A stretch of DNA of 64,000 bases from positions 186,001-250,000 of the forward strand of contig CADAOY010000001.1 of NCBI GenBank assembly GCA_902789665.1, given 5' to 3'. The stretch comes from an uncultured Lachnospiraceae bacterium. GTDB taxonomy: Bacteria; Bacillota; Clostridia; Lachnospirales; Lachnospiraceae. This document shows positions 1 through 64,000 of the stretch, one piece after another; within the stretch, counting starts at the first letter, position 1, and every line of letters begins with the position of its first letter. The notes below the pieces were generated by a model, which searched no databases, was not told the DNA's origin, and worked only from the letters and a program-made list of their open reading frames with translations. A program made the position numbers and the translations under genes.

Positions 1-1782
1 GGTGTTGCAAGAGTTGATGGGGGCACTGTTAATGGTGTAAGTGCTGGTACAGCAACAATTACTGCAACAGTTACATTAGAGAATGGTAGTACAATATCAG
101 GTAGCTGTGATGTCACAGTTAGTGAGTCACAACCGGCAGTTGTAGGTATTACTGGTGTTAATATCTCTGCTGGAACATTAGGTGTAGAACAGGGAAAAAC
201 AGGAACACTTACTGCAAGCGTTAACCAAGATACAACGTTAGATAAAGGCATAACATGGTCTTCAAACAACGAAAGCGTTGCAACTGTTAGTGGTGGCACT
301 GTAACAGGTGTGGCTGAGGGTACTGCCATTATTACTGCAACATCAGTTGGAGATACTACTAAATCAGCTTCTTGTACAGTTACAGTTACAAAAGCAGTAG
401 TAAAGGTAACAGGAATCACTGTTAGTACATCTGCTGCATCTATTGCGGTAAATGGAACTGCTAAAGTATCAGCAAGCGTCGCTCCTGACAATGCTACAAA
501 TAAAACATATACATGGTCTAGTTCAAATGCTAATGTTGCTACTGTAGATGCACAGGGTAATGTAACAGGTAAGGGCGCGGGACAAGCGGATATTATTGCT
601 ACCGCAGCCGACGGAAGTGGTGTTACAGGAAAAACTACAATTACAGTTGCACAGAATGTAGTTGTTACTGTCAATGCAACAACATGCACTATAAATAAAG
701 ATGCAACATATCAGATTGTCGCAACAGTAACAGGCACTACAAATACAGCAGTAACTTTTGCATCTGCAGATTCGAATAAAGTTAAAGTAGATGAAAAAGG
801 TGTTGTGACAGGTCTGAATGTCACCAGTGCGCCGATCAGAATCACTGTTACATCTGTAGCCGATAATACAAAGGTTGCAACAGTTGATGTTACAGTAGTT
901 AACGATCCTAAACTTGATAAAACAACTCCGCTTTTAGATTCTAAAGGCAATCAGGTATATGTCAAAGAAAATGGCAAATACAGAGAAGCTAAATCTGCTG
1001 ATTATTATACATTTAAAGAATTCTACATTAAACTGGCTCATAACTACAGAGGGTGGCAGACAATAGATGGTAAGAGATATTACTATGTAGAAGGCCAGGG
1101 CGGAATCGGTGTGCCGGTAACAGGTGAGCAGATTATTGGCGGTACAAAGTGGAACTTTGCCAGCGATGGTAGTCTTGCAATGAACAGTACACTTGGTATT
1201 GATGTAAGTAAGTGGAATGGCAGCATTGACTGGAATGCAGTTCGTAATTCCGGTGTTACCTTCGTAATTATCAGATGTGGTTACAGAGGATCATCAACCG
1301 GTGCTCTTATTAAAGACCAGAAGTTTGACAGCTATATTGCCGGTGCTGAAGCTGCCGGATTAAATGTAGGCTTATATGTATTCTCTCAGGCTATTACAGA
1401 AAGAGAAGCAGTTGAAGAGGCTTCAATGGCTGTTACACTTGCAAGTGGACACAGAATCTCAATGCCTATCTTTATTGATACAGAAAAGGCAAGCAATGGT
1501 AGAGCTAATGGACTTAGCGCAGGTGAGAGAACACAAATCATGAAAGCATTCTGTGAGACAGTTAAGAGTTCAGGTTATACACCTGGTATCTACGCTTCAA
1601 AGAGCTGGTTTGAGAATCAGCTTAATATGGGCGAACTTAATCAGTACAGAATCTGGCTTGCTCAGTATGCATCCCAGGCTACATACGGTGGTAAGTATGA
1701 TATGTGGCAGTATACCTCAAAGGGTTCTGTAAGTGGTATCAGTGGCAATGTTGATATGAATATTAATCTGTTAGGATATTAA
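1..1782 (+). CDS. Surface GH25 muramidase with Ig-like (BIG2) repeats, 5' partial
   Basis: The reading frame is open from base 1, so the start lies upstream; 593 codons are visible. From the window edge there is part of one Ig-like BIG2 domain, then three more (about visible residues 46-127, 131-217 and 220-300), each with the typical TWSSxN...VATV...G.VTG pattern. A short segment rich in Trp and Tyr (about 345-395, GWQTIDGKRYYY) resembles wall-binding repeats. The C-terminal GH25 domain (about 398-593) has the catalytic Asp/Glu context GIDVSKWN and FIDTE, and ends with DMWQYTS. GH25 enzymes cut the MurNAc-GlcNAc bond of peptidoglycan. The protein should be exported, and the Ig-like repeats probably hold the enzyme away from the membrane or on the wall. 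Its GH25 domain is very similar to that of the gene at 5772. Neighbours are envelope-polysaccharide genes. Confidence 0.9.
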   Translation, partial: GVARVDGGTVNGVSAGTATITATVTLENGSTISGSCDVTVSESQPAVVGITGVNISAGTLGVEQGKTGTLTASVNQDTTLDKGITWSSNNESVATVSGGTVTGVAEGTAIITATSVGDTTKSASCTVTVTKAVVKVTGITVSTSAASIAVNGTAKVSASVAPDNATNKTYTWSSSNANVATVDAQGNVTGKGAGQADIIATAADGSGVTGKTTITVAQNVVVTVNATTCTINKDATYQIVATVTGTTNTAVTFASADSNKVKVDEKGVVTGLNVTSAPIRITVTSVADNTKVATVDVTVVNDPKLDKTTPLLDSKGNQVYVKENGKYREAKSADYYTFKEFYIKLAHNYRGWQTIDGKRYYYVEGQGGIGVPVTGEQIIGGTKWNFASDGSLAMNSTLGIDVSKWNGSIDWNAVRNSGVTFVIIRCGYRGSSTGALIKDQKFDSYIAGAEAAGLNVGLYVFSQAITEREAVEEASMAVTLASGHRISMPIFIDTEKASNGRANGLSAGERTQIMKAFCETVKSSGYTPGIYASKSWFENQLNMGELNQYRIWLAQYASQATYGGKYDMWQYTSKGSVSGISGNVDMNINLLGY

Positions 1783-1783
1783 T

Positions 1784-2968
1784 ATGTCAGTAATAATTAA
1801 GGTTTTATTATGCATTCTGTGGATGGTTATCATCCCGGGATGCATAGGATGCCTGCCAACTAAATTAATGCATAAGAAGTATCATACCTTGGGCATGGTA
1901 ATGCTGAACGGTTATGTGTGTATGTTTGGCTTTTTTCAGATGTTGTATTTCCCAATAGTTCTTTTAAAATGGAATGATAGTGCTATTTTTTATAAATGGG
2001 CGCCCATTCTTTTTCTAGTTTTAGGGTGTATTTCTTTATCTTTCGCTTTTAGGAATGTTAAAGAATATTTACAGATAAGGGTACCTTACAAAAATATATT
2101 TTTTTATGTTGTCATAGGTATGATTGGATATATGATATACAAAAGGGTTACATTGGGAGTTAATGATCCTGATGATGCATATTATATGGGAATTGCTATG
2201 ATTGATGCAGTTAATGATGGTGGGTTTTACTGGCATAATGCATTTACCGGTAGTGGAGTTATGTTCCAATATAGATATGGTTATATGGGATTAGTTTCCT
2301 TTTATTCCATGATGCAGCGCCTGACAGGCATAAAGGCAATAATTATTGCGCATATACCTATGGCAATAATGGTTTTTCTGGCTCACTATTATGTGATATT
2401 TGAGTTAGGCAAAATCCTGTTTGACAAATTGCCTGTTAAAGTTGTTAAAAGCAAAGAAGATAAAGAAGAAACAGAAGTAGCAAAAGATACAGAAGAGAAA
2501 AAGAAAGATAATAAATGGCATCCGGATAAGGAAACAGCAGTTTATTTGTTTACAGCAATGGTTGCTTTCCTGGATCTGTTTTATAATGTTTCAGTTTATA
2601 CATCACAGACTTTTCTTTTTGTAAGAACATGGCATGGTAAATCCATATTTGCCAACGTAATTGTTCCATATGTTTTACTTTTGATGATTATTCTTGCTAG
2701 TGAGAATCAGGATGTGGAGCTTAAGAAATTTCCAAATCTTGGTTATTACATAATTACAGGATTTCTTGTATTTGTTAGTCTTATGACGGGCTCTACCGGA
2801 ATGATACTGGGACCACTTTTTATTGGTCTTAGTGCTCTTGTAACAGCCATAGGCAATAAGAAGCCTGGTATATTTGCATATACCTTACTATATATGATAC
2901 CGGCGATGATAATGATAATCAGAATTGGGCTTATACTCTTGTCAGCAAAGGGAATAATTTTTGGATAA
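1784..2968 (+). CDS. Multi-pass membrane protein, DUF6077-like, N-terminal part
   Basis: This 394-residue protein starts 2 bases after the GH25 stop, with TTAGGAT as the ribosome binding site. It is very hydrophobic, with about nine predicted membrane segments (for example near residues 4-22, 35-62, 70-88, 105-120 and 185-205). A charged Lys/Glu-rich cytoplasmic loop lies near 225-245. The early motif DPDDAYYMG in a loop after a membrane helix recalls the acidic loop of GT-C-type glycosyltransferases. I associate it with the DUF6077 family found in Lachnospiraceae polysaccharide loci, but that name is from memory. The protein stops abruptly after a membrane helix, and the next ORF continues with more helices and a soluble tail. 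The two are probably halves of one gene or a split pair. Confidence 0.65.
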   Translation: MSVIIKVLLCILWMVIIPGCIGCLPTKLMHKKYHTLGMVMLNGYVCMFGFFQMLYFPIVLLKWNDSAIFYKWAPILFLVLGCISLSFAFRNVKEYLQIRVPYKNIFFYVVIGMIGYMIYKRVTLGVNDPDDAYYMGIAMIDAVNDGGFYWHNAFTGSGVMFQYRYGYMGLVSFYSMMQRLTGIKAIIIAHIPMAIMVFLAHYYVIFELGKILFDKLPVKVVKSKEDKEETEVAKDTEEKKKDNKWHPDKETAVYLFTAMVAFLDLFYNVSVYTSQTFLFVRTWHGKSIFANVIVPYVLLLMIILASENQDVELKKFPNLGYYIITGFLVFVSLMTGSTGMILGPLFIGLSALVTAIGNKKPGIFAYTLLYMIPAMIMIIRIGLILLSAKGIIFG

Positions 2969-2985
2969 GAATGGATTAAAACTGC

Positions 2986-3777
2986 ATGCCTACAATTAAA
3001 TTATTAACTGAATATGGTGGCAACTGTACCCTGCTTCTTTATTACATACTTTGTGTAATATATCTCTTTGTAAGAGAGAAGAACAAGGCGATAAAAGTGG
3101 CTCTTTCTGTTTTAAGTATTACAGTGCTCGTGCTTTTTGCCATGCCTTTTGCATATGAAATGCTGGCGGTTAAGTTGTCTGAGACAGATGGATATTACAG
3201 AATGTTATGGCTTCTTCCGACATCCATTGTTTCAGCATATGCAACCATTAAAATAGCAATGGAATTGCCACATAAATATGCCTCATATGCTCTTATAGGC
3301 ATTATGCTTATATGTTTTGCCATAGGTGGAAATATAGTATATCATTCTCCGTTTTTTGTTAAAGCAGAAAATGTTTATCAGGTTCCAGATGTTGTAATAG
3401 ATATTTGTGATTATTTAACAGACGATAATCCGGTGGTTGTAGCAACATTTCCAATAGAACTATGTCCGTATGTGCGACAGTATTCAACCAATGTTATTCA
3501 GACTTACGGATATGATGAATTAAGAAGAGGTTTAACTGATTCACAGGATTATGTTAAAGAGATTATTAAAGGTGATCCCAATGCGGAAATTCTGACATAT
3601 GGTGCCAGAATGAACTGCTCACAGTTTATAATCCTGCATTCAAGTGTTAAACCGATAGGAAATTTGGAAGATTATGATTACTATTTTCTCAAGGAAATAG
3701 ATGGTTATTATATATATATTGACGGACAGAGTCCATTATACAAAGAAAAATACGAATCAGTATTTAAGGAGGATTAA
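2986..3777 (+). CDS. Membrane protein, probable C-terminal half of the preceding gene
   Basis: 263 residues. About four to five membrane helices lie in residues 1-115, followed by a soluble domain (about 120-263) that reads as extracytoplasmic. No ribosome binding site precedes the ATG at 2986: the upstream bases are GATTAAAACTGC. The frame differs from that of the previous ORF, and a stop lies in this frame at 2977. Together with the abrupt end of the upstream ORF, this suggests a disrupted single gene of about 660 codons, or a coupled two-part protein. One base change alone would not fuse the two frames. Function is unknown; the position between a muramidase and dTDP-sugar genes points to surface-glycan work. 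Confidence 0.55.
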   Translation: MPTIKLLTEYGGNCTLLLYYILCVIYLFVREKNKAIKVALSVLSITVLVLFAMPFAYEMLAVKLSETDGYYRMLWLLPTSIVSAYATIKIAMELPHKYASYALIGIMLICFAIGGNIVYHSPFFVKAENVYQVPDVVIDICDYLTDDNPVVVATFPIELCPYVRQYSTNVIQTYGYDELRRGLTDSQDYVKEIIKGDPNAEILTYGARMNCSQFIILHSSVKPIGNLEDYDYYFLKEIDGYYIYIDGQSPLYKEKYESVFKED

Positions 3778-3780
3778 AAA

Positions 3781-4863
3781 TTGAAGACTTATTTGGTAAC
3801 AGGCGGCGCTGGTTTTATTGGTTCTAATTTCATTCATTATATGTTTGAAAAATATGATAATGACATAAGAATTATCAATGTTGATGTTCTTACATATGCA
3901 GGTAATCTTGAGAACCTTAAGGGTGTTGATACAAGAGATAATTATACTTTTGTAAAGGCAGATATCACAGACAAGGATGCGATAGAGAAGATTTTTGCTG
4001 AAAATGATATTGATTATGTAGTTCATTTCGCAGCAGAAAGCCATGTAGACAGAAGTATTAAGAATCCTGAAGTTTTCGTAAGCACAAATGTTTATGGAAC
4101 AGCAGTTATGCTTAACAGTGCAATGAAGGCATGGAGCCTGGAGGACGGAACTTTCAAGGAAGGAAAGAAGTTCTTACATGTTTCAACAGATGAGGTATAT
4201 GGTTCATTATCAGAGCCTGGAACTTACTTTTATGAGACTACTCCTTACAGCCCACATTCACCTTATTCAGCAAGTAAGGCAAGTTCAGATATGCTGGTAA
4301 AAGCATATATGGATACTTATAAGTTCCCTGCAAATATTACCAACTGCTCAAATAATTACGGACCTTATCAGTTCCCTGAAAAACTGATTCCGCTTGTAAT
4401 TAATAATGCGTTAAACGGAAAGAAACTTCCTGTTTATGGTGATGGTAAGAATGTTCGTGACTGGTTATATGTAAGAGATCACGCTAAGGCAATTGATATG
4501 GTTATCAACAAAGGAAGACTCTTTGAGACATATAATGTTGGTGGTCATAATGAAAAACAGAATATAGAGATTGTAACAATTATCATTGATACCTTACTTG
4601 AGATGCTTGATGATAATGATCCTAGAAAGGCAAATATTTCCAGAGATTTAATCACTTATGTAGAAGACAGAAAGGGACATGACAGAAGATATGCCATAGC
4701 TCCTGATAAGATTAAATCAGAAATTGGCTGGGAGCCTGAAACAATGTTTGCTGAAGGAATTAAGCTTACAATCAAGTGGTTCTTCGAAAATGAAGAATGG
4801 ATGAAGAATGTAACAAGTGGTGATTATCAGAAATACTATGAAGATATGTATGCTGGTAAATAG
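3781..4863 (+). CDS. rmlB: dTDP-glucose 4,6-dehydratase
   Basis: RmlB (RfbB) converts dTDP-glucose to dTDP-4-keto-6-deoxyglucose, the second step to dTDP-L-rhamnose. The start is a TTG at 3781, preceded by a strong AAGGAGG a few bases upstream. The N-terminal Rossmann motif is GGAGFIGSN (residues 7-15). The active-site region STDEVYGSL carries the Asp-Glu pair, and YSASKAS carries the Tyr and Lys of the short-chain dehydrogenase catalytic set. The length of 360 residues is slightly above the usual 330-350, with a longer insertion near [13 protein letters not shown]. It is followed by rmlA in the same direction. rmlC and rmlD are not in this window and must be elsewhere if rhamnose is the end product. 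Confidence 0.93.
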
Positions 4864-4889
4864 TTGATTTAAGATTAAGGAGATTTAAA

Positions 4890-5768
4890 ATGAAGGGAAT
4901 TATTCTTGCAGGTGGTAGCGGAACAAGATTATATCCACTTACCAAGGCTATATCAAAACAGATTATGCCGGTATATGACAAGCCGATGATTTATTATCCA
5001 CTGTCAATTCTTATGCTTTCAGGAATCAGAGAAGTACTTATTATTTCCACACCAAGAGATTTGCCTGTATTCAAGGAATTATTTGGTGACGGTTCTTCAC
5101 TTGGAATGAAGTTTGAATATGCTGTTCAGGAGACTCCAAGAGGACTTGCGGATGCTTTTATCATTGGTGATAAGTTTATCGGAGATGACAGCGTTGCTTT
5201 AATTCTTGGTGATAATATTTTCTATGGCCAGAGCTTCTCAAAGGTATTACTTCAGACAAGAGAAAGAGTTGAGAAGGAAGGCGGAGCAACCATATTCGGT
5301 TATTATGTAAGAGATGCAAGAGAATATGGTGTTGTTGAATTTGATGAAAATGGTAAGGCCATAAGCATTGAAGAGAAGCCTGAAAATCCTAAGAGCAATT
5401 ATGCTGTTCCTGGACTTTATTTCTATGACAACAAGGTTGTTGAAATTGCCAAGAATGTTAAGCCTTCAGCAAGAGGTGAAATAGAAATTACAAGTATTAA
5501 TAACGAATACTTAAGTAATCAGGAATTATTTGTTCAGACTTTGGGCAGAGGTTTTGCATGGCTTGATACAGGTAATCATGATGCGCTTTTGGATGCTTCT
5601 GATTTTGTGGCAGCATTCCAGAAACGTCAGGGATTATATATTTCATGTATTGAAGAGATAGCATATAAGAGAGGCTTCATTGATAAAGAACAGTTATTAA
5701 AACTTGCTGAGCCATTAATGAAGACTGCATATGGTAAGTATTTAACAGACGTTGCAAACGGTCTATAA
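4890..5768 (+). CDS. rmlA: Glucose-1-phosphate thymidylyltransferase
   Basis: RmlA (RfbA) makes dTDP-glucose from glucose-1-phosphate and dTTP. The nucleotidyltransferase signature [11 protein letters not shown] lies at residues 8-18, with later landmarks [37 protein letters not shown] and [16 protein letters not shown]. The 292 residues match the usual family length. AAGGAG lies 7-8 bases before the ATG. It sits directly behind rmlB. The reversed order (B then A) without C and D suggests the rest of the pathway is encoded elsewhere in the genome. The glucose-1-phosphate could come from the phosphohexomutase at 14593. Confidence 0.95.
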
Positions 5769-5771
5769 AAT

Positions 5772-7028
5772 ATGAGTAAAAGTATTAAAGTATTAATTGT
5801 CATAACCTTGATTGCAGCAGTTGTTGTAATTGTTGTGGCTTTTGTTTCAGCTTCGATGGCAGATAAGAAACCTGGCGGTGGGAATGGTCAGTCAGCTCAG
5901 AGTGAGCCTTCGCAAAATGTTACACAGACCACAGAAACCGTGGTTTCAACCACGAAAGATTTTTTGAATGATAAAGACTTTCTTGATGCTGAACAGCCAT
6001 TTCAGGGCGTGGAAAGAGATGAGAGCAGAACCAGATTATCACTGCTTGCCACATCAGTATCAAGGGATTTAAGAGTTATAGTAACGGACAGCCGTGGTAA
6101 GGCAGTGCCGGGAGAAAAATTCTCAATTACAATTGCCGGAGTTGGAACATATTCAGACAATGATGAAGATGGAATTATCTATGTGGCAGGTCTCAGAAGT
6201 GGCCAGGTTAAAGTAACTCTTAATGAAATTGAAGGTTATGAATGTGATGATACATTGGATGTAACCATCAGTGAAAAAATCGAATATACTGCGCTGTCGG
6301 ATGTTTCATATCTCATTAAAACCGAAGCCGATATTGATGCCATGGCAGAAGATACCGGTATTAGAGATACAGAAGTAGATGAGAGTGCTTATTCCAAACT
6401 GTTAACGGATTATCGCGATGAAGGAAAGATAGCGGTACCGGGAATAGATGTATCAAAATGGAATAAAACCATAGACTGGAATAAGGTTGCAAAAAGCGGT
6501 GTTAAGTTTGTAATTATCAGATGTGGTTACAGAGGTTCCAAAACCGGCGCCCTGGTAGAAGATCCGTATTTTGTCCAGAATATTGAAGGAGCCAAGGCAG
6601 CGGGACTGGAAGTAGGACTTTATTTCTTTACTCAGGCAGTTGACGAGAAAGAAGCAGTTGAAGAAGCAAGTGCGTGTCTTACGCTTCTGGGAGACAGAGA
6701 ACTTGATCTTCCGATTTTTATAGATACAGAAGGTTCAGGTGGAAGAGCAGACAGTATAGACAATGCCACCAGAACAGCAGTATGTCAGGCTTTCTGTAAA
6801 ACCATTCAGGATGCCGGATTTGATTCAGGTATATATGCCAGCAGAAACTGGTTCTATACCAAATTAAATGATGCATCACTTATGACATATAACAGATGGC
6901 TTGCAGAATATACCAAAACTCCACAGTATACAGGCAGATTTGTTATGTGGCAGTATACATCCAAAGGTTCAATTGATGGAATCGAAGGTAATGTGGATTT
7001 GAATTTATATTTTAAGAAAGAAGATTAG
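5772..7028 (+). CDS. Membrane-anchored GH25 muramidase
   Basis: 418 residues. An N-terminal hydrophobic helix (about 6-27) serves as signal anchor, followed by a Gln/Ser/Thr-rich linker (about 35-65). A small beta-rich domain at about 85-175 (DSRGKAVPGEKFSITI) resembles carboxypeptidase-regulatory or Ig-like folds. The GH25 domain occupies about 222-415, with GIDVSKWN, FIDTEGSGG and FVMWQYTSKGS. It should hydrolyse peptidoglycan at the outer face of the membrane. Its catalytic domain aligns closely with the one ending at 1782 (shared VIIRCGYRGS and GLxVGLYxFxQA), so the two look like paralogues with different anchoring. It lies 3 bases after rmlA, so it is probably co-transcribed with sugar synthesis and may open the wall for glycan attachment or export. 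Confidence 0.9.
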   Translation: MSKSIKVLIVITLIAAVVVIVVAFVSASMADKKPGGGNGQSAQSEPSQNVTQTTETVVSTTKDFLNDKDFLDAEQPFQGVERDESRTRLSLLATSVSRDLRVIVTDSRGKAVPGEKFSITIAGVGTYSDNDEDGIIYVAGLRSGQVKVTLNEIEGYECDDTLDVTISEKIEYTALSDVSYLIKTEADIDAMAEDTGIRDTEVDESAYSKLLTDYRDEGKIAVPGIDVSKWNKTIDWNKVAKSGVKFVIIRCGYRGSKTGALVEDPYFVQNIEGAKAAGLEVGLYFFTQAVDEKEAVEEASACLTLLGDRELDLPIFIDTEGSGGRADSIDNATRTAVCQAFCKTIQDAGFDSGIYASRNWFYTKLNDASLMTYNRWLAEYTKTPQYTGRFVMWQYTSKGSIDGIEGNVDLNLYFKKED

Positions 7029-7054
7029 AAAGTACCTTATGGTAATAACAAAAA

Positions 7055-7870
7055 ATGGCAGAGACTAAGAAGAAATCCAAATATAATAATTCTACAATGA
7101 AGCTTATATTTAAACTGGCGCGCAATGATTTTAAGAAAAGATATGCCGGTTCAATTATGGGAAGTATGTGGGCTTTTGTTCAGCCGGTAGTTACAGTTGC
7201 AATGTACTATCTGGTCTTTGGTCTTATATTCCCATCAAGAGCACTCCTTGCAGCAAGCGGAGTGGAGGCTCCGTATGTAGTATGGCTTACAGCTGGTCTG
7301 GTTCCATGGTTCTTCTTCTCAGAAGCAATTGGCAATGGTACATCATCCCTGCTTGAATACAGTTACCTGGTTAAAAAAGTAGTATTTAAAATCGACATAC
7401 TGCCAATTATTAAAGTATTGGCGGCGTCTTTTATACATATATTCTTTTTATTCGTTCTGATAATTTTATATTTATGCTATGGTTTTAAGCCATCATTATA
7501 TCTGATACAGCTTGTATATTACAGCTTATGTATGTTTGTGCTTACCCTGGCAATAAGTTATGCAACTTCTGCAGTTGTAGTATTCTTTAGAGATTTAACC
7601 CAGATTATTAATATTGTGCTTCAGCTTGGTATGTGGGGAACACCTATATTATGGGAGCTTGGAAGCATAAGCGAGAAATACAGATTATTCTTTAAACTTA
7701 ATCCGGTATTTTATATTGTTAACGGATACAGGGACAGCTTGTTTAATAATAAGTTTTTCTGGCAGGATCCGTTGTATACATTGTATTTCTGGGGACTCAC
7801 CCTGGTACTGTTTTTAATCGGTTTTGGTATCTTTAAGAAACTGCGTCCGCATTTCGCAGATGTATTATAG
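7055..7870 (+). CDS. wzm: Polysaccharide ABC exporter, permease
   Basis: 271-residue ABC-2 permease of the Wzm/TagG/RfbA type with about six membrane helices. Family landmarks are the amphipathic start LARNDFKKRYAGSIMGSMWAFVQPV (cut here as FKKRYAGSIMGSMWAF), VPWFFFSEAIGNGTSSLL, the internal SYLVKKVVFK, and NPVFYIVNGYRDSLF near the end. It forms the membrane channel for a lipid-linked polysaccharide with the ATPase encoded 9 bases downstream. The ribosome binding site is weak. Because the locus has no obvious Wzx flippase or Wzy polymerase, ABC-dependent export of a fully made chain is the likely route. Confidence 0.92.
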   Translation: MAETKKKSKYNNSTMKLIFKLARNDFKKRYAGSIMGSMWAFVQPVVTVAMYYLVFGLIFPSRALLAASGVEAPYVVWLTAGLVPWFFFSEAIGNGTSSLLEYSYLVKKVVFKIDILPIIKVLAASFIHIFFLFVLIILYLCYGFKPSLYLIQLVYYSLCMFVLTLAISYATSAVVVFFRDLTQIINIVLQLGMWGTPILWELGSISEKYRLFFKLNPVFYIVNGYRDSLFNNKFFWQDPLYTLYFWGLTLVLFLIGFGIFKKLRPHFADVL

Positions 7871-7879
7871 GAGGCGTGG

Positions 7880-9142
7880 ATGGCTGAAGAAATCATAAAA
7901 GTTGAAAATGTCAGCAAGGTATACAAACTCTATCCAAGAGCAGTGGACAGAGTGGTGGATACTTTTCATCTTATGCCTTGGAAAAAATATGAAAGTCATG
8001 CTGCATTAAATGATGTAAGTTTTACCATTAATAAAGGCGAGACTGTAGGTATAATCGGAACCAATGGTTCAGGTAAATCTACCATGCTCAAGATTATTAC
8101 AGGAGTATTATCTCCAACATCAGGAAATATAAGTGTTAATGGCCGCATCTCAGCTCTTTTGGAACTTGGTGCAGGTTTTAACATGGAATATACGGGTATT
8201 GAGAATATATATCTCAATGGAACCATGATAGGTTTTACCGAAGAAGAGATTGAGCAGAAAATGGATGACATTCTGGCATTTGCAGATATCGGTCAGTTTG
8301 TATATCAGCCGGTTAAGACTTATTCATCAGGTATGTTTGTCAGACTTGCTTTTGCGGTGGCTATTAATATAGATCCGGAGATTCTTATAGTTGATGAGGC
8401 ACTTTCTGTAGGTGACGTATTCTTCCAGTCCAAGTGTTATAAAAAGTTTGAAGAATTTAAAGCAAGCGGAAAAACAATTCTTTTTGTAAGCCACGATTTA
8501 AGCAGTATATCCAAGTACTGTGACAGAGTAATTCTTCTTAATCAGGGTGATAAGTTAGGAGAAGGCTCTCCTAAGGAAATGATAGATGTATATAAACAGG
8601 TACTGGTAGGTCAGTATAATGCCAACGCTTCCAAGGCTGATATTACTCAGGCTAATAAGAGAGTGGAAGAGGCATTTAAACTTGGAGTTAATCCTGATAC
8701 TTTGGAATATGGTTCAAAGAAAGCAGGAATAGTTAATTGCAGAATCCTGGATGCCAACGGTGTTGAGACTAATGCAATTATTAAGGGCACTGATTTTACC
8801 ATAGAGATGGATGTGGATATTTATGAAGATGTTCCATCACCGATATTCGCTTATTCTTTTAAGAATATCAGAGGTACTGAGATTACAGGTACCAATACAA
8901 TGTTTGAAAAGGCATTCTCTGAGCCGTTGAAAGCGGGAGACAAACGGGCGATTAAGTTTACTCAGAATATGTCACTGCAGGGCGGAGAATATCTTTTATC
9001 TTTGGGGCTTACAGGTTACGAAGAAGGGGAGTTTACGGTATATCACAGGTTGTATGATGTAATAAATATCACGGTTATATCTGATAAGAATACTGTAGGC
9101 TATTATGATATGAATTCAAAAATCACTATTGGGGTTAGATGA
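7880..9142 (+). CDS. wzt: Polysaccharide ABC exporter, ATPase with C-terminal substrate-binding domain
   Basis: 420 residues. The N-terminal ABC domain (about 1-245) has Walker A GTNGSGKST, the Wzt/TagH-type signature YSSGMFVRLAFAVA, Walker B ILIVDEALSVGD and H-loop FVSHD. The extra C-terminal beta domain (about 285-420) matches the Wzt C-terminal domain. In O9a-type systems that domain recognises the modified end of the polysaccharide chain before export. A good GGAGGCGTGG precedes the ATG. The stop overlaps the start of the methyltransferase/kinase-like gene, so chain modification and export may be translationally coupled. That link is an inference. Confidence 0.93.
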   Translation: MAEEIIKVENVSKVYKLYPRAVDRVVDTFHLMPWKKYESHAALNDVSFTINKGETVGIIGTNGSGKSTMLKIITGVLSPTSGNISVNGRISALLELGAGFNMEYTGIENIYLNGTMIGFTEEEIEQKMDDILAFADIGQFVYQPVKTYSSGMFVRLAFAVAINIDPEILIVDEALSVGDVFFQSKCYKKFEEFKASGKTILFVSHDLSSISKYCDRVILLNQGDKLGEGSPKEMIDVYKQVLVGQYNANASKADITQANKRVEEAFKLGVNPDTLEYGSKKAGIVNCRILDANGVETNAIIKGTDFTIEMDVDIYEDVPSPIFAYSFKNIRGTEITGTNTMFEKAFSEPLKAGDKRAIKFTQNMSLQGGEYLLSLGLTGYEEGEFTVYHRLYDVINITVISDKNTVGYYDMNSKITIGVR

Positions 9143-11148
9143 TGACTGATAAAATTGGGAATGTTACAATCGATTACACTTATTATTCCGGACAGGATTT
9201 ATATTCTGACGGAGATATAGAAGATGTATTATATGAAGCTGTCAGAGACGAAAAGACGGACTTAAGAAAGGTTTATGAGGAAGGTGCCAGCTGGCCACTT
9301 CTTTATCACTTAAGTTCATACAGACAGAATATTGTTTCCTGGATTCCAATGACAAAGAAAGACAAGGTGCTGGAAGTTGGTTCCGGATGTGGCGCTATTA
9401 CAGGGACGCTTGCTCAGAGTGCAGGCCAGGTGGACTGTATTGAACTTTCAAAGAAAAGAAGTTTAATTAATGCACATCGTAATCGCAAGTTTAATAATGT
9501 ATGTATACATGTTGGTAATTTTAAGGATGTTGAAGAGCATCTTGAAGAGAAGTATGATTTTATTTATTTAATTGGTGTTCTTGAATATTCCAAGGCATAT
9601 ATAGGTGGAGAGAATCCGTATGTGGATTTTCTTAATATCCTTAAGAAACATCTGGCGCCTAACGGAAGAATTGTTATTGCAATTGAGAATAAAATGGGAC
9701 TTAAATATCTTGCGGGTGCGAAGGAAGATCATGTTTCAAGATTCTTTACATCCATAGAAGGATATAAGGGTATTGAGTCTGTTGAGACCATGACAAAGGA
9801 AGGTCTTAAGAAGATTTGCAAGAAGGCAGGATTTAAGAAAGTTAATTTCTATTATCCTTATCCTGATTATAAGTTTCCAAGTGTGATTTATTCAGACAAG
9901 AGAATGCCTGCAGCAGGAGAACTTAATGACAATATCAGAAATTTCGACAATGACAGACTGGTATTGTTTAATGAGACAGATGCTTTTAATGAAATAATTA
10001 AGGACGGGTATTTTGACATATTCAGTAATTCGTATCTCCTTATTCTTGGTGATGATGTAAATGTAATTTACAGTAAGTATTCCAACGAATCCAGACAGGA
10101 TTTATATGCAATACGTACTTCAATTACTGAAGATATAGTTGATAAGAAAATTGTGAAAAAAGTGGTTAAAACCACATTAGGTCCAACCAATGCACATATT
10201 AATGATATCAATATAGCTTATGAAGGCTTAAAGAGAAGATATTATAATTATGATGTTGAAATACAAAAATGTAATTTTAACGGTTTCAACGTTGATTTGG
10301 AATATGCTGAAGGCACAACACTGGATACTATTTTGGATGAGTGCATCAGAAATAATGATAAAGAAAAATTCCTTAAACTTTTTGACAGATATAAAAAACT
10401 GGTTGACTACAACAAGGAAGCAAAGGTTTGGGATATTGATCTGATATTCTCAAATATTCTTGTGGATGGAAACAGATGGACAATTATAGATTATGAATGG
10501 ACATATCTTGATATAGACTGTCCTGTAGATATAGTTAACAGAGCTTTATATTATTTCCTTGTAAGAAATGATTCCAGACGTGAAATTCTTAAGTGGGATC
10601 TGGGAGTTGATTACATATTCAGGGAAAAAGAAATTGCTGCTTATGAAACTCAGTTTCAGCAAAGCATAGTTGGAGAGACAAAGACTCTTTCGGATATGGT
10701 AGATGCTATCGGATACAGGAGAATATATACGGAAGATATTATGGATGCCTGCGCTTTAAGGGCTCCACAGATTCAGATTTATTATGATGATGGAGCCGGG
10801 TATAAGGAGGAGACTTCCTGCTTTGTTCCGGCAACGATTAAAAATGATATAGTCAGTTTTAAGATTAAGGTTAATTCAGGAACCAAAAACTTAAGAATCG
10901 ACCCGGGCTTTGGTCCATGTTCAGTTGATATATTAAGTATTACATCAGGAGAGAGAAATTTTACTGAAGACATACATTATACCTTAAGAGGTTTTAATGG
11001 CAAAAGAAGAGGTAAGTCCATGCTCTTTAAGGGACAGGATCCTCATTTTGGAATTAAGGTTTCAGGATGGAACCTTAAGGACGATGATGTTCTGGATGTG
11101 GCAATTATGTATTATCCGATTAATGAAGGAGCGCTTAAATGGGTATAA
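9139..11148 (+). CDS. Bifunctional SAM methyltransferase / kinase-like protein (WbdD-like architecture)
   Basis: 669 residues in three parts. Residues about 70-240 form a class I SAM methyltransferase with glycine-rich motif I (LEVGSGCGAITGTLAQ) and YDFIYLIGVLEY. Residues about 340-500 look like a phosphotransferase fold: WDIDLIFSNILVDG matches the catalytic-loop pattern with Asp and Asn five apart, and WTIIDYEWT matches the metal-binding D-x-E/D-F-G position. A C-terminal beta-rich domain (about 540-669) resembles carbohydrate-binding modules. The order methyltransferase then kinase, next to a Wzt with an extended C-terminus, matches the O-antigen chain terminator WbdD. The start ATG overlaps the wzt stop; ATG at 9142 is an alternative. 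The kinase assignment rests on short motifs only, and an aminoglycoside-phosphotransferase-like or inactive fold is possible. Confidence 0.72.
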   Translation: MMTDKIGNVTIDYTYYSGQDLYSDGDIEDVLYEAVRDEKTDLRKVYEEGASWPLLYHLSSYRQNIVSWIPMTKKDKVLEVGSGCGAITGTLAQSAGQVDCIELSKKRSLINAHRNRKFNNVCIHVGNFKDVEEHLEEKYDFIYLIGVLEYSKAYIGGENPYVDFLNILKKHLAPNGRIVIAIENKMGLKYLAGAKEDHVSRFFTSIEGYKGIESVETMTKEGLKKICKKAGFKKVNFYYPYPDYKFPSVIYSDKRMPAAGELNDNIRNFDNDRLVLFNETDAFNEIIKDGYFDIFSNSYLLILGDDVNVIYSKYSNESRQDLYAIRTSITEDIVDKKIVKKVVKTTLGPTNAHINDINIAYEGLKRRYYNYDVEIQKCNFNGFNVDLEYAEGTTLDTILDECIRNNDKEKFLKLFDRYKKLVDYNKEAKVWDIDLIFSNILVDGNRWTIIDYEWTYLDIDCPVDIVNRALYYFLVRNDSRREILKWDLGVDYIFREKEIAAYETQFQQSIVGETKTLSDMVDAIGYRRIYTEDIMDACALRAPQIQIYYDDGAGYKEETSCFVPATIKNDIVSFKIKVNSGTKNLRIDPGFGPCSVDILSITSGERNFTEDIHYTLRGFNGKRRGKSMLFKGQDPHFGIKVSGWNLKDDDVLDVAIMYYPINEGALKWV

Positions 11149-12593
11149 GGTCCTTTATAAGAGGCATAAAAGAAGAGAAAAGAATTGCTAAGGAAAAAGA
11201 AGAAATCAAAGAAAAGTTACTTGGCGAAGACAGAATCAGACTTGATCTTCTTAAAAAAGCAGGTATTATTGACAATACCCATATTCATAATATTATAAAT
11301 GATGATTATGATTTAATTTTGTCGGAATGCCTTGATGGAGATGTATATATTTTTACATCCGAAGAGGGAGAGGCTTCTGTAGATTTAAATCTCTATGTGG
11401 CCAACATATTTGTTAATAGTCCTAAAATTGACGCACTTATGATAACAGAGGATGTGGATTATTACAGGACCTATTACAAGCCTGAATTTGCCCCTGAATC
11501 CATCCTGGAATACTTTTATCCTGGAAATATCTGGGCACTTAGGGGAATGGCTCTTAAAAAGGCTTCTGAGACATATAAAGAATATATATCATCTCTGGAC
11601 AATAAGGATAAATTTATATTTATTACAGCGGCGGTTATTACAGATGGGAATTCAGAAAGCATAATCAGGGATGATATGAGTTTATATCATCTGCCGCTTA
11701 AGGCTGCTAAGAACGGATGCCCTAAGGTTTTTGGCGGAAAAGAATATAAAAATATAATTCGCCCATTAATTGATAATACAGACAGATGGATTATGGAGGA
11801 TAAGTTTAATCCGCTTGTATCTGTGGTAATTCCTTCAAAGGATAATCCGGATATGCTTAATGAATGTATTAAATCCATAAAGAATGACAATTATAAGGAC
11901 GTGGAAATAATTGTTGTTGATAATGGAAGCAGCGATGAAAACAGGGGTAAAATCACCGCCCTTTCGACTTCCATTGGATTTAAATATATTTATGAAAAGA
12001 AGGATTTTAATTATTCTTATATGAACAATGTGGGAATAAAGGCCTCAAAGGGAGAATTAATATTACTACTTAATGATGATGTGACGCTTGTGGGTAATGC
12101 CCTTAAAGAAATGGCGTCAATGGCAATGAATTCATATATAGGCGCAGTTGGATGCAGGCTTTTATATCCGGACTCTGACAGAGTGCAGCATATAGGTGTT
12201 GTAAATGAAGAGGGAGGAGCCTATCATAAATGCCTTGGAGCAAGACTGCAGGATATTCCTTATGGCAGCGCTGAATATAATCAGAATGTAATGGCAGTTA
12301 CAGGGGCCTGCCTTATGGCCAGAAGAGCAGTATTAGATGCCGCAGGACTTCTTGATGAGAAACTGCCGGTAGCATACAATGATGTGGATCTTTGCTTTAA
12401 GATATATGAGAAGGGCTATCGTAATATAGTTTTAAATGATATATATATGTATCACCATGAGTCAGTTACCAGAGGTACTGATGCCATGGATGAAGCCAAG
12501 CTTGAAAGGCTGGCTAAAGAGAGAGAATACTTACAAAGCAAACATCAAAAGATTGGATTTAAAGATCCATATTACAGGAGAGATAACAGATAA
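11139..12593 (+). CDS. Family 2 glycosyltransferase
   Basis: 484 residues, overlapping the previous gene by 10 bases, with GAAGGAG just before the ATG. The first about 220 residues hold no motif that I recognise, although the part near residues 55-150 reads like a compact alpha/beta domain. The GT-A domain begins at about residue 226 with PLVSVVIPSKDNPDML, then IIVVDNGSSDE, the acidic metal-binding pocket LLLLNDDV and the acceptor-side AYNDVDLCFKIYEKGY. GT2 enzymes of this type transfer rhamnose or other sugars from nucleotide donors to a lipid-linked glycan on the inner membrane face. Donor and linkage cannot be read from sequence. Confidence 0.9.
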   Translation: MGIRSFIRGIKEEKRIAKEKEEIKEKLLGEDRIRLDLLKKAGIIDNTHIHNIINDDYDLILSECLDGDVYIFTSEEGEASVDLNLYVANIFVNSPKIDALMITEDVDYYRTYYKPEFAPESILEYFYPGNIWALRGMALKKASETYKEYISSLDNKDKFIFITAAVITDGNSESIIRDDMSLYHLPLKAAKNGCPKVFGGKEYKNIIRPLIDNTDRWIMEDKFNPLVSVVIPSKDNPDMLNECIKSIKNDNYKDVEIIVVDNGSSDENRGKITALSTSIGFKYIYEKKDFNYSYMNNVGIKASKGELILLLNDDVTLVGNALKEMASMAMNSYIGAVGCRLLYPDSDRVQHIGVVNEEGGAYHKCLGARLQDIPYGSAEYNQNVMAVTGACLMARRAVLDAAGLLDEKLPVAYNDVDLCFKIYEKGYRNIVLNDIYMYHHESVTRGTDAMDEAKLERLAKEREYLQSKHQKIGFKDPYYRRDNR

Positions 12594-14552
12594 ATGAGCG
12601 AAAGAGATCTGGAATTCTACAAAAGAGAATATGATAAGGTTCTTACTGAGAATCACAGACTTGCTACTGAACTGGAATTATCAGAATACAGAAGAACATC
12701 TGCTGAGGAGAATCTGGCAAGAATTAAAAACAGCTTTGCCTGGAAACTGACAAAGCCGGTGAGAGCAGTAAGAGTTGCTTTTATCAGAATGGCATATTAT
12801 AAAACTCCAAAGAATCTTGCCAAGAAGATTATCTATAAAAAAAGACTTGAGAAAGCCTATGTACTTCTTGGAACAGAATCTTTTCCAAATGAAGAAGAAG
12901 GGGAAAAACAGAGAAATACAAAGTTTGATAAAATGCCTCTTATTTCCATTCTTGTTCCTTTATATAATACGCCTGAAAAATTCCTTCGTGAGATGATTGA
13001 ATCAGTTTTGGTACAGACATATGGCAATTTCGAATTATGTCTTGCTGATGGTTCAGATGAGGAGCATTCTTTTGTAGGAGACATCTGCAAGGATTATGCT
13101 TCAAAAGATAAAAGGGTTGTATATAAAAAACTTGAAAAGAATGAAGGTATAAGCGGTAATACAAACAGATGTGTTGAATTATCAACCGGAGAATATATAG
13201 GATTATTTGATCATGATGATATTCTTCATCCAAGTGCTCTTTATGAATATGTTAAAGTGATTAATGAGCAGAATGCTGATTATATATACTGTGATGAAAT
13301 AACATTTGAAGGCGAAAGTATTAATGATATGATTACCCTTCATTTCAAGCCTGATTATGCAATTGATACTTTAAGGGCTAATAATTATATTTGCCATTTC
13401 AGTGTATTTAAAAGAAGCCTTCTTAAGGAAACAGAATTGTTCCGTAAAGAGTATGATGGAAGTCAGGATCATGATATGATTTTAAGACTTACATCTCTTG
13501 CCGAGAATGTTGTGCATGTTCCAAAGATTCTTTATTACTGGCGTTCTCATCCGGGTTCAGTTGCATCTGATATCAGTGCAAAATATTATGCAATTGATGC
13601 AGCCAAGAGAGCAGTACAGAATCATCTGGAAAGTTATGGAATATATAATACCATAATCAGCAGTACCAGGGCTTTCCCAACAATATTCAAGCTTGATTAT
13701 GAAATTCTTGAAAAGAAGAAAGTATCCGTCATTATTCCAAACAAGGATAATGTGGAAATGTTATCCAAGTGCCTGGAAGCACTTAAGAATCAGACATATG
13801 AGAATGTTGAAATTATTATTGCTGAGAATAACAGCGTAAAGGATGAAACATTCAAGTATTATGAGCAGTTAAAGAGTGAAGGCATAAAGGTAATAAAGTA
13901 CGACGGGGATTTTAACTTTTCTGCTATAAATAATATGGCAGCAAGGGAGGCTGAAGGAGATTACCTGCTTTTACTTAATAACGATGTGGTTATAACCACG
14001 GATAAGTTTATTGAAGAACTGCTAATGTATGCTCAGAGAAAAGACGTGGGTGCGGTTGGCTGTAAGTTATTATTCCCTAATGGAACCATTCAGCATGGCG
14101 GAATAATAATAGGTCTTGGAGCAGACAGAATAGCAGGACATATTCATTATGGAATGCAGGGCGATTATATCGGATATATGGGCAGACTGTGCTATGCACA
14201 GAATATGTCAGCAGTTACTGCGGCAGCCATGATGGTAAGTAAGGATAAATATCTTGAAGTCGGTGGTATGGACGAGGAACTTGCGGTTGCCTATAATGAT
14301 GTGGATTTCTGCCTTAAATTAAGAGAGAAGGGATATCTGAATATCTTTACTCCATTTGCTGAGGCGACTCATTATGAAAGTGCGTCAAGGGACTCATATG
14401 AGAAAGATGCAGCAGGCGAGAGATTTAAGAATGAGTGCCAGCACTTTAAGGACAGGTGGCAGGAAGTAATAGATAAGGGCGATCCTTACTATAATCCAAA
14501 TTTTAGTTTGAATGTAAGCGACTATTCACTTAAAATAGTAGTTGACAGATAG
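12594..14552 (+). CDS. Two-domain family 2 glycosyltransferase with N-terminal coiled coil
   Basis: 652 residues, starting at the base after the previous stop. Residues about 1-50 form a charged helical coiled coil rich in Glu, Arg and Leu. The first GT-A domain (about 115-350) has LISILVPLYNTPEKFL and GLFDHDDILHPSALYEY. The second (about 375-640) has KVSVIIPNKDNVEML, LLLLNNDVVITT and AYNDVDFCLKLREKGY. Such double GT2 proteins often add two different sugars, or act as polymerising enzymes on rhamnan-type glycans. The coiled coil could mediate assembly or chain-length control, by analogy with the coiled-coil ruler of WbdD; that is speculation. Alternative: the two domains are duplicated copies with one donor. 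Confidence 0.92.
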   Translation: MSERDLEFYKREYDKVLTENHRLATELELSEYRRTSAEENLARIKNSFAWKLTKPVRAVRVAFIRMAYYKTPKNLAKKIIYKKRLEKAYVLLGTESFPNEEEGEKQRNTKFDKMPLISILVPLYNTPEKFLREMIESVLVQTYGNFELCLADGSDEEHSFVGDICKDYASKDKRVVYKKLEKNEGISGNTNRCVELSTGEYIGLFDHDDILHPSALYEYVKVINEQNADYIYCDEITFEGESINDMITLHFKPDYAIDTLRANNYICHFSVFKRSLLKETELFRKEYDGSQDHDMILRLTSLAENVVHVPKILYYWRSHPGSVASDISAKYYAIDAAKRAVQNHLESYGIYNTIISSTRAFPTIFKLDYEILEKKKVSVIIPNKDNVEMLSKCLEALKNQTYENVEIIIAENNSVKDETFKYYEQLKSEGIKVIKYDGDFNFSAINNMAAREAEGDYLLLLNNDVVITTDKFIEELLMYAQRKDVGAVGCKLLFPNGTIQHGGIIIGLGADRIAGHIHYGMQGDYIGYMGRLCYAQNMSAVTAAAMMVSKDKYLEVGGMDEELAVAYNDVDFCLKLREKGYLNIFTPFAEATHYESASRDSYEKDAAGERFKNECQHFKDRWQEVIDKGDPYYNPNFSLNVSDYSLKIVVDR

Positions 14553-14592
14553 ATATCAAATATTTATACATATATGAAACAGGAGGCTTTTT

Positions 14593-16317
14593 ATGAACTA
14601 CATGGACAATTTTAATTTCTGGTTAAATGATGATTATTTTGATGAAGCAACCAAGAATGAACTTCTTGCCATCAGAAATAATGAGAAAGAAATCGAAGAC
14701 AGATTCTATAAGGATCTTGAGTTTGGTACAGGCGGACTTCGTGGTGTTATCGGTGCAGGTACAAACCGTATGAACTTCTACACTGTACGTAAAGCAACCC
14801 AGGGTCTTGCCAACTATATAATCGAGAATAATGCACAGGCTAAGGGTGTTGCCATTTCATATGACTCAAGACATTTTTCTCCAGAGTTTGCTGATGAGGC
14901 TGCACTCTGTATGGCAGCTAATGGAATCAAGGCTTATGTATTTGATGCACTTCGTCCTACTCCGGAATTATCATTTGCAGTAAGATATCTTGGATGTACT
15001 GCAGGTATTATGGTTACAGCAAGCCACAATCCTCCTGAATACAATGGATATAAGGTTTACTGGGAAGATGGTGCACAGGTAACATCCCCAAGAGATAAGG
15101 CTATTATTAACTGTGTAAATAATGTTACTGATTTCCATACTGTTAAGACTATGGATAAAAAGGAAGCTACAGAAAAGGGATTATATAATGTAATCGGCGC
15201 TGAACTTGATGATGCATTTATGGCAGAACTTAAGAAACAGATTATTAATCCAGATATTATTAAGGCAAATAGTGATTTAAAGATTGTTTATACACCATTT
15301 AACGGAACAGGTAATGTACCTGCAAGAAGAATTCTTAAAGAGATTGGATTTACAAATGTATATGTAGTTAAGGAACAGGAGAATCCGGATCCGGACTTCA
15401 CTACACTTGATTATCCTAATCCTGAAGATCCAAAGGCATTTACTCTTGCACTTAAACTTGCAAAGGAAGTTAATGCAGATATCGTTCTTGCAACAGACCC
15501 TGATGCTGACAGACTTGGTATTTATGCTCTTGATACAAAGAGTGGTGAGTATGTTCCTTTCACAGGAAACATGTCAGGTATGCTCATTGCTGAATATATC
15601 TTAAATCAGAGAACTGCAAAGGGCTTAATGCCAGAGAAACCTGCACTGGTTAAGACTATTGTTACAACCAATATGGCAGATGAAATTACAAAGGCATACA
15701 ATGTTAAGCTTGTAGAGGTTCTTACAGGATTTAAGTATATCGGTGAGCAGATTAAGTGGTTTATTGAGCAGGGTACATATAATTATGTATTCGGTCTTGA
15801 GGAAAGCTACGGATGCCTTGCAGGAACACATGCAAGAGATAAGGATGCCATTGTTGCAGTTATGTGTCTTTGCGAAGTTGCAGCATATTGCAAGTCACAG
15901 GGCAAGACTGTATGGGATATGATGATTGATATGTATGAGAAATATGGCTACTACAAAGAAGGCCTTCATACAGTAACACTTAAGGGCAAGGAAGGCAGCG
16001 AGCAGATTGCAGCCATTATGGAAGACTTAAGACAGAATCCTCCTGCAAACTTTGGTGATCTTAAGGTTACATCATTCAGGGATTACAAGGTTGGCAATGT
16101 TAAGAACATGGCAACAGGTGAGATTACACCTACAGGATTACCTGAATCCAACGTTTTATACTTTGATTTATCAGATAATGCCTGGTGCTGTGCAAGACCT
16201 TCAGGTACAGAGCCTAAGATTAAGTTCTACATGGGCGTTAAGGGCACAAGCTTAGAGGATGCTGATAAGAAACTTAAAGATTTAACAGATGCTATTTTAA
16301 AGAGAGTTAATGTTTAA
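14593..16317 (+). CDS. Phosphoglucomutase/phosphomannomutase
   Basis: 574-residue alpha-D-phosphohexomutase that interconverts hexose-6-phosphate and hexose-1-phosphate. The phosphoserine loop TASHNPPEYNGYKVY lies near residue 140, the metal-binding loop DPDADRLG near 305, the sugar-binding loop GLEESYGC near 405 and the phosphate-binding CARPSGTEPKIKFY near 535. The order and length match the long PgcA-type enzymes of Firmicutes. The start has CAGGAGG at good spacing. Placed inside the glycan cluster, it probably supplies glucose-1-phosphate to RmlA. It may also serve central carbohydrate metabolism. Confidence 0.95.
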   Translation: MNYMDNFNFWLNDDYFDEATKNELLAIRNNEKEIEDRFYKDLEFGTGGLRGVIGAGTNRMNFYTVRKATQGLANYIIENNAQAKGVAISYDSRHFSPEFADEAALCMAANGIKAYVFDALRPTPELSFAVRYLGCTAGIMVTASHNPPEYNGYKVYWEDGAQVTSPRDKAIINCVNNVTDFHTVKTMDKKEATEKGLYNVIGAELDDAFMAELKKQIINPDIIKANSDLKIVYTPFNGTGNVPARRILKEIGFTNVYVVKEQENPDPDFTTLDYPNPEDPKAFTLALKLAKEVNADIVLATDPDADRLGIYALDTKSGEYVPFTGNMSGMLIAEYILNQRTAKGLMPEKPALVKTIVTTNMADEITKAYNVKLVEVLTGFKYIGEQIKWFIEQGTYNYVFGLEESYGCLAGTHARDKDAIVAVMCLCEVAAYCKSQGKTVWDMMIDMYEKYGYYKEGLHTVTLKGKEGSEQIAAIMEDLRQNPPANFGDLKVTSFRDYKVGNVKNMATGEITPTGLPESNVLYFDLSDNAWCCARPSGTEPKIKFYMGVKGTSLEDADKKLKDLTDAILKRVNV

Positions 16318-16341
16318 TTAATTATAAAATCAGGGGTAAAT

Positions 16342-17655
16342 ATGGGATTTAAGGATAATGTATCCAAGGCAAAAGTATATTTGGGCAGAAACGGCCTTAA
16401 AAAGACCGTTTTTGCCTCTATGGAAAGAATAAATACACACAGTGATTATGTATTTACACCGGCAACAGAGGTGGAACTGTCTCTCCAGAAGACCAAAAAG
16501 TTCGATTTTGCCCCTTTAATTAGCATACTTGTACCTTGTTTTAATACAAACAAGGTATTTTTTTGCGAAATGATTGATTCGGTCGTATCTCAAAGCTATG
16601 AGAACTGGGAATTAATAATAAGTGATGCAAGTGTAACTGATGAACTTAAAAATGAGGTGGAAAAATATTCCGATGACAGAATAAAATATTATTATTCAAA
16701 CGAGCCTCTTGGAATATCTGACAATACCAATGTGGCACTGGATAAAGCGAATGGAGAATATATTTCTCTTCTGGATCATGATGATGTTTTGACACCGGAT
16801 GCTTTGTATGAAGTGGTAAAAGCCATGAATGAAAATCGTCAGTCAGGCGTTTATCCAGCATTAATTTATACGGATGAAGATAAAGTCAATGAAACCCTTG
16901 AGACCTTTTACGAACCGAATTTTAAGAAAAAGTTTAATCTGGATTTAATTTTGACAAACAATTATATCTGCCATCTTCTGACTGTCAAAACTTCCATCGC
17001 CAGGATGGTAAGATTCAGGTCCGAATATGACGGAGCTCAGGATTATGATTTCATATTAAGAAGCATAATCAGAATCTATAATCCGAAAGAAATTATTCAT
17101 GTGGCAAAAGTTTTATATCACTGGAGATGTCATGAAACTTCAACTGCAGCCAACCCTGAATCCAAGTTATATGCATATGAAGCCGGTAAGAGAGCGCTTC
17201 AGTCTGCTCTTTGGGAGATGGGATATAATGCCAGGGCTGTGGATAGTGACCATGTGGGATTTTATAATGTAATTTATTCGCCGGATATTTTTGATGCCCG
17301 CTCAGAGGTTGGTGCCATTGTGGTTCCTAAATTTAAGGGCGGAAAACTTAAAAACGGCGCTATGGATAAGTTCGGCAAGACCATGTATGAAGGCATACTT
17401 AAATATTATTCAGGATATCTTCACAGAGCAAAACTTATTCAGAAGGTTTACTGTGGAGACATAGAGTGCCTCAGAGTAAGGGATTCTCTTAAAAAACTTC
17501 ATGAGGAATACCTTGAGAGACTTAAAGAGGGAGAAGACAGAACCAGATTAAGTCTTGAATTTGCTGAGAAGGTTCACAAAAAAGGTTTTATATTTGTTTA
17601 TGATCCGGAAAATGTAACCTGTGACAATAAAGAAGGTGACCATGGCCAGAGTTAA
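16342..17655 (+). CDS. Family 2 glycosyltransferase
   Basis: 437 residues. The GT-A domain starts near residue 56 with PLISILVPCFNTNKVF, followed by the donor-site ISLLDHDDVLTPDALYEV near 145 and YTDEDKV. Later come ICHLLTVKTS and YHWRCHETSTA. The pattern is close to the first domain of the gene at 12594, so the two probably share ancestry. The C-terminal about 130 residues (after 310) have no recognised domain. An AGGGGT ribosome binding site precedes the ATG. The gene overlaps the start of the next glycosyltransferase, indicating translational coupling. Confidence 0.9.
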   Translation: MGFKDNVSKAKVYLGRNGLKKTVFASMERINTHSDYVFTPATEVELSLQKTKKFDFAPLISILVPCFNTNKVFFCEMIDSVVSQSYENWELIISDASVTDELKNEVEKYSDDRIKYYYSNEPLGISDNTNVALDKANGEYISLLDHDDVLTPDALYEVVKAMNENRQSGVYPALIYTDEDKVNETLETFYEPNFKKKFNLDLILTNNYICHLLTVKTSIARMVRFRSEYDGAQDYDFILRSIIRIYNPKEIIHVAKVLYHWRCHETSTAANPESKLYAYEAGKRALQSALWEMGYNARAVDSDHVGFYNVIYSPDIFDARSEVGAIVVPKFKGGKLKNGAMDKFGKTMYEGILKYYSGYLHRAKLIQKVYCGDIECLRVRDSLKKLHEEYLERLKEGEDRTRLSLEFAEKVHKKGFIFVYDPENVTCDNKEGDHGQS

Positions 17656-18601
17656 TATTGTTATTCCCAATTATAAAGGCCGTGATTATCTTTTTTCCTG
17701 CCTTGACAGTCTCAAGGAACAGACCTTTAAGGATATGCACGTAATAGTGGTTGATGACGGCTCTAATGATGATGAACTTGAAAATGCTTTATCTTCCTAT
17801 GATATAGAACTGGTATTAAAAGAGAAGAATGAAGGCTTTAGTGCAACTGTTAATGCAGGAATTAAGCTTTCGATGGATTCAGAATATGTAATTCTTCTTA
17901 ATAATGATACGGTTGTTGAGAAGGATTATGTGGAAAAAATGGTTGAAGCCATGGATGGCAGGAATGAGATATTTTCAGCCCAGAGTAAAATGGTTTCCTT
18001 ATATAATAAGGATAAAATGGATTCAGCCGGAGATTATTACTGTATTTTAGGCTGGGCATATAATAAAGGAAAAGATAAAAGCGTAAATAATTATAATAAG
18101 GAAAAGAAGATTTTTTCCGCCTGCGCCGGCTCGGCAATTTACAGGGTTAGTACGCTGAAGGAGACGGGGCTTTTTGATGAGGCTCATTTCGCATATCTTG
18201 AAGATGTGGATATAGGCTACAGGGCAAGGCTTATGGGATATAAGAATATATATGCCCCGAAGGCTGTATGTTATCATGCCGGTAGTGGTTTCTCAGGTTC
18301 AAGGCATAATGCTTTCAAGGTTAAGCTTTCTTCAAGAAATAATATTTATCTTCTTCATAAGAATATGAATCTGTTCTGGAGAATAGTTAATATCTGCCCG
18401 TTAAGCCTGGGAGTACTGATTAAATACCTCTTCTTTATAAGGAAAGGTCTTGGAAAAGATTATATTACCGGAGTAAAAGAGGGTTTTGCCCTTTATAATA
18501 AGAATAAAGATAAAAAGGTAAAATACGCGCCGGCCGTTTTTGGCAGAAGCATTATTATTAATTTCTGGCTTGTTATCAGCACTTTTGGCCTCCTGGGGTA
18601 A
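17642..18601 (+). CDS. Family 2 glycosyltransferase (rhamnosyltransferase-like)
   Basis: 319 residues from ATG 17642, chosen because GAAGGTG lies just upstream and the conserved GT2 start (ARVNIVIPNYKGRDYL) follows at once. An upstream in-frame ATG at 17621 would add seven residues of no family value. Motifs are VVDDGSNDDE, VILLNNDTVVEK and LEDVDIGYRARLMGY, followed by a hydrophobic C-terminal stretch with one or two possible membrane-associated helices (about 240-319). It overlaps the previous gene by 14 bases. It probably extends the same lipid-linked glycan. Donor is unknown. Confidence 0.9.
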   Translation: MARVNIVIPNYKGRDYLFSCLDSLKEQTFKDMHVIVVDDGSNDDELENALSSYDIELVLKEKNEGFSATVNAGIKLSMDSEYVILLNNDTVVEKDYVEKMVEAMDGRNEIFSAQSKMVSLYNKDKMDSAGDYYCILGWAYNKGKDKSVNNYNKEKKIFSACAGSAIYRVSTLKETGLFDEAHFAYLEDVDIGYRARLMGYKNIYAPKAVCYHAGSGFSGSRHNAFKVKLSSRNNIYLLHKNMNLFWRIVNICPLSLGVLIKYLFFIRKGLGKDYITGVKEGFALYNKNKDKKVKYAPAVFGRSIIINFWLVISTFGLLG

Positions 18602-18615
18602 AAGAGATACGAGTA

Positions 18616-18644
18616 TTGCAAAAAATGTAATAATGTTGTAACAT
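18616..18644 (+). promoter_or_regulatory. Candidate promoter of the sugar transferase gene, with palindrome over the -10
   Basis: TTGCAA at 18616-18621 and TAACAT at 18639-18644 are separated by exactly 17 bases. The -10 overlaps the inverted repeat ATGTT-GT-AACAT, itself flanked by A/T arms, which could be a repressor site. Only 4 of 6 bases match in the -10, so confidence is modest. Being AT-rich, the repeat could also be a weak terminator of the upstream operon. Confidence 0.4.
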
Positions 18645-18677
18645 ATTATTTTGTAAGCGTTTAGGTGGGTGACGGTT

Positions 18678-20075
18678 TTGATCAAAGATAATCAAAGGTT
18701 TTTGAGCCGCTTCCAAATTTTACTGGATGCTGTGGTTATTACAATTTCATACTTCCTGTCATACTACATAAAGATAGTTCTGATGGAGAACAGGACAGGC
18801 GTTTTGCCGACCAGATATTATTTCACTGCTTATGGTATTATAGGTCCATTTTTCCTGCTCATATTTATTATGACCAGGTTATATGATGATAAAGGCTATG
18901 ATTCTCTATGGCGACAGTTTTTTGGTTCCATCAGGTCCAATGCTTTTGCGGTTGCCCTTGTATTAGGCGGTTTGTATATTATTAACCAGCCTGATTTTTC
19001 AAGAAGCATGCTGATATTCTTTGTATCATTTAATGTATTATTCATGATGATACACAGAGTCGTTGTAAGATGTATTGTTGTTTCTCTTGGCAAAAGAGGA
19101 ATCAATCAGAAAGCGGTGCTGCTTGTAGGATATTCAAGAGCGACGGAGCAGTATATTGACAGGCTTATTGCTAATCCTGAATGGGGATATGTAGTAAGAG
19201 GTATCCTGGATGACAGAATTCCTGCGGGAGTAGAATACAAGGGAGTTAAGGTTTTAGGTAATCTTGCAAATCTTGAATTTATCCTTCCGGAGAATAAGCT
19301 TGATGAGATAGGTATCACACTGGCACTGGAAGATTATAATAAACTTGAATCCATTGTTAGTATGTGTGAGAAATCAGGTGTACATACCAAGTTCATTCCT
19401 GATTATAACAGTATAATTCCAAGCAGCCCTTATACAGAAGATTTAATGGGCCTGCCGGTAATAAATATAAGACATGTACCACTTACCAATATTGTTAACC
19501 GTGTGGTCAAAAGAACCATCGACATTATCGGTTCATTAGTGGCAATCATTATATTCTCACCGGTTATGCTGATTGCAGCAATTGGCATTAGTGCATCAAA
19601 GGGCGGCTCGGTGATTTTTAAACAGGAAAGAGTTGGACTTCATAATAAGCCTTTTATAATGTATAAGTTCAGGACAATGATTGAACAGTCTCCTGAAGAT
19701 GAAGAGTCCAAGTGGACAAAGAAGAATGATGAAAGAGTAACTCCTTTTGGTAAATGGCTCAGAAAGACCAGTCTTGATGAGATACCACAGTTCTTCAATA
19801 TACTTAAAGGTGATATGTCTTTGATAGGTCCAAGACCGGAAAGACCATATTTTGTGGAACAGTATAAGGAAAAGATTCCAAGATACATGGTTAAGCATCA
19901 GGTAAGACCGGGTCTTACAGGATGGGCACAGGTCAATGGATTAAGAGGAGATTCATCCATTAGAAAGAGAATCGAATATGATATATATTATATCGAGAAC
20001 TGGACTTTGTTATTCGATGTTAAGATTCTGCTTATGACGTTTATAACCGGATTTATAAATAAAAATGCTTATTAG
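18678..20075 (+). CDS. Exopolysaccharide polyprenyl-phosphate glycosylphosphotransferase
   Basis: 465 residues from TTG 18678. This start is preferred because TAGGTGGG lies about 8 bases upstream, whereas the in-frame GTG at 18669 sits on top of that site. Four to five N-terminal membrane helices (about 10-125) are followed by a Rossmann-like central part (about 145-260, KAVLLVGYSRATEQYI). A further helix and the C-terminal bacterial sugar transferase domain follow (about 280-465), with FKQERVGLHNKPFIMYKFRT, KTSLDEIPQFFNILKGDMSL, IGPRPERP and RPGLTGWAQVNG. It is of the WbaP/CpsE type and transfers a sugar-1-phosphate to undecaprenyl phosphate, starting the glycan on its lipid carrier. It appears to begin a new transcript. 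Confidence 0.93.
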   Translation: MIKDNQRFLSRFQILLDAVVITISYFLSYYIKIVLMENRTGVLPTRYYFTAYGIIGPFFLLIFIMTRLYDDKGYDSLWRQFFGSIRSNAFAVALVLGGLYIINQPDFSRSMLIFFVSFNVLFMMIHRVVVRCIVVSLGKRGINQKAVLLVGYSRATEQYIDRLIANPEWGYVVRGILDDRIPAGVEYKGVKVLGNLANLEFILPENKLDEIGITLALEDYNKLESIVSMCEKSGVHTKFIPDYNSIIPSSPYTEDLMGLPVINIRHVPLTNIVNRVVKRTIDIIGSLVAIIIFSPVMLIAAIGISASKGGSVIFKQERVGLHNKPFIMYKFRTMIEQSPEDEESKWTKKNDERVTPFGKWLRKTSLDEIPQFFNILKGDMSLIGPRPERPYFVEQYKEKIPRYMVKHQVRPGLTGWAQVNGLRGDSSIRKRIEYDIYYIENWTLLFDVKILLMTFITGFINKNAY

Positions 20076-20107
20076 TATAGTATTACATTAAGGAGATAGT
20101 GAACAAA

Positions 20108-21205
20108 ATGGCACGTAAAACCAAAAGAAGAGTAAAAAAAGGAAAAATGATTTTACTCATTAGCGAAGTAGTTGTATTAGTACTTGCAGTTGTTCTTCTT
20201 ATAATGGTTATTAAGAAGACATCTAACAGGGAGCCTCAGGTTCTGCACAGCGACATTCCTATTGAGTCCATTGAGGTTAGTGAAGAGACCAAGGAAAGAT
20301 TTGAGTCTAATGAAGAACTGAAGGAATACAAGACTTATGCACTTTTCGGTGTAGACTCTAGAAATAAAGACTTAAGCAGATCAACAAGAACTGACGTTAT
20401 CATGATTGTTGCTGTAAATACCAATACAGGTGAAGCCAAGATTGCTTCTGTTTACAGAGATACTTATCTTAATATCGGTAACGATACATATAATAAGTGT
20501 AATGCAGCTTATGCCAAGGGTGGTCCTGAACAGGCTATCAATATGCTTAACATGAATATGGACTTATATATTCAGGATTATGTAACAGTTGGTTTTGAAG
20601 GCGTTATGAAGACTATTGATGCCATCGGCGGTGTTCAGATTGATGTTCAGAAGGCTGAGATTGGTCACCTTAACAACTATCAGGCATCAATGTATGCAAC
20701 AGAAGATAATCCTAACAAGCTTGATACAAATTATATTCCTGTAACCGAGCCTGGTCTTCAGACACTTAACGGCAGACAGGCACTTGCATACTGCCGTATC
20801 AGATATACAGCAGGCGATGACTTCAGACGTACAGAGAGACAGAGAGAAGTGCTTCAGCAGATTCTTATTAAGGCTAAGACAATGTCTCCAGCAGAAATTG
20901 AGAAGATTACAAATGATGTATTCCCTAATATTGCTACATCACTTGAACTTAGCGAAATCTTAGAACTCCTTGGTGGAATCAACAAATATACCATCACTGA
21001 GACAACAGGTTTCCCATTCTCTGATCATATCGCTACTGGCAAAATCGGCGCCAAGGGTTCCTGTGTAGTACCAGTAAGTCTTCAGGACAATGTAGTTCAG
21101 CTTCAGAACTTCTTATATCCTGGCGTTAATTATGAGTTATCACCGGATGTAATTAATTACAGTGATAAGATTAGAAGTGATACATCATCCTACATAGGAA
21201 AATAA
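20108..21205 (+). CDS. LytR-CpsA-Psr (LCP) family wall-glycan ligase
   Basis: 365 residues from ATG 20108; an in-frame GTG at 20099 lies too close to the AAGGAG site. A basic N-terminus (RKTKRRVKKGK) precedes one membrane helix (about 14-35). The LCP domain (about 75-275) has YALFGVDSRNKDLSRSTRTD, SVYRDTYLNI, the conserved Arg and Asp positions, VGFEGVMKTIDAIGGV and YCRIRYTAGDDFRRTERQRE. LCP proteins move undecaprenyl-linked glycans onto peptidoglycan at the outer face of the membrane. Its place after the initiating transferase fits final attachment of the polymer made here. A strong terminator follows. Confidence 0.94.
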   Translation: MARKTKRRVKKGKMILLISEVVVLVLAVVLLIMVIKKTSNREPQVLHSDIPIESIEVSEETKERFESNEELKEYKTYALFGVDSRNKDLSRSTRTDVIMIVAVNTNTGEAKIASVYRDTYLNIGNDTYNKCNAAYAKGGPEQAINMLNMNMDLYIQDYVTVGFEGVMKTIDAIGGVQIDVQKAEIGHLNNYQASMYATEDNPNKLDTNYIPVTEPGLQTLNGRQALAYCRIRYTAGDDFRRTERQREVLQQILIKAKTMSPAEIEKITNDVFPNIATSLELSEILELLGGINKYTITETTGFPFSDHIATGKIGAKGSCVVPVSLQDNVVQLQNFLYPGVNYELSPDVINYSDKIRSDTSSYIGK

Positions 21206-21235
21206 TTTTACTTTATAACCTAAATTAAGTATAAT

Positions 21236-21264
21236 AAGGGCGAGATTGATTTCTCGCCCTTTTA
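21236..21264 (+). terminator. Intrinsic terminator after the LCP gene
   Basis: Stem GGGCGAGA (21238-21245) pairs with TCTCGCCC (21252-21259), extended by flanking A-T pairs, with a 6-base loop and a following TTTT run. Confidence 0.9.
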
Positions 21265-21324
21265 ATCATTTAGGTTTTAGGTTCGTTTAAGGAAAACGGG
21301 CTAATATATATTTGGAGTAGAAAA

Positions 21325-22350
21325 TTGGAGAAAAAAACTGTAGATATAATAATTCCAACATATAAGCCTACAGAGAGATTTATTAAACTTATAGATATGC
21401 TGGAAAGCCAGTCTTATGAGGTTAATCATATTTATATAGTTAATACTCAGGAAGAATTTTATAATTCTTTATTCTATGGACGTAAGCTTGAAAGCAGATA
21501 TGATAATATATCGGTTAAGCATATATCAAAGATGGAATTTGATCATGGCGGAACCAGAAGAGAGGCAGCAGCCAGGTCAGATGCGGATATTATGGTTTGC
21601 ATGACTGATGATGCTCTTCCGTATGATAATAAGCTTATAGAGGAACTTATAAAACCCATCCTGGATGGAAAGGCTTCAATATCTTACGCAAGACAGCTTC
21701 CTAATGCGGACTGTAAATATATTGAAAAATATACCAGAGTATATAATTATCCAAGTGAAAGCATGATAAAAAGTAAAGAGGATGTGGAAAGACTGGGTAT
21801 CAAAACCATATTCTGTTCCAATGTCTGCGCAGCTTATGATAAGAAGGTATATTTAGAGGTCGGTGGTTTTGAACCATTAACTTTATTTAATGAAGACAGT
21901 ATACTGGCGGCAAAAGCCATAACAGCAGGTTACAAGGTGGCCTACGCGGCTGATGCCAAAGTATATCATTCGCATAACCTTAGCAATATACAGCAGCTTA
22001 GAAGGAATTTTGATAACGGAGTATCCCATAAGGAATTTGGCGAAATATTTGACAGTGTGCCTCCAATGGGTGAGGGTAAAAAGTTAGTTAAAAGCACCAT
22101 GAAATATTTATGGTCCAATGGAAAAGGCTATTTAATACCAAGTCTTATAATAACCTCGGGCTTTAAATATATAGGATACAAACTTGGAAGAAATTACCGC
22201 CTGCTTCCATATTCTTTGGTAACAAAGATTACGGGGAACAAGGAATACTGGCTTAAGAAGAATATTAATACCGCAACGGTAAATATTGATCCATATTCAG
22301 GATATGGAATGTCAGAAGATGAAAGAAAGGACGATTACTATCATGGCTGA
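21325..22350 (+). CDS. Family 2 glycosyltransferase, RfbF-type rhamnosyltransferase
   Basis: 341 residues from a TTG start at 21325, with TGGAG 8 bases upstream. The GT2 landmarks are VDIIIPTYKPTERFIKLIDM, the feature FDHGGTRREAAARSDADIM and MTDDALPYD. NVCAAYDKKVYLEVGGFEP and FNEDSILAAKAITAGYKVAY follow. The HGGTR and FNED combination is typical of bacterial rhamnosyltransferases, which agrees with RmlA and RmlB in the cluster. It stands after the terminator of the LCP gene, so it may use its own promoter. The stop overlaps the start of htrA. Confidence 0.9.
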   Translation: MEKKTVDIIIPTYKPTERFIKLIDMLESQSYEVNHIYIVNTQEEFYNSLFYGRKLESRYDNISVKHISKMEFDHGGTRREAAARSDADIMVCMTDDALPYDNKLIEELIKPILDGKASISYARQLPNADCKYIEKYTRVYNYPSESMIKSKEDVERLGIKTIFCSNVCAAYDKKVYLEVGGFEPLTLFNEDSILAAKAITAGYKVAYAADAKVYHSHNLSNIQQLRRNFDNGVSHKEFGEIFDSVPPMGEGKKLVKSTMKYLWSNGKGYLIPSLIITSGFKYIGYKLGRNYRLLPYSLVTKITGNKEYWLKKNINTATVNIDPYSGYGMSEDERKDDYYHG

Positions 22351-23653
22351 AAAAAAGAGTAAATTTTGGCCCAGATTTTGGACCGTGGTTGGTTTTGGAA
22401 TTTTGTTTGGTGTAATTGTTGGAATTATTTCTACAACAATCTGGTTGTTTGGCATTATTATTTTCAGAAAGCCTCTCAAAGAAGCCTTTGGCGATTTGAT
22501 TGGAACTAATGAAGGAATAGTGGCAACTGTTGATGATACAAATAATGGTGGCAGAACTGACGAAGAACAGGAAATTGAGGAAATGCTCCTTAATAATCAT
22601 GCCAAAGATGACATTGCAGAAATAGAACAGAATGTTACTGACATTGATGCCGACACCACACTTACAGTGGAAGAGGTGGCGGAGAAATGTATGTCATCTG
22701 TTGTAAGTATCAATGTTGTGGGCGAATATACCTATTATGGCATAACTCAGGAAGGTCAGAGCGCCGGTTCGGGATTCATCGTAGGAATGGATGATGAGAA
22801 ACTTCTGATAGCCACAAATTATCATGTTGTTGCTGATGAACTCAGCGTCAGCGTTCAGTTTGTGGATGGAGAATCAGCTGAAGCATCAGTTCAGGGTAAG
22901 AAAGTATCCATGGACCTGGCAGTTCTTAGTGTCAATATTGCAGACATCAAGCCTGAAACCTTGAATGCAATAACGGTTGCAGAACTTGGTGATTCAGATT
23001 CACTTAAAGTAGGACAGCAGGTTGTAGCCATCGGTAATGCCTTAGGTTATGGTCAGTCTGTAACAACAGGTGTTGTATCTGCTCTTAACAGAGAGGTTTT
23101 GGTAGAAAGCGGTGAGACCGGGTATTTTATCCAGACTGATGCAGCAATCAATCCTGGTAACTCAGGTGGCGCCCTTATTGATATGAATGGCAAGGTAATA
23201 GGTATTAATTCCAATAAACTTGGTGGTACCACAGTAGAAGGAATTGGATATGCAATTCCTATATCAGATGCCAGAGATATTATTGAGAAACTTATGGATT
23301 TGGAGGAACTTGTAGAACTTCCGGAAGACCAGCAGTCTTATTTCGGTATCAGTGGTGCTGATGTCGGAAGTAATCTTGTTACTGCATCCGGTGTAAAAAT
23401 TCCAAGAGGTGTATATGTGGCAGGAGTAGTTCCGGGAGCTTCAGCTGATGTAGCCGGAATCATGAAGGGCGATATTATTACTGAGTTTGAAGGTAATTCC
23501 ATAGTAAGTATGGATGAACTTAAGGAATATCTGGCAGCATATCCTGGTGGAAGCACAGTAAATATTACCATTAAGAGATATGAAGACGGACAGTATAATC
23601 AGTATGATATATCTGTTAAACTTCAGTATAAGATAGATAATATGCAGAATTAA
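22343..23653 (+). CDS. htrA: HtrA/DegP-family serine protease
   Basis: 436 residues from ATG 22343; in-frame ATGs further upstream lie inside the glycosyltransferase. A cytoplasmic basic start precedes one membrane helix (about 15-40), then an acidic linker. The trypsin-like domain (about 105-290) has catalytic His in ATNYHVV, Asp in MDLAVL and Ser in NPGNSGGAL. One PDZ domain follows (about 325-425, GVYVAGVVPGASADVAGIMKGD). It should degrade or refold misfolded proteins outside the membrane. Coupling to a glycosyltransferase suggests service to surface-layer assembly. Confidence 0.95.
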   Translation: MAEKKSKFWPRFWTVVGFGILFGVIVGIISTTIWLFGIIIFRKPLKEAFGDLIGTNEGIVATVDDTNNGGRTDEEQEIEEMLLNNHAKDDIAEIEQNVTDIDADTTLTVEEVAEKCMSSVVSINVVGEYTYYGITQEGQSAGSGFIVGMDDEKLLIATNYHVVADELSVSVQFVDGESAEASVQGKKVSMDLAVLSVNIADIKPETLNAITVAELGDSDSLKVGQQVVAIGNALGYGQSVTTGVVSALNREVLVESGETGYFIQTDAAINPGNSGGALIDMNGKVIGINSNKLGGTTVEGIGYAIPISDARDIIEKLMDLEELVELPEDQQSYFGISGADVGSNLVTASGVKIPRGVYVAGVVPGASADVAGIMKGDIITEFEGNSIVSMDELKEYLAAYPGGSTVNITIKRYEDGQYNQYDISVKLQYKIDNMQN

Positions 23654-23656
23654 CAG

Positions 23657-23685
23657 TTGACTTATATTTTTCTTTGTAATATACT
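23657..23685 (+). promoter_or_regulatory. Promoter of rplM-rpsI
   Basis: TTGACT (23657-23662) and TATACT (23680-23685) are separated by 17 bases, close to the sigma-A consensus. It begins 4 bases after the htrA stop and reads toward rplM. Confidence 0.85.
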
Positions 23686-23691
23686 ATTTGG

Positions 23692-23790
23692 GTACGCTTT
23701 GAATTCTGTCCCGGGATTCGAAGAGAAAACTGTTCATATTATATGTGGCCCGGACATCCGCATTGAAATATGAATGAATGTGTTTTTTTA
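23692..23790 (+). promoter_or_regulatory. Structured 5' leader of rplM, possible L13-type autoregulatory leader
   Basis: About 110 bases of untranslated RNA lie between the predicted transcription start and rplM. GTCCCGGG (23708-23715) can pair with CCCGGAC (23749-23755) with one bulged base, closing a long helix before the ribosome binding site. Bacillus rplM has a known L13 leader at this place. I cannot confirm the family consensus by eye. Confidence 0.45.
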
Positions 23791-23804
23791 CTGGAGGTAA
23801 TGAA

Positions 23805-24233
23805 ATGAAGACTTATATGGCTAATCCGGATACCATCGAGAGAAAATGGTACTTGGTAGATGCAGATGGCCTTACATTAGGACGCTTAGCTTCAGAAGTT
23901 GCTAAGGTTTTAAGAGGCAAGAATAAACCAGAATTTACACCACATGCTGATACAGGTGATTATGTAATCGTAATCAATGCAGAGAAGATTAAGGTTACAG
24001 GTAAGAAGATGCAGCAGAAGACATACTTCTCACACTCAGATTATGTTGGTGGTGATAAGCAGATCGTTCTTAGCGAAATGCTTGAGAAGCATCCTGAAGA
24101 AGTTATCGAACATGCTGTTAAGGGCATGCTTCCTAAGGGACCTTTAGGCAGACAAATGTATAAGAAGTTATTCGTATACGCAGGACCAGAGCACAATCAT
24201 GCTGCTCAGAAGCCTGAAGCATTAACATTTTAA
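23805..24233 (+). CDS. rplM: 50S ribosomal protein L13
   Basis: 142 residues from ATG 23805 (GGAGG at 23793-23797); the longer in-frame start at 23778 covers the ribosome binding site and is rejected. L13 signatures are [52 protein letters not shown] (seen as [15 protein letters not shown]), [10 protein letters not shown] and [19 protein letters not shown]. Length is standard. It is paired with rpsI, the usual bacterial operon. Confidence 0.98.
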
Positions 24234-24262
24234 GCTAAAGGACTAATAAGGAGGAAATAATA

Positions 24263-24664
24263 ATGGCTAAGAAAGCTACAGAAAAGTTCTACGGAACAGG
24301 AAGAAGAAAAAAATCAATCGCCAGAGTTTATATCACACCTGGTAAAGGAAATATTACCATTAATAAAAGATCACTTGATGAGTACTTTGGCTTAGAGACA
24401 CTTAAGGTTGTTGTACGTCAGCCTCTTACATTACTTGAAGCAGCTGAGAAGTTTGACGTAACCGTTACTGTTAAGGGTGGCGGAACAACAGGTCAGGCAG
24501 GCGCAATCAGACATGGTCTTGCAAGAGCATTATGCAAGGCTGATGCAGATAACAGACCAGCTCTTAAGAAAGCAGGTTTCTTAACAAGAGATCCAAGAAT
24601 GAAAGAAAGAAAGAAATATGGTCTCAAAGCTGCACGTCGTGCACCTCAGTTTTCAAAGAGATAA
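24263..24664 (+). CDS. rpsI: 30S ribosomal protein S9
   Basis: 133 residues. The signatures are [33 protein letters not shown], and the basic C-terminal tail [20 protein letters not shown] followed by FSKR, which reaches the ribosomal P site. AAGGAGG lies at good spacing before ATG. It is separated from rplM by 29 bases, and a strong terminator follows. Confidence 0.98.
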
Positions 24665-24679
24665 TATTGCAATTCAAAA

Positions 24680-24705
24680 CCCTCTGTTACGCAGAGGGTT
24701 TTTTT
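24680..24705 (+). terminator. Intrinsic terminator of rplM-rpsI
   Basis: CCCTCTG (24680-24686) and CAGAGGG (24692-24698) form a perfect 7-bp stem with a 5-base loop, followed by a run of eight or more T. Confidence 0.95.
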
Positions 24706-24747
24706 ATGCTACAACAATTTTCAAAAGACCTCAGAAAGATTCTAGAC

Positions 24748-24780
24748 AGAGGAGTGAGAAATCACTCCTCTTTTTTTTTG
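24748..24780 (+). terminator. Second, tandem intrinsic terminator
   Basis: A perfect 10-bp stem (AGAGGAGTGA / TCACTCCTCT) is closed by a GAAA tetraloop and followed by nine T. It is only 50 bases beyond the first and insulates the sulfur genes from ribosomal-protein transcription. The rest of the gap to 24896 is AT-rich, and I see no convincing riboswitch or T-box in it. Confidence 0.93.
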
Positions 24781-24896
24781 TGAAAAAAGATGTATAGCTT
24801 AAAGTTATAACCAACTCTTTTTTTTATGTATTATTCAAATCTTTAATCTCACATTAAACTAATATTTATATTTTAGCGTCAAGGAGATATAAAGAT

Positions 24897-26045
24897 ATGA
24901 ATAAGGAATTAGAAGTAGAAAGTCGATGTATACACTTAAGTGAAGATGACAAACAATCAAGATATGGTTCAATAAGTTTTCCAATTTACCAGACTGCAAC
25001 TTTTGCTCATCCGGGTTTGGGACAGAGCACAGGTTATGATTACAGCAGAGTTCAGAATCCGACAAGAGAGCACCTGGAAAAAGTTGTGGCATCTCTGGAA
25101 AATGGAATTGATGCCATTGCATTCTCAACAGGTATGGCTGCAATTACTACTGTTCTGGATTTGTTTAAACCGGGAGATCACATAATTGCAGACAGAGATT
25201 TGTATGGTGGAACCACAAGATTATTTAATTCTATTTGCGAAAAGAATCTTATTGAATTTACTTATATTGATTTTAGTACGGATAATCCTGCAGATTATTT
25301 AAAGTCTAATACCAAAGCATTCTTTATAGAAACTCCTACCAATCCAATGATGAATATAACTGATATAAGATGGTGCGCTGATGTGGCTCATGAAAATGGA
25401 GCGATTCTGATAGTAGATAATACTTTTATGTCTCCATATCTTCAGAATCCTCTGGACTTGGGTGCAGATATTGTAGTTCACTCAGGAACCAAGTATCTGT
25501 CAGGTCACAATGATACGCTGGCGGGTTTTGCCATTGTTAAGGATGAGAAATTATCTGAAGACCTTCGTTATATATATAAAACTTCAGGCGCAAACCTTTC
25601 TCCATTTGACAGCTGGCTTGTTCTTAGAGGAATTCAGACTCTTGCAGTACGTATGGACAGAGCTCAGGAGAATGCACTTGAACTGGCAAAATGGCTTGAA
25701 AACAGAAAAGGACCGGTGGTCAGAGTTGTATATCCGGGACTTGAAAGTCATCCGGGTCATGAACTTCAGCTTAAACAGGCAAGAGGCTATGGTGCTATGC
25801 TTACATTCGAAGTGGATTCCTATGAATCTGTTAAACATATACTTGAGAATACCCGCATCATCCAGTATGCAGAAAGTCTGGGAGGTACGGAAACCCTTCT
25901 TACTTATCCTCTTACCCAGACTCATGCGGATGTGGATCCGAAGGAACTTGAGAAAAATGGAATTACTAAGGGAACTTTAAGAATGTCTGTTGGAATAGAA
26001 AACATTAAGGACCTGATTGCGGATCTGGATCAGGCTATAGGTTAG
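24897..26045 (+). CDS. Cys/Met-metabolism PLP enzyme (cystathionine gamma-synthase/lyase family)
   Basis: 382 residues. Family landmarks are FPIYQTATFAHPG, TGYDYSRVQNPTREHLEKVV, the PLP-stacking region YGGTTRLF, ETPTNPMMNITDI and the PLP lysine in VHSGTKYLSGHND. GGTETLLTYPLTQTHADV lies near the C-terminus. These enzymes act on cystathionine, homocysteine or O-acyl-homoserine; the precise reaction cannot be set by eye. AAGGAG precedes ATG. The next gene starts 3 bases after its stop and encodes another C-S lyase, which points to transsulfuration or to breakdown of S-substituted cysteine. Confidence 0.9.
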   Translation: MNKELEVESRCIHLSEDDKQSRYGSISFPIYQTATFAHPGLGQSTGYDYSRVQNPTREHLEKVVASLENGIDAIAFSTGMAAITTVLDLFKPGDHIIADRDLYGGTTRLFNSICEKNLIEFTYIDFSTDNPADYLKSNTKAFFIETPTNPMMNITDIRWCADVAHENGAILIVDNTFMSPYLQNPLDLGADIVVHSGTKYLSGHNDTLAGFAIVKDEKLSEDLRYIYKTSGANLSPFDSWLVLRGIQTLAVRMDRAQENALELAKWLENRKGPVVRVVYPGLESHPGHELQLKQARGYGAMLTFEVDSYESVKHILENTRIIQYAESLGGTETLLTYPLTQTHADVDPKELEKNGITKGTLRMSVGIENIKDLIADLDQAIG

Positions 26046-26048
26046 GAT

Positions 26049-27233
26049 ATGGGCGAGAGAAATTTAGATTTTACAACTGTATATGACAGAAATGGAACAA
26101 GGTGTCTAAAATATGATTTCAAAAAAGAAAGAGGACTTCCTGAAGATGTACTTCCATTCTGGGTGGCAGATATGGATTTCAAAATCTCTTCTTATATTGA
26201 GGACGCGCTCATTAATCAGGCTAAACATGGTATTTATGGTTATACGGAAGTAGATAATGAATATGCAGACTCAGTTGTTCGGTGGATAAAGAGACATTAT
26301 AACAGGGATGTTGAAAAAGAATGGTTTCATAAAGCGCCTGGCGTGGTTTTTGCCATAGCTACAGCTGTTAAAGCATTTAGCGAAAAAGATGATTATATAT
26401 TAATTAACCAGCCGGTATATTACCCGTTCAGCGAAGTTATAAGGGATAATGGCAGGAAGATTATCAGCAGCGACCTTGTAAATGATGGGAATGGATTCTA
26501 TACCATAGACTTCCATGACCTGGAAGAGAAGATACAAAAATACAGGCCAAAATTATATCTTCTTTGTTCGCCTCACAATCCAGTAGGGAGAGTGTGGGAT
26601 AAAGAGGAATTACAGAAACTTGGAGAGATTTGCAGGAAAAATGATGTGATAGTTTTCTCTGATGAAATTCATGCTGATTTTGTCTGGGGGAAGGAATTCA
26701 CCACTTTTGCCAATGCAGGTGAAGGATTTGAGAATTTCTCAATAACTGCATTGTCACCAAGTAAGACATTTAATATTGCAGGGCTTCAGGTGGCGGACCT
26801 TATAATAGCAAATCATGATTTATACAGGAAATATCATAAGGCTTATGATGCATCCGGAATGAGTCAGTTAAATGCAGCCGGTATAGTGGCTTCATTCGCA
26901 GCCTATGAGCATGGTGAAGAGTGGTTGAAAGAAGTTAAGAAAGTTATTGAGGCAAATATTGATTATGCCACTTTATATGTTAGAGAGAATCTGCCAAAAG
27001 TGAAACTTCGAAAACCGGAGGGCACATATCTTATATGGTTGGATTTTAGAGATTATGCTTTTAGCAATGATGAACTTGAGAATTTAATAATCAATAAGGC
27101 GAAACTTTGGCTGGACAGCGGAAGAATATTCGGAAAAACTGGAGAAGGCTTTCAACGAATAAATGTTGCCTGCCCTCAAAGTCTGCTTAAAGAAGCACTT
27201 GATAGAATTAAAAATGCACTGGAAGAAATTTAA
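26049..27233 (+). CDS. patB: MalY/PatB-type aminotransferase fold C-S lyase
   Basis: 394 residues. The PatB/MalY start (DFTTVYDRNGTRCLKYDF) and LPFWVADMDF are followed by LCSPHNPVGRVW, FSDEIHADFVW and the PLP lysine in ALSPSKTFNIAGLQ. The enzyme releases thiol, pyruvate and ammonia from cystathionine or other S-substituted cysteines. The 3-base spacing to the previous gene indicates one operon. The pair could degrade the same class of substrates through beta and gamma cleavage. In Bacillus subtilis PatB-type enzymes are beta-cystathionases; here a broader S-conjugate lyase role is my inference. Confidence 0.9.
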   Translation: MGERNLDFTTVYDRNGTRCLKYDFKKERGLPEDVLPFWVADMDFKISSYIEDALINQAKHGIYGYTEVDNEYADSVVRWIKRHYNRDVEKEWFHKAPGVVFAIATAVKAFSEKDDYILINQPVYYPFSEVIRDNGRKIISSDLVNDGNGFYTIDFHDLEEKIQKYRPKLYLLCSPHNPVGRVWDKEELQKLGEICRKNDVIVFSDEIHADFVWGKEFTTFANAGEGFENFSITALSPSKTFNIAGLQVADLIIANHDLYRKYHKAYDASGMSQLNAAGIVASFAAYEHGEEWLKEVKKVIEANIDYATLYVRENLPKVKLRKPEGTYLIWLDFRDYAFSNDELENLIINKAKLWLDSGRIFGKTGEGFQRINVACPQSLLKEALDRIKNALEEI

Positions 27234-27252
27234 ATTAAAGGAGGAATAGAAA

Positions 27253-28389
27253 ATGAGTTGTTGTGGAGGATCAGTAGCACCTGCTGCTGTATTGGGAGAA
27301 AAGAAATATAAGTCGGTTACAGATGGTAAGTATCCTGAACCAACAGAATTCTTGCCAATCACAGATGAGGATGTAAAGGATATTAAGCCAAGACCAAATA
27401 TTCAGAATACTGAGGTAGATGAAAACGGTAACTTTGTCAGACAGCAAAATCTTTTTACAGTTCCATTTGGCGATGAGGAAGGACTTAATGAAGTTGCTGC
27501 GGGAAAATATCGTCTTATATGGGCAAAGGGCTGTAACTGGTCAAACAGAGCTTCAATTGTACGTGAATTACTTGGACTTGATGAGAGTATCAGCATCAAT
27601 CTTGTAAATATGAGTTCAGCTGACATAGGTTACGGTTGGGAGTTCGTATATGATGAGAATCACAGAGATCCGGTACTTGGAACAAGATTCCTGGCAGAGC
27701 ATTATGCCAAAAGTATTCCGGGCTTTGATGGCAGGGCTACTGTGCCGGCATTAATTGATGTTACCACAGGAAAAGTCGCAAATAATGATTATCATAAACT
27801 GACTAATTATTTTGAAGTTGATTTTAGAAAATTCCATAAGGAGGGAGCACCTGATCTTTATCCTGAAGAATTGAGAGAAGAGATTGATAAATTAAATGAA
27901 TGGCTTTTCCATAATATTAATAATGGTGTATATAAAATTCAGTTTGCTGTAAGTTATAAGGCCTACCAGAATGCATATGATAATTTCTATGCAGCCATGG
28001 ATATTCTTGAAGACAGACTGTCTCATTCAAGGTTCTTATTTGGCGATTATGTAACGGATTCAGATGTAAGACTATATGTTACACTGGCTCGTCTTGACAG
28101 TGCATATGCGCAGAATATGGGCCCTACAAAGCACAGACTGGTAGATTATCCTAATCTCTGGGGATATGCAAGGGATTTGTGGCAGATTCCAGCTTTCCAG
28201 AATAATACATATTTTGTTGATTTTAGTGCTCATTTCCAATCTGATAAAAATGGTGGAGCAAGAAGGGAATTCTTATCATATACTGAAAGATTTGTAAGGA
28301 AAATTAACTTTGATGAACTGTGGGGAAGTGCACATGGTCGTCAGTGGTTATCCTCTGATCCGGCAAATAAATTTATAATTGAAAAATAG
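27253..28389 (+). CDS. Ecm4/YqjG-like thiol transferase (glutathionyl-hydroquinone reductase family), copy 1
   Basis: 378 residues, with AAAGGAGG before ATG. The N-terminal extension begins MSCCGGS. The thioredoxin-like part contains the family's active-site cysteine at residue 94 in WAKGCNWSNRAS, where classic enzymes have CPWAHR. DPVLGTRFLAEHY, GRATVPALIDVTTGKVANND (which fits the cis-Pro site) and the all-helical C-terminal GST domain (about 185-330, with RFLFGDYVTDSDVRLYVTLA) follow. Known relatives reduce glutathionyl-(hydro)quinones through a cysteine thiol exchange. Most Clostridia do not make glutathione, so the natural thiol or conjugate here is uncertain. It sits directly behind two C-S lyases. 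Confidence 0.85.
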   Translation: MSCCGGSVAPAAVLGEKKYKSVTDGKYPEPTEFLPITDEDVKDIKPRPNIQNTEVDENGNFVRQQNLFTVPFGDEEGLNEVAAGKYRLIWAKGCNWSNRASIVRELLGLDESISINLVNMSSADIGYGWEFVYDENHRDPVLGTRFLAEHYAKSIPGFDGRATVPALIDVTTGKVANNDYHKLTNYFEVDFRKFHKEGAPDLYPEELREEIDKLNEWLFHNINNGVYKIQFAVSYKAYQNAYDNFYAAMDILEDRLSHSRFLFGDYVTDSDVRLYVTLARLDSAYAQNMGPTKHRLVDYPNLWGYARDLWQIPAFQNNTYFVDFSAHFQSDKNGGARREFLSYTERFVRKINFDELWGSAHGRQWLSSDPANKFIIEK

Positions 28390-28400
28390 GAGGCGTAGAG

Positions 28401-29867
28401 ATGTCTTATATCGTACCTTTTCAAAATATAGGCTTATTTGAAACTACATTTAAGCATCAGATTAATAAGAATACGGGAAAAATAGAAGACAGGGAATTCG
28501 TTTTTAACAAACATTTCGGAAGAGGAGTGGATGACTTACCGGTTGAAACAGATCGCTATCGTATTATATGGATGCCGGGTTGTCCTCATTCCAACAAGGC
28601 GGTTATAACAGCAAGGTTATTAGGTCTTGATAATTATATAAGTATTGGCGAATGTGGAGTTTTAAGAGATCCAAGAGGCTGGGTATTCTCTGAAGATATA
28701 GGAGAAGTGGACCCGGTGCTTAAGATTCATTATCTGGATGATGCTTATCTTAAGGGTAATCCTGATTTTACAGGACGTTCAACCGTACCTGCAATTGCTG
28801 ATGTAAAGACAGGAGCCGTGGTGCAGAATGAAGCCTGGGATATTCCAAGATATCTGGTACAGGACTGGAGAGAGTATTATAAAGAAAATGCGCCGGAATT
28901 ATATCCGGAAAACCTGCGAAGTGAAATAGATGAAACTGTTACTTTTATAAAAGAAAAAGTAAATGCATATGCCTGTGGTTTTGCAAGAAGTCAGGAACAG
29001 TATGATAAAGGATATGTAATGTTCCATTCTGCTTTGGATGTGCTGGAAGAACTTCTTGGGGAAAGAAGATTCTTACATGGAGATTATATTACTTTATCTG
29101 ATATTCATCTTTATGTGGCTTTAATTAGATTTTATATTAATTATCATCTGGTATTCGGAGTTAATAAAAAAAGGCTTCAGGATTATCCAAATCTATGGGG
29201 TTATACCAAAGAATTGTTTCAGACTGACGGATTCTATGAATTTACAAAATTAGATGATATAAAAAAACATTATCAGCTTTCGCCTCATATGAGAGCGAAA
29301 CTTGGTAATGTATATGGTCTTATGGGAACAGGTCCGGATTACAGAGATTTATTTTCTGCTACTGATAGAAAGAAGCTATCATCTGATCCGGATAATATTT
29401 ATATTATAGCCAGAAGTGAAAGTCTTGATGCAAAGCTTTATGAGCATAAAAATGCGGAAGATGAAACAGCATATATAAAAAAGTTTATTGTCACTCCAAT
29501 TGAAAATGTTGCCAAAGCAACATTTCAGACTGATTTAAACAGATATGCTGCTGTATTGAAAGATTCTTTAATTAATATTGATAAAAGGCTCGGAAAGAGT
29601 AAATATTTGCTAGGTGATATATTAACAGAGGCGGATATATATCTTTACAGAACTCTTCTTAAACTGGATTATATTTATTATCATCTTTATAAACTGAATG
29701 CTTTCAAGAGTTTTGATTATAAGAATATAGCAAGATTTACAAAAGAGATTGCTTTAACAAGAAGTGATATCAAAGAGGAGATTATTGAAGAAAAGAAGGA
29801 CGCATATCTTAATAGGGATGACGCCTTCAACCCATATCATTTGGTATTTGGCGGACCTGAAGAGTAA
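28401..29867 (+). CDS. Ecm4/YqjG-like protein, copy 2, with an extra C-terminal GST-like helical domain
   Basis: 488 residues, about 110 longer than the other two copies. The active-site cysteine is residue 61 in WMPGCPHSNKA, and the N-terminal Cys-rich extension is missing. TGRSTVPAIADVKTGAVVQN gives the cis-Pro site. The first helical domain has RRFLHGDYITLSDIHLYVAL. A second helical unit at about 370-470 repeats the pattern (LGKSKYLLGDILTEADIYLY followed by two aromatic-rich helices), so the GST_C domain seems duplicated. AGGAGG precedes the start, and the gene lies 11 bases after copy 1. The strong divergence suggests a different substrate or a regulatory partner. A terminator ends this transcription unit. 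Confidence 0.82.
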   Translation: MSYIVPFQNIGLFETTFKHQINKNTGKIEDREFVFNKHFGRGVDDLPVETDRYRIIWMPGCPHSNKAVITARLLGLDNYISIGECGVLRDPRGWVFSEDIGEVDPVLKIHYLDDAYLKGNPDFTGRSTVPAIADVKTGAVVQNEAWDIPRYLVQDWREYYKENAPELYPENLRSEIDETVTFIKEKVNAYACGFARSQEQYDKGYVMFHSALDVLEELLGERRFLHGDYITLSDIHLYVALIRFYINYHLVFGVNKKRLQDYPNLWGYTKELFQTDGFYEFTKLDDIKKHYQLSPHMRAKLGNVYGLMGTGPDYRDLFSATDRKKLSSDPDNIYIIARSESLDAKLYEHKNAEDETAYIKKFIVTPIENVAKATFQTDLNRYAAVLKDSLINIDKRLGKSKYLLGDILTEADIYLYRTLLKLDYIYYHLYKLNAFKSFDYKNIARFTKEIALTRSDIKEEIIEEKKDAYLNRDDAFNPYHLVFGGPEE

Positions 29868-29894
29868 TAATATATCAATAAATCGAACATTAAG

Positions 29895-29940
29895 AAATAG
29901 GATGTGTTATAAGTTCGCTTTATAACTAGTCCTATTTTTT
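29895..29940 (+). terminator. Intrinsic terminator of the first sulfur operon
   Basis: The outer stem AAATAGGA/TCCTATTT is perfect. The inner stem GTTATAAG/CTTTATAAC is closed by a TTCG tetraloop with one bulge. The T-run follows at once (29935-29940). It separates 24897-29867 from the transporter unit. Confidence 0.88.
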
Positions 29941-29946
29941 ATGTAT

Positions 29947-29975
29947 TTTTCAAAAGGAAAAAGCCATGCTAATAT
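29947..29975 (+). promoter_or_regulatory. Candidate promoter of the leader-peptide/transporter operon
   Basis: TTTTCA (29947-29952) and TAATAT (29970-29975) are 17 bases apart. The match to consensus is moderate, but the place, just after a terminator and before a leader ORF, supports it. Confidence 0.5.
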
Positions 29976-29982
29976 AACACTT

Positions 29983-30008
29983 GTTACAGGGGTTACAAAA
30001 CTTGTAAC
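29983..30008 (+). promoter_or_regulatory. Palindrome with repeated GTTAC half-sites, candidate operator or RNA hairpin
   Basis: GTTACAA-AAC-TTGTAAC (29992-30008) is a perfect 7-bp inverted repeat. A third half-site GTTAC lies at 29983-29987. It falls just downstream of the predicted transcription start and ends 2 bases before the GGAGG of the leader peptide. It could therefore bind a repressor or fold over that ribosome binding site. Confidence 0.55.
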
Positions 30009-30023
30009 AGGGAGGAAGAAAAA

Positions 30024-30101
30024 ATGTCAAAAAGAATTTTTGGAAGAAACGCAAAGGAACGATGTTGTCTTAACCACCAAAACATGCGAATGTGCATGTA
30101 G
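30024..30101 (+). CDS. Cys/Met-rich leader peptide upstream of the cystine-type transporter
   Basis: A 25-codon ORF with a strong GGAGG (30011-30015) 8 bases before its ATG, ending in TAG. The last 12 residues are CCLNHQNMRMCM; in all it has three Cys and four Met including the start. It lies 61 bases before the transporter gene and inside its predicted leader RNA. Many operons for amino acid use are controlled by ribosome stalling on leader codons of the same amino acid, and Cys-rich leader peptides for sulfur genes are known in actinobacteria. I infer that low charged Cys-tRNA (or Met-tRNA) stalls ribosomes here. No terminator hairpin follows, so the effect would be on translation or on Rho-dependent termination. 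Confidence 0.72.
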   Translation: MSKRIFGRNAKERCCLNHQNMRMCM

Positions 30102-30162
30102 GATAAAAAAATTATGATGCATAGAAAAATAAACAGAGATAAAAAAGGAGTAAATATAAAAA

Positions 30163-31077
30163 ATGAAAATCAAATCAGTATCAAAATTATTAACATTGGC
30201 ATTAAGTGCTTCACTTTTAGTAGGAACACTTGCAGGATGCCAGGGAACAAATGTAGAGAATGTAGATGTTGAACAGGATGTTGTTGAAGAAGTAGTTGAA
30301 GAAGTAGTTGAAGACGTAGAAGCAGATGAACCTGTAGAGGTTAGAACAATATATGCAGTTACAGGTGCTTCACCAAGACCTTTCGTATATTATGATGACG
30401 ATGATAATCTTACAGGTCAGAATTATGAACTTGTAAATGCAGTATTCGAGAAACTTCCACAGTATGAACTTGTTTGGGAGATAACAGATTTCCCTTCAAT
30501 TTTCGCAGGACTTGATTCAGATAAGTATCAGCTTGGTGTTAACAACTTCGCTCGTAATGCAGAGCGTGAAGAAAAATATCTTTTCACAGATCCTATCTTC
30601 TCAAATGCTTACATCGTAGTAGCAAATAAGGATGTTGATCTTCCGGATGAATTAAGTGTTGAAGATCTTGCAGGACTCAGCTTCGTTGGACAGGCAGCTG
30701 TTAATGTAACAACACTTATTGAGAATTACAATGATGAGAATCCTGATAATCCTGTAGAAATCAATTATACAGAAGAAGATCTTAACATCCAGTTAACAGA
30801 TATTGAGAATGGTAAGTATGATTTCACAATTATTGATAAGCCAATGTATTTTGGTTTCTATCAGCCTGAATTTGGTTTTGATCTTCATGCTATTTCACTT
30901 GAGGGTTATGGCGTAGGTGAAGGAATGGACAGCTTCCTTATTGTAAGCAAGACAGAGGAGAATGAACAACTTGTTGAAGATATCAATGCAGCACTTCGTG
31001 AAGTAATTGAAGAGGGTACATCTAAGGAAATCAATGAGAAATATTTTGGTGATGACTATTCACCATCATATGAATAA
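30163..31077 (+). CDS. Amino acid ABC importer, substrate-binding lipoprotein
   Basis: 304 residues. The signal peptide has a lipobox LAGC (Cys at about residue 26), followed by an acidic Val/Glu-rich linker (about 30-55). The rest is a family 3 periplasmic-type binding protein (SBP_bac_3): FVYYDDDDNLTGQNYELVNAVF, the SIFAGLDSDKYQLGVNNFAR region with ERxxKY-like EREEKYLFTDPIF, and the C-terminal lobe with YDFTIIDKPM. It captures a polar amino acid outside the membrane and gives it to the permease. Its leader peptide and sulfur neighbours favour cystine or an S-substituted cysteine. AAAAGGAG precedes ATG. Confidence 0.9.
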   Translation: MKIKSVSKLLTLALSASLLVGTLAGCQGTNVENVDVEQDVVEEVVEEVVEDVEADEPVEVRTIYAVTGASPRPFVYYDDDDNLTGQNYELVNAVFEKLPQYELVWEITDFPSIFAGLDSDKYQLGVNNFARNAEREEKYLFTDPIFSNAYIVVANKDVDLPDELSVEDLAGLSFVGQAAVNVTTLIENYNDENPDNPVEINYTEEDLNIQLTDIENGKYDFTIIDKPMYFGFYQPEFGFDLHAISLEGYGVGEGMDSFLIVSKTEENEQLVEDINAALREVIEEGTSKEINEKYFGDDYSPSYE

Positions 31078-31097
31078 AAAGATGAATAATGATAAAT

Positions 31098-31122
31098 ACC
31101 CGGCTTAATTGCCGGGTGTTTT
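31098..31122 (+). terminator. Hairpin/terminator between binding protein and permease
   Basis: ACCCGGC/GCCGGGT form a perfect 7-bp stem with loop TTAATT, followed by GTTTTATT. A short T-run suggests partial termination or 3'-end protection, which would make more binding protein than permease. Confidence 0.75.
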
Positions 31123-31148
31123 ATTAAGAAGTCGGGAGAGAGAAGAAA

Positions 31149-31871
31149 ATGGCAAAATTATTTGATGCGGCACTTGTTTTTACGCAGATTCCAAAACTGC
31201 TTAAATATTTGCCTACAACTTTATATTTAACACTTATAGCATTGATTATAGGTTTGGCAGTTGGATTATTAATAGCAGTGGTTCGTATTAATAAGGTGCC
31301 TGTATTAAGTCAGCTTGCAGTAACTTTTGTATCAATAATGAGAGGAACACCAATTATTGTACAGTTATATATTACATATTTCGGTATACCAATCGCACTT
31401 AAATATTTTAATTATTACAACGGAACTGACTATGACATTAATGCCATACCCGGAATAGTTTTTGCCATGGTTGCTCTTGGACTAAATCAGGCAGCTTTCG
31501 ATTCAGAAACCATCAGATCCGCCATTCAGTCGGTTGATAAAGGACAGATAGAGGCGGCCAAGTCCATGGGTATGACAGGATTACAGGTTTTAAGAAGAAT
31601 TACTCTTCCACAGGCCATAACTGTTGCATTACTGCCACTGGGTAATTCAATTATTGCACTTATTAAAGGCACATCACTGGCCTTCACCTGCTCAGTAGTA
31701 GAAATAACAGCAGCTGCCAAAATCACTGCCGGAAAAAGCTACAGATATTTTGAAGCATATTGCTCCATTGCAATTATATATTGGGTAATTACTTTCCTTC
31801 TTGAGAGAATTATGGTCTTTCTTGAAAAGAAAACTTCCATACCTGATGAGCCGAAGGAGGTGGAAGCATGA
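31149..31871 (+). CDS. Amino acid ABC importer, permease (HisM/TcyL-type)
   Basis: 240 residues with about five membrane helices. The family start TLYLTLIALIIGLAVGLLIA, SIMRGTPIIVQLYITYFGIP and the EAA loop region EAAKSMGMTGLQVLRRITLP are clear, followed by QAITVALLPLGNSIIALIKGT. The single permease gene implies a homodimer. The stop overlaps the start of the ATPase gene by 4 bases. AGAG precedes ATG. Confidence 0.93.
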   Translation: MAKLFDAALVFTQIPKLLKYLPTTLYLTLIALIIGLAVGLLIAVVRINKVPVLSQLAVTFVSIMRGTPIIVQLYITYFGIPIALKYFNYYNGTDYDINAIPGIVFAMVALGLNQAAFDSETIRSAIQSVDKGQIEAAKSMGMTGLQVLRRITLPQAITVALLPLGNSIIALIKGTSLAFTCSVVEITAAAKITAGKSYRYFEAYCSIAIIYWVITFLLERIMVFLEKKTSIPDEPKEVEA

Positions 31872-32635
31872 GCTTAATTGAGATTAAAGGATTAAAAAAG
31901 AAATTTGGTAATAATGTAGTTTTGGATGGAGTTGATTTAAATATTGAAAAAGGAGAAGTAGTTGCAATTATCGGTCCTTCCGGAACAGGTAAGTCTACAC
32001 TCCTTAGGTGTTTAAATCTTCTGGAAAAACCGGAAGCGGGAACAGTTAAATTTGGTGATAAAACTTATGACCTGACAAGTAAAAATAAAAAAGAAAAATT
32101 AGCCTTAAGACAACATACTGAAATGGTATTCCAGCAGTTTAATCTTTTCAAGAATAAAGATGCTTTATCAAATGTTATGGAAGGTCTGGTAGTTGTTAAG
32201 AAGGTTCCAAAAGAAGAAGCTAAGAAAAAAGCTCTTGAAGAAATCGAAAAGGTTGGAATGAGTGACAGATTATATCACTATCCAAAACATTTATCTGGCG
32301 GTCAGCAGCAAAGAGTTGCCATAGCAAGAGCGCTGGCTCTTGAACCGGAATTATTATTAATGGATGAGCCGACATCGGCTCTTGATCCGGAACTGGTTAA
32401 TGAAGTACTTCTTACGATAAAAAGAGTTGCAGCAGAAGGTAATACCATACTTTTAGTAACTCATGAAATGAATTTTGTAAAGTCAGTAGCCAACAGGATT
32501 ATATTTTTGGAAAATGGCCGAATTGTTGCAGATGGAACGCCGAAGGAGATTTTTGAAAATCCGACCAATGAAAGATTAAAGACTTTCCTTCGTAATATTA
32601 ATATGCTGGAAAGCCCTGATAACTATGTAATATAA
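31868..32635 (+). CDS. Amino acid ABC importer, ATPase (GlnQ/TcyN-type)
   Basis: 255 residues. Walker A GPSGTGKST, Q-loop MVFQQFNLFKN, signature LSGGQQQRVAIARALAL, Walker B LLLMDEPTSALDP and H-loop VTHEMNFVKSVANRI are all intact. An insertion of Lys-rich sequence (KNKKEKLALRQHTE) lies between Walker A and the Q-loop, as is usual in this family. It powers uptake through the permease encoded just before it. GGAGG within the permease's last codons drives translation. Confidence 0.95.
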   Translation: MSLIEIKGLKKKFGNNVVLDGVDLNIEKGEVVAIIGPSGTGKSTLLRCLNLLEKPEAGTVKFGDKTYDLTSKNKKEKLALRQHTEMVFQQFNLFKNKDALSNVMEGLVVVKKVPKEEAKKKALEEIEKVGMSDRLYHYPKHLSGGQQQRVAIARALALEPELLLMDEPTSALDPELVNEVLLTIKRVAAEGNTILLVTHEMNFVKSVANRIIFLENGRIVADGTPKEIFENPTNERLKTFLRNINMLESPDNYVI

Positions 32636-32647
32636 AGGAGAGAAAAA

Positions 32648-33796
32648 ATGGGATGCGGAGATTACAACGTAGAAGAAATAAATAATATAACATATTCTGA
32701 CGAACTGGCAGAAGCAGATGCAAAGGAAAGAGGAGTCCTGCCAAGACCTCAGGAGATTAAGGCTGAGATAAATGCGCGCGGGGCTTTTATCCGTCAGCCT
32801 AACAGATTTATAACACCATTCGGTAATAATGAGGGTGATTTAAAAGCAGAAAAAGGAAGATATCATTTGTTCTGGGCAAAAGGATGCCACTGGTCAAACA
32901 GAGCATCAATAACGAGAGAGTTATTAGGTCTTGAAGATACCATCAGTATCTCAATAGTAGACCATACAGGTGTGGCTAATATATATGGTTGGGGATTTAC
33001 AGATCAGCCTAACAGACAGGATGCCACAACAGGACTTAAGTTCCTTAGTGAGGCGTACAGAAATGCTGATCCTGATTACAGGGGAAGAGCAACTGTTCCG
33101 GCACTTGTAGATAAGGAAACACTTAAGGTAGTTAATAATGATTATCACAGATTAACCAATTACTTACAGGTTTACTTCCGTGAGTTCCAGAGTCCTGATG
33201 CGCCGGATCTTTATCCGGTAGCTCTGCGTGAAGAGATAGACAGACTTAATGACTGGTTATTTCCGAATATAAATAATGCTCATTATCGTATGGCATTTTG
33301 TCAAAGCCTTGTTGCATATAATGAAGCATATGATGATTTCTTTGCAGCAATGGACAAACTGGATAAGAGACTTGAAAATCAGAGATTTTTATTTGGAGAT
33401 TATGTAACAGATTCAGATATAAGATTCTTTGTTACTCTTACAAGATGGGATTCATATTATTATAAGAATTTGGGACCACAGAAAAAACGAATGGTAGACC
33501 ACAAGAATATCTGGGCTTATGCAAGAGACCTTTATGAGATTCCTGCATTTAAGAACAATACGTATTTCAAGGATTTCTCAAGAGTACCTTCAAAGCCTGG
33601 CATATTCAAATCATATAACGAAAGATTTGTGGATCAGATTGATTTTGAAGGTTTATGGTCAGCGCCACAGAATCGAAAAGTATTAAGCAGAACACCTGAC
33701 GAGAAATTTTTAAGACACAGGGCAGGTGAAACTGTGGACGAATACACAACAGTTATTCAGCCGTCACGCTGGAATACACCTGGAGCAGAGGTATGA
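32648..33796 (+). CDS. Ecm4/YqjG-like thiol transferase, copy 3
   Basis: 382 residues, with AAAGGAG before ATG. It is close to copy 1 over its whole length: active-site cysteine 80 in WAKGCHWSNRAS, GRATVPALVDKETLKVVNND, and RFLFGDYVTDSDIRFFVTLT. Its N-terminus begins MGCGDY where copy 1 has MSCCGG, so a Cys-Gly start is a shared trait. The C-terminal about 45 residues (after YNERFVDQIDFEGLWS) extend the family core. Lying between a cystine-type ABC importer and an acetyltransferase, it probably acts on the imported compound. The stop overlaps the GNAT start (ATGA). Confidence 0.85.
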   Translation: MGCGDYNVEEINNITYSDELAEADAKERGVLPRPQEIKAEINARGAFIRQPNRFITPFGNNEGDLKAEKGRYHLFWAKGCHWSNRASITRELLGLEDTISISIVDHTGVANIYGWGFTDQPNRQDATTGLKFLSEAYRNADPDYRGRATVPALVDKETLKVVNNDYHRLTNYLQVYFREFQSPDAPDLYPVALREEIDRLNDWLFPNINNAHYRMAFCQSLVAYNEAYDDFFAAMDKLDKRLENQRFLFGDYVTDSDIRFFVTLTRWDSYYYKNLGPQKKRMVDHKNIWAYARDLYEIPAFKNNTYFKDFSRVPSKPGIFKSYNERFVDQIDFEGLWSAPQNRKVLSRTPDEKFLRHRAGETVDEYTTVIQPSRWNTPGAEV

Positions 33797-34773
33797 TTAC
33801 ATATATAGATGATATTGAAAAAATAAATATCGATGAACTGGCAGAATTGCTTTATGAGTCGCTTCCTGTAAGAAGAAAAGATAGCAAAACTGATATTAAA
33901 AAAGCTTATGAGGGCACAACTTATGCCCTCTTTGGCTTTGTAGATAATGAACTGGCAGGGGCAGTAAGAGTATTGTCTGACAATATTGAATGGACAATTA
34001 TTTCGGAAATTGCAGTAAAAGAAAAATACCGTTATCAGGGAATAGGAAAAGGTCTTATTAATAAAGTTCTGGAAAAGTTTAAAGGCCATGAGATTTTTAC
34101 CTATACATATTATGACAGCCTGGAATTCTATGAGGCTCTTGGATTTAAAAGATCCAAAAATGCCTTTACATATGGAGGGTTTAATGGAGAATATTTAGAA
34201 GAAGGTCTGGATAATAAAGAATTCTATTTAAAAAACGGATTTAAATATGAGACTGAATTTTATCCGTTTGCGGGAATTTTTCCGGTAGGTCAAAAGAGTA
34301 ATAAAGATTTATCAGGTGTAACAATTAGATACAGCACAGAGCCTGTTAAGAATTATGTAGGTATAAATAATTTACTTATTAGGGCATTTGGCGGCCATGA
34401 TAGAAATGTGGTTACAACCACGAAAGCATTTGATGAAAGCCGATATGTGTCTTACGCATTTGATGGAGAGAAAGTTGTAGGCTGCGCAAGAGCAGTATCA
34501 GATGGTGTTCTTCAGGCACTGATTCTTAATGTGGCAGTGGATCCTGATTATCAGGGACTTCATATTGGCGGGAAAGTGGTTGAGAATCTTTGCAGGCAGA
34601 TGAAAGGACAGAATCTGTTTTTAAATACTCATCCGGGAGGAGTGGGATTTTATAACAGACTTCCGTATAAGAGAAATAAAACTGCGCTTTTATATCCGGC
34701 ACATCCGGACATGCCTGATGACATAGCCAAAGGTTTTGTACTTCCGAAAGGATTTAAATTTGCTGATGAATAA
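33793..34773 (+). CDS. Tandem GNAT-family N-acetyltransferase
   Basis: 326 residues with two GNAT units. The first (about 30-130) has IISEIAVKEKYRYQGIGKGL, a good acetyl-CoA-binding Q/RxxGxG/A motif, and FYEALGFKRS. The second (about 185-310) has ALILNVAVDPDYQGLHIGGK and FYNRLPYKRNK. The start overlaps the previous stop by 4 bases. In the Bacillus S-alkyl-cysteine salvage operons an N-acetyltransferase modifies the cysteine conjugate before C-S cleavage and an M20 enzyme removes the acetyl group later. The order here (importer, Ecm4-like, GNAT, M20) fits such a scheme, which is my inference. Confidence 0.85.
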   Translation: MITYIDDIEKINIDELAELLYESLPVRRKDSKTDIKKAYEGTTYALFGFVDNELAGAVRVLSDNIEWTIISEIAVKEKYRYQGIGKGLINKVLEKFKGHEIFTYTYYDSLEFYEALGFKRSKNAFTYGGFNGEYLEEGLDNKEFYLKNGFKYETEFYPFAGIFPVGQKSNKDLSGVTIRYSTEPVKNYVGINNLLIRAFGGHDRNVVTTTKAFDESRYVSYAFDGEKVVGCARAVSDGVLQALILNVAVDPDYQGLHIGGKVVENLCRQMKGQNLFLNTHPGGVGFYNRLPYKRNKTALLYPAHPDMPDDIAKGFVLPKGFKFADE

Positions 34774-35875
34774 CGATGAAAATGAAATAATTGAATTATT
34801 CCTAAAACTTACAAGTATAGATGCAGAAAGTTTTAATGAACGTAAAATAGCTGATGCAATAATAGAGGAGCTTAAGGTTCTTGGAATTGAGGCACATGAA
34901 GATGATGCTGCATATAAGTTATCCGGTAATGCGGGTAATATATATGCTTCATTGGAAGGAGAGTCAGATAAGGATCCTGTCCTTCTGTCATCTCATTTGG
35001 ACACTGTAGTTCCGGGTAATGGTAAGAAGCCGGTATTTGAAAATGGAATTATTAAAAGTGATGGCAAAACCGTACTTGGTGCTGATGATGTGGCGGGTAT
35101 AGTTGAAATAATATCTGCAATTAAAAGAATAATAAAAAGTGGTAAAAAACACAGAAAAATAGAATTATTATTTCCTGTGGCAGAAGAAGTATATACCAAG
35201 GGAGCATCAGTATTTGATTATTCTATCCTTGAATCCAAAGAAGCCTATTGTCTTGATTTGAGCGGAGATGTTGGCTCGGCTGTTATTAATGCTCCGACTC
35301 TTATTTCTTTTGAAATCATTATTAAAGGAAAGGCGGCTCACGCAGGTTTTGCCCCATGGGAAGGAATAAATGCCATAGAAGCAGCATCAAAAGCCATAGC
35401 CTTAATTAAACAGGGAAAAGTTGATGATAATTCCACTCTTAACATAGGAACCATAAATGGTGGGAATGCTACCAATATTGTTTCTTCAGAATGTGTAATT
35501 AAGGGTGAAATAAGAAGTTATATTCATGACAGAGCTTTGGAATTATATGAAGATATGCTTAAAATCTTTAAAACTGAAGCATCATCAGTTGGCGCAGATG
35601 TTCAGGGTGAATATGAAATACATATCATTGCCTATAAAGTTGATGAAAAGTCCAATGTTGTTAAAAGATTTATAGAATCCTGTGAAAGCATTGGCCTTAA
35701 GCCTGAACTTAGAAGTTCCTTTGGAGGCTCCGATAATCATCAGTTTAATGCCAATGGAATTAAAGGCATTGTATTAAGCTGTGGTATGGAAAATGTGCAT
35801 ACAGTTAATGAGTATATAAAAGTGGAAAATTTAATTAAAGGAACTGATTTGGTTGAGCAGATAATTCTTTCTTGA
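34766..35875 (+). CDS. M20-family metallopeptidase (PepT-like)
   Basis: 369 residues from ATG 34766 (TTG 34760 is a possible alternative). Metal ligands fit the family: LSSHLDTVVPG (His, Asp), LGADDVAGIVEI (bridging Asp), FPVAEEVYTKGA (Glu pair), YCLDLSG (Asp) and the late VHTVNEYIK (His). The dimerisation/lid domain is about 175-280, with KGKAAHAGFAPWEG. M20 members are di/tripeptidases or N-acyl-amino-acid deacylases, and the overall pattern is closest to peptidase T-like proteins. It overlaps the GNAT gene by 8 bases. In this setting it could hydrolyse Cys-containing peptides or deacetylate an N-acetyl-Cys conjugate. Confidence 0.88.
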   Translation: MNNDENEIIELFLKLTSIDAESFNERKIADAIIEELKVLGIEAHEDDAAYKLSGNAGNIYASLEGESDKDPVLLSSHLDTVVPGNGKKPVFENGIIKSDGKTVLGADDVAGIVEIISAIKRIIKSGKKHRKIELLFPVAEEVYTKGASVFDYSILESKEAYCLDLSGDVGSAVINAPTLISFEIIIKGKAAHAGFAPWEGINAIEAASKAIALIKQGKVDDNSTLNIGTINGGNATNIVSSECVIKGEIRSYIHDRALELYEDMLKIFKTEASSVGADVQGEYEIHIIAYKVDEKSNVVKRFIESCESIGLKPELRSSFGGSDNHQFNANGIKGIVLSCGMENVHTVNEYIKVENLIKGTDLVEQIILS

Positions 35876-35901
35876 CTGTAATGAATATGTTGTGATATAA
35901 A
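35872..35901 (+). promoter_or_regulatory. Promoter of the ABC half-transporter pair
   Basis: TTGACT (35872-35877, overlapping the end of the peptidase gene) and TATAAA (35896-35901) are 18 bases apart. TGA directly before the -10 makes an extended -10 element. Confidence 0.75.
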
Positions 35902-35931
35902 TATGTTTATTATATTTGTTAAGAGGGAAAT

Positions 35932-37758
35932 ATGAAAGATAAGGGCAGTACTTTAAGACAAACTGCATATGCGCTCAAACTTATCTGGAAGGCTGACAAA
36001 CTGCTTCTTGTTTTCACGCTGTTTAAGAATTCCATTGAGCAGGTATTCTACGTTTTCTTTTTCGTATACCTGACCAAGTATGTTTTTAACTGTATTGAGA
36101 ATAATATCCCGTATTCAAAACTATTCATGTTCCTGGCAATTGCGTGCTCGCTGCATGTCTGCATTCACTTTATTTGCGGCTGGTATGAAGCCTATCGCAA
36201 AATCAAAACCCCGGCGGTTTACAAACACATATTTCATAAAGTAATTGATATATCTGATTATCTGGAACTTAAGGATTATGAATCACCTGAGTTCTATGAT
36301 ATGTATGCAAGAGCCCTGGACAGATGTGTTAATTCATCAATTGATCTTGCCATTAAAACCGGCGTATTCATTGGTAATGTATTATCTACAATTATGTCTC
36401 TTGTTATTATTGTGACGGTTGATCCGGCTCTTCTAATTTTTATGATTATTCCAATGGTTGTAAGCCTTTGGATGGGAAGAAAAAACAGTAAGTGCAATTA
36501 TGAAAGAGAAAATGCAGTAACAAGGGATAAAAGATGTGCCGACTACGTTAAGAGAGTTTATTACGAGAAGAAATATGCTTCTGAGGTGCGGCTTTTTGAC
36601 ATTAATTCCCTTATGCTCCATAAGCAGGAAGATGCAGTAGACAGAATGGAAAAAGTTTCCACAAAATACAGGATGAAAACTGCTTTTTATTCCTTCTTAA
36701 TGAGAGGCAGTTATTCCATTATTGCAGGAATCGGAGCTTACTTTTATGTAGTATTTAAAGTAAAATACGTTGGCGTTACCGATATGTCCAGTTATGTTGC
36801 CATGATAACTGCCATTGCTTTTTCAACAGACCAGCTTAAGGCTGCAGTGGAAAACAGGATATTCATCAGTAATGAATCAAAACTCTTCAAAAATCTTGAA
36901 GCCTTTTTGGAAAAAGACTGGGGCGAAAAAGAAGCAAAGAAAGATGCAGGTGAAATTGAAACCATTGAATTTAAGAATGTTTCTTTTGCATATCCGGGTT
37001 CTTCGGTTAATACAATAAAGAATATTAATTTTACTCTTAAAAAGGGTGAGAAACTTGCCATAGTAGGTTATAACGGTGCCGGCAAAACCACTCTTATCAA
37101 ACTCCTCATGGGACTTTATCCTGTGACAGAAGGAGAGATTCTGATTAATGGAATAAATATTAATGACATTAACCATGAGGCATACAGAGAGAGGTTTGGT
37201 ACGGTATTTCAGGATTTGCAGATTTTTGCCCTGCCACTCATAGAGAATATTCTTATGCGTAAAGCTAATGGCGAAGATGACTATGAGCTTGCCAGGAAGG
37301 CACTAACAGACGCACAGTTTGATGTTAATTCAAGAGGACTTATCAATGGCCTTGATACAGTAATAAGCCGCGAGTTTGACGAGAAAGGTTTTGTGCCATC
37401 AGGCGGACAGGCGCAGAAAATCGCCATCGCCAGGGTTTTTGCCCAGAATCCTGATATGGTAATTCTTGATGAGCCATCGTCAGCCTTAGATCCTTTATCA
37501 GAATATAATATGTATAACAACATGATGAAACTATCCCAGGGTAAAGGCGTTGTATTTATCTCCCACAGATTATCATCAGCCCGTATGGCTGATAAGATAT
37601 ATATGATGAAAGATGGTTCTGTGGTTGAGTCCGGAAGTCATGAGGAACTTATGGAACATAAACAGGATTATTATGATATGTTTATGCTTCAGGCAGAGAA
37701 TTATCAGGAAAGTCTCCCAGAGGAGATGCTCAAAGGAGCGGAGGCTTTCTATGTCTAA
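35932..37758 (+). CDS. ABC exporter half-transporter, subunit 1
   Basis: 608 residues. An N-terminal membrane domain of six helices (about 20-330) is fused to an ATPase domain (about 345-600) with Walker A GYNGAGKTTLIKLL, signature PSGGQAQKIAIARVFAQ, Walker B MVILDEPSSALDP (with catalytic Glu) and H-loop FISHRLSSARMAD. No peptidase C39 domain is present. With the next gene it should form a heterodimeric type IV exporter. Substrate is unknown: no lantibiotic, sactipeptide or drug-regulator gene adjoins. AGAGGG precedes ATG. Confidence 0.92.
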   Translation: MKDKGSTLRQTAYALKLIWKADKLLLVFTLFKNSIEQVFYVFFFVYLTKYVFNCIENNIPYSKLFMFLAIACSLHVCIHFICGWYEAYRKIKTPAVYKHIFHKVIDISDYLELKDYESPEFYDMYARALDRCVNSSIDLAIKTGVFIGNVLSTIMSLVIIVTVDPALLIFMIIPMVVSLWMGRKNSKCNYERENAVTRDKRCADYVKRVYYEKKYASEVRLFDINSLMLHKQEDAVDRMEKVSTKYRMKTAFYSFLMRGSYSIIAGIGAYFYVVFKVKYVGVTDMSSYVAMITAIAFSTDQLKAAVENRIFISNESKLFKNLEAFLEKDWGEKEAKKDAGEIETIEFKNVSFAYPGSSVNTIKNINFTLKKGEKLAIVGYNGAGKTTLIKLLMGLYPVTEGEILINGININDINHEAYRERFGTVFQDLQIFALPLIENILMRKANGEDDYELARKALTDAQFDVNSRGLINGLDTVISREFDEKGFVPSGGQAQKIAIARVFAQNPDMVILDEPSSALDPLSEYNMYNNMMKLSQGKGVVFISHRLSSARMADKIYMMKDGSVVESGSHEELMEHKQDYYDMFMLQAENYQESLPEEMLKGAEAFYV

Positions 37759-39559
37759 GAAAAATACAATTTCAATAAAAAGAATAATATCAAATGCAAT
37801 TTTCATGATTAAGTATGCCTGTCGTTATGACAGAAAACTTGTCATAAATATAATTCTTCTTGCCATTATAATAAGAGCAGGTTCAGCATTAAATGAAACC
37901 TTCATTCTTCGAATGATAATCAATGCGCTTATGGGACAAGCCGGTTTTGGAGACATATCCATATTGTTATTAATTTCGCTTGCCCTGGTATTTTGCATTG
38001 AGTGGAGCGACCAGCTTCTTAATGAATGGAGCAAGGCTAAATTAATCAAATTAAGCGGTAAGATTCAAAGGGATTTGATAGAGCATAACAGCCGCATGGA
38101 CCTTATTTATTATGATAATCCGGATTACTATGATACATATGTTGTAGTTGCCAATAACGCGGATGAGATGATTGAAAAGACGGTTATGATAACGAGCAAA
38201 ATCCTCGGCTGCTTCGTTGCTTTAATAGTAGCTGCAGCCATGGTGCTTAGTATCAATCCGGTACTTGCATTATTCCCGGTTTGTGGATTCATTATTAACC
38301 TCTTAACCAGATTCAAAATCGAGTCCCTTAATTATGCGTGGGATGTGGAGAATAAAAAAGCCCTTCGAAAGGCGGATTATTCGAAGCGGGTATTTTACCA
38401 GCCTGAGTTTGCCAAGGAATGTAAATTAACCAATGTTAAGGAGCCTTTAAGGCAGCAGTTTGATGAGGCCCTGGAAGAGTCAGTTAATGCCGGAATTAAA
38501 TATGCCCCTGCAATAACATGGCTATCGCTTCTTAACTGGATTTCAGTATTTACTGTTTTCTCGTTCTTTGCAGTGCCGGCGTATCTTGGTTATCTCGCCC
38601 TGGTGGTTCGTTCCATCGCCCTTGGAGAGGTGGCATCAGCCAATAATGCGTCAGTATTTGTAAGAGGAAACTTAAATCAGATTAATTTTGCCATGGTTGA
38701 TTTTCAGCAAATTGGCCAGTATGGCGAGAAGTTCAGAGTTCTTCTTGATTATAAGCCTGTGATTGAGGTGGGAGAGGGACTGACTCCGTCCAAAGGCTCG
38801 GAGCGCCTGACTTTATCACACATTACATTCAGATATCCTGGCGCTGATAAGGATACGCTTAAGGATATTTCGATTACGATAAATCCGGGTGAGAAAATCG
38901 CCATCGTTGGAGAAAATGGTGCAGGCAAAACTACCTTCGTCAAACTTCTCATGCGTCTTTATGATGTAACAGGCGGCAGCATAAAATATGGAGAGCATGA
39001 CATAAGAGAATATAAGACCAAAGAATACCGCCGCAAAATCAGCGCCGTATTCCAGGATTTCAACATCTATGCAGCTACAATAGCTGAGAATGTGCTGCTT
39101 CGTGATGTGAAAAAAGAAGATGAAGAAGATATTGTGAATGCTTTGAGAAAGGCGGATTTGGGCCGAAAACTTGATAGTCTTCCAAATGGAATTAATACTA
39201 ATTTAACAAGGGAATTTAATGAAGACGGAATTAACCTATCAGGTGGCGAAGACCAGAAAATCGCCATCTCCAGAGTCTTTATCAAAGATGAGAACAGAGC
39301 TGTATCAATACTTGATGAACCTTCATCAGCACTTGATCCGGTGTCTGAATATAAGTTAAATAAAAATCTCATTGAGAATGCGGGTAATGATACAATCATA
39401 TTCATATCCCACAGGCTCTCCACCACCCGAATGGCGGATAAGGTATATCTGTTTGAGAATGGTTCAATTATTGAGCAGGGTACTCATGATGAATTAATGA
39501 ATCTTGGTGGAAAATATAAAGAGATGTTCGACAGACAGGCTCATAATTATATTCTGTAA
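37751..39559 (+). CDS. ABC exporter half-transporter, subunit 2
   Basis: 602 residues from ATG 37751, chosen because GGAGCGGAGG lies just upstream; the longer frame from 37613 is read inside the previous gene. Six membrane helices (about 20-310) are followed by an ATPase domain with Walker A GENGAGKTTFVKLL, signature LSGGEDQKIAISRVF, Walker B SILDEPSSALDP and H-loop FISHRLSTTRMAD. The stop and start of the two subunits overlap by 8 bases, so equal amounts are expected. Both ATP sites look catalytically complete. Confidence 0.92.
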   Translation: MSKKNTISIKRIISNAIFMIKYACRYDRKLVINIILLAIIIRAGSALNETFILRMIINALMGQAGFGDISILLLISLALVFCIEWSDQLLNEWSKAKLIKLSGKIQRDLIEHNSRMDLIYYDNPDYYDTYVVVANNADEMIEKTVMITSKILGCFVALIVAAAMVLSINPVLALFPVCGFIINLLTRFKIESLNYAWDVENKKALRKADYSKRVFYQPEFAKECKLTNVKEPLRQQFDEALEESVNAGIKYAPAITWLSLLNWISVFTVFSFFAVPAYLGYLALVVRSIALGEVASANNASVFVRGNLNQINFAMVDFQQIGQYGEKFRVLLDYKPVIEVGEGLTPSKGSERLTLSHITFRYPGADKDTLKDISITINPGEKIAIVGENGAGKTTFVKLLMRLYDVTGGSIKYGEHDIREYKTKEYRRKISAVFQDFNIYAATIAENVLLRDVKKEDEEDIVNALRKADLGRKLDSLPNGINTNLTREFNEDGINLSGGEDQKIAISRVFIKDENRAVSILDEPSSALDPVSEYKLNKNLIENAGNDTIIFISHRLSTTRMADKVYLFENGSIIEQGTHDELMNLGGKYKEMFDRQAHNYIL

Positions 39560-39575
39560 TTATTCGTCCGTATAT

Positions 39576-39604
39576 TTGTAATTATATATTTACAATGATA
39601 CAAT
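39576..39604 (+). promoter_or_regulatory. Promoter of the GT-C-like membrane protein genes
   Basis: TTGTAA (39576-39581) and TACAAT (39599-39604) are 17 bases apart. TTGTAA is also one arm of the inverted repeat TTGTAA-N8-TTACAA, so the -35 may be covered by a regulator. Confidence 0.6.
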
Positions 39605-39637
39605 ATTATTTGTAAATTATTATGCGAGAGATTAATT

Positions 39638-41395
39638 ATGGGTATTTCAGAAACAAATAATAAAAAGTTTAATTCAATATTTAAAGTATTATGTATTATT
39701 CTGGCAGTAGGCAGTGCTCTGGCTGCAATTAAGTGTATTTTCGTCGGATTACAGATGGACGAGGAATATGCCATGACTCTGTCATACAGATTAATGCATG
39801 GTGACAGGTTATTAACAGAAGTCTGGGATCCACATCAGACTTCTGCTTTTTTGCTGTCAATTATTGAGTGGGTCTGGACTACAGTTACGGGAACTACAAC
39901 ATTCTTAATGGTATGGTGCAGGATTGTAACTACATTTTTACATTTTCTTGTATGTTTTTATTTATATAAAACACTGGCGATTCATCTGTCAAAAATGGAC
40001 TCTTTTCTGATAAGTATGGTTATTTTTGGAATATTACCAAAAGAGTTTATAATCCCGGAATTTTCACTTATGACATTCTGGTTTTTGTTATTGATTGCCA
40101 TAGTCTTATACAGGATGAAATTCTATAAAAAAGATAAAATGACTTTTCGATCTTTTCTGATGGCAGCATCTTTAGGCCTCTACTGTGTATGTCTTGTCCT
40201 TTCTTATCCATCATGTGCCATTGTTGTAGCTTTTATTCTTATTTATCTGGTCGTAAGACGTAAAGATTATACGCCGTTTTCGCTTATAACATATCTTGCA
40301 ACCATGTTAGTAATAACAATTGGTTATTTTGCCTATCTGTTATCATATATGAGTGTAGGAGAAATAAAAGATAACATTCATTTTGCACTGGATAACTGTG
40401 CATCACATAATCAGACTGTTTTTTACAGGTTTGAGGTAGCCGGAAAAGATTTAATTATTTTGCTGGCAATGATTATTTCCTGCTTCCTGGTTTCACTTCT
40501 AATATTTGGTGTTATTTATTTAATCAAAAGAAGTAGCATGGGAAAGGCTGATAAGAGTGAAATACTGATTTATGTTTCTGCCATATCAGTTGTCGTATCC
40601 TGTCTTGTTAAAATATTTCTTAACATCAGTCATGTATTTAAAATCAGATATGGATATGACAATGCATATATATTCTTTATTTTTATATTTGCTATTATTA
40701 TTGCGTTTACAAAAAAAATTAAACTTGGAAAGGTGCAGAGCGTATTTATCGTAATTAGTAGCTTTTTGGCATATGTCTCAGTGATGCTGCTTACAAATAT
40801 GAATTCTTTCAGAACGGTAAAATACCTGTCTCCGGTTATTGCCCTTTCATTGATAGTCATTGTGGTGGCTTCTGACAGGGAAAACAGATTATACAAACTT
40901 CTTAGAGTAATTTTTTTGATAATTGCTTTTACGGTTATTTTTCATAAGGGCATGTATTATCCTGCCAATGCGGATGACAGTCTTAATATAACGGATATTC
41001 GTTACGTTATTCATACCTCTGCGGCGAAGGGGATTTTCACAGAATATATGGTTGGTTATATTTACGATAGTACATATGAAGACTGGCAGGAATATGTAAA
41101 AGATGAAGACAATGTCTTTATGTGGAATAATAATACAATGCCATATTTAAATAAAAAAGATGTTGGTATTTCGAGTTATACGACAATATGTACTCCTTCA
41201 TACTATTTAAGTTCATTGAATGAGTATTACGAGATTAATCCTGATAAATATCCTGATGTTATTATTGTTCCGTGCTGGTTTGGTGAGCTTCAGGTTGATC
41301 CAAATGATTCTTTGTACATATGGATTGATCAGGAATATGGAGCAAAAGATGTTTATATATCAGATTATTTTAAATATTATATAAAGAGAGATTAG
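39638..41395 (+). CDS. Multi-pass membrane protein, GT-C glycosyltransferase-like
   Basis: 585 residues with about 11 membrane helices over the first 440. After the first helix, an outer loop has QMDEEYAMTLSYRLMHGDRL and then a Trp-Asp-Pro-His segment. Acidic residues at this place are the hallmark of GT-C enzymes (ArnT/PMT type) that use polyprenyl-phosphate sugars. The C-terminal about 140 residues are soluble and probably outside. The ribosome binding site is weak (GCGAGAG). It and the next gene form a unit between an ABC exporter and a terminator. Function as a surface glycosyltransferase is inferred; the acceptor is unknown. Confidence 0.7.
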   Translation: MGISETNNKKFNSIFKVLCIILAVGSALAAIKCIFVGLQMDEEYAMTLSYRLMHGDRLLTEVWDPHQTSAFLLSIIEWVWTTVTGTTTFLMVWCRIVTTFLHFLVCFYLYKTLAIHLSKMDSFLISMVIFGILPKEFIIPEFSLMTFWFLLLIAIVLYRMKFYKKDKMTFRSFLMAASLGLYCVCLVLSYPSCAIVVAFILIYLVVRRKDYTPFSLITYLATMLVITIGYFAYLLSYMSVGEIKDNIHFALDNCASHNQTVFYRFEVAGKDLIILLAMIISCFLVSLLIFGVIYLIKRSSMGKADKSEILIYVSAISVVVSCLVKIFLNISHVFKIRYGYDNAYIFFIFIFAIIIAFTKKIKLGKVQSVFIVISSFLAYVSVMLLTNMNSFRTVKYLSPVIALSLIVIVVASDRENRLYKLLRVIFLIIAFTVIFHKGMYYPANADDSLNITDIRYVIHTSAAKGIFTEYMVGYIYDSTYEDWQEYVKDEDNVFMWNNNTMPYLNKKDVGISSYTTICTPSYYLSSLNEYYEINPDKYPDVIIVPCWFGELQVDPNDSLYIWIDQEYGAKDVYISDYFKYYIKRD

Positions 41396-41411
41396 GAGAA
41401 TTATACTCGAA

Positions 41412-42671
41412 ATGAATCAAAAAAAATACAATTACACATTAGAATATATTTTATTTGCGCTGCTATTGATATTTTATGTAATTATTACTTTTATTTTGTT
41501 TAAGAATCAGGCAGTTAATGGTGTGATATACCATGACAGCAATTTTGAGATAGACAGATTTCATTCAGATATGTATGCCTATATGCTGGAAATGCAGGGG
41601 CTGGAAAGTGGATACAATTTTCCATATCCTATATTTTTCAAAATATCCGCCCTTTTTAATCTGTTCTTTTCTCCTGAAAACAGTGTTGCAATAGCAACCT
41701 GTTTGCTTAATGCCATCGCAGTTGTGATTTCCAAAATTACAATTAACAGATTTGTAATAGGAGAATTGAAAAAGCAGAATAATGAAGAGCCGGATAATAA
41801 AACAAAATTAATTACGGGTATTGTTGTTGACTTTGTTGTTTTGGCATTGTTCTTTGCTTCGATGCTTGTTCCGCCTCATTTTTATTTCGGAACGAAATTC
41901 AGATATTTGGGAGTATTCAGTCCTAATCCGTATCAAAATGCTACATATATGGCAGCAAGACCATTCGCTATTATATCATTTTTGTATTTTATAAAACTGA
42001 TTGGTGAATATGAGGAACTAAAGAAAGAAAATATTAAAGATTATATTATTTTTGCGGTGATTTTTCTTTTGTCTACGATGACCAAACCAAGCTTTACCAT
42101 TGTTCTTGGTATGGCTGCAGTAATACTTATATTCTTTAGATTCTTTAAGAACAAATGTAAAACTTTTAAGGCATCAATTATTATGGGACTTATTTTCATT
42201 CCTACGTTAATTGATTTACTGTATCAGTTTAAAGGCGTATTTATGCCGGATGGGCAGGAGGACAGTGGAGTCGGGCTGTGCCTTGGAAGAATATGGCTGC
42301 TTTATACAAATAATATGGCATCATCAATTCTTCTTGCCATGATGTTCCCAATTGTAGTACTCATATTTAACTTTAATCTGCTGAAAGAAGATTACAGATT
42401 CAGATTTGCCTGGTTTTTCTATTTTGTTTCATATTTCATTACTTTCTGTTTTTATGAAAAAGGATGGAGAGCCGTTGATTTTAATTTCTCATGGTCATAT
42501 ATGTATGGTTTGTTCTTTAGTTTTTATGCTGCAATAATAGTAATGATAAAAGATTTGATGAATAGAAAAAGACGACTGATTGGACTTGCAGAACTGCTTG
42601 TTTTTCTTGGGCATCTGGCCAGTGGAATATGGTATTTTGGACAGATATTTGCAGGTAATTCATATTATTAA
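41412..42671 (+). CDS. Multi-pass membrane protein, possible GT-C-like partner
   Basis: 419 residues with about ten membrane helices. A loop after helix 1 reads YHDSNFEIDRFHSDMYAYML, again with acidic residues at the GT-C position, followed by YNFPYPIFFKI. A charged cytoplasmic loop (about 118-135) is followed by AARPFAIISFLYFIKL. No family name is certain. Only 16 bases separate it from the gene upstream, so the two are probably co-transcribed. AGGAGAA lies before the ATG. Confidence 0.65.
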   Translation: MNQKKYNYTLEYILFALLLIFYVIITFILFKNQAVNGVIYHDSNFEIDRFHSDMYAYMLEMQGLESGYNFPYPIFFKISALFNLFFSPENSVAIATCLLNAIAVVISKITINRFVIGELKKQNNEEPDNKTKLITGIVVDFVVLALFFASMLVPPHFYFGTKFRYLGVFSPNPYQNATYMAARPFAIISFLYFIKLIGEYEELKKENIKDYIIFAVIFLLSTMTKPSFTIVLGMAAVILIFFRFFKNKCKTFKASIIMGLIFIPTLIDLLYQFKGVFMPDGQEDSGVGLCLGRIWLLYTNNMASSILLAMMFPIVVLIFNFNLLKEDYRFRFAWFFYFVSYFITFCFYEKGWRAVDFNFSWSYMYGLFFSFYAAIIVMIKDLMNRKRRLIGLAELLVFLGHLASGIWYFGQIFAGNSYY

Positions 42672-42674
42672 AAT

Positions 42675-42710
42675 AAAAGAGATAATGTAACATAAACATT
42701 ATCTCTTTTT
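42675..42710. terminator. Bidirectional terminator between convergent genes
   Basis: AAAAGAGATAATGT and ACATTATCTCTTTT form a long stem with a short loop. A-runs on one side and T-runs on the other let it serve both the plus-strand membrane gene and the minus-strand ribbon-helix-helix gene. Confidence 0.9.
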
Positions 42711-42882
42711 ATTTTCCTTTATGCTTCTTAACTGCCTCAGTTAAGATATATTCTATCTGTCCATTAATGGATCTGAAATCGTCCTCTGCCCAGGCAGATA
42801 AGTCTTTGTGGAGAGTAGGACTTAATCTTAGAAGTATTTGTTTTTTATCATTTTGTTTGTTTTCGTTTTTTTCATTACTCAT
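42709..42882 (-). CDS. Small ribbon-helix-helix DNA-binding protein
   Basis: 57 residues from the ATG giving MSNEKNENKQ (chosen because AGGT lies about 9 bases upstream; an upstream in-frame ATG has no such site). After a charged tail, QILLRLSPTLHKDLSAWAED gives the beta strand and first helix of the Arc/MetJ-type fold, and INGQIEYILTEAVKKHK gives the second helix. Such proteins bind tandem short DNA repeats as dimers. It lies downstream of the SPFH gene on the same strand, 120 bases away. The three 11-bp-spaced repeats in the promoter of that gene are a natural target, which would make the pair self-regulating (inference). Confidence 0.8.
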   Translation of the reverse strand: MSNEKNENKQNDKKQILLRLSPTLHKDLSAWAEDDFRSINGQIEYILTEAVKKHKGK

Positions 42883-42906
42883 AATTTTTACCTGCATAAC
42901 TTTTAC

Positions 42907-42940
42907 AGGGCAGAAGCAGGGGTGTGGCCGCCTCTGCCCT
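42907..42940 (-). other. Hairpin in the SPFH to ribbon-helix-helix intergenic RNA
   Basis: AGGGCAGA (42907-42914) and TCTGCCCT (42933-42940) are perfect inverted repeats, with further pairing of GCAGG and GCCGC-side bases possible. On the minus strand no T-run follows, so it looks like an RNA-processing or attenuating element, not a full terminator. Confidence 0.5.
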
Positions 42941-43002
42941 CAAAGTATTTATATGATTTGAATGTGGTTAATTCAAATCGTTGGAACGACAGATGATCAT
43001 CA

Positions 43003-43995
43003 TTAGTATATCGTTCCGCTGTTAACAACCGGCTGAGCTTCTTTGTTACCACAAAGAACTACCATAAGGTTACTAACCATCTGAGCCTTACGCTCGTTGT
43101 CAAGATCAACAACTCCGTTTTCACCTAACTGGTCAATAGCCATCTCAACCATACTTACAGCACCTTCAACAATCTTCTTACGAGCTGCGATGATGGCAAC
43201 TGCCTGCTGACGCTGAAGCATTGCTGCTGCGATTTCTTCTGCATATGCAAGGTGTGTAATTCTTACTTCAAGAATCTGGATACCTGCAACTGAAACTCTC
43301 TGCTGAAGTTCTAACTGCATTCTCTGTGCAATTTCAAGTGAAGAACCTCTTAATGTCTTCTCATTATTGTCATCGTTATTTGAATCATCCATATCATCAT
43401 AAGGATATAATCTTGCAATGTTACGGATTGTGGAGTCACACTGTGTTGAAAGGAATCTGTTGTAATTATCTACAGCGAATACGGCTCTTGTAGGATCTAC
43501 AACCTTCCAGATAACTACAGCACCGATGATAATTGGGTTACCAAGGATATCATTAACTTTCTGCTGCTGATTATCAAGAGTTCTCACCTTAAGTGAAATT
43601 GTCTTAGGTCCGTAGCTTACAACCTGACCGTTGGCATTGGTCACTGTTGTTACACCAGGGTTAAAAGCAGTAGCGAATGGGTTAACCAGGAAGTAACCGG
43701 CCTTCTTGATTGTTCCATGATATTTACCGAAGAGGGTAAGAATCATTGCTTCATTAGGCTTAACCATTTTAAGTCCACCGAATAAGATACAGGTGAAAAC
43801 AAATAATACAATAAGTACAAAAATTAACAGTACACCGATGATTGCAAAGTCTGAAGCCATAAGTCCGAGGGCTACAATAAAGAAGAATACTTCACCGATT
43901 ATAGCAAAGATAAGTAAAAATAAAGCCAGAATACCAGGCATTGGATTCAGAACTTTCTCCTGAATGTTTGCATTGATAGCATTGTTGTTATCCAT
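43003..43995 (-). CDS. SPFH/band-7 domain membrane protein
   Basis: 330 residues. Two long hydrophobic segments (about 21-47 and 52-75) precede the SPFH domain (about 78-260: VKPNEAMILTLFGKYHGTI, FNPGVTTVTNANG, VVIWKVVDPTRAVFAVDNY). A helical region follows, rich in Ala and Gln (LAYAEEIAAAMLQRQQAVAI), as in flotillin/stomatin proteins. These scaffold proteins form membrane rings or microdomains. A perfect TAGGAGGA lies before ATG. The gene has its own promoter and repeat operator, and the only co-directed neighbour is the small ribbon-helix-helix gene. Role in this cell is unknown. Confidence 0.92.
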   Translation of the reverse strand: MDNNNAINANIQEKVLNPMPGILALFLLIFAIIGEVFFFIVALGLMASDFAIIGVLLIFVLIVLFVFTCILFGGLKMVKPNEAMILTLFGKYHGTIKKAGYFLVNPFATAFNPGVTTVTNANGQVVSYGPKTISLKVRTLDNQQQKVNDILGNPIIIGAVVIWKVVDPTRAVFAVDNYNRFLSTQCDSTIRNIARLYPYDDMDDSNNDDNNEKTLRGSSLEIAQRMQLELQQRVSVAGIQILEVRITHLAYAEEIAAAMLQRQQAVAIIAARKKIVEGAVSMVEMAIDQLGENGVVDLDNERKAQMVSNLMVVLCGNKEAQPVVNSGTIY

Positions 43996-44050
43996 GTTTT
44001 TTTCCTCCTAAATGTTTAACACAAATACTAAATGATACCCAGATAACTTT

Positions 44051-44080
44051 TGATATCATTTTGATATCATCAAAATATCA
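44051..44080. promoter_or_regulatory. Three tandem 8-bp repeats at 11-bp spacing, candidate operator
   Basis: TGATATCA at 44051 and at 44062 are perfect palindromes, and AAATATCA at 44073 keeps 6 of 8 bases. Starts are exactly 11 bases apart, about one helix turn, so bound dimers would line up on one face. The block covers the -10 and the start region of the SPFH promoter, a classical repressor position. Confidence 0.65.
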
Positions 44081-44100
44081 TATTGCTAATTTTATGTCAA
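44072..44100 (-). promoter_or_regulatory. Promoter of the SPFH gene
   Basis: On the minus strand, TTGACA (44095-44100, perfect -35) is followed after 17 bases by TATTTT (44072-44077). The repeat array described at 44051-44080 overlaps the -10. Confidence 0.75.
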
Positions 44101-44144
44101 GAATTATTTTTAAACACCTGCAAAATCACCGCCTAAAAAGGTAG

Positions 44145-44173
44145 TGGCGAATATATATGAATTGTAGTATAAT
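44145..44173 (+). promoter_or_regulatory. Candidate promoter of the hisC operon
   Basis: A perfect -10 TATAAT lies at 44168-44173. The -35 at the 17-base distance (TGGCGA) is weak. The site is divergent from the SPFH promoter. Confidence 0.5.
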
Positions 44174-44246
44174 GAAACAGATAATGGGTTAAATTGTTTT
44201 TTAGAAAAATTTTATAATTTAAATATATATGAAAAGAGATTAAAAA

Positions 44247-45305
44247 ATGTCTTACGAAGCTAATGTACGCAAGGTTGTTCCTTATGTTCCTGGAGAGCAG
44301 CCTAAGGTTACAAATCTTATTAAACTTAATACCAATGAGAATCCTTATCCGCCATCACCATTAGTGCTTAAGGCCCTTAAGGATATGGAAGAAAGAATAG
44401 AAAGACTCAAATTATATCCTGATCCTACATGTGAAAAATTAATTGAAGCAATTGCAAAGGCATATAATGTAGATAAGGAAAAGATATTTGTGGGCGTCGG
44501 ATCTGATGATGTACTGTCGATGGCTTTTCTTACATTCTTTAATTCAGATAAGCAGGTACTGTTTCCTGATATCACATATTCTTTTTATGATGTGTGGGCA
44601 GATTTATACAGAATTCCATATAAGCAGATCCCGCTTAAAAGTGATTTTACAATTGAGCCTTCAGATTATTTTATTGATAATGGCGGCGTAGTTATTGCAA
44701 ATCCGAATGCGCCTACAGGAGAAGCACTTCCACTTGATAAAGTTGAAGAGATAATAAAGAATAATCCTGATGTGGTTGTAATTGTGGATGAGGCATATGT
44801 GGATTTTGGCGGATTGAGCGCTCTTCCTTTAATTGATAAGTATGAGAATCTTCTGGTAGTTCAGACATTCTCCAAGTCCCGTTCAATGGCTGGTATGAGA
44901 ATAGGTTATGCCTTTGGTAATCCAAAACTCATTAAGTATTTATCTGATGTTAAGTTTTCATTTAATTCATATACAATGAATGCCACATCACTTGAACTTG
45001 GCGCTGCAGCAGTATCAGATAAGGAATATTTTGACAAAACCAGAAATATGGTAATAAAGACAAGGGAGTGGACCAAAGGAGAACTTAAAAGATTAGGTTT
45101 TACTTTTGCAGATTCCAAAACCAATTTCATTTTTGCAAAGTCTGATAAGTTGCCGGGGAAGGTGATTTTTGACGAGCTTAGAAAGAGAAATATCATTGTA
45201 AGAAGATGGGATAAGGAAAGAATAAGTGATTATCTTCGAATCTCCATCGGAACAGATGAAGAGATGCAGGCATTAGTTAAAGCCCTGGAAGAAATACTTA
45301 AGTAG
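44247..45305 (+). CDS. hisC: Histidinol-phosphate aminotransferase
   Basis: 352-residue class I/II PLP aminotransferase. Markers are LIKLNTNENPYPPSP, VGVGSDDVLSMAF, NPNAPTGEALP, VDEAYVDFGG and the PLP lysine in VQTFSKSRSMAGMRIGYAFG, with a C-terminal YLRISIGTDEEM. It converts imidazole-acetol phosphate and glutamate to histidinol phosphate in histidine synthesis. Some relatives accept aromatic 2-oxo acids. No other his gene adjoins. It begins a co-directed run of housekeeping genes that extends to dapF. Confidence 0.92.
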   Translation: MSYEANVRKVVPYVPGEQPKVTNLIKLNTNENPYPPSPLVLKALKDMEERIERLKLYPDPTCEKLIEAIAKAYNVDKEKIFVGVGSDDVLSMAFLTFFNSDKQVLFPDITYSFYDVWADLYRIPYKQIPLKSDFTIEPSDYFIDNGGVVIANPNAPTGEALPLDKVEEIIKNNPDVVVIVDEAYVDFGGLSALPLIDKYENLLVVQTFSKSRSMAGMRIGYAFGNPKLIKYLSDVKFSFNSYTMNATSLELGAAAVSDKEYFDKTRNMVIKTREWTKGELKRLGFTFADSKTNFIFAKSDKLPGKVIFDELRKRNIIVRRWDKERISDYLRISIGTDEEMQALVKALEEILK

Positions 45306-45318
45306 AGAGGAAAGTAAA

Positions 45319-45810
45319 GTGTTAAATTACTTATATATATTTTTTATATCAATGGTTCCGCTGATTGAACTTAGAGGAGCGATTCCGGTTGCCTATGTTT
45401 TTAAAGCCAACAATCCTGAATTTAATCTGATACTGGCTTATATCGTTATAACAATAGGTAATATGGTTCCTGTTCCGATTATTTATTTCTTTGCAAGAAA
45501 GGTTCTTGAATGGGGTAAGGATAAACCGGTTATCGGTAAGTTCTTTACATTCTGTTTAAGAAAGGGAGAAAAGGGCGGACAGAAACTTCAGGAAAAGGCA
45601 GGAAGAGGTTTGTTCCTTGCACTGGCTCTTTTCGTAGGTATTCCGCTTCCTGGTACAGGCGCATGGACCGGAACACTTGCTGCAAGTATTCTTGATATGG
45701 GATTTAAGAAAAGCGTACTGGCAGTTATAACCGGTGTTGCCATTGCAAGTTTGATTATAGGTCTTCTTTGTACATTAGGCCTTGGTGCGTGGATAGGAAT
45801 TACAGCATAA
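45319..45810 (+). CDS. Small multidrug export family membrane protein
   Basis: 163 residues from GTG 45319, with AGAGAGG upstream. The conserved start (FFISMVPLIELRGAIPVAYVF) is that of the Sm_multidrug_ex family (PF06695 by memory), with IVITIGNMVPVPIIYFFARKVL and LALALFVGIPLPGTGAWTGTLAA. Four to five membrane helices are predicted. It resembles DedA/VTT-like lipid or ion transporters in its loop GIPLPGTGAW. The true substrate is unsettled in the family. Confidence 0.85.
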   Translation: MLNYLYIFFISMVPLIELRGAIPVAYVFKANNPEFNLILAYIVITIGNMVPVPIIYFFARKVLEWGKDKPVIGKFFTFCLRKGEKGGQKLQEKAGRGLFLALALFVGIPLPGTGAWTGTLAASILDMGFKKSVLAVITGVAIASLIIGLLCTLGLGAWIGITA

Positions 45811-45813
45811 TTT

Positions 45814-46575
45814 ATGGAAATATATGGTAAATTTGCAAATATATATGATTCGATTATGACAGAGGTTCCGTATGATGAATGGCTTGAAATCATACTGGAA
45901 ATATTAAAAGAGAATGAGATTAATGATGGCATAGTTGCAGACATCGCCTGCGGCAGCGGTGAGATGACCATCAGAATGGCTGATAAAGGCTATGACATGA
46001 TAGGTCTTGATATGTCACCTGCCATGTTAGAGAGAGCAAGGGACAAAAGCACCGGGCGCGACATTCTCTACATCTGTCAGGATATGAAAGAGATGGAATT
46101 CTATGGCACTATAAGAGCGGCCATATGTATGTTTGATTCCATTAATTATCTGACCGAATATGAGGATCTGGTTCAGACTTTTAAACTGGTTAATAATTAT
46201 CTTGATATTGAGGGCTTGTGGATTTTTGACTTTAATACGATTCACAAATACAGAATGTCAGGGGAAGAATCAACAATAGCTGAAGATGATGAGGATATAA
46301 GTTTCATCTGGAATGATACATTTTATGAAGAAGATGATATTAATGAAATAGATATCACATTTTTCGTAAAGCAGGAAAATGGTCTTTATGAAAGATTTAA
46401 TGAGTGTCATATACAAAGAGGCTATGATTTAAAGACCATGAAAGCAGCCATTGAAGAAAGCGGGCTTGTATTCGTAAAAGCAATTGATGCAAATACGAAA
46501 AAAGAAGCTGATGATAATTCGGAACGCATCATTATGGTTGCAAGAGAAAATGGAAAAAAGGAAAGATATGCTTAA
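45814..46575 (+). CDS. Class I SAM-dependent methyltransferase
   Basis: 253 residues. Motif I is VADIACGSGEMTIRMADKGY, followed by GLDMSPAMLERARD (motif II acidic) and YICQDMKEMEFYGTIRAAIC. The C-terminal half is beta-rich (IDITFFVKQENGLYERFNE), as in small-molecule methyltransferases of Firmicutes. Substrate is unknown. It starts 3 bases after the preceding stop and lies 16 bases from hslO, so it belongs to the housekeeping run. Confidence 0.85.
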   Translation: MEIYGKFANIYDSIMTEVPYDEWLEIILEILKENEINDGIVADIACGSGEMTIRMADKGYDMIGLDMSPAMLERARDKSTGRDILYICQDMKEMEFYGTIRAAICMFDSINYLTEYEDLVQTFKLVNNYLDIEGLWIFDFNTIHKYRMSGEESTIAEDDEDISFIWNDTFYEEDDINEIDITFFVKQENGLYERFNECHIQRGYDLKTMKAAIEESGLVFVKAIDANTKKEADDNSERIIMVARENGKKERYA

Positions 46576-46591
46576 AAGCATGGGTTAGGAA

Positions 46592-47464
46592 ATGGATAGT
46601 ATTATTAGAGCTACAGCCAATGATGCAATGGTCAGGGTTTTTGCGGCAATGACTACGGATCTGGTTGAGGAAGCAAGACAAAGACATAATACATCGCCTG
46701 TTGCAACAGCTGCGCTGGGAAGACTGCTTACAGCCGGAGCAATGATGGGATGGATGAATAAAGGTGATAAAGATATTCTTACTCTTTTGATTAAGGGAGA
46801 AGGACCGATTAATGGAATAACAGTTACAGCTGATTCCCATGGTACAGTTAAGGGATATGTTAATAATCCTAATGTTATTATTCCTGCAAAGAGTAACGGA
46901 AAACTTGATGTGTCAGGTTCAATTATGCCGGGAACATTAGATGTAATTATGGACTTAGGGCTTAAAGAACCATATGCAAGTCATATAGATCTGGTATCAG
47001 GCGAGATAGCGGAAGACTTAACATATTATTATGCATCTTCCTGTCAGATACCTTCATCAGTTGGACTTGGCGTATTACTTAATAAGGAAAATACAATCAG
47101 ATGCGCCGGTGGTTTTATCATTCAGCTTATGCCTTTTGCAACAGAAGAATGCATAAGCAAGATAGAAAAGAATCTGGCTAATATACCAAGCGTAACGCAG
47201 ATTCTAAAAGAGGCAGATTCACCTAAGGCATTAATCGATATTCTGTGCGAAGGGATGGATGTAGAGATAAATGATACCATTACTCCACAGTTTAAGTGTG
47301 ACTGCTCAAAGGAAAGAGTTACCAAGGCTTTGGTTAGTATTGGTAAGGCAGAGATTAACAGAATGATGGAAGAAGAAAATGGAGCAGAACTTGTTTGCCA
47401 GTTCTGCAATACCAAATACAGATTTACAGAAGCAGAATTAAGACAAATCAGAGACAGTCTGTAA
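46592..47464 (+). CDS. hslO: Redox-regulated chaperone Hsp33
   Basis: 290 residues. The N-terminal domain has AMVRVFAAMTTDLVEEARQRHNTSP (here split by me into ARQRHNTSPVATAALGRLL), then GPINGITVTADSHGTVKGYV. The C-terminal zinc site has FKCDCSKERV (CxC) and LVCQFCNTKY (CxxC), the redox switch that releases zinc and activates holdase function under oxidative stress. Length is standard. It is a cytosolic chaperone useful to an anaerobe exposed to air. Confidence 0.96.
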   Translation: MDSIIRATANDAMVRVFAAMTTDLVEEARQRHNTSPVATAALGRLLTAGAMMGWMNKGDKDILTLLIKGEGPINGITVTADSHGTVKGYVNNPNVIIPAKSNGKLDVSGSIMPGTLDVIMDLGLKEPYASHIDLVSGEIAEDLTYYYASSCQIPSSVGLGVLLNKENTIRCAGGFIIQLMPFATEECISKIEKNLANIPSVTQILKEADSPKALIDILCEGMDVEINDTITPQFKCDCSKERVTKALVSIGKAEINRMMEEENGAELVCQFCNTKYRFTEAELRQIRDSL

Positions 47465-47493
47465 ATGTGGTTATAACCACAAAAGGAGGCAAT

Positions 47494-49401
47494 ATGGTAG
47501 ACGGCTACATTAGAATTGCAAATCTTGTTAATGATGTAAAAGTTGGTGATGTGGACTACAATGCAAAGAATATCATCGCCATGATAAGAAAGGCTTATGA
47601 AGAAGGAGCAAGAGTTATTAACTTTCCGGCCCTTTCCCTTACAGGAATTACAATAGGTGATCTTGTATGGCAGCAGAGCCTTTTGGAAAAATGCAAAGAA
47701 GCCCTTAAGACAATATCTGATGAGACCAAAGATATATATGCTGTATATACAGTAGGTATGCCTTATGTGGTTGATGAATTATTATATAACGTAGTAGTTG
47801 TAATGAATGCAGGTGATGTACTTGCAATTGTTCCTCAAAGCAGTGCTTTGGATAAAGCCGATGAGAATCTGGGCAGGTATTTTGCCATTTATACTGGAGA
47901 GAATATTGAGAAAAACAGTCCTGTTGATGAGGATGAGATTTGTATCTTCGGTAATGAAGTTGTTGTGGCAACGGAAGATATGAAGGAATTAAGACTTGGC
48001 TATGTAGTGGGCGAAGACTTCCTTGATGTGGACAGCCTTGGAAGTTCTCTGGTACTCGAAGGCGCCACAGTAATTAACTGCATTGGCAGCAGATGCAATT
48101 TAATTGGCAGGGATAAATTAAATCAGAATTATTTAACAGTAGCATCCCACAGGGATTTATGCGTATACAGTTATGTGACACCGGGACTGGGCGAATCATC
48201 GACCAATGTTTCATATAAGGGTTCGGCATATGTTTATGAATTAGGCGGATGTGTTGAATTCGCCAAAGGCATAGATGGTGAGATATCCTATGCTGATGTG
48301 GATGTAAGAAGAGTTCTTAATATAAGACATAAGAAGATTCAGAGCACAACATCAGAATATGATTATGTGCTTGCTGAAATTGATACATTAATACTTGATC
48401 TTACAAGACATATTCCTAAATCTCATTTCATTCCAGAAGATGAGGATGAATTAAATATAAGATGCAAAATGGCAATTGATATTGCATCAGATGGTCTTGT
48501 TACAAGGTTAAAAGCAATCCATCAGGATAAGGTGGTGCTTGGACTTTCAGGTGGTCTTGATTCCACACTGGCTCTTCTTATATGCATTGAAGCCATGAAG
48601 AAGATGAAGAAGAAAAACAGCAATATCTTCGCAATTACAATGCCGGGTATGGGAACGTCTGACAGAACCTATGATAATGCATGCAATCTTGCCAAAGAGA
48701 CCAGGTGCACGTTAAGAGAGATTAGTATCAAAAATGCGGTAACCGGACATTTTAAGGATATTAATAAAGACCCTAAGGTTAAGGATGTAACATACGAGAA
48801 CGCTCAGGCAAGAGAGAGAGCGCAGATTCTTATGGATGTTGCCAATATGGAAGGTGCTCTTCAGATAGGTACAGGCGATATGTCTGAACTGGCTCTTGGC
48901 TGGTGCACCTACGGCGGCGACCAGATGTGCATGTACGGCGTCAATGGTTCAATCCCTAAGACTATGATGCAAAAAATCGTTACATATTATGCCAATAATA
49001 CTACTAAGAAAGTGGGTAAGATTCTTATGGATATAGTTGATACACCTATTTCACCTGAACTTATTCCGGGCACAAAGGGTGTTATCAGGCAAAAGACTGA
49101 AGATATCGTGGGACCTTATGAACTGCATGATTTTTACCTTTATTACGTGCTTCATGAGAATTTTACACCTGGCAAAATCCTCAGACTCGCAGAAATTGCC
49201 TTTAAGGATGAATATGACAGAGAGACACTTAAGAAGTGGCTTAAGAATTTCTATAAGAGATTTATCACTCAGCAGTTTAAGAGAAGCTGTATGGCTGACG
49301 GGGTCAAAATCGGCTCCATGTCCCTTTCTCCAAGAGGAGACCTTAATATGCCATCAGATGCCGGCATAAATCTTTATATGGAAGAAATAGATAACTTATA
49401 G
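47494..49401 (+). CDS. nadE: NAD+ synthetase with degenerate glutaminase domain
   Basis: 635 residues from ATG 47494 (AAAGGAGG upstream; an in-frame ATG at 47395 lies inside hslO). The C-terminal synthetase domain (about 330-635) is intact, with LGLSGGLDSTLALL, QIGTGDMSELALGWCTYGGD and GVNGSIPKTMMQKIV. The N-terminal nitrilase-fold glutaminase domain (about 1-290) keeps its fold but lacks the catalytic set. The expected Glu is Ala46 (FPALSLTG for FPELxLTG), the Lys is Gln115 and the nucleophile Cys is Gly173 (VVGEDF for EICEDL). The enzyme should therefore depend on free ammonia rather than glutamine. It is the last step of NAD synthesis, cytosolic. Confidence 0.93.
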   Translation: MVDGYIRIANLVNDVKVGDVDYNAKNIIAMIRKAYEEGARVINFPALSLTGITIGDLVWQQSLLEKCKEALKTISDETKDIYAVYTVGMPYVVDELLYNVVVVMNAGDVLAIVPQSSALDKADENLGRYFAIYTGENIEKNSPVDEDEICIFGNEVVVATEDMKELRLGYVVGEDFLDVDSLGSSLVLEGATVINCIGSRCNLIGRDKLNQNYLTVASHRDLCVYSYVTPGLGESSTNVSYKGSAYVYELGGCVEFAKGIDGEISYADVDVRRVLNIRHKKIQSTTSEYDYVLAEIDTLILDLTRHIPKSHFIPEDEDELNIRCKMAIDIASDGLVTRLKAIHQDKVVLGLSGGLDSTLALLICIEAMKKMKKKNSNIFAITMPGMGTSDRTYDNACNLAKETRCTLREISIKNAVTGHFKDINKDPKVKDVTYENAQARERAQILMDVANMEGALQIGTGDMSELALGWCTYGGDQMCMYGVNGSIPKTMMQKIVTYYANNTTKKVGKILMDIVDTPISPELIPGTKGVIRQKTEDIVGPYELHDFYLYYVLHENFTPGKILRLAEIAFKDEYDRETLKKWLKNFYKRFITQQFKRSCMADGVKIGSMSLSPRGDLNMPSDAGINLYMEEIDNL

Positions 49402-49410
49402 GAGACAAAG

Positions 49411-50253
49411 ATGAAATTTGTAAAAATGCAAGGCTGCGGTAATGACTATGTTTATATAGAAACAATTACCCAGAAAGTGGAAGATAAAGCAGGCATTGTT
49501 AAATGGCTTTCCAACAGGAATTTTGGAATCGGCTCTGATGGTGTGATTTATATCAATGAGATCGAGGACGCTGATTTTGAAATGGAGATGTATAATGCGG
49601 ATGGTTCAAGAAGCCAGATGTGTGGTAACGGAATCAGATGCGTTGGCAAGTTTGTATATGATTATGGCTTTACAGATAAGACAACCATTGATGTAATAAG
49701 CTTCGGGCAGAAGAAAGTCCTTGAACTGAATGTGGAAGATGGCGAAGTAAAGAGTGTTAAGGTTAATATGGGCTCGCCTATTCTTAAGCCTTCAGATGTT
49801 CCTGTGGCAGGATATGACAATATGGAAAAGGTTGTCAGTGAAAATCTTAAACTTAAGGATAAGGAATTTAAGTTTACTGCAGTTTCCATGGGTAATCCTC
49901 ATGCGGTTATTTTTGTAGATGAGATTACAGATGAACTTGTATTTGATTATGGTTCAAAGATAGAGGTATGCGATGTTTTCCCGGAAAGGACCAATGTGGA
50001 ATTTGTTCAGGTTGTGGACAAAAATCATGTAAATATGAGAGTCTGGGAAAGAGGCACGGGAGAGACACTTTGCTGCGGTACAGGATGCTGTGCTACGGCT
50101 GTGGCATCAATACTTAATAATCTTACGGATGATACCGTATTTGTTAAGACACCCGGCGGAGAACTTGAAATTACCTGGGACAGAGCAGAAAACCTTGTAT
50201 TTATGACGGGTCCTGCGGAAACTGTTTATGAAGGAAATATTTTTATAAAATAA
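49411..50253 (+). CDS. dapF: Diaminopimelate epimerase
   Basis: 280 residues. The enzyme interconverts LL- and meso-diaminopimelate for lysine and peptidoglycan. Landmarks are KMQGCGNDYVYIE, MYNADGSRSQMCGNGIRCVG with the first catalytic Cys, SMGNPHAVIFVD, ERTNVEFVQV and GETLCCGTGCCATAVA with the second catalytic Cys. Extra cysteines flank the second one. The gene follows nadE by 9 bases with AGGAGA. It ends the co-directed run that began at hisC. Confidence 0.97.
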   Translation: MKFVKMQGCGNDYVYIETITQKVEDKAGIVKWLSNRNFGIGSDGVIYINEIEDADFEMEMYNADGSRSQMCGNGIRCVGKFVYDYGFTDKTTIDVISFGQKKVLELNVEDGEVKSVKVNMGSPILKPSDVPVAGYDNMEKVVSENLKLKDKEFKFTAVSMGNPHAVIFVDEITDELVFDYGSKIEVCDVFPERTNVEFVQVVDKNHVNMRVWERGTGETLCCGTGCCATAVASILNNLTDDTVFVKTPGGELEITWDRAENLVFMTGPAETVYEGNIFIK

Positions 50254-50276
50254 TCCATAAATTTTTGATTTTGGAA

Positions 50277-50306
50277 CGTATATTACATAGACTAAAGTAA
50301 TATATG
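50277..50306 (+). promoter_or_regulatory. Inverted repeat in the leader of the sigma factor gene
   Basis: CGTATATTAC (50277-50286) and GTAATATATG (50297-50306) pair over 10 bases with one wobble across a 10-base loop. GGAAC, typical of ECF-dependent -35 elements, lies at 50273-50277. The repeat ends 5-6 bases before the GAAAGGA of the gene, so it could be an operator or control translation. Confidence 0.45.
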
Positions 50307-50323
50307 TTCGGAAAGGACATATA

Positions 50324-50848
50324 GTGGAACAAAGCCGTTTCGCCGACTGCGTTAAGAAAATGCAGTCCGGTGACAGAGAAGGACTTAAAATCATATATGA
50401 AGAATATGTAGGCTATATCTACACTGTAGTTTACGGTATTCTGCCTTCGAAGGAAGATGCGGAAGATGTGACATCGGAGTTTTTTATCCACCTTTGGGAT
50501 ATTAAGGATAGGATAAAAACAGAAGATGCCCATAAAGCATTTCTTGTTACGGTGGCCAGAAACATGGCTCTGGACTTCTACAGAAAGAACAGGGCGAAAG
50601 AGTATCTGGATGAAGAAATGGCCGAAGAACCTTCCGGGGAAAATATAGAGAATGATGTTATAGCGGATGTCTCACTGAAGGAAGCATTACTTAGTCTGAA
50701 AGAAGAGGAAAGGCAGGTAGTGTCCATGAAAATCCTATCTGAAATGACATTTGAAGAAATATCAAAGACTCTGAACTGTCCGATGGGTACAGTTACCTGG
50801 CGATACCAGAATGCAATTAAAAAACTAAGGAGGTATGGATATGAGTAA
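50324..50848 (+). CDS. ECF-type RNA polymerase sigma factor
   Basis: 174 residues from GTG 50324 with GAAAGGA upstream. Region 2 is about 20-90 (YVGYIYTVVYGILPSKEDAED, FFIHLWDI, FLVTVARNMALDFYRKNRA). Region 4 is about 120-172 (LLSLKEEERQVVSMKILSEM, FEEISKTLNCPMGTVTWRYQ). It should direct transcription in response to an envelope signal held by the overlapping membrane protein gene. The adjoining operon is its obvious target, and GGAAC before the gene suggests self-control. Confidence 0.93.
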   Translation: MEQSRFADCVKKMQSGDREGLKIIYEEYVGYIYTVVYGILPSKEDAEDVTSEFFIHLWDIKDRIKTEDAHKAFLVTVARNMALDFYRKNRAKEYLDEEMAEEPSGENIENDVIADVSLKEALLSLKEEERQVVSMKILSEMTFEEISKTLNCPMGTVTWRYQNAIKKLRRYGYE

Positions 50849-51746
50849 GAATCTTGAAGAAGAATACCTCCGTGAAATACAAAGTGATGTTCCTGATTTA
50901 TGGGGCAGAATTAATGCAGGTATTGATAAACTGGAGGAGAGTAAAGAAAAAGAGGAGTCATCCAGGGTTACACCTATAAATGCTGAGGTTAAGCCTAAGG
51001 CAGATAATGCAAAGAAGCGTGGTAAAAAAAGAGGAGTGATAGCTCTGGTTTCAGTTTTATCTGCAGCTGCAATACTGTTTATAGTATTTGTGCCGGTAGC
51101 GCTTCTTGGAATCGCTGTAATATTTGGCAATAATGCTAAATTTAGTAATGGCAGTGCTGAAATGAGTATGGCAGAGACTTCTGATTCAGCCATGTATTAT
51201 GAAGAGGCTGCATCAGATGGCATGATGTACGAAGAGGAAATGGAAGAAGCCGAAGAGCCATATTATGAATACAGTTTTAATATGGAAGAGGATATGGCTG
51301 AAGCCGGTGAAGTTCAGGAATCGCTGGACTCGGATAATAAGATTGCAGCGTTAATCCAGGGTGAACAGGCAGAAGACATGCCAGGAGAGCGGGAAGAATC
51401 CTATTCTGCAGCCATTCCTGAAGGTCAGGCTAAAGAAGAAATATCATATGTTAAAGGTGATCTTATAGCCGAAGACGTGCTTTTAAGAGTTGATATCGTA
51501 AGAAGCATAGATGGAATGAATGTAATGGAAGTTACAGTCTTAAAAGATTTTAAACCTGAGGCATTTTTTGCAACAGATGTTCACTATGGTGAATGCATGA
51601 TTGTAAAAAGCGATGATCAGAAACTCTGGGATAGTTTAACCAATAAAATCCTTACATCCGATTCAGGAATTGTTTTAAAAGTTGATATGTATGTGGATGA
51701 AAGCGGACTTAATGAATATCCATTAGTGTATTTAAAGTCAGAATAA
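50841..51746 (+). CDS. Membrane protein, candidate anti-sigma factor
   Basis: 301 residues from ATG 50841, which has AAGGAGG at ideal spacing; ATG 50835 sits one base after that site and is less likely. The N-terminal about 60 residues are cytoplasmic (YLREIQSDVPDLWGRINAGI), one membrane helix follows a KKRGKKRG stop-transfer (about 64-92), and the outer part is very acidic with many Met and Glu (YEEAASDGMMYEEEMEEAEE). It lacks the HxxxCxxC zinc motif of common ZAS anti-sigma factors. Overlap with the sigma gene by 8 bases supports the anti-sigma role. Signal is unknown. Confidence 0.75.
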   Translation: MSKNLEEEYLREIQSDVPDLWGRINAGIDKLEESKEKEESSRVTPINAEVKPKADNAKKRGKKRGVIALVSVLSAAAILFIVFVPVALLGIAVIFGNNAKFSNGSAEMSMAETSDSAMYYEEAASDGMMYEEEMEEAEEPYYEYSFNMEEDMAEAGEVQESLDSDNKIAALIQGEQAEDMPGEREESYSAAIPEGQAKEEISYVKGDLIAEDVLLRVDIVRSIDGMNVMEVTVLKDFKPEAFFATDVHYGECMIVKSDDQKLWDSLTNKILTSDSGIVLKVDMYVDESGLNEYPLVYLKSE

Positions 51747-51774
51747 TTTAAATGTAAAAGGAAAAGGGAAGAAG

Positions 51775-54186
51775 ATGAAAAAAAGAATTATTTGCCTGGC
51801 ATTAAGCATCATAATGATATTGCTCGTTATTTTTACAGTGCCGGTATCTGTAAAAGCTTTTAATATCGGTGATATATTCAGTAATATTTTTCAGGGTAAT
51901 ATTAATAATGCTAATTTTACCATTAATGCTCAAAGTGGTTATACCACTAAGGTTGTAGCCAATGATTATTTACCGGTAAAAATTACCGTAACTAATCATG
52001 GCGCTGACTTCGAAGGAAAAATCAGGGTAATATTCCCTTGCCGTGACGATGAAAATGTAATGTACCAGAAAGATATGGTACTTTCGTCAGGCGCCAAGGG
52101 AACATATGATTTTACCGGATATCTGGTTAGTGGTGCCAGCAGTTATAATATTCAGATTCTTGATAAGAAAGAAAAAGTAGTTTTTTCACAGCTTGAGACA
52201 TTAAGTACTTCTTCAGATGACAATGAGGTTTTAGTTGGTATTATTTCTGATGACTATTCAGCACTTAGTTACATGAATGGTAATACTTTATGGTCAAATG
52301 CACAAAAAACTACTAAAACCGTGGAATTAGGCGCTGATTTCAGCGATGATTATCATGCGCTTATTCCTCTTGATATAATCGTTATTTCTAATTTCAGTAC
52401 AGATTATCTTACAGATTCCCAGATTGATGCTCTGGCTCTGTGGGTTCAGCATGGCGGTATGCTGTTCATTGGAACAGGCAGCCAGTCTAACAAAACATTA
52501 TCCAAATTAAATGGTGCATTAGTTGAATGTTCACCTTCTTCACTTGAAAAGGTTACAACTGATATTGGTGTAAGTGATTTTCTTTATACTCAAAGTAGTG
52601 CTACATATTCCGGTTACAATTATAGTTATGGTTATGATGATGCAGATTATCAGTATGCTGAGGATTTTGACAGTCTTTATTACACACAGGAAGGCCTGGA
52701 ACTAATTGATAAAATCTGCCTTGAAGCCTTCTCAGAAGATACAGGTTATGGAACCGATAAAGATACATGGCCTAGTTATCTTGAAGGGGACTATTACTAT
52801 TTTGCCTACGGTTATTTCAGAGATTATTATGATAACATGATTATGGGGGATGGTAATCAGACGACTCAAACTTCAGCCGACCCTCAGAACATTGATATGC
52901 TTGTATTTGATAATGTGGTTAGTGATGGTTCATATAAGGTTTATGATGTAAATGGAACAGAACATGACCTTGTTTATGCATCATCTGTAGGTCAGGGAAC
53001 AATTGCATTATTTACAATTGATTTTACAATGAATCCTATGCCTAAGTATGACGGGGCACGTACTGTCTTCATGGGATATGTTTATGAATTGTTTGAAATG
53101 GGTTCATACAGCCGAAACAGCAATTCATATTATTCGTCATATTATTCAGGTTATACCACTAATATGGAGAAAGAAAGCGAACTTGCCAACAATATAGGTG
53201 GAGCGCCGATTCCTCCGATACTGCTGTATGGAATAATTATTTTAGTATATTTTGTATTCATATTTGTGCTTTTCTTCAGACAGAAGAAAAAAGGCAATAT
53301 GATTAAATTATGGAGCAGATATCTTGTACTTTCGGGTATTATCATGCTCTGCGTTGTTGCATTAAGTTTAGTTACAAGAAACTTCAAAACAAGGCTTGAT
53401 GTAGCAACAGTTAATATTCTGGATAACGGTGTAAGATATGAGAATAACTATATTACAGCCACAGTTCCAAGAGCGATGAACGAAAGCATAGCTGTCAGCA
53501 GTGATTATTCCCTGGATCTTTATGATGTTTATGATTTATCTTACTGGGATTCAATGGGAACAGATTTCGACAACTTTAAAGTCGGAATATATGAAAAAGC
53601 AGACAGCAACGAAGTTGTACTTGGAAGAACAGGTGCTTTGGGACAGGCGCATTTTGCAATGTCAAAAACAGTAAATGATACAAGAGACATAGATGTTAAA
53701 CTGGTCATAAATCCAAGTGACTACATATATGATGTAACTAATAATTATGGCTGTGATTTGGAAAACTGCTCCATCCTTTATTCAACAGGATATAATGTTT
53801 ATCCAATTAAGATTGGTAACATTAAAGCGGGAGAAACAAAAAAAGGAAATGGCAAATTAGCAGATCTTAAAGCTGTTTATGTTTATAATCAGAATCCTAT
53901 GACAGGTGCTTCATTCCTTCCTAATGTTTCAGGACAGGGCATAGTCGGCGGAATGCTTCTTGGCAGCCTTTCAACATCCTACAGAAAAGCAGTTCAAAAA
54001 GGTGCAATAGCGTCATATGCTGCGGACGTAATTGATGATTATAATTATTACAGTTCCAGCACCAACTATTTAAATTATGATGGCGTATTCGTAGGTTTCC
54101 CTAAGGAAAAAATACAGGATACCATTCAAAGCGGTCATAAATATAACGTCAAGAGAATAAACAGTGTCATTAAGTTTATCAAGTAA
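51775..54186 (+). CDS. Large exported membrane protein of a MoxR/VWA-linked operon
   Basis: 803 residues. A signal peptide (about 1-28, ending near VSVKA) is followed by a beta domain (about 40-135, with LPVKITVTNHGADFEGKIRV), then a GATase/flavodoxin-like region (about 150-270, VLVGIISDDYSALSYMNGNT and LALWVQHGGMLFIGTGSQSN). A Tyr-rich acidic stretch lies about 280-370. Two membrane helices (about 481-503 and 515-533) enclose a basic loop RQKKKGNMIKLWSR. The C-terminal about 260 residues are outside again. I do not know a family name. The GATase-like segment recurs in the VWA gene at 61669, so the two probably share a function in this operon. Confidence 0.75.
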   Translation: MKKRIICLALSIIMILLVIFTVPVSVKAFNIGDIFSNIFQGNINNANFTINAQSGYTTKVVANDYLPVKITVTNHGADFEGKIRVIFPCRDDENVMYQKDMVLSSGAKGTYDFTGYLVSGASSYNIQILDKKEKVVFSQLETLSTSSDDNEVLVGIISDDYSALSYMNGNTLWSNAQKTTKTVELGADFSDDYHALIPLDIIVISNFSTDYLTDSQIDALALWVQHGGMLFIGTGSQSNKTLSKLNGALVECSPSSLEKVTTDIGVSDFLYTQSSATYSGYNYSYGYDDADYQYAEDFDSLYYTQEGLELIDKICLEAFSEDTGYGTDKDTWPSYLEGDYYYFAYGYFRDYYDNMIMGDGNQTTQTSADPQNIDMLVFDNVVSDGSYKVYDVNGTEHDLVYASSVGQGTIALFTIDFTMNPMPKYDGARTVFMGYVYELFEMGSYSRNSNSYYSSYYSGYTTNMEKESELANNIGGAPIPPILLYGIIILVYFVFIFVLFFRQKKKGNMIKLWSRYLVLSGIIMLCVVALSLVTRNFKTRLDVATVNILDNGVRYENNYITATVPRAMNESIAVSSDYSLDLYDVYDLSYWDSMGTDFDNFKVGIYEKADSNEVVLGRTGALGQAHFAMSKTVNDTRDIDVKLVINPSDYIYDVTNNYGCDLENCSILYSTGYNVYPIKIGNIKAGETKKGNGKLADLKAVYVYNQNPMTGASFLPNVSGQGIVGGMLLGSLSTSYRKAVQKGAIASYAADVIDDYNYYSSSTNYLNYDGVFVGFPKEKIQDTIQSGHKYNVKRINSVIKFIK

Positions 54187-54201
54187 AAAGGGGATGAAAT
54201 C

Positions 54202-55149
54202 ATGTTAGAAATAAGTCATTTATATAAAAAATTTGGCAAGTTTGTGGCGCTGAGAGATATGAATATGAAAGTCGATGAAGGCGAGCTGTTTGGTTTTGTT
54301 GGTTCTAACGGTGCGGGCAAAACCACCACCATGCGAATCTGTGTAGGACTCCTTGCTTCTGATGGCGGCAAGGTAACCATTGATGGCGAAGAGGTTTTAA
54401 ATGATCATAAAAAACTGGCAAGCCTTGTAGGTTATGTACCGGATTTCTTCGGTGTATACAGTAATTTTACCTGTATGGAATATCTTCAGTTTTTCGCATC
54501 AACTTATGGATTAAGAGGATATGACACAGATGTAATGTGTCAGGATTTGCTTAAACTTGTTAAACTTGACCATAAGAAAGATACTAATGTTAATGGACTT
54601 TCAAGAGGTATGAAGCAAAGACTCTGCTTAGCGAGAGGTCTGGTTCATGATCCTAAGATTTTATTTTTGGATGAGCCGGCCAGTGGTCTTGACCCACAGT
54701 CAAGATTCGAACTTAAGGAGATTCTTAAGAATCTTTCATCCTATGGAAAGACAATCATTATCAGTTCGCATATTTTGCCGGAACTTGATCAGATGTGTTC
54801 ATCAGTTGGCATTATAAATAAGGGTCATGTGGTTTTACAGGGAACCATGGACGAGATTCACAGAGCGGCAGCAATGCAGAGCCCAATACTTATAACGGTT
54901 GCCAACGACCAGATAGACGATGCTTTCGCAGTATTAAAAGAGTTTGCCACAGTTCAGAAGGTTACAGCAAGAGGTAATATTTTATCAGTTGTATTTACCG
55001 GAACAAAGGAAGAGGAAAGTGTACTTCTTTCATCTTTGGTAAGTCATAATGTGGCAGTACTTAACTTCTATAGAGAAGACAGCTCACTTGAGTCACTCTT
55101 TATGGACATTGTAAGCGGCGAGATGGCGCGTAAGGCGAAGGAGGCATAA
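54202..55149 (+). CDS. ABC-2 transporter ATPase
   Basis: 315 residues. Walker A GSNGAGKTTTMRI, signature LSRGMKQRLCLARGLVHDP, Walker B ILFLDEPASGLDP and H-loop ISSHILPELDQM are complete. The C-terminal about 90 residues (ILITVANDQIDDAFAVLKEF) form the DUF4162-like extension of CcmA/NatA-type ATPases. AAGGGGAT precedes ATG. It works with the permease encoded 4 bases downstream. Such pairs near MoxR/DUF58/VWA genes recall the GldA-GldF pair of gliding systems; no motility link is claimed. Confidence 0.93.
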   Translation: MLEISHLYKKFGKFVALRDMNMKVDEGELFGFVGSNGAGKTTTMRICVGLLASDGGKVTIDGEEVLNDHKKLASLVGYVPDFFGVYSNFTCMEYLQFFASTYGLRGYDTDVMCQDLLKLVKLDHKKDTNVNGLSRGMKQRLCLARGLVHDPKILFLDEPASGLDPQSRFELKEILKNLSSYGKTIIISSHILPELDQMCSSVGIINKGHVVLQGTMDEIHRAAAMQSPILITVANDQIDDAFAVLKEFATVQKVTARGNILSVVFTGTKEEESVLLSSLVSHNVAVLNFYREDSSLESLFMDIVSGEMARKAKEA

Positions 55150-55153
55150 CTGT

Positions 55154-56152
55154 ATGAGTAAGTTTAGTATAAAAAATGCAGTCTTATATAAAGATATGAC
55201 ACTGGATATGAAGAAGGGCAAAATCTTCGCCCTGATACTTGTATTCAATTTGCTGGTAGGTATCATAGCTTTTACTTTCCTGGGTGGTATTACACTTGGT
55301 GGTATTTCATCCGGTAAAGTATCATACGCTGTAATGCCATTTATGTTATATACTCTGGTTTTCCTTGAGTATGGAATTATGATCATGGTTGTACCTGCTC
55401 TTACAGCAGGAGTCATATCTCTTGAAAAAGAAAGACAGACACTGGAAGTATTGCTTACTACCAGATTAACACCTTGGGAAATTGTATGGGGTAAGTTCTG
55501 GTCAGTAATTAATATGGTTGGACTGCTAGTATTATCTTCAGTTCCTTTCCTGGCACTTGTATTTATGTATGGTGGTATTAATATTATTCACCTGTTGCTG
55601 ATTGTAGCCGTATTTATGGTAATTACCATGTATACCGCAGCCATGGGTATAATGTGGTCTTCAATTCTTAAAAATACAATGGGTTCAGTAATTATGTCAT
55701 ATATTACTGTATTTTTCTCAAGAACAGTATTTTTATCATTGGGAATTGGTGTTTCCGGAGTTATTGCAGCAATAGATGAAGCAATATACATGAATATGCT
55801 GAATGCTGCAGGATATACATATTATTATTCGCATACTCCTTCGGGAATTCCTCAGTATCTAATTCCACCTGAAATTGGAATACCTTTCTTTTTACTTTCC
55901 CCTGAATGCACCTTGTGGGATGTGGCAAACAGAATGGGATTTCAGATTGGAACCTGGTCCACAAGAGGAATGGATTTCTTAGGTGAGATTTATCCATATC
56001 TTAGTTCGGGGAAATGGTACTGGTATTTATGGACACCTATCAGTGTTGGATTATTCCTTCTTCTTACATGGGGAATGTTAAAGATTTCTGCATTTGCACT
56101 TAATCCTGTTAAGAAGAAAGGCAAGAAAAATAAAAAGAGTAGAGTTAAGTAA
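55154..56152 (+). CDS. ABC-2 transporter permease
   Basis: 332 residues, about six membrane helices. A cytoplasmic start (YKDMTLDMKKGKIFALIL) and the family loop ISLEKERQTLEVLLTTRLTP followed by WEIVWGKFWSV identify an ABC-2 permease of the GldF/NosY type. A long outer loop lies between helices 5 and 6 (about 205-285, YYSHTPSGIPQYLIPPEIGI). The C-terminus is basic (VKKKGKKNKKSRVK). Substrate is unknown. Confidence 0.9.
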   Translation: MSKFSIKNAVLYKDMTLDMKKGKIFALILVFNLLVGIIAFTFLGGITLGGISSGKVSYAVMPFMLYTLVFLEYGIMIMVVPALTAGVISLEKERQTLEVLLTTRLTPWEIVWGKFWSVINMVGLLVLSSVPFLALVFMYGGINIIHLLLIVAVFMVITMYTAAMGIMWSSILKNTMGSVIMSYITVFFSRTVFLSLGIGVSGVIAAIDEAIYMNMLNAAGYTYYYSHTPSGIPQYLIPPEIGIPFFLLSPECTLWDVANRMGFQIGTWSTRGMDFLGEIYPYLSSGKWYWYLWTPISVGLFLLLTWGMLKISAFALNPVKKKGKKNKKSRVK

Positions 56153-56181
56153 TTGTTTTGTGTTTTATATAGGAGGCTGAT

Positions 56182-57975
56182 ATGGATATAGATGCCGTTA
56201 TATTACAATTTATAAAAAAGGTTAGAAAAAGAATATGTTCGGATATAACAGGTAAGGCTATCATTCTTGGTATAGCAGTAGGCTTTCTTATCTGGGGAAT
56301 CTTTAATTTTATTGCATTATTTGTTCCGTTTTACGGTGCAGTATGGTATGGACTTGCAGCAGGAATTGTTGTTGGAATTCTGATTCCGATTTTAAGTCCA
56401 ATCAGATATCCTTCCATTAAGGAAACCGGTCACAAGATCGACAACCTGGGACTTAAGGAAAGAGTTACAACTTCTCTGTACTTAAGTGGAAGACATGATG
56501 ATATGAGTATGCTTCAGAAGAATAATACACTTTCCTTTATTCAGAAAGTAAATATCAAAAAAGCCTTCCCAAGAAAACTTAATAAGAAGTTGTTATTATT
56601 CTTACTTGCTACTTTCCTTTTTGCAACAGTAACCTCGGTTATTCCGGCAAAGGCTAAAGAAGATGCCGAGATTAACCATATGTTTGAGGAACAGGTTAAG
56701 GAAAAGCAGGAAGAAATTGAAGAGATAGTGGAGAATATTAAGGAGAATTACGAACTCTCAGATGAGGAAATTGCTCTCCTTGATGAAATGGCAATGGAAG
56801 CCAAGGAAGAGGCTGAACAGGCCGCAACCACTGAGGAACTTGAAAAACTTACAGAAAGACTTGAAAGTAAAATAGACAGTAACATAATCAGCAATCATCA
56901 GGCCAAGGAAAGTCAGGCACTGCAAAATGCCATTAGTAACATGAACGATCCGAATAATACATATGCTGATAAAGAAGAGTTACTTGAGAAATTAGAGCAG
57001 CTTGCTCAGGATAATAAAGATGAAGAACTTGAGAAACTGGCTCAGGAAGCCAAAGAGCAGTTAGAGCAAAATGGAAGCGTTGCTCCGCAGCTTCAGCAGA
57101 ATATAATTCAGCAGCTTAATCCTTATGCCCAGGGCAATATTGGCGGTCAGCAGCCTGGTGGACAGCAGGGACAGCAGCCTGGCGGACAGCAGGGACAGCA
57201 GCCTGGCGGACAACAGGGACAGCAGCCTGGCGGACAGCAGGGACAGCAGCCTGGCGGACAGCAGGGACAGCAGCCTGGCGGACAGCAGGGACAGCAGCCT
57301 GGCGGAGAACAGGGACAGCAGCCTGGCGGACAGCAGGGACAGCAGCCTGGCGGAGAACAGGGACAGCAGCCTGGTGGGCAGCAGGGACAGCAACCTGGTC
57401 AAGGCGAAGGCCAGGGTGAAGGTGAAGGTCAGGGCCAGGGCGAAGGTCAGGGCGAAGGCGAAGGTCAGGGTCAGGGTCAGGGCGAAGGTCAGGGCGAAGG
57501 CGAAGGCCAGGGCGAAGGCGAAGGTCAGGGCCAGGGTCAGGGCCAGGGCGAAGGCGAAGGTCAGGGCGAAGGTCAGGGTCAGGGCGAAGGTCAGGGTCAG
57601 GGCGGAGGCCAGGGTCAGGGCGAAGGCGAAGGTGGAAGCCAGGGCGGCTCAAGCGGACAGGGTACCGGAGACGGCTGGGATACCGGAAGCAATGTGGGAA
57701 CAGAAACCCACTATGAAGCCAATGGCGAGCAGGTTATGATAGATGAAGGAGAAATGGGACCAAATGAATTCCTTCAGGGACAATATAATCCTAACGGACA
57801 GACTAATCTGCAACAGACAGATAACCCATATACCTGGTCCGGTCAGAAAATGGATTATAACTCAGTTATTGGTGATTATTCCAATCAGGCCTACGGTAAG
57901 TTAAACGGAAATACAAGTATTCCAAGTTCAATGCAGGATGTTATCAGAGAATATTTTAATAAATTAAATCAGTAA
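56182..57975 (+). CDS. Membrane protein with coiled coil and Gly/Gln-rich repeat tail, DUF4175-like
   Basis: 597 residues. Three membrane helices lie at about 25-47, 52-72 and 134-152; basic flanks put the rest outside. Residues 165-310 are highly charged coiled coil (EEQVKEKQEEIEEIVENIKE). Residues 324-403 are ten copies of an 8-residue unit QPGGQQGQ (Glu for Gln in two), and about 404-490 are Gly-Gln/Gly-Glu repeats. The end (about 500-597) is ordered again. TM then coil then GQ-rich tail recalls DUF4175/TIGR02302 proteins. The tail could be a flexible linker through the wall. It directly precedes moxR. Confidence 0.82.
   Translation: MDIDAVILQFIKKVRKRICSDITGKAIILGIAVGFLIWGIFNFIALFVPFYGAVWYGLAAGIVVGILIPILSPIRYPSIKETGHKIDNLGLKERVTTSLYLSGRHDDMSMLQKNNTLSFIQKVNIKKAFPRKLNKKLLLFLLATFLFATVTSVIPAKAKEDAEINHMFEEQVKEKQEEIEEIVENIKENYELSDEEIALLDEMAMEAKEEAEQAATTEELEKLTERLESKIDSNIISNHQAKESQALQNAISNMNDPNNTYADKEELLEKLEQLAQDNKDEELEKLAQEAKEQLEQNGSVAPQLQQNIIQQLNPYAQGNIGGQQPGGQQGQQPGGQQGQQPGGQQGQQPGGQQGQQPGGQQGQQPGGQQGQQPGGEQGQQPGGQQGQQPGGEQGQQPGGQQGQQPGQGEGQGEGEGQGQGEGQGEGEGQGQGQGEGQGEGEGQGEGEGQGQGQGQGEGEGQGEGQGQGEGQGQGGGQGQGEGEGGSQGGSSGQGTGDGWDTGSNVGTETHYEANGEQVMIDEGEMGPNEFLQGQYNPNGQTNLQQTDNPYTWSGQKMDYNSVIGDYSNQAYGKLNGNTSIPSSMQDVIREYFNKLNQ
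57151..57390 (+). repeat. Ten tandem 24-bp repeats within a coding gene
   Basis: The unit begins CAGCCTGGCGGACAGCAGGG and ends ACAG; copies start every 24 bases from 57151 with few changes (GAA for CAG, GGT for GGC). Being so alike, copy number may vary between strains by slippage or recombination. Confidence 0.95.
57391..57648 (+). repeat. Low-complexity GGCGAA/GGTCAG hexamer array
   Basis: Irregular 6-bp units alternate GGC-GAA, GGT-CAG and GGC-CAG, coding Gly-Glu and Gly-Gln. The array is much richer in GC than its surroundings. Confidence 0.92.
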
Positions 57976-57988
57976 GAGGAGAGTAGAG

Positions 57989-58966
57989 ATGTTAAACGAA
58001 CAAGAAGTAATAAGCAGAGTAATGAGAATAACTGATTTGAAGAAAGAAATCAGTAAAGCCATTATCGGTCAGGATGAAGTAATTAATCAGGTAATACTTG
58101 CCATGCTTTCAGGTGGTAATGTTTTACTTGAAGGTGTACCTGGACTTGGTAAGACACAACTTATTAAAACATTATCAAGTGCATGTAATCTTCCTTTCTC
58201 AAGAATTCAGTTTACTCCTGATATGATGCCGGCAGACGTTACAGGTACTGATCTTATTATCAAGAAGGACGGACAGAATACTTTCCAGTTCCAGCCTGGT
58301 CCTATCTTTGCATCATTCGTACTTGCAGATGAGATTAACCGTGCAACTCCTAAGACACAGTCAGCTCTCCTTGAGGCCATGCAGGAGCATACAGTAACTG
58401 TTGGTAATACTACATATAATCTTGAAGAGCCATTTATGGTGCTTGCAACTCAGAACCCAATTGAAAACGAGGGTACATATCCACTTCCTGAGGCTCAGTT
58501 AGACCGATTCATATTTAAGATTCAGGTTGATTTTCCTACTCTTCAGGAACTTAAGAGCATTGTATCTGTTAATGTTACAAACAGAGAGGTACAGATTAAT
58601 CCTGTTATCACAAAAGAAGATATTATAGGACTTAAAACAATTGTTAAGGATATTCCTATGGCTGATGCTGTTATGGATTATGCCATGAGAATAGTTGTTG
58701 CAACTCATCCTGAGAGTGAAGGAAGCTCTGATTTCGCAAAGAAGTATATATCAGTAGGTGCTTCACCAAGAGCAGCCCTTGCCATAGTTAATACATCAAA
58801 GGCAAGAGCCATTACAATGGGAAGATTCAATGTTTCCTACGAAGACGTGGATGCAGTTGCATTCCCTGCACTCAGACACAGAATTACACCTTCATTTGAG
58901 GCTATGGCTGATAATGTTAAGGCAGATGATATTGTTAAATATATTCTTCAGAATACTACCAAATAG
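57989..58966 (+). CDS. moxR: MoxR-family AAA+ ATPase
   Basis: 325 residues. Walker A is GVPGLGKTQLIKTLS, followed by RIQFTPDMMPADVTGTDL, Walker B LADEINRATPKTQSALLEAM, sensor 1 VLATQNPIENEGTYPLPEAQ and the arginine finger region LDRFIFKI. MoxR ATPases act as chaperones that assemble or activate protein complexes, usually with a VWA-domain partner. DUF58 and two VWA genes follow directly, the standard partner set. AGAGGAGAG precedes ATG. Confidence 0.95.
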   Translation: MLNEQEVISRVMRITDLKKEISKAIIGQDEVINQVILAMLSGGNVLLEGVPGLGKTQLIKTLSSACNLPFSRIQFTPDMMPADVTGTDLIIKKDGQNTFQFQPGPIFASFVLADEINRATPKTQSALLEAMQEHTVTVGNTTYNLEEPFMVLATQNPIENEGTYPLPEAQLDRFIFKIQVDFPTLQELKSIVSVNVTNREVQINPVITKEDIIGLKTIVKDIPMADAVMDYAMRIVVATHPESEGSSDFAKKYISVGASPRAALAIVNTSKARAITMGRFNVSYEDVDAVAFPALRHRITPSFEAMADNVKADDIVKYILQNTTK

Positions 58967-58975
58967 AGCGGATAA

Positions 58976-59836
58976 ATGAGCGAAATATTCAATAGTGATT
59001 TTTACAGCAAACTGAATATGCTTAGATTCCCTTTAAGGATCAGTAATGCCACCGGTTTAAGCGGTAGCAGAAAGTCCAATGCCAAGGGTAACAGCGTGGA
59101 ATTTTCAGATTTCAGGGAGTACAGACTTGGAGATGATATAAGAAGAATCGACTGGAATGCATATGGCCGTTTTGACAAGTTATATGTAAAACTCTTCATG
59201 GAAGAGAAGGAAGGTCTTTTTAACATCTTCGTGGATAACAGTGCGTCCATGAATTACGGAGAGAATTCAAAGGGTGTATGTGCCCTTAGAATTGCAGGTA
59301 TTCTGTCATATCTGGTTTTATCAGCAGGAGACAGATTATCTGTTAATTTAATGCGCGACGGTTCACTTACATGTCATAATAACCTAAGTCAGATGCAGGC
59401 TTTTCCTAAATGCCTTCAGTACCTGGAAGAGTCAGTTTTCACAGGAAACGGACAGTTATTAGAAAGCATTAAGAGTAAGGAATTCAGAGGCAGCGGTCTT
59501 AGTTTCGTGATTACTGACTGCTTTACGGATGATATGGAAGATATCTGCAAGTACTTAAGATTTAAGAATCAGGATATTGTTATTATTCATGTACTTGCAG
59601 AGGAAGAGATTAATCCTGTACTTGATGGTACGCTTAATCTTGTGGATATGGAAGATGGTTCAGCTTTAAAAGCAACCATGAGCCAGTCCTTAATTCGTAC
59701 ATATAAGAAGAACTTAAAGAAGTTTTATGAGGACATGGAGAGTCTTTGCAGACGTAATAAAGCAACCTATATAAAGGTTAATTCTTCAGACAGTCTGGAT
59801 GCCATAGTTTTCGGGGCTATGGCGGTATTAAAATAA
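58976..59836 (+). CDS. DUF58 protein with VWA-like fold
   Basis: 286 residues. The DUF58 core has GNSVEFSDFREYRLGDDIRR, IDWNAYGRFDKLYVKLF and EEKEGLFNIFVDNSASMNYG. The DNSAS motif fits a MIDAS metal site of a VWA-like fold. No membrane helix is seen, unlike many DUF58 proteins. It starts 10 bases after moxR. It is the likely adaptor between the ATPase and the membrane VWA proteins. Confidence 0.92.
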   Translation: MSEIFNSDFYSKLNMLRFPLRISNATGLSGSRKSNAKGNSVEFSDFREYRLGDDIRRIDWNAYGRFDKLYVKLFMEEKEGLFNIFVDNSASMNYGENSKGVCALRIAGILSYLVLSAGDRLSVNLMRDGSLTCHNNLSQMQAFPKCLQYLEESVFTGNGQLLESIKSKEFRGSGLSFVITDCFTDDMEDICKYLRFKNQDIVIIHVLAEEEINPVLDGTLNLVDMEDGSALKATMSQSLIRTYKKNLKKFYEDMESLCRRNKATYIKVNSSDSLDAIVFGAMAVLK

Positions 59837-59854
59837 ATTAGGAGAAATATTTAA

Positions 59855-61651
59855 GTGAAATTTTTATACTTATGGCCACTGGTATTTATACTTCTGGTGC
59901 CTGTAATTATAATTGTATATTTGCTTAAGCAGAAAGCTCAGGATAAGAAGGTTTCATCCCTGTATCTCTGGAATGAGATATATCATAATATTGAAGCCAA
60001 CACTCCTTGGGAGAAGTTTAAGAAGAATCTGCTTATGTTTGTGCAGATACTTACCATGCTGGTTCTTATTGTTGCCCTTATGGCTCCATATATTCCAAAT
60101 ATGGTACAAAATGCTCAGAATATCGTTGTTGTAATAGATAACAGCGCCAGCATGAATACCATATACGATGGAGAGAAGACCAGATTTGATGTGGCAGTTG
60201 AGCAGGCAGTGGATTATATCAAGGATCTTCCGGATTCAGGTGTGGTTACGGTAATTACCAGTAACGATAATGCAGCGATTCTGGCAGGCTCTACCGACAA
60301 GGATATGGCCTTAAATAAATTAAAACATACTGAGTGCACCAATCATGGCGGCTCAGCAGAGAAGGGCCTTGAAATGGCAAGGAGCCTTCAGATTGATGAT
60401 GACTCATTATATGTAATATGCTTTACTGATACAGCAGTAAGCATGGAAGGCCTTAAGGGATATACGGTAGATATGTATAATGAAGCCGGAAATGTGTCCA
60501 TTGACTATTTGAGTCATGGCTATTCTTCAGGCAATCTTATGGCTTTATGTAAGATAAGCAACTACTCAGAAAATACCATGACAGAAGATGTTTCTCTCTA
60601 TGGAGGGGATGAACTTCTGATGGTTGAAACTGTTGAGATTGAAGCGGGTAAAAGTGAAATCGTTTATTTTGAAAATATAGATTATGACGGAACTTATTTA
60701 AAGGCTGAATTAAATCAAAAGGATGCCCTTGTGGATGATAACGTGGCATATGATGTTTTAAGTTCCGGTTCAGATAAAAAGGTGCTCCTTGTAACAGATT
60801 CCAATGTCTATTTGGAGAAGGCCCTTGAGATGGTGGATAACATTACAGTTACCAAGGCAACCGATGTATATGGCATAGAAGATTTCTATGGAGAGAAATT
60901 CGATTTATATATTTTTGATTCCATGTTCCCAACAACATATCCGGAAGATGGAGACATTATGATATTTGGTGCTAATTCTGCAGCCACCTACAGTAACCTG
61001 GATTATCTTGGAAGCGTACTTGTATCTTTGGAAGAAGCCAGTGCAACCAAGTACCTTGATAAAATGGATTTCGGAGCAGCAGATGTATATGGCCTTAATA
61101 AGCCTGACTGGGGCGAGACTTTCTTAAGCGTTGGAGATGAGTGCGTAGGCTTTACCGGTAATGACGGAACACGTAATTATGCGGTATGGGGCTTTAACAT
61201 CCATAACAGCGTACTGCCGCTTAAACTGGAATTCCCTATGATGATTTATAACATAGTTACTGATTTTGTGGCTTCCGGTATCCTGGCAGAAAACAGCATT
61301 GAAGTTGGTGATTCACTTGCAATCAACGGATATTCAGATGGAGAGAATCCAACAGTATTAAGACCTGACGGAGAAACTTCAGCTTTATCCGATGTGAAGA
61401 TGAAATATACATCCACTGACAATATTGGTGTATATACCGTCTCACAGAATACCAAAGAGGGCCTGGTTGAAGAGTGCTTTGCAGTTAATTTCCCAACCAG
61501 TGAAAGCAGGGTAATTAATGCTCCTTCAGTTTCAGATCAGGGTGACCTGGTTCAAAGCAGGGTCAGAGGCAATCTTGATTTAAGAAATATCATTATTGCA
61601 ATCTGTCTGCTTTTGTTAGGCGTTGAATGGATAATATATCTTAAGAAATAA
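59855..61651 (+). CDS. BatA-like membrane protein with VWA domain
   Basis: 598 residues from GTG 59855 with AGGAG upstream. The N-terminal helix (about 3-22) begins in the BatA manner (FLYLWPLVFILLVPVIIIVY), a second helix lies about 58-75, then a VWA domain (about 92-240) with MIDAS DNSASMNT follows. A long outer beta-rich part ends in a C-terminal helix (about 577-595). Bat proteins in other bacteria are linked with stress tolerance and sit in MoxR operons. Both ends anchor it in the membrane, with the VWA domain outside. Confidence 0.88.
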   Translation: MKFLYLWPLVFILLVPVIIIVYLLKQKAQDKKVSSLYLWNEIYHNIEANTPWEKFKKNLLMFVQILTMLVLIVALMAPYIPNMVQNAQNIVVVIDNSASMNTIYDGEKTRFDVAVEQAVDYIKDLPDSGVVTVITSNDNAAILAGSTDKDMALNKLKHTECTNHGGSAEKGLEMARSLQIDDDSLYVICFTDTAVSMEGLKGYTVDMYNEAGNVSIDYLSHGYSSGNLMALCKISNYSENTMTEDVSLYGGDELLMVETVEIEAGKSEIVYFENIDYDGTYLKAELNQKDALVDDNVAYDVLSSGSDKKVLLVTDSNVYLEKALEMVDNITVTKATDVYGIEDFYGEKFDLYIFDSMFPTTYPEDGDIMIFGANSAATYSNLDYLGSVLVSLEEASATKYLDKMDFGAADVYGLNKPDWGETFLSVGDECVGFTGNDGTRNYAVWGFNIHNSVLPLKLEFPMMIYNIVTDFVASGILAENSIEVGDSLAINGYSDGENPTVLRPDGETSALSDVKMKYTSTDNIGVYTVSQNTKEGLVEECFAVNFPTSESRVINAPSVSDQGDLVQSRVRGNLDLRNIIIAICLLLLGVEWIIYLKK

Positions 61652-61668
61652 GTAAAAGAGGATAAATA

Positions 61669-64000
61669 ATGAACATCGAAATGGCGCATCCCTTATATTT
61701 ACTTTTGATACCTGTAATTGCAGGGATGCTTGTCTTCTCAATTAAATACATGTATTCACACAGCATGGCCACAAAGTTAGGTCAGATTATTCTTAGAACT
61801 GTCCTTGCCACCATGCTTGTTCTTGTGCTTTGTCAGGTCACTGTCAAAATCACCGGCCGCAATACCACAACCATCATTTTAGTTGATGCATCCGATTCAG
61901 TTAAGGAAAACAGAGCTGAGATTGTATCTTTTGTTCAGCAGGCAATTAAGGATGCAGGCAAGAAGGATAATGTCGGTATTATTTCTTTTGGCGGCAATAC
62001 AAGAGTAGAGCAGTTTATCTCCAATACTCCAATTTTTAATGGAATTAATTCAGATGTATCAACTCAGGCTACCAACTTAGAGGATGCAGTTAATCTTGCC
62101 CTTGCCCAGATGCCTGAAGACAGCGCCAAGAGAATTGTGCTTATTACTGACGGTAATGAGAATGAAGGCGTGCTGATGGATACAGCATCTTCAGTTATTG
62201 CATCGGGAGCTACTTTCGAAATTAAGAAGATTGAAGAGAACAGTTCTGATGAAGTATATGTAAGCAATGTTGATATTCCTGAGAATGTTGATATAGGCGA
62301 GACTTTTACAATTACGGTAGATATTGAATCAACTATTGCTACTCCTGCAACAGTTAATCTTTTCTTTGGACGTACACTTAAAGACCAGCAGAAGGTATAT
62401 CTTCAGAAAGGTACAAATACCTTTATTTTCAGGGATACACAGACTGATGAAGGTCTTAAGACATATAATGTAACAGTTGAGGCTGAGAATGATACTTTAA
62501 CAGTTAATAATGAATTCTCATCCTATACAAGTATTAATATAGCCAAGCCACTCATGCTGGTTGAAGGTTCTAATGGTGATGCTGACGATTTAAAGGGTGT
62601 TCTGGACAGTATTTCAGTTCCATATGAGGTATACAGTGCAAGCAATGTGCCTAATACCATATCAACAATTAATCAGTATTCAACAGTAGTACTTCTTGAC
62701 GTTTACAGAGACGATTTAAGACCTAATTTTGAAGATACATTAAAGAGTTTCGTTAAGGATTACGGCGGTGGACTTGTTATTACAGGTGGTAATAACAGTT
62801 ATTCCATGGGTGGATATAAAGATACAGTCCTTGAAGAATTATCTCCTGTATATATGGACCTTCAGGGTGAGAATGAAGCACCTACAATGGCTTTTGCAAT
62901 GGTAATAGATAAATCAGGTTCCATGTCTTCAGGTAATGGTATTATTAATAACCTTGACCTTGCCAAGTCGGCAGCAGCCAATGCGGTTGATAATCTTAGA
63001 CCAAGTGATTATATTGAGGTCATTGCTTTTGATGACAGATTTGAAAGAGTACATGGATTATCCGAGGTTGGTAATGGTGATGATGCCAAGGAAGACATAT
63101 ATGGTATTTCCCTTGGCGGTGGTACAAGTATCTATCCGGGTGTTGAAGCCGCAACAAGAGACCTTATAGATTCTGACGCTGCAATTAAACATATCTTATT
63201 ACTTACTGATGGTGAAGATTATAATGATCAGTATGATGAACTTATCGAAGTAATTAATGATGCGGGTATTACATTATCCACAGTTGGTGTTGGTTCAGGT
63301 GTTAATAATACACTGCTTGAGAAACTGGCTAATGAGTGCGGAGGCAGGTATTTTACGACAGATATTGATACGGACCTTCCAAGAATTTTCGCACAGGAAG
63401 TATACTTATCAGCCAATGCTTATATAGTAAATGAGGATTTCGTTCCTAGTGTAAAATATTCAGATCCGATTCTGACAGGCATTGAAGAAATGGGAACTCT
63501 TCATGGTTATATTGCTACATCACCTAAGGAGAGAGCGATTCATGTACTTCAGACCCAGTATGGCGATCCGCTGCTTTCTTACTGGCAGTGTGGTCTTGGT
63601 AAGGTTGTAGCATGGACATCGGATGCCAAGGGTAAATGGTCATCGGATTACTCGGGACAGGAATATTACCAGCAGCTGTGGTTTAATATAAATCAGATAT
63701 GTTCCGAAGAGATGGATATGGAGGGTAGTTATACCAACATAATCCAGAATGGTGCCAAGGCGACGGTTCAGTATTTTACAGATGATTTCAGTGCTGATAC
63801 TGAGGTTAAGGCTATTGTAAGTAATGATGAAGGCGAGACTTTTGAGGTTTATTTAGACCCGGTTAAGCCTGGTGAATATGAGACAGTAATAGAGACTCCG
63901 CTTACCGGTATTTATTCAATCAATGTTCAGCAGTGGGAAGGAGAGGATATAGTATCATCCCACAATACTGCGGCTATTATGCAGTATTCAATGGAATACA
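61669..64000 (+). CDS. Double-VWA membrane protein, 3' partial
   Basis: The frame is open from ATG 61669 to the window end (777 full codons). Two N-terminal helices (about 6-25 and 40-60) precede a first VWA-like domain with LVDASDSVKENRAE (about 75-200). A beta domain follows (about 205-295), then a GATase-like segment (about 300-395, VKDYGGGLVITGGNNSYSMG). A second VWA domain with perfect MIDAS VIDKSGSMSSG lies at about 410-580. The rest (QYGDPLLSYWQCGLGKVVAW) continues past the end. AGAGG precedes the start. It probably partners MoxR and the BatA-like protein. The gene is incomplete only because the window stops. Confidence 0.9.
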   Translation, partial: MNIEMAHPLYLLLIPVIAGMLVFSIKYMYSHSMATKLGQIILRTVLATMLVLVLCQVTVKITGRNTTTIILVDASDSVKENRAEIVSFVQQAIKDAGKKDNVGIISFGGNTRVEQFISNTPIFNGINSDVSTQATNLEDAVNLALAQMPEDSAKRIVLITDGNENEGVLMDTASSVIASGATFEIKKIEENSSDEVYVSNVDIPENVDIGETFTITVDIESTIATPATVNLFFGRTLKDQQKVYLQKGTNTFIFRDTQTDEGLKTYNVTVEAENDTLTVNNEFSSYTSINIAKPLMLVEGSNGDADDLKGVLDSISVPYEVYSASNVPNTISTINQYSTVVLLDVYRDDLRPNFEDTLKSFVKDYGGGLVITGGNNSYSMGGYKDTVLEELSPVYMDLQGENEAPTMAFAMVIDKSGSMSSGNGIINNLDLAKSAAANAVDNLRPSDYIEVIAFDDRFERVHGLSEVGNGDDAKEDIYGISLGGGTSIYPGVEAATRDLIDSDAAIKHILLLTDGEDYNDQYDELIEVINDAGITLSTVGVGSGVNNTLLEKLANECGGRYFTTDIDTDLPRIFAQEVYLSANAYIVNEDFVPSVKYSDPILTGIEEMGTLHGYIATSPKERAIHVLQTQYGDPLLSYWQCGLGKVVAWTSDAKGKWSSDYSGQEYYQQLWFNINQICSEEMDMEGSYTNIIQNGAKATVQYFTDDFSADTEVKAIVSNDEGETFEVYLDPVKPGEYETVIETPLTGIYSINVQQWEGEDIVSSHNTAAIMQYSMEY

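Follow-up and report, generated by a model that had tools for sequence, protein, structure and literature searches.

A recurrent gene cluster with xi-class transferases and a probable role in cysteine acquisition in an uncultured Lachnospiraceae bacterium

Introduction

The scm (yxe; S-(2-succino)cysteine) cluster of Bacillus subtilis carries ABC importer genes and allows cysteine to be regained from S-conjugates. Like the yha and ytn clusters, it places an acetyltransferase and an M20 hydrolase around a cleaving enzyme, which is either a flavin monooxygenase or the lyase 2SL (PMC9706529, PMC12757645). In scm-type clusters of Enterococcus italicus and Dickeya dadantii, 2SL, which releases fumarate, takes the place of the monooxygenase, making it a published oxygen-independent stand-in that acts on 2SC (PMC9706529). 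The described bacterial routes from S-conjugates to cysteine that we found depend on an oxygen-requiring enzyme or on one specific lyase. In the gut and rumen, anaerobes are expected to encounter numerous cysteine conjugates, such as plant phenolics, mercapturates and drug conjugates, and no general anaerobic route for such compounds was found in the literature searched.

Here we describe a cluster from an uncultured Lachnospiraceae bacterium, located in a window of 64,000 nucleotides (the whole stretch of DNA analyzed; contig CADAOY010000001.1), in which three xi-class (Ecm4-like) transferases, here called EcmA, EcmB and EcmC, stand where scm, yha and ytn have their cleaving enzyme. In the literature searched, mostly papers outside subscription journals, no account of this combination of genes was found. 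The original prediction had suggested that the system might be novel; the literature searched fits this for the combination, but an oxygen-independent replacement of the monooxygenase had already been published in 2SL, although the main text of that paper contains no word beginning with "transferase" (PMC9706529). Similar gene sets in other bacteria make oxygen-free recovery of cysteine from conjugates testable. A widespread cluster containing a branch of a well-known enzyme class that probably works without glutathione supplies concrete genes and raises the question of which small thiol these organisms use.

Results and discussion

Organization of the cluster

All ten genes lie in two tight same-strand units with open reading frames (Table 1), and their Pfam and NCBIfam families and coordinates agree with the predicted inventory of two PLP enzymes, three Ecm4-like proteins, an importer, a tandem GNAT and an M20 hydrolase. 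Intergenic gaps are 3, 19 and 11 bases in unit 1 and 71, -4, 12, -4 and -8 bases in unit 2, with 295 bases between the units; the start of the M20 gene fits better at ATG 34766, where it overlaps the GNAT stop. A promoter scan (47 found, as compared to 42.0, sd 4.9, in shuffles) was not used further.

Table 1. Features of the cluster, in window coordinates
Feature	Coordinates	Strand	Evidence
Cys/Met-metabolism PLP enzyme (cystathionine gamma-lyase/synthase-like), opens unit 1	24897..26045	+	PF01053, E 4.9e-140
PatB-family C-S beta-lyase	26049..27233	+	TIGR04350, 428.7 bits (cut-off 340); PDB PatB 6qp3, E 7.7e-97
EcmA, xi-class transferase	27253..28389	+	active site CNWSNR, G-site NDY
EcmB, xi-class transferase, 488 aa	28401..29867	+	active site CPHSNK, G-site NEA
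Putative cysteine leader ORF, 25 codons (MSKRIFGRNAKERCCLNHQNMRMCM), 5' of importer	30024..30101	+	reading and SD-like sequence
Amino-acid ABC importer substrate-binding lipoprotein	30163..31077	+	PF00497
ABC permease, cystine type	31149..31871	+	PF00528; best NCBIfam name
ABC ATPase, cystine type	31868..32635	+	ABC_tran; best NCBIfam name TcyN
EcmC, xi-class transferase	32648..33796	+	active site CHWSNR, G-site NDY
Tandem GNAT acetyltransferase	33793..34773	+	PF00583, two stretches
M20 metallohydrolase, PepT-like	34766..35875	+	TIGR01883, 302.9 bits (cut-off 274.25)

At family level, the importer, acetyltransferase and M20 hydrolase of scm-type clusters are found together here. The luciferase-family flavin monooxygenase is not: the host genome (91.5% complete) gave no PF00296 match at E 0.1, which bears out the predicted absence of a monooxygenase for the luciferase type. 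The cluster further differs from scm, yha and ytn in adding PatB and the Cys/Met PLP enzyme, and in its M20 subfamily. PatB passed its family cut-off, whereas the first PLP enzyme passed none of the 25 NCBIfam cut-offs listed; the solved sequence nearest to the latter is 7d7o, named cystathionine gamma-lyase/homocysteine desulfhydrase.

The M20 protein was correctly predicted as to family, but it is PepT-like (Peptidase T 3gb0, E 9.7e-69) and misses the cut-off of the TIGR01891 amidohydrolases (68 bits against 153.75), which we take to be the family of the N-acetylcysteine deacetylase M20s. It was also the sole match, below cut-off, when the host genome was searched with TIGR01891 (E 1e-10). 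With an M20 that is PepT-like, a scheme of acetylation, cleavage and deacetylation is not closed. The GNAT model (pLDDT 80.1) matched tandem-GNAT folds among others (VipF, the clavulanate tandem GNAT, glucosamine acetyltransferase and MshD), all at superfamily level with TM about 0.4-0.5, and fold comparison was dropped as a guide to its substrate.

The Ecm4-like proteins and their glutathione site

EcmA is 38% identical to EcmB and 51% identical to EcmC. Its best PDB sequence matches were 3m1g (E 2e-66), 4pts (E 6.3e-65) and YqjG 3r3e (E 1.3e-43), and the first 32 PDB fold matches of its model (pLDDT 88.1) were all xi-class chains; EcmB has an additional C-terminal GST_C match. We take 3m1g to be MstX of Corynebacterium glutamicum, which would make MstX the nearest solved relative, with the ND[YF] type of G-site seen in EcmA and EcmC, an active site of CPWAHR, and Gly aligned with R155 of ScECM4. 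MstX is a mycothiol S-transferase/mycothiolyl-hydroquinone reductase (PMC6815410).

The cluster proteins share their fold, catalytic Cys, two Tyr, Trp and carboxylate-binding Arg with the xi-class/glutathionyl-hydroquinone reductases ScECM4, YqjG and PcpF. After removal of ORFs below 250 aa and of 7 identical copies, the catalytic Cys was kept in 170 of the 172 aligned proteins, including all three from the cluster, and the carboxylate-binding position was likewise Arg in 170. The Glu-Ser pair, which holds the gamma-glutamyl group in ScECM4 (residue roles, including that of the Arg, from PMC5063366), was present in only two of the 172, neither of which has cluster partners; these positions read Asp-Tyr in EcmA and EcmC and Glu-Ala in EcmB. 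The CPWA motif of ScECM4, YqjG and PcpF, found in 61 of 169 relatives, is replaced by CNWS, CPHS and CHWS in EcmA, EcmB and EcmC, respectively, its Pro becoming Asn in EcmA and His in EcmC. The first two residues of the tyrosine triad are present in all three proteins, and the third aligns as Phe, Tyr and Pro in EcmA, EcmB and EcmC at a position of uncertain alignment. Because EcmA and EcmC have a changed Pro and no visible third Tyr, their reaction may depart even from that of the xi class.

In a phylogenetic tree, six NES proteins split from 172 others with a support of 0.956, and a derived clade of 110 proteins (support 1.0) contains EcmA, EcmB and EcmC. Streptococcus loxodontisalivarius has both types, its NES protein outside the cluster and its NDF/NDY proteins inside, and four Gilliamella genomes that encode a glutamate-cysteine ligase each gave one Ecm4-like match, of NDY type; rows L206-L208, in which a neighboring copy had been read, were excluded from these readings. 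Judged by their sequences, the three cluster proteins belong to a derived clade that lost the predicted gamma-glutamyl clamp of the glutathione site, and they probably use a thiol other than glutathione. In L055 and L105, two Ecm4-like active sites are fused in one protein.

The importer and the small thiols of the host

All three importer parts missed the equivalog cut-offs for a cystine importer of the TcyJLN type. The permease was best named "cystine permease" (cystine ABC transporter permease; 170.8 bits, below the cut-off of 300), the ATPase was best named TcyN (320.5 bits, below 406), and the binding protein had no clear NCBIfam name. The PDB sequences closest to the binding protein were 4eq9 (E 6.4e-35) and 4c0r (3.4e-34), presumably the streptococcal glutathione-binding GshT, with YtmK 2o1m behind (2.3e-22). 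The attempt to choose between glutathione and cystine as ligand from sequence gave an ambiguous result and was abandoned.

A glutamate-cysteine ligase domain is encoded in the host genome (PF04262 above cut-off); it is GshF-like at 289.8 bits (below the 425 cut-off) and comprises the ligase half only, so gamma-glutamylcysteine may be made; a search for BshC, as a sign of bacillithiol, gave no match in this genome. A class-II glutamine amidotransferase lies near the ligase gene (PF13230 over cut-off; TIGR03442 EgtC 62.9 bits, below 218.65), and similar ones lie near the clusters of L084, L108, L118 and L143. A protein of 472 aa, flanked in L127 by amidotransferase and ligase, looked ligase-like by eye; it had no Pfam or NCBIfam match, and this reading was dropped.

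These amidotransferases, the GshT-like binding protein and the peptidase-like M20 would suit a route that recovers glutathione or gamma-glutamylcysteine, or conjugates of either, with import followed by gamma-glutamyl removal, an M20 peptidase of Cys-Gly type, and Ecm4-like enzymes acting on glutathione conjugates. Such a route is nevertheless quite improbable, given that 170 of the 172 proteins are without the gamma-glutamyl clamp and that the glutathione-type enzyme of S. loxodontisalivarius sits outside its cluster. The likeness to GshT is itself weak evidence because Listeria TcyK, 30% identical to GshT, is described as binding no glutathione (PMC9239247).

Recurrence of the neighborhood

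Within the host genome, EcmA matches were confined to this cluster. In an even draw of the family, Ecm4-like genes were found in 20 other genomes. With identity thresholds chosen after the results had been viewed, importer genes lay near them in 14 of the 20 (11 once the threshold was tightened), a lyase gene in 10, a GNAT gene in 15 and at least two partner kinds in 15, as compared to no partner kind over threshold in any of 20 control regions; regions were cut by contig ends, and some genomes gave several regions while controls were counted singly. The looser thresholds admit the importer genes of G005 and G1059 (permease 34-36%, ATPase 45-47%). Below threshold, the controls gave weak hits to the ATPase (24-35%) and a single hit each to CysK (29%) and LysR (23%). 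The neighborhood is thus more than chance, since EcmA matches only this cluster in the host and the arrangement recurs elsewhere but not in controls. Conservation of Ecm4-like genes without importer or lyases in most genomes, which would have spoken against the original prediction, was not what the draw returned. Three of the 20 genomes (G091, G073 and G1048) had none of the five kinds, their gene being on a short contig or no more than ∼1 kb from a contig end; at that end, G091 has an importer-type ATPase (62%).

Wider draws were sparse, with Ecm4-like genes in 6 of 390 other genomes of the class and 2 of 397 of the phylum. Of five genomes outside the 20 (G371, G334, G479, G514 and G676), two passed the looser thresholds for both permease and ATPase, one had an M20, and none had a lyase or GNAT. 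The 79 named loci are the best hits listed from one scan and so a biased set; among them, 69 had at least one of the five partner kinds, only 17 had importer and lyase together, and 10 had importer, lyase, GNAT and M20, many loci being cut by contig ends. The ten without partners among these best hits were three short contigs and seven Bacillales loci, which still have a neighboring GNAT from a different group; L116, an eighth locus from Bacillales, was counted solely via a 43% PLP-enzyme match at its far end. The seven Bacillales loci speak against a universal link. Taxa among the best hits listed include Lachnospiraceae, Clostridium, Paenibacillus, Streptococcus, Enterococcus, Treponema and Gilliamella.

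Cysteine synthase and a LysR regulator were recurrent extra neighbors, in 26 and 19, respectively, of the 95 loci L029-L123, which include identical DNA in the pairs L030/L060, L033/L052 and L038/L082. L159 overlaps L075, and with such shared or overlapping DNA the family draw and the named set are not independent. An ABC importer near some clusters seemed by eye to be of sulfonate type; this reading was set aside, as the only match of its binding protein, PF12974, fell below cut-off. In L107, a GNAT is fused to a PLP enzyme. By predicted family, then, an importer, two kinds of sulfur-metabolism PLP enzyme, a GNAT and an M20 hydrolase are recurrent neighbors of the xi-class genes.

A proposed route and its alternatives

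The cluster very probably serves cysteine acquisition. We favor a module for scavenging under cysteine starvation that includes reductive cleavage of S-conjugates, and give this statement as a whole a probability of roughly 0.45. The importer would take up S-substituted cysteine, as thioether conjugates and/or mixed disulfides, and the GNAT would cap the amino group on at least some of these. The conserved Cys of the Ecm4-like enzymes would then attack the substrate sulfur, so that the substituent leaves and a mixed disulfide arises, which another small thiol, not glutathione but cysteine, N-acetylcysteine or Cys-Gly, would resolve. From the products, the M20 hydrolase and lyases would yield cysteine or sulfide, the latter to be refixed by the cysteine synthase that is often linked, with no step needing oxygen. 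From the original pathway, the role in cysteine acquisition stands, as does the association of Ecm4-like genes with those for importer, lyases, GNAT and M20; C-S cleavage by thiol exchange is a step that we infer. A bolder version, in which a new xi-class clade splits N-acetylated conjugates in a general O2-independent C-S salvage, with N-acetylcysteine or cysteine made by the pathway as cofactor and control by leader peptides, is unlikely.

The same genes could instead take up cystine or mixed disulfides, with the Ecm4-like proteins acting as glutaredoxin-like disulfide reductases that cleave no C-S bond, and PatB and the Cys/Met PLP enzyme degrading cystine or cysteine. The cystine-type best names of permease and ATPase fit this account, as does the finding that MstX is also a thiol transferase and dehydroascorbate reductase (PMC6815410). 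We consider it somewhat unlikely, as cystine reduction alone does not readily account for the several divergent paralogues in many clusters or for a GNAT in 15 of the 20 genomes sampled. A role in detoxifying or repairing quinone conjugates, with incidental co-location of cysteine genes, would fit the known action of xi-class enzymes on glutathionyl-hydroquinones (PMC5063366). It is highly improbable, however, since the recurrent linkage with importer, lyase and cysteine synthase, together with Cys-rich leader ORFs, points to sulfur supply.

Cysteine-codon leader ORFs

Some cluster genes have a putative leader ORF rich in Cys codons upstream of them. Leaving out ATPase genes, gaps below 100 bases and the EcmA-EcmC cluster itself, ORFs with at least four Cys in 10 codons were found in 8 of 142 cluster upstreams as compared to none of 408 others (Fisher p 1.7e-5, which overstates the case because the loci are related). 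At a level of at least three Cys in 10 codons, the sense strand gave 15 of 142 and the antisense 11 of 142. An SD-plus-CC criterion, set after the leader ORFs had been viewed, picked out 17 of 142 cluster upstreams, some resembling chance readings, and 2 of 408 others (Fisher p 4.9e-9, likewise overstated). The leader ORF at 30024..30101 is of the SD-plus-CC kind and falls short of three Cys in 10 codons; L090 has a similar ORF 5' of its substrate-binding protein gene.

An Rfam scan of the window returned no match at gathering score, and hence no curated riboswitch or T-box. After the leader ORF, no hairpin before a T-run was found in the EcmA-EcmC cluster, L090, L121, L102 or both cases in L050. 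Weaker candidate hairpins occur in L099, L039, L105 and L049, and candidate attenuator hairpins of -15 kcal/mol or better precede a T-run in L108, L084, L107 and L040.

Organization and recurrence of the cluster

All ten genes of the original prediction, which placed an oxygen-independent salvage system for S-conjugated cysteine around three Ecm4-like proteins, were found on the forward strand within 24897-35875, in two units spaced 295 bases apart (see table). Intergenic gaps in unit 1 are 3, 19, and 11 bases, and unit 2 contains three gene overlaps. Family matches across the cluster comprised PF01053, GST domains, SBP_bac_3, BPD_transp_1, ABC_tran, Acetyltransf_1 (twice), and M20; the C-S lyase exceeded the TIGR04350 (PatB) cut-off, and EcmB has an extra GST_C match at its C-terminus. 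EcmA strongly matched ten xi-class chains in the PDB (E 2e-66 to 1.9e-38), as well as 5lkb (E 4.4e-26), and the first 32 fold matches of its predicted structure (pLDDT 88.1) were xi-class chains, with Gordonia and Corynebacterium proteins on top. A search of the source genome with EcmA returned three matches, all genes of this cluster. A G+C-rich hairpin separates the substrate-binding protein (SBP) gene from the permease gene; hairpins at this junction are frequent in systems that overproduce the binding protein.

Features of the cysteine-related cluster
Feature	Position	Strand	Content
Unit 1	24897-29867	+	Cys/Met PLP enzyme, PatB C-S lyase, two Ecm4-like proteins
EcmA	27253-28389	+	Ecm4-like protein
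EcmB	28401-29867	+	Ecm4-like protein
Putative leader ORF	30024-30101		25 codons, upstream of importer; Shine-Dalgarno-like sequence; peptide MSKRIFGRNAKERCCLNHQNMRMCM
Unit 2	30163-35875	+	SBP, permease, ATPase, third Ecm4-like protein, tandem GNAT, M20 hydrolase
Hairpin	31098-31117		G+C-rich, between SBP and permease genes
EcmC	32648-33796	+	Ecm4-like protein

A single scan of 84,980 species genomes yielded at least 79 loci as best matches, many of them interrupted by contig ends. Among the matches listed, 69/79 had one or more partners, of five kinds, nearby (importer, 40; lyase, 30; GNAT, 50; M20, 39; cysteine synthase (CysK), 23), importer and lyase occurred jointly in 17/79, and importer, lyase, GNAT, and M20 were all present in 10/79. 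In a less biased, even draw of 397 genomes from the window's family, 21 contained Ecm4-like genes, 20 of them besides the source genome. Permease and ATPase lay near these genes in 14 of the 20 (11 under stricter identity), with a lyase in 10, any GNAT in 15, M20 in 8, and CysK in 6. This gene-neighbourhood check, proposed originally, showed at least two partner kinds in 15/20 genomes as compared to 0/20 for each kind in control regions of 19.9 kb, drawn from eight of these 20 genomes and searched at identical thresholds. The clusters are real and recurrent, and we assign a probability of about 0.85 to their being a cysteine-scavenging module.

The distribution of Ecm4-like genes is sporadic: none were seen in a genome congeneric with the source (G120), and they are scarcer in broader draws (class, 6/390; phylum, 2/397 other genomes). 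The gene set, variable in order and completeness, occurs in Lachnospiraceae, Clostridium, Paenibacillus, Streptococcus, Enterococcus, Treponema, and Gilliamella. Among the matches listed, seven Bacillales loci had none of the five partner kinds, and a GNAT of another group adjoins each. An Ecm4-like gene followed by such a GNAT (Pfam check on L120 alone) was seen in the Bacillales loci L106, L111, L115, L116, L117, L119, L120, and L123. Clusters in L036, L050, L081, L083, L087, L091, and L112 carry a different ABC importer (SBP, permease, ATPase), mostly in place of the cystine-type importer and frequently accompanied by one or two genes for cysteine synthase. The cysteine desulfidase and importer genes of E. 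coli K-12, cyuA and cyuP, are located ~3 kb from yqjG (L124:6025-7011, 10342-13001); this may be coincidence.

Putative cysteine-rich leader ORFs

Small ORFs rich in Cys codons upstream of cluster genes are possibly cysteine leader peptides in Bacillota; cysteine leader peptides are known from mycobacteria. In the related locus L090, the peptide MRKMFLGKRAVGRCCLYFKDNRMCR is encoded upstream of the SBP gene (L090:10081). Across 95 loci (L029-L123), 142 cluster genes preceded by a gap of at least 100 bases were compared to 408 other genes. An upstream ORF with at least four Cys in ten codons was found for 8/142 cluster genes and 0/408 others (0.5 expected from mononucleotide shuffles; antisense, 1/142). 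Only this limit is telling, because at three or more Cys the counts were 15/142 and 10/408, with 11/142 antisense. A looser criterion picked post hoc, Shine-Dalgarno-like sequence plus CC, gave 17/142 and 2/408; the window's ORF also shows both features. Strong, terminator-like hairpins ahead of T-runs follow some leader ORFs; none follows that of the window. Such ORFs ahead of cluster genes suggest that the quantity under control is the supply of cysteine. Similar Cys-codon-rich small ORFs with Shine-Dalgarno-like sequences lie upstream in L040, L049, L050, L084, L099, L102, L105, L107, and L108.

G-site residues and the thiol used

In the available text on glutathione-bound ScECM4, E173 and S174 bind the γ-glutamyl amine and carboxylate and R155 binds the glycyl carboxylate (PMC5063366). 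YqjG of E. coli served as the reference for aligning the window's three proteins together with 169 distinct Ecm4-like proteins of at least 250 aa from the retrieved loci. The catalytic Cys and the R155-type Arg are each kept in 170/172, NDY occupies the G-site in 151/172, and the Glu-Ser pair remains in only two (L148, L149), whose 20-kb surroundings lack any partner. Alignments place NES in 6gzf, 4uss, and 6gc9, and NDY or NDF in 4pts and 3m1g, the last presumably MstX of C. glutamicum. As far as the accessible parts of these reports describe, MstX uses mycothiol (PMC6815410), and 6gzf comes from an archaeon whose thiol is said to be γ-glutamylcysteine (PMC6345682). Because the Glu-Ser pair is nearly absent and the arginine is kept, the thiol would have a free carboxylate and no γ-glutamyl group; we infer cysteine, N-acetylcysteine, or Cys-Gly. 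EcmB, which has NEA, departs from this pattern.

In a tree rooted among NES proteins, all six of these split from the 172 others (support 0.956), and the window's three proteins belong to a derived clade (110 members, support 1.0) whose active sites are mostly C[HN]WS or CPH. Streptococcus loxodontisalivarius encodes an NES protein (62% identity to YqjG) on a different contig from its cluster, whose two Ecm4-like copies are NDF and NDY. Four Gilliamella genomes contain glutamate-cysteine ligase, yet their sole Ecm4-like match is NDY. The xi-class clade of the clusters is probably glutathione-independent, using another thiol. The source genome encodes a ligase domain that may be able to make γ-glutamylcysteine. 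Immediate neighbours in that genome (L127:6181-9676, G000:C5) are an EgtC-like class-II glutamine amidotransferase scoring under cut-off, a 472-aa protein that matches no family, and glutamate-cysteine ligase as a stand-alone domain; amidotransferases of this kind also occur close to the clusters of L084, L108, L118, and L143.

A possible route and its relation to scm/yha/ytn

The importer would take up S-substituted cysteine and the GNAT would cap it. The Ecm4-like cysteine could then attack the sulfur of the substrate, setting the substituent free, with a small thiol resolving; M20 and lyase steps would yield cysteine or sulfide, the latter refixed by cysteine synthase. Reduction of disulfides by itself would likewise agree with the gene set. 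The originally proposed C-S cleavage by thiol exchange, followed by lysis, is now better constrained and is plausible, if unproven. A deacetylation step as in scm is a weak point: the M20 hydrolase is PepT-like, and no protein of the source genome passed the TIGR01891 cut-off.

The nearest described system, in the portions of the literature accessible, is scm/yha/ytn of Bacillus, which combines acetylation, breakdown, and deacetylation (PMC12757645, PMC9706529); the present clusters would differ in their breakdown enzyme and have additional lyases. The scm-type breakdown enzyme is described as replaceable by 2SL, whose activity should be O2-independent (PMC9706529, as partly available). Because neither the luciferase-type monooxygenase nor the deacetylase subfamily was found when tested for in the source genome, the clusters are classed as working like the scm strategy rather than as members, and would be a further variant of it. 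A literature search with little subscription coverage did not find the combination described. In Lacrimispora, a single protein carries two Ecm4-like active sites, CPWAHR then CHWSNR (L055:3365-5338, L105:9977-11734), and a GNAT is fused to a Cys/Met PLP enzyme in L107:5994-7685; these fusions suggest that the cluster parts work together.
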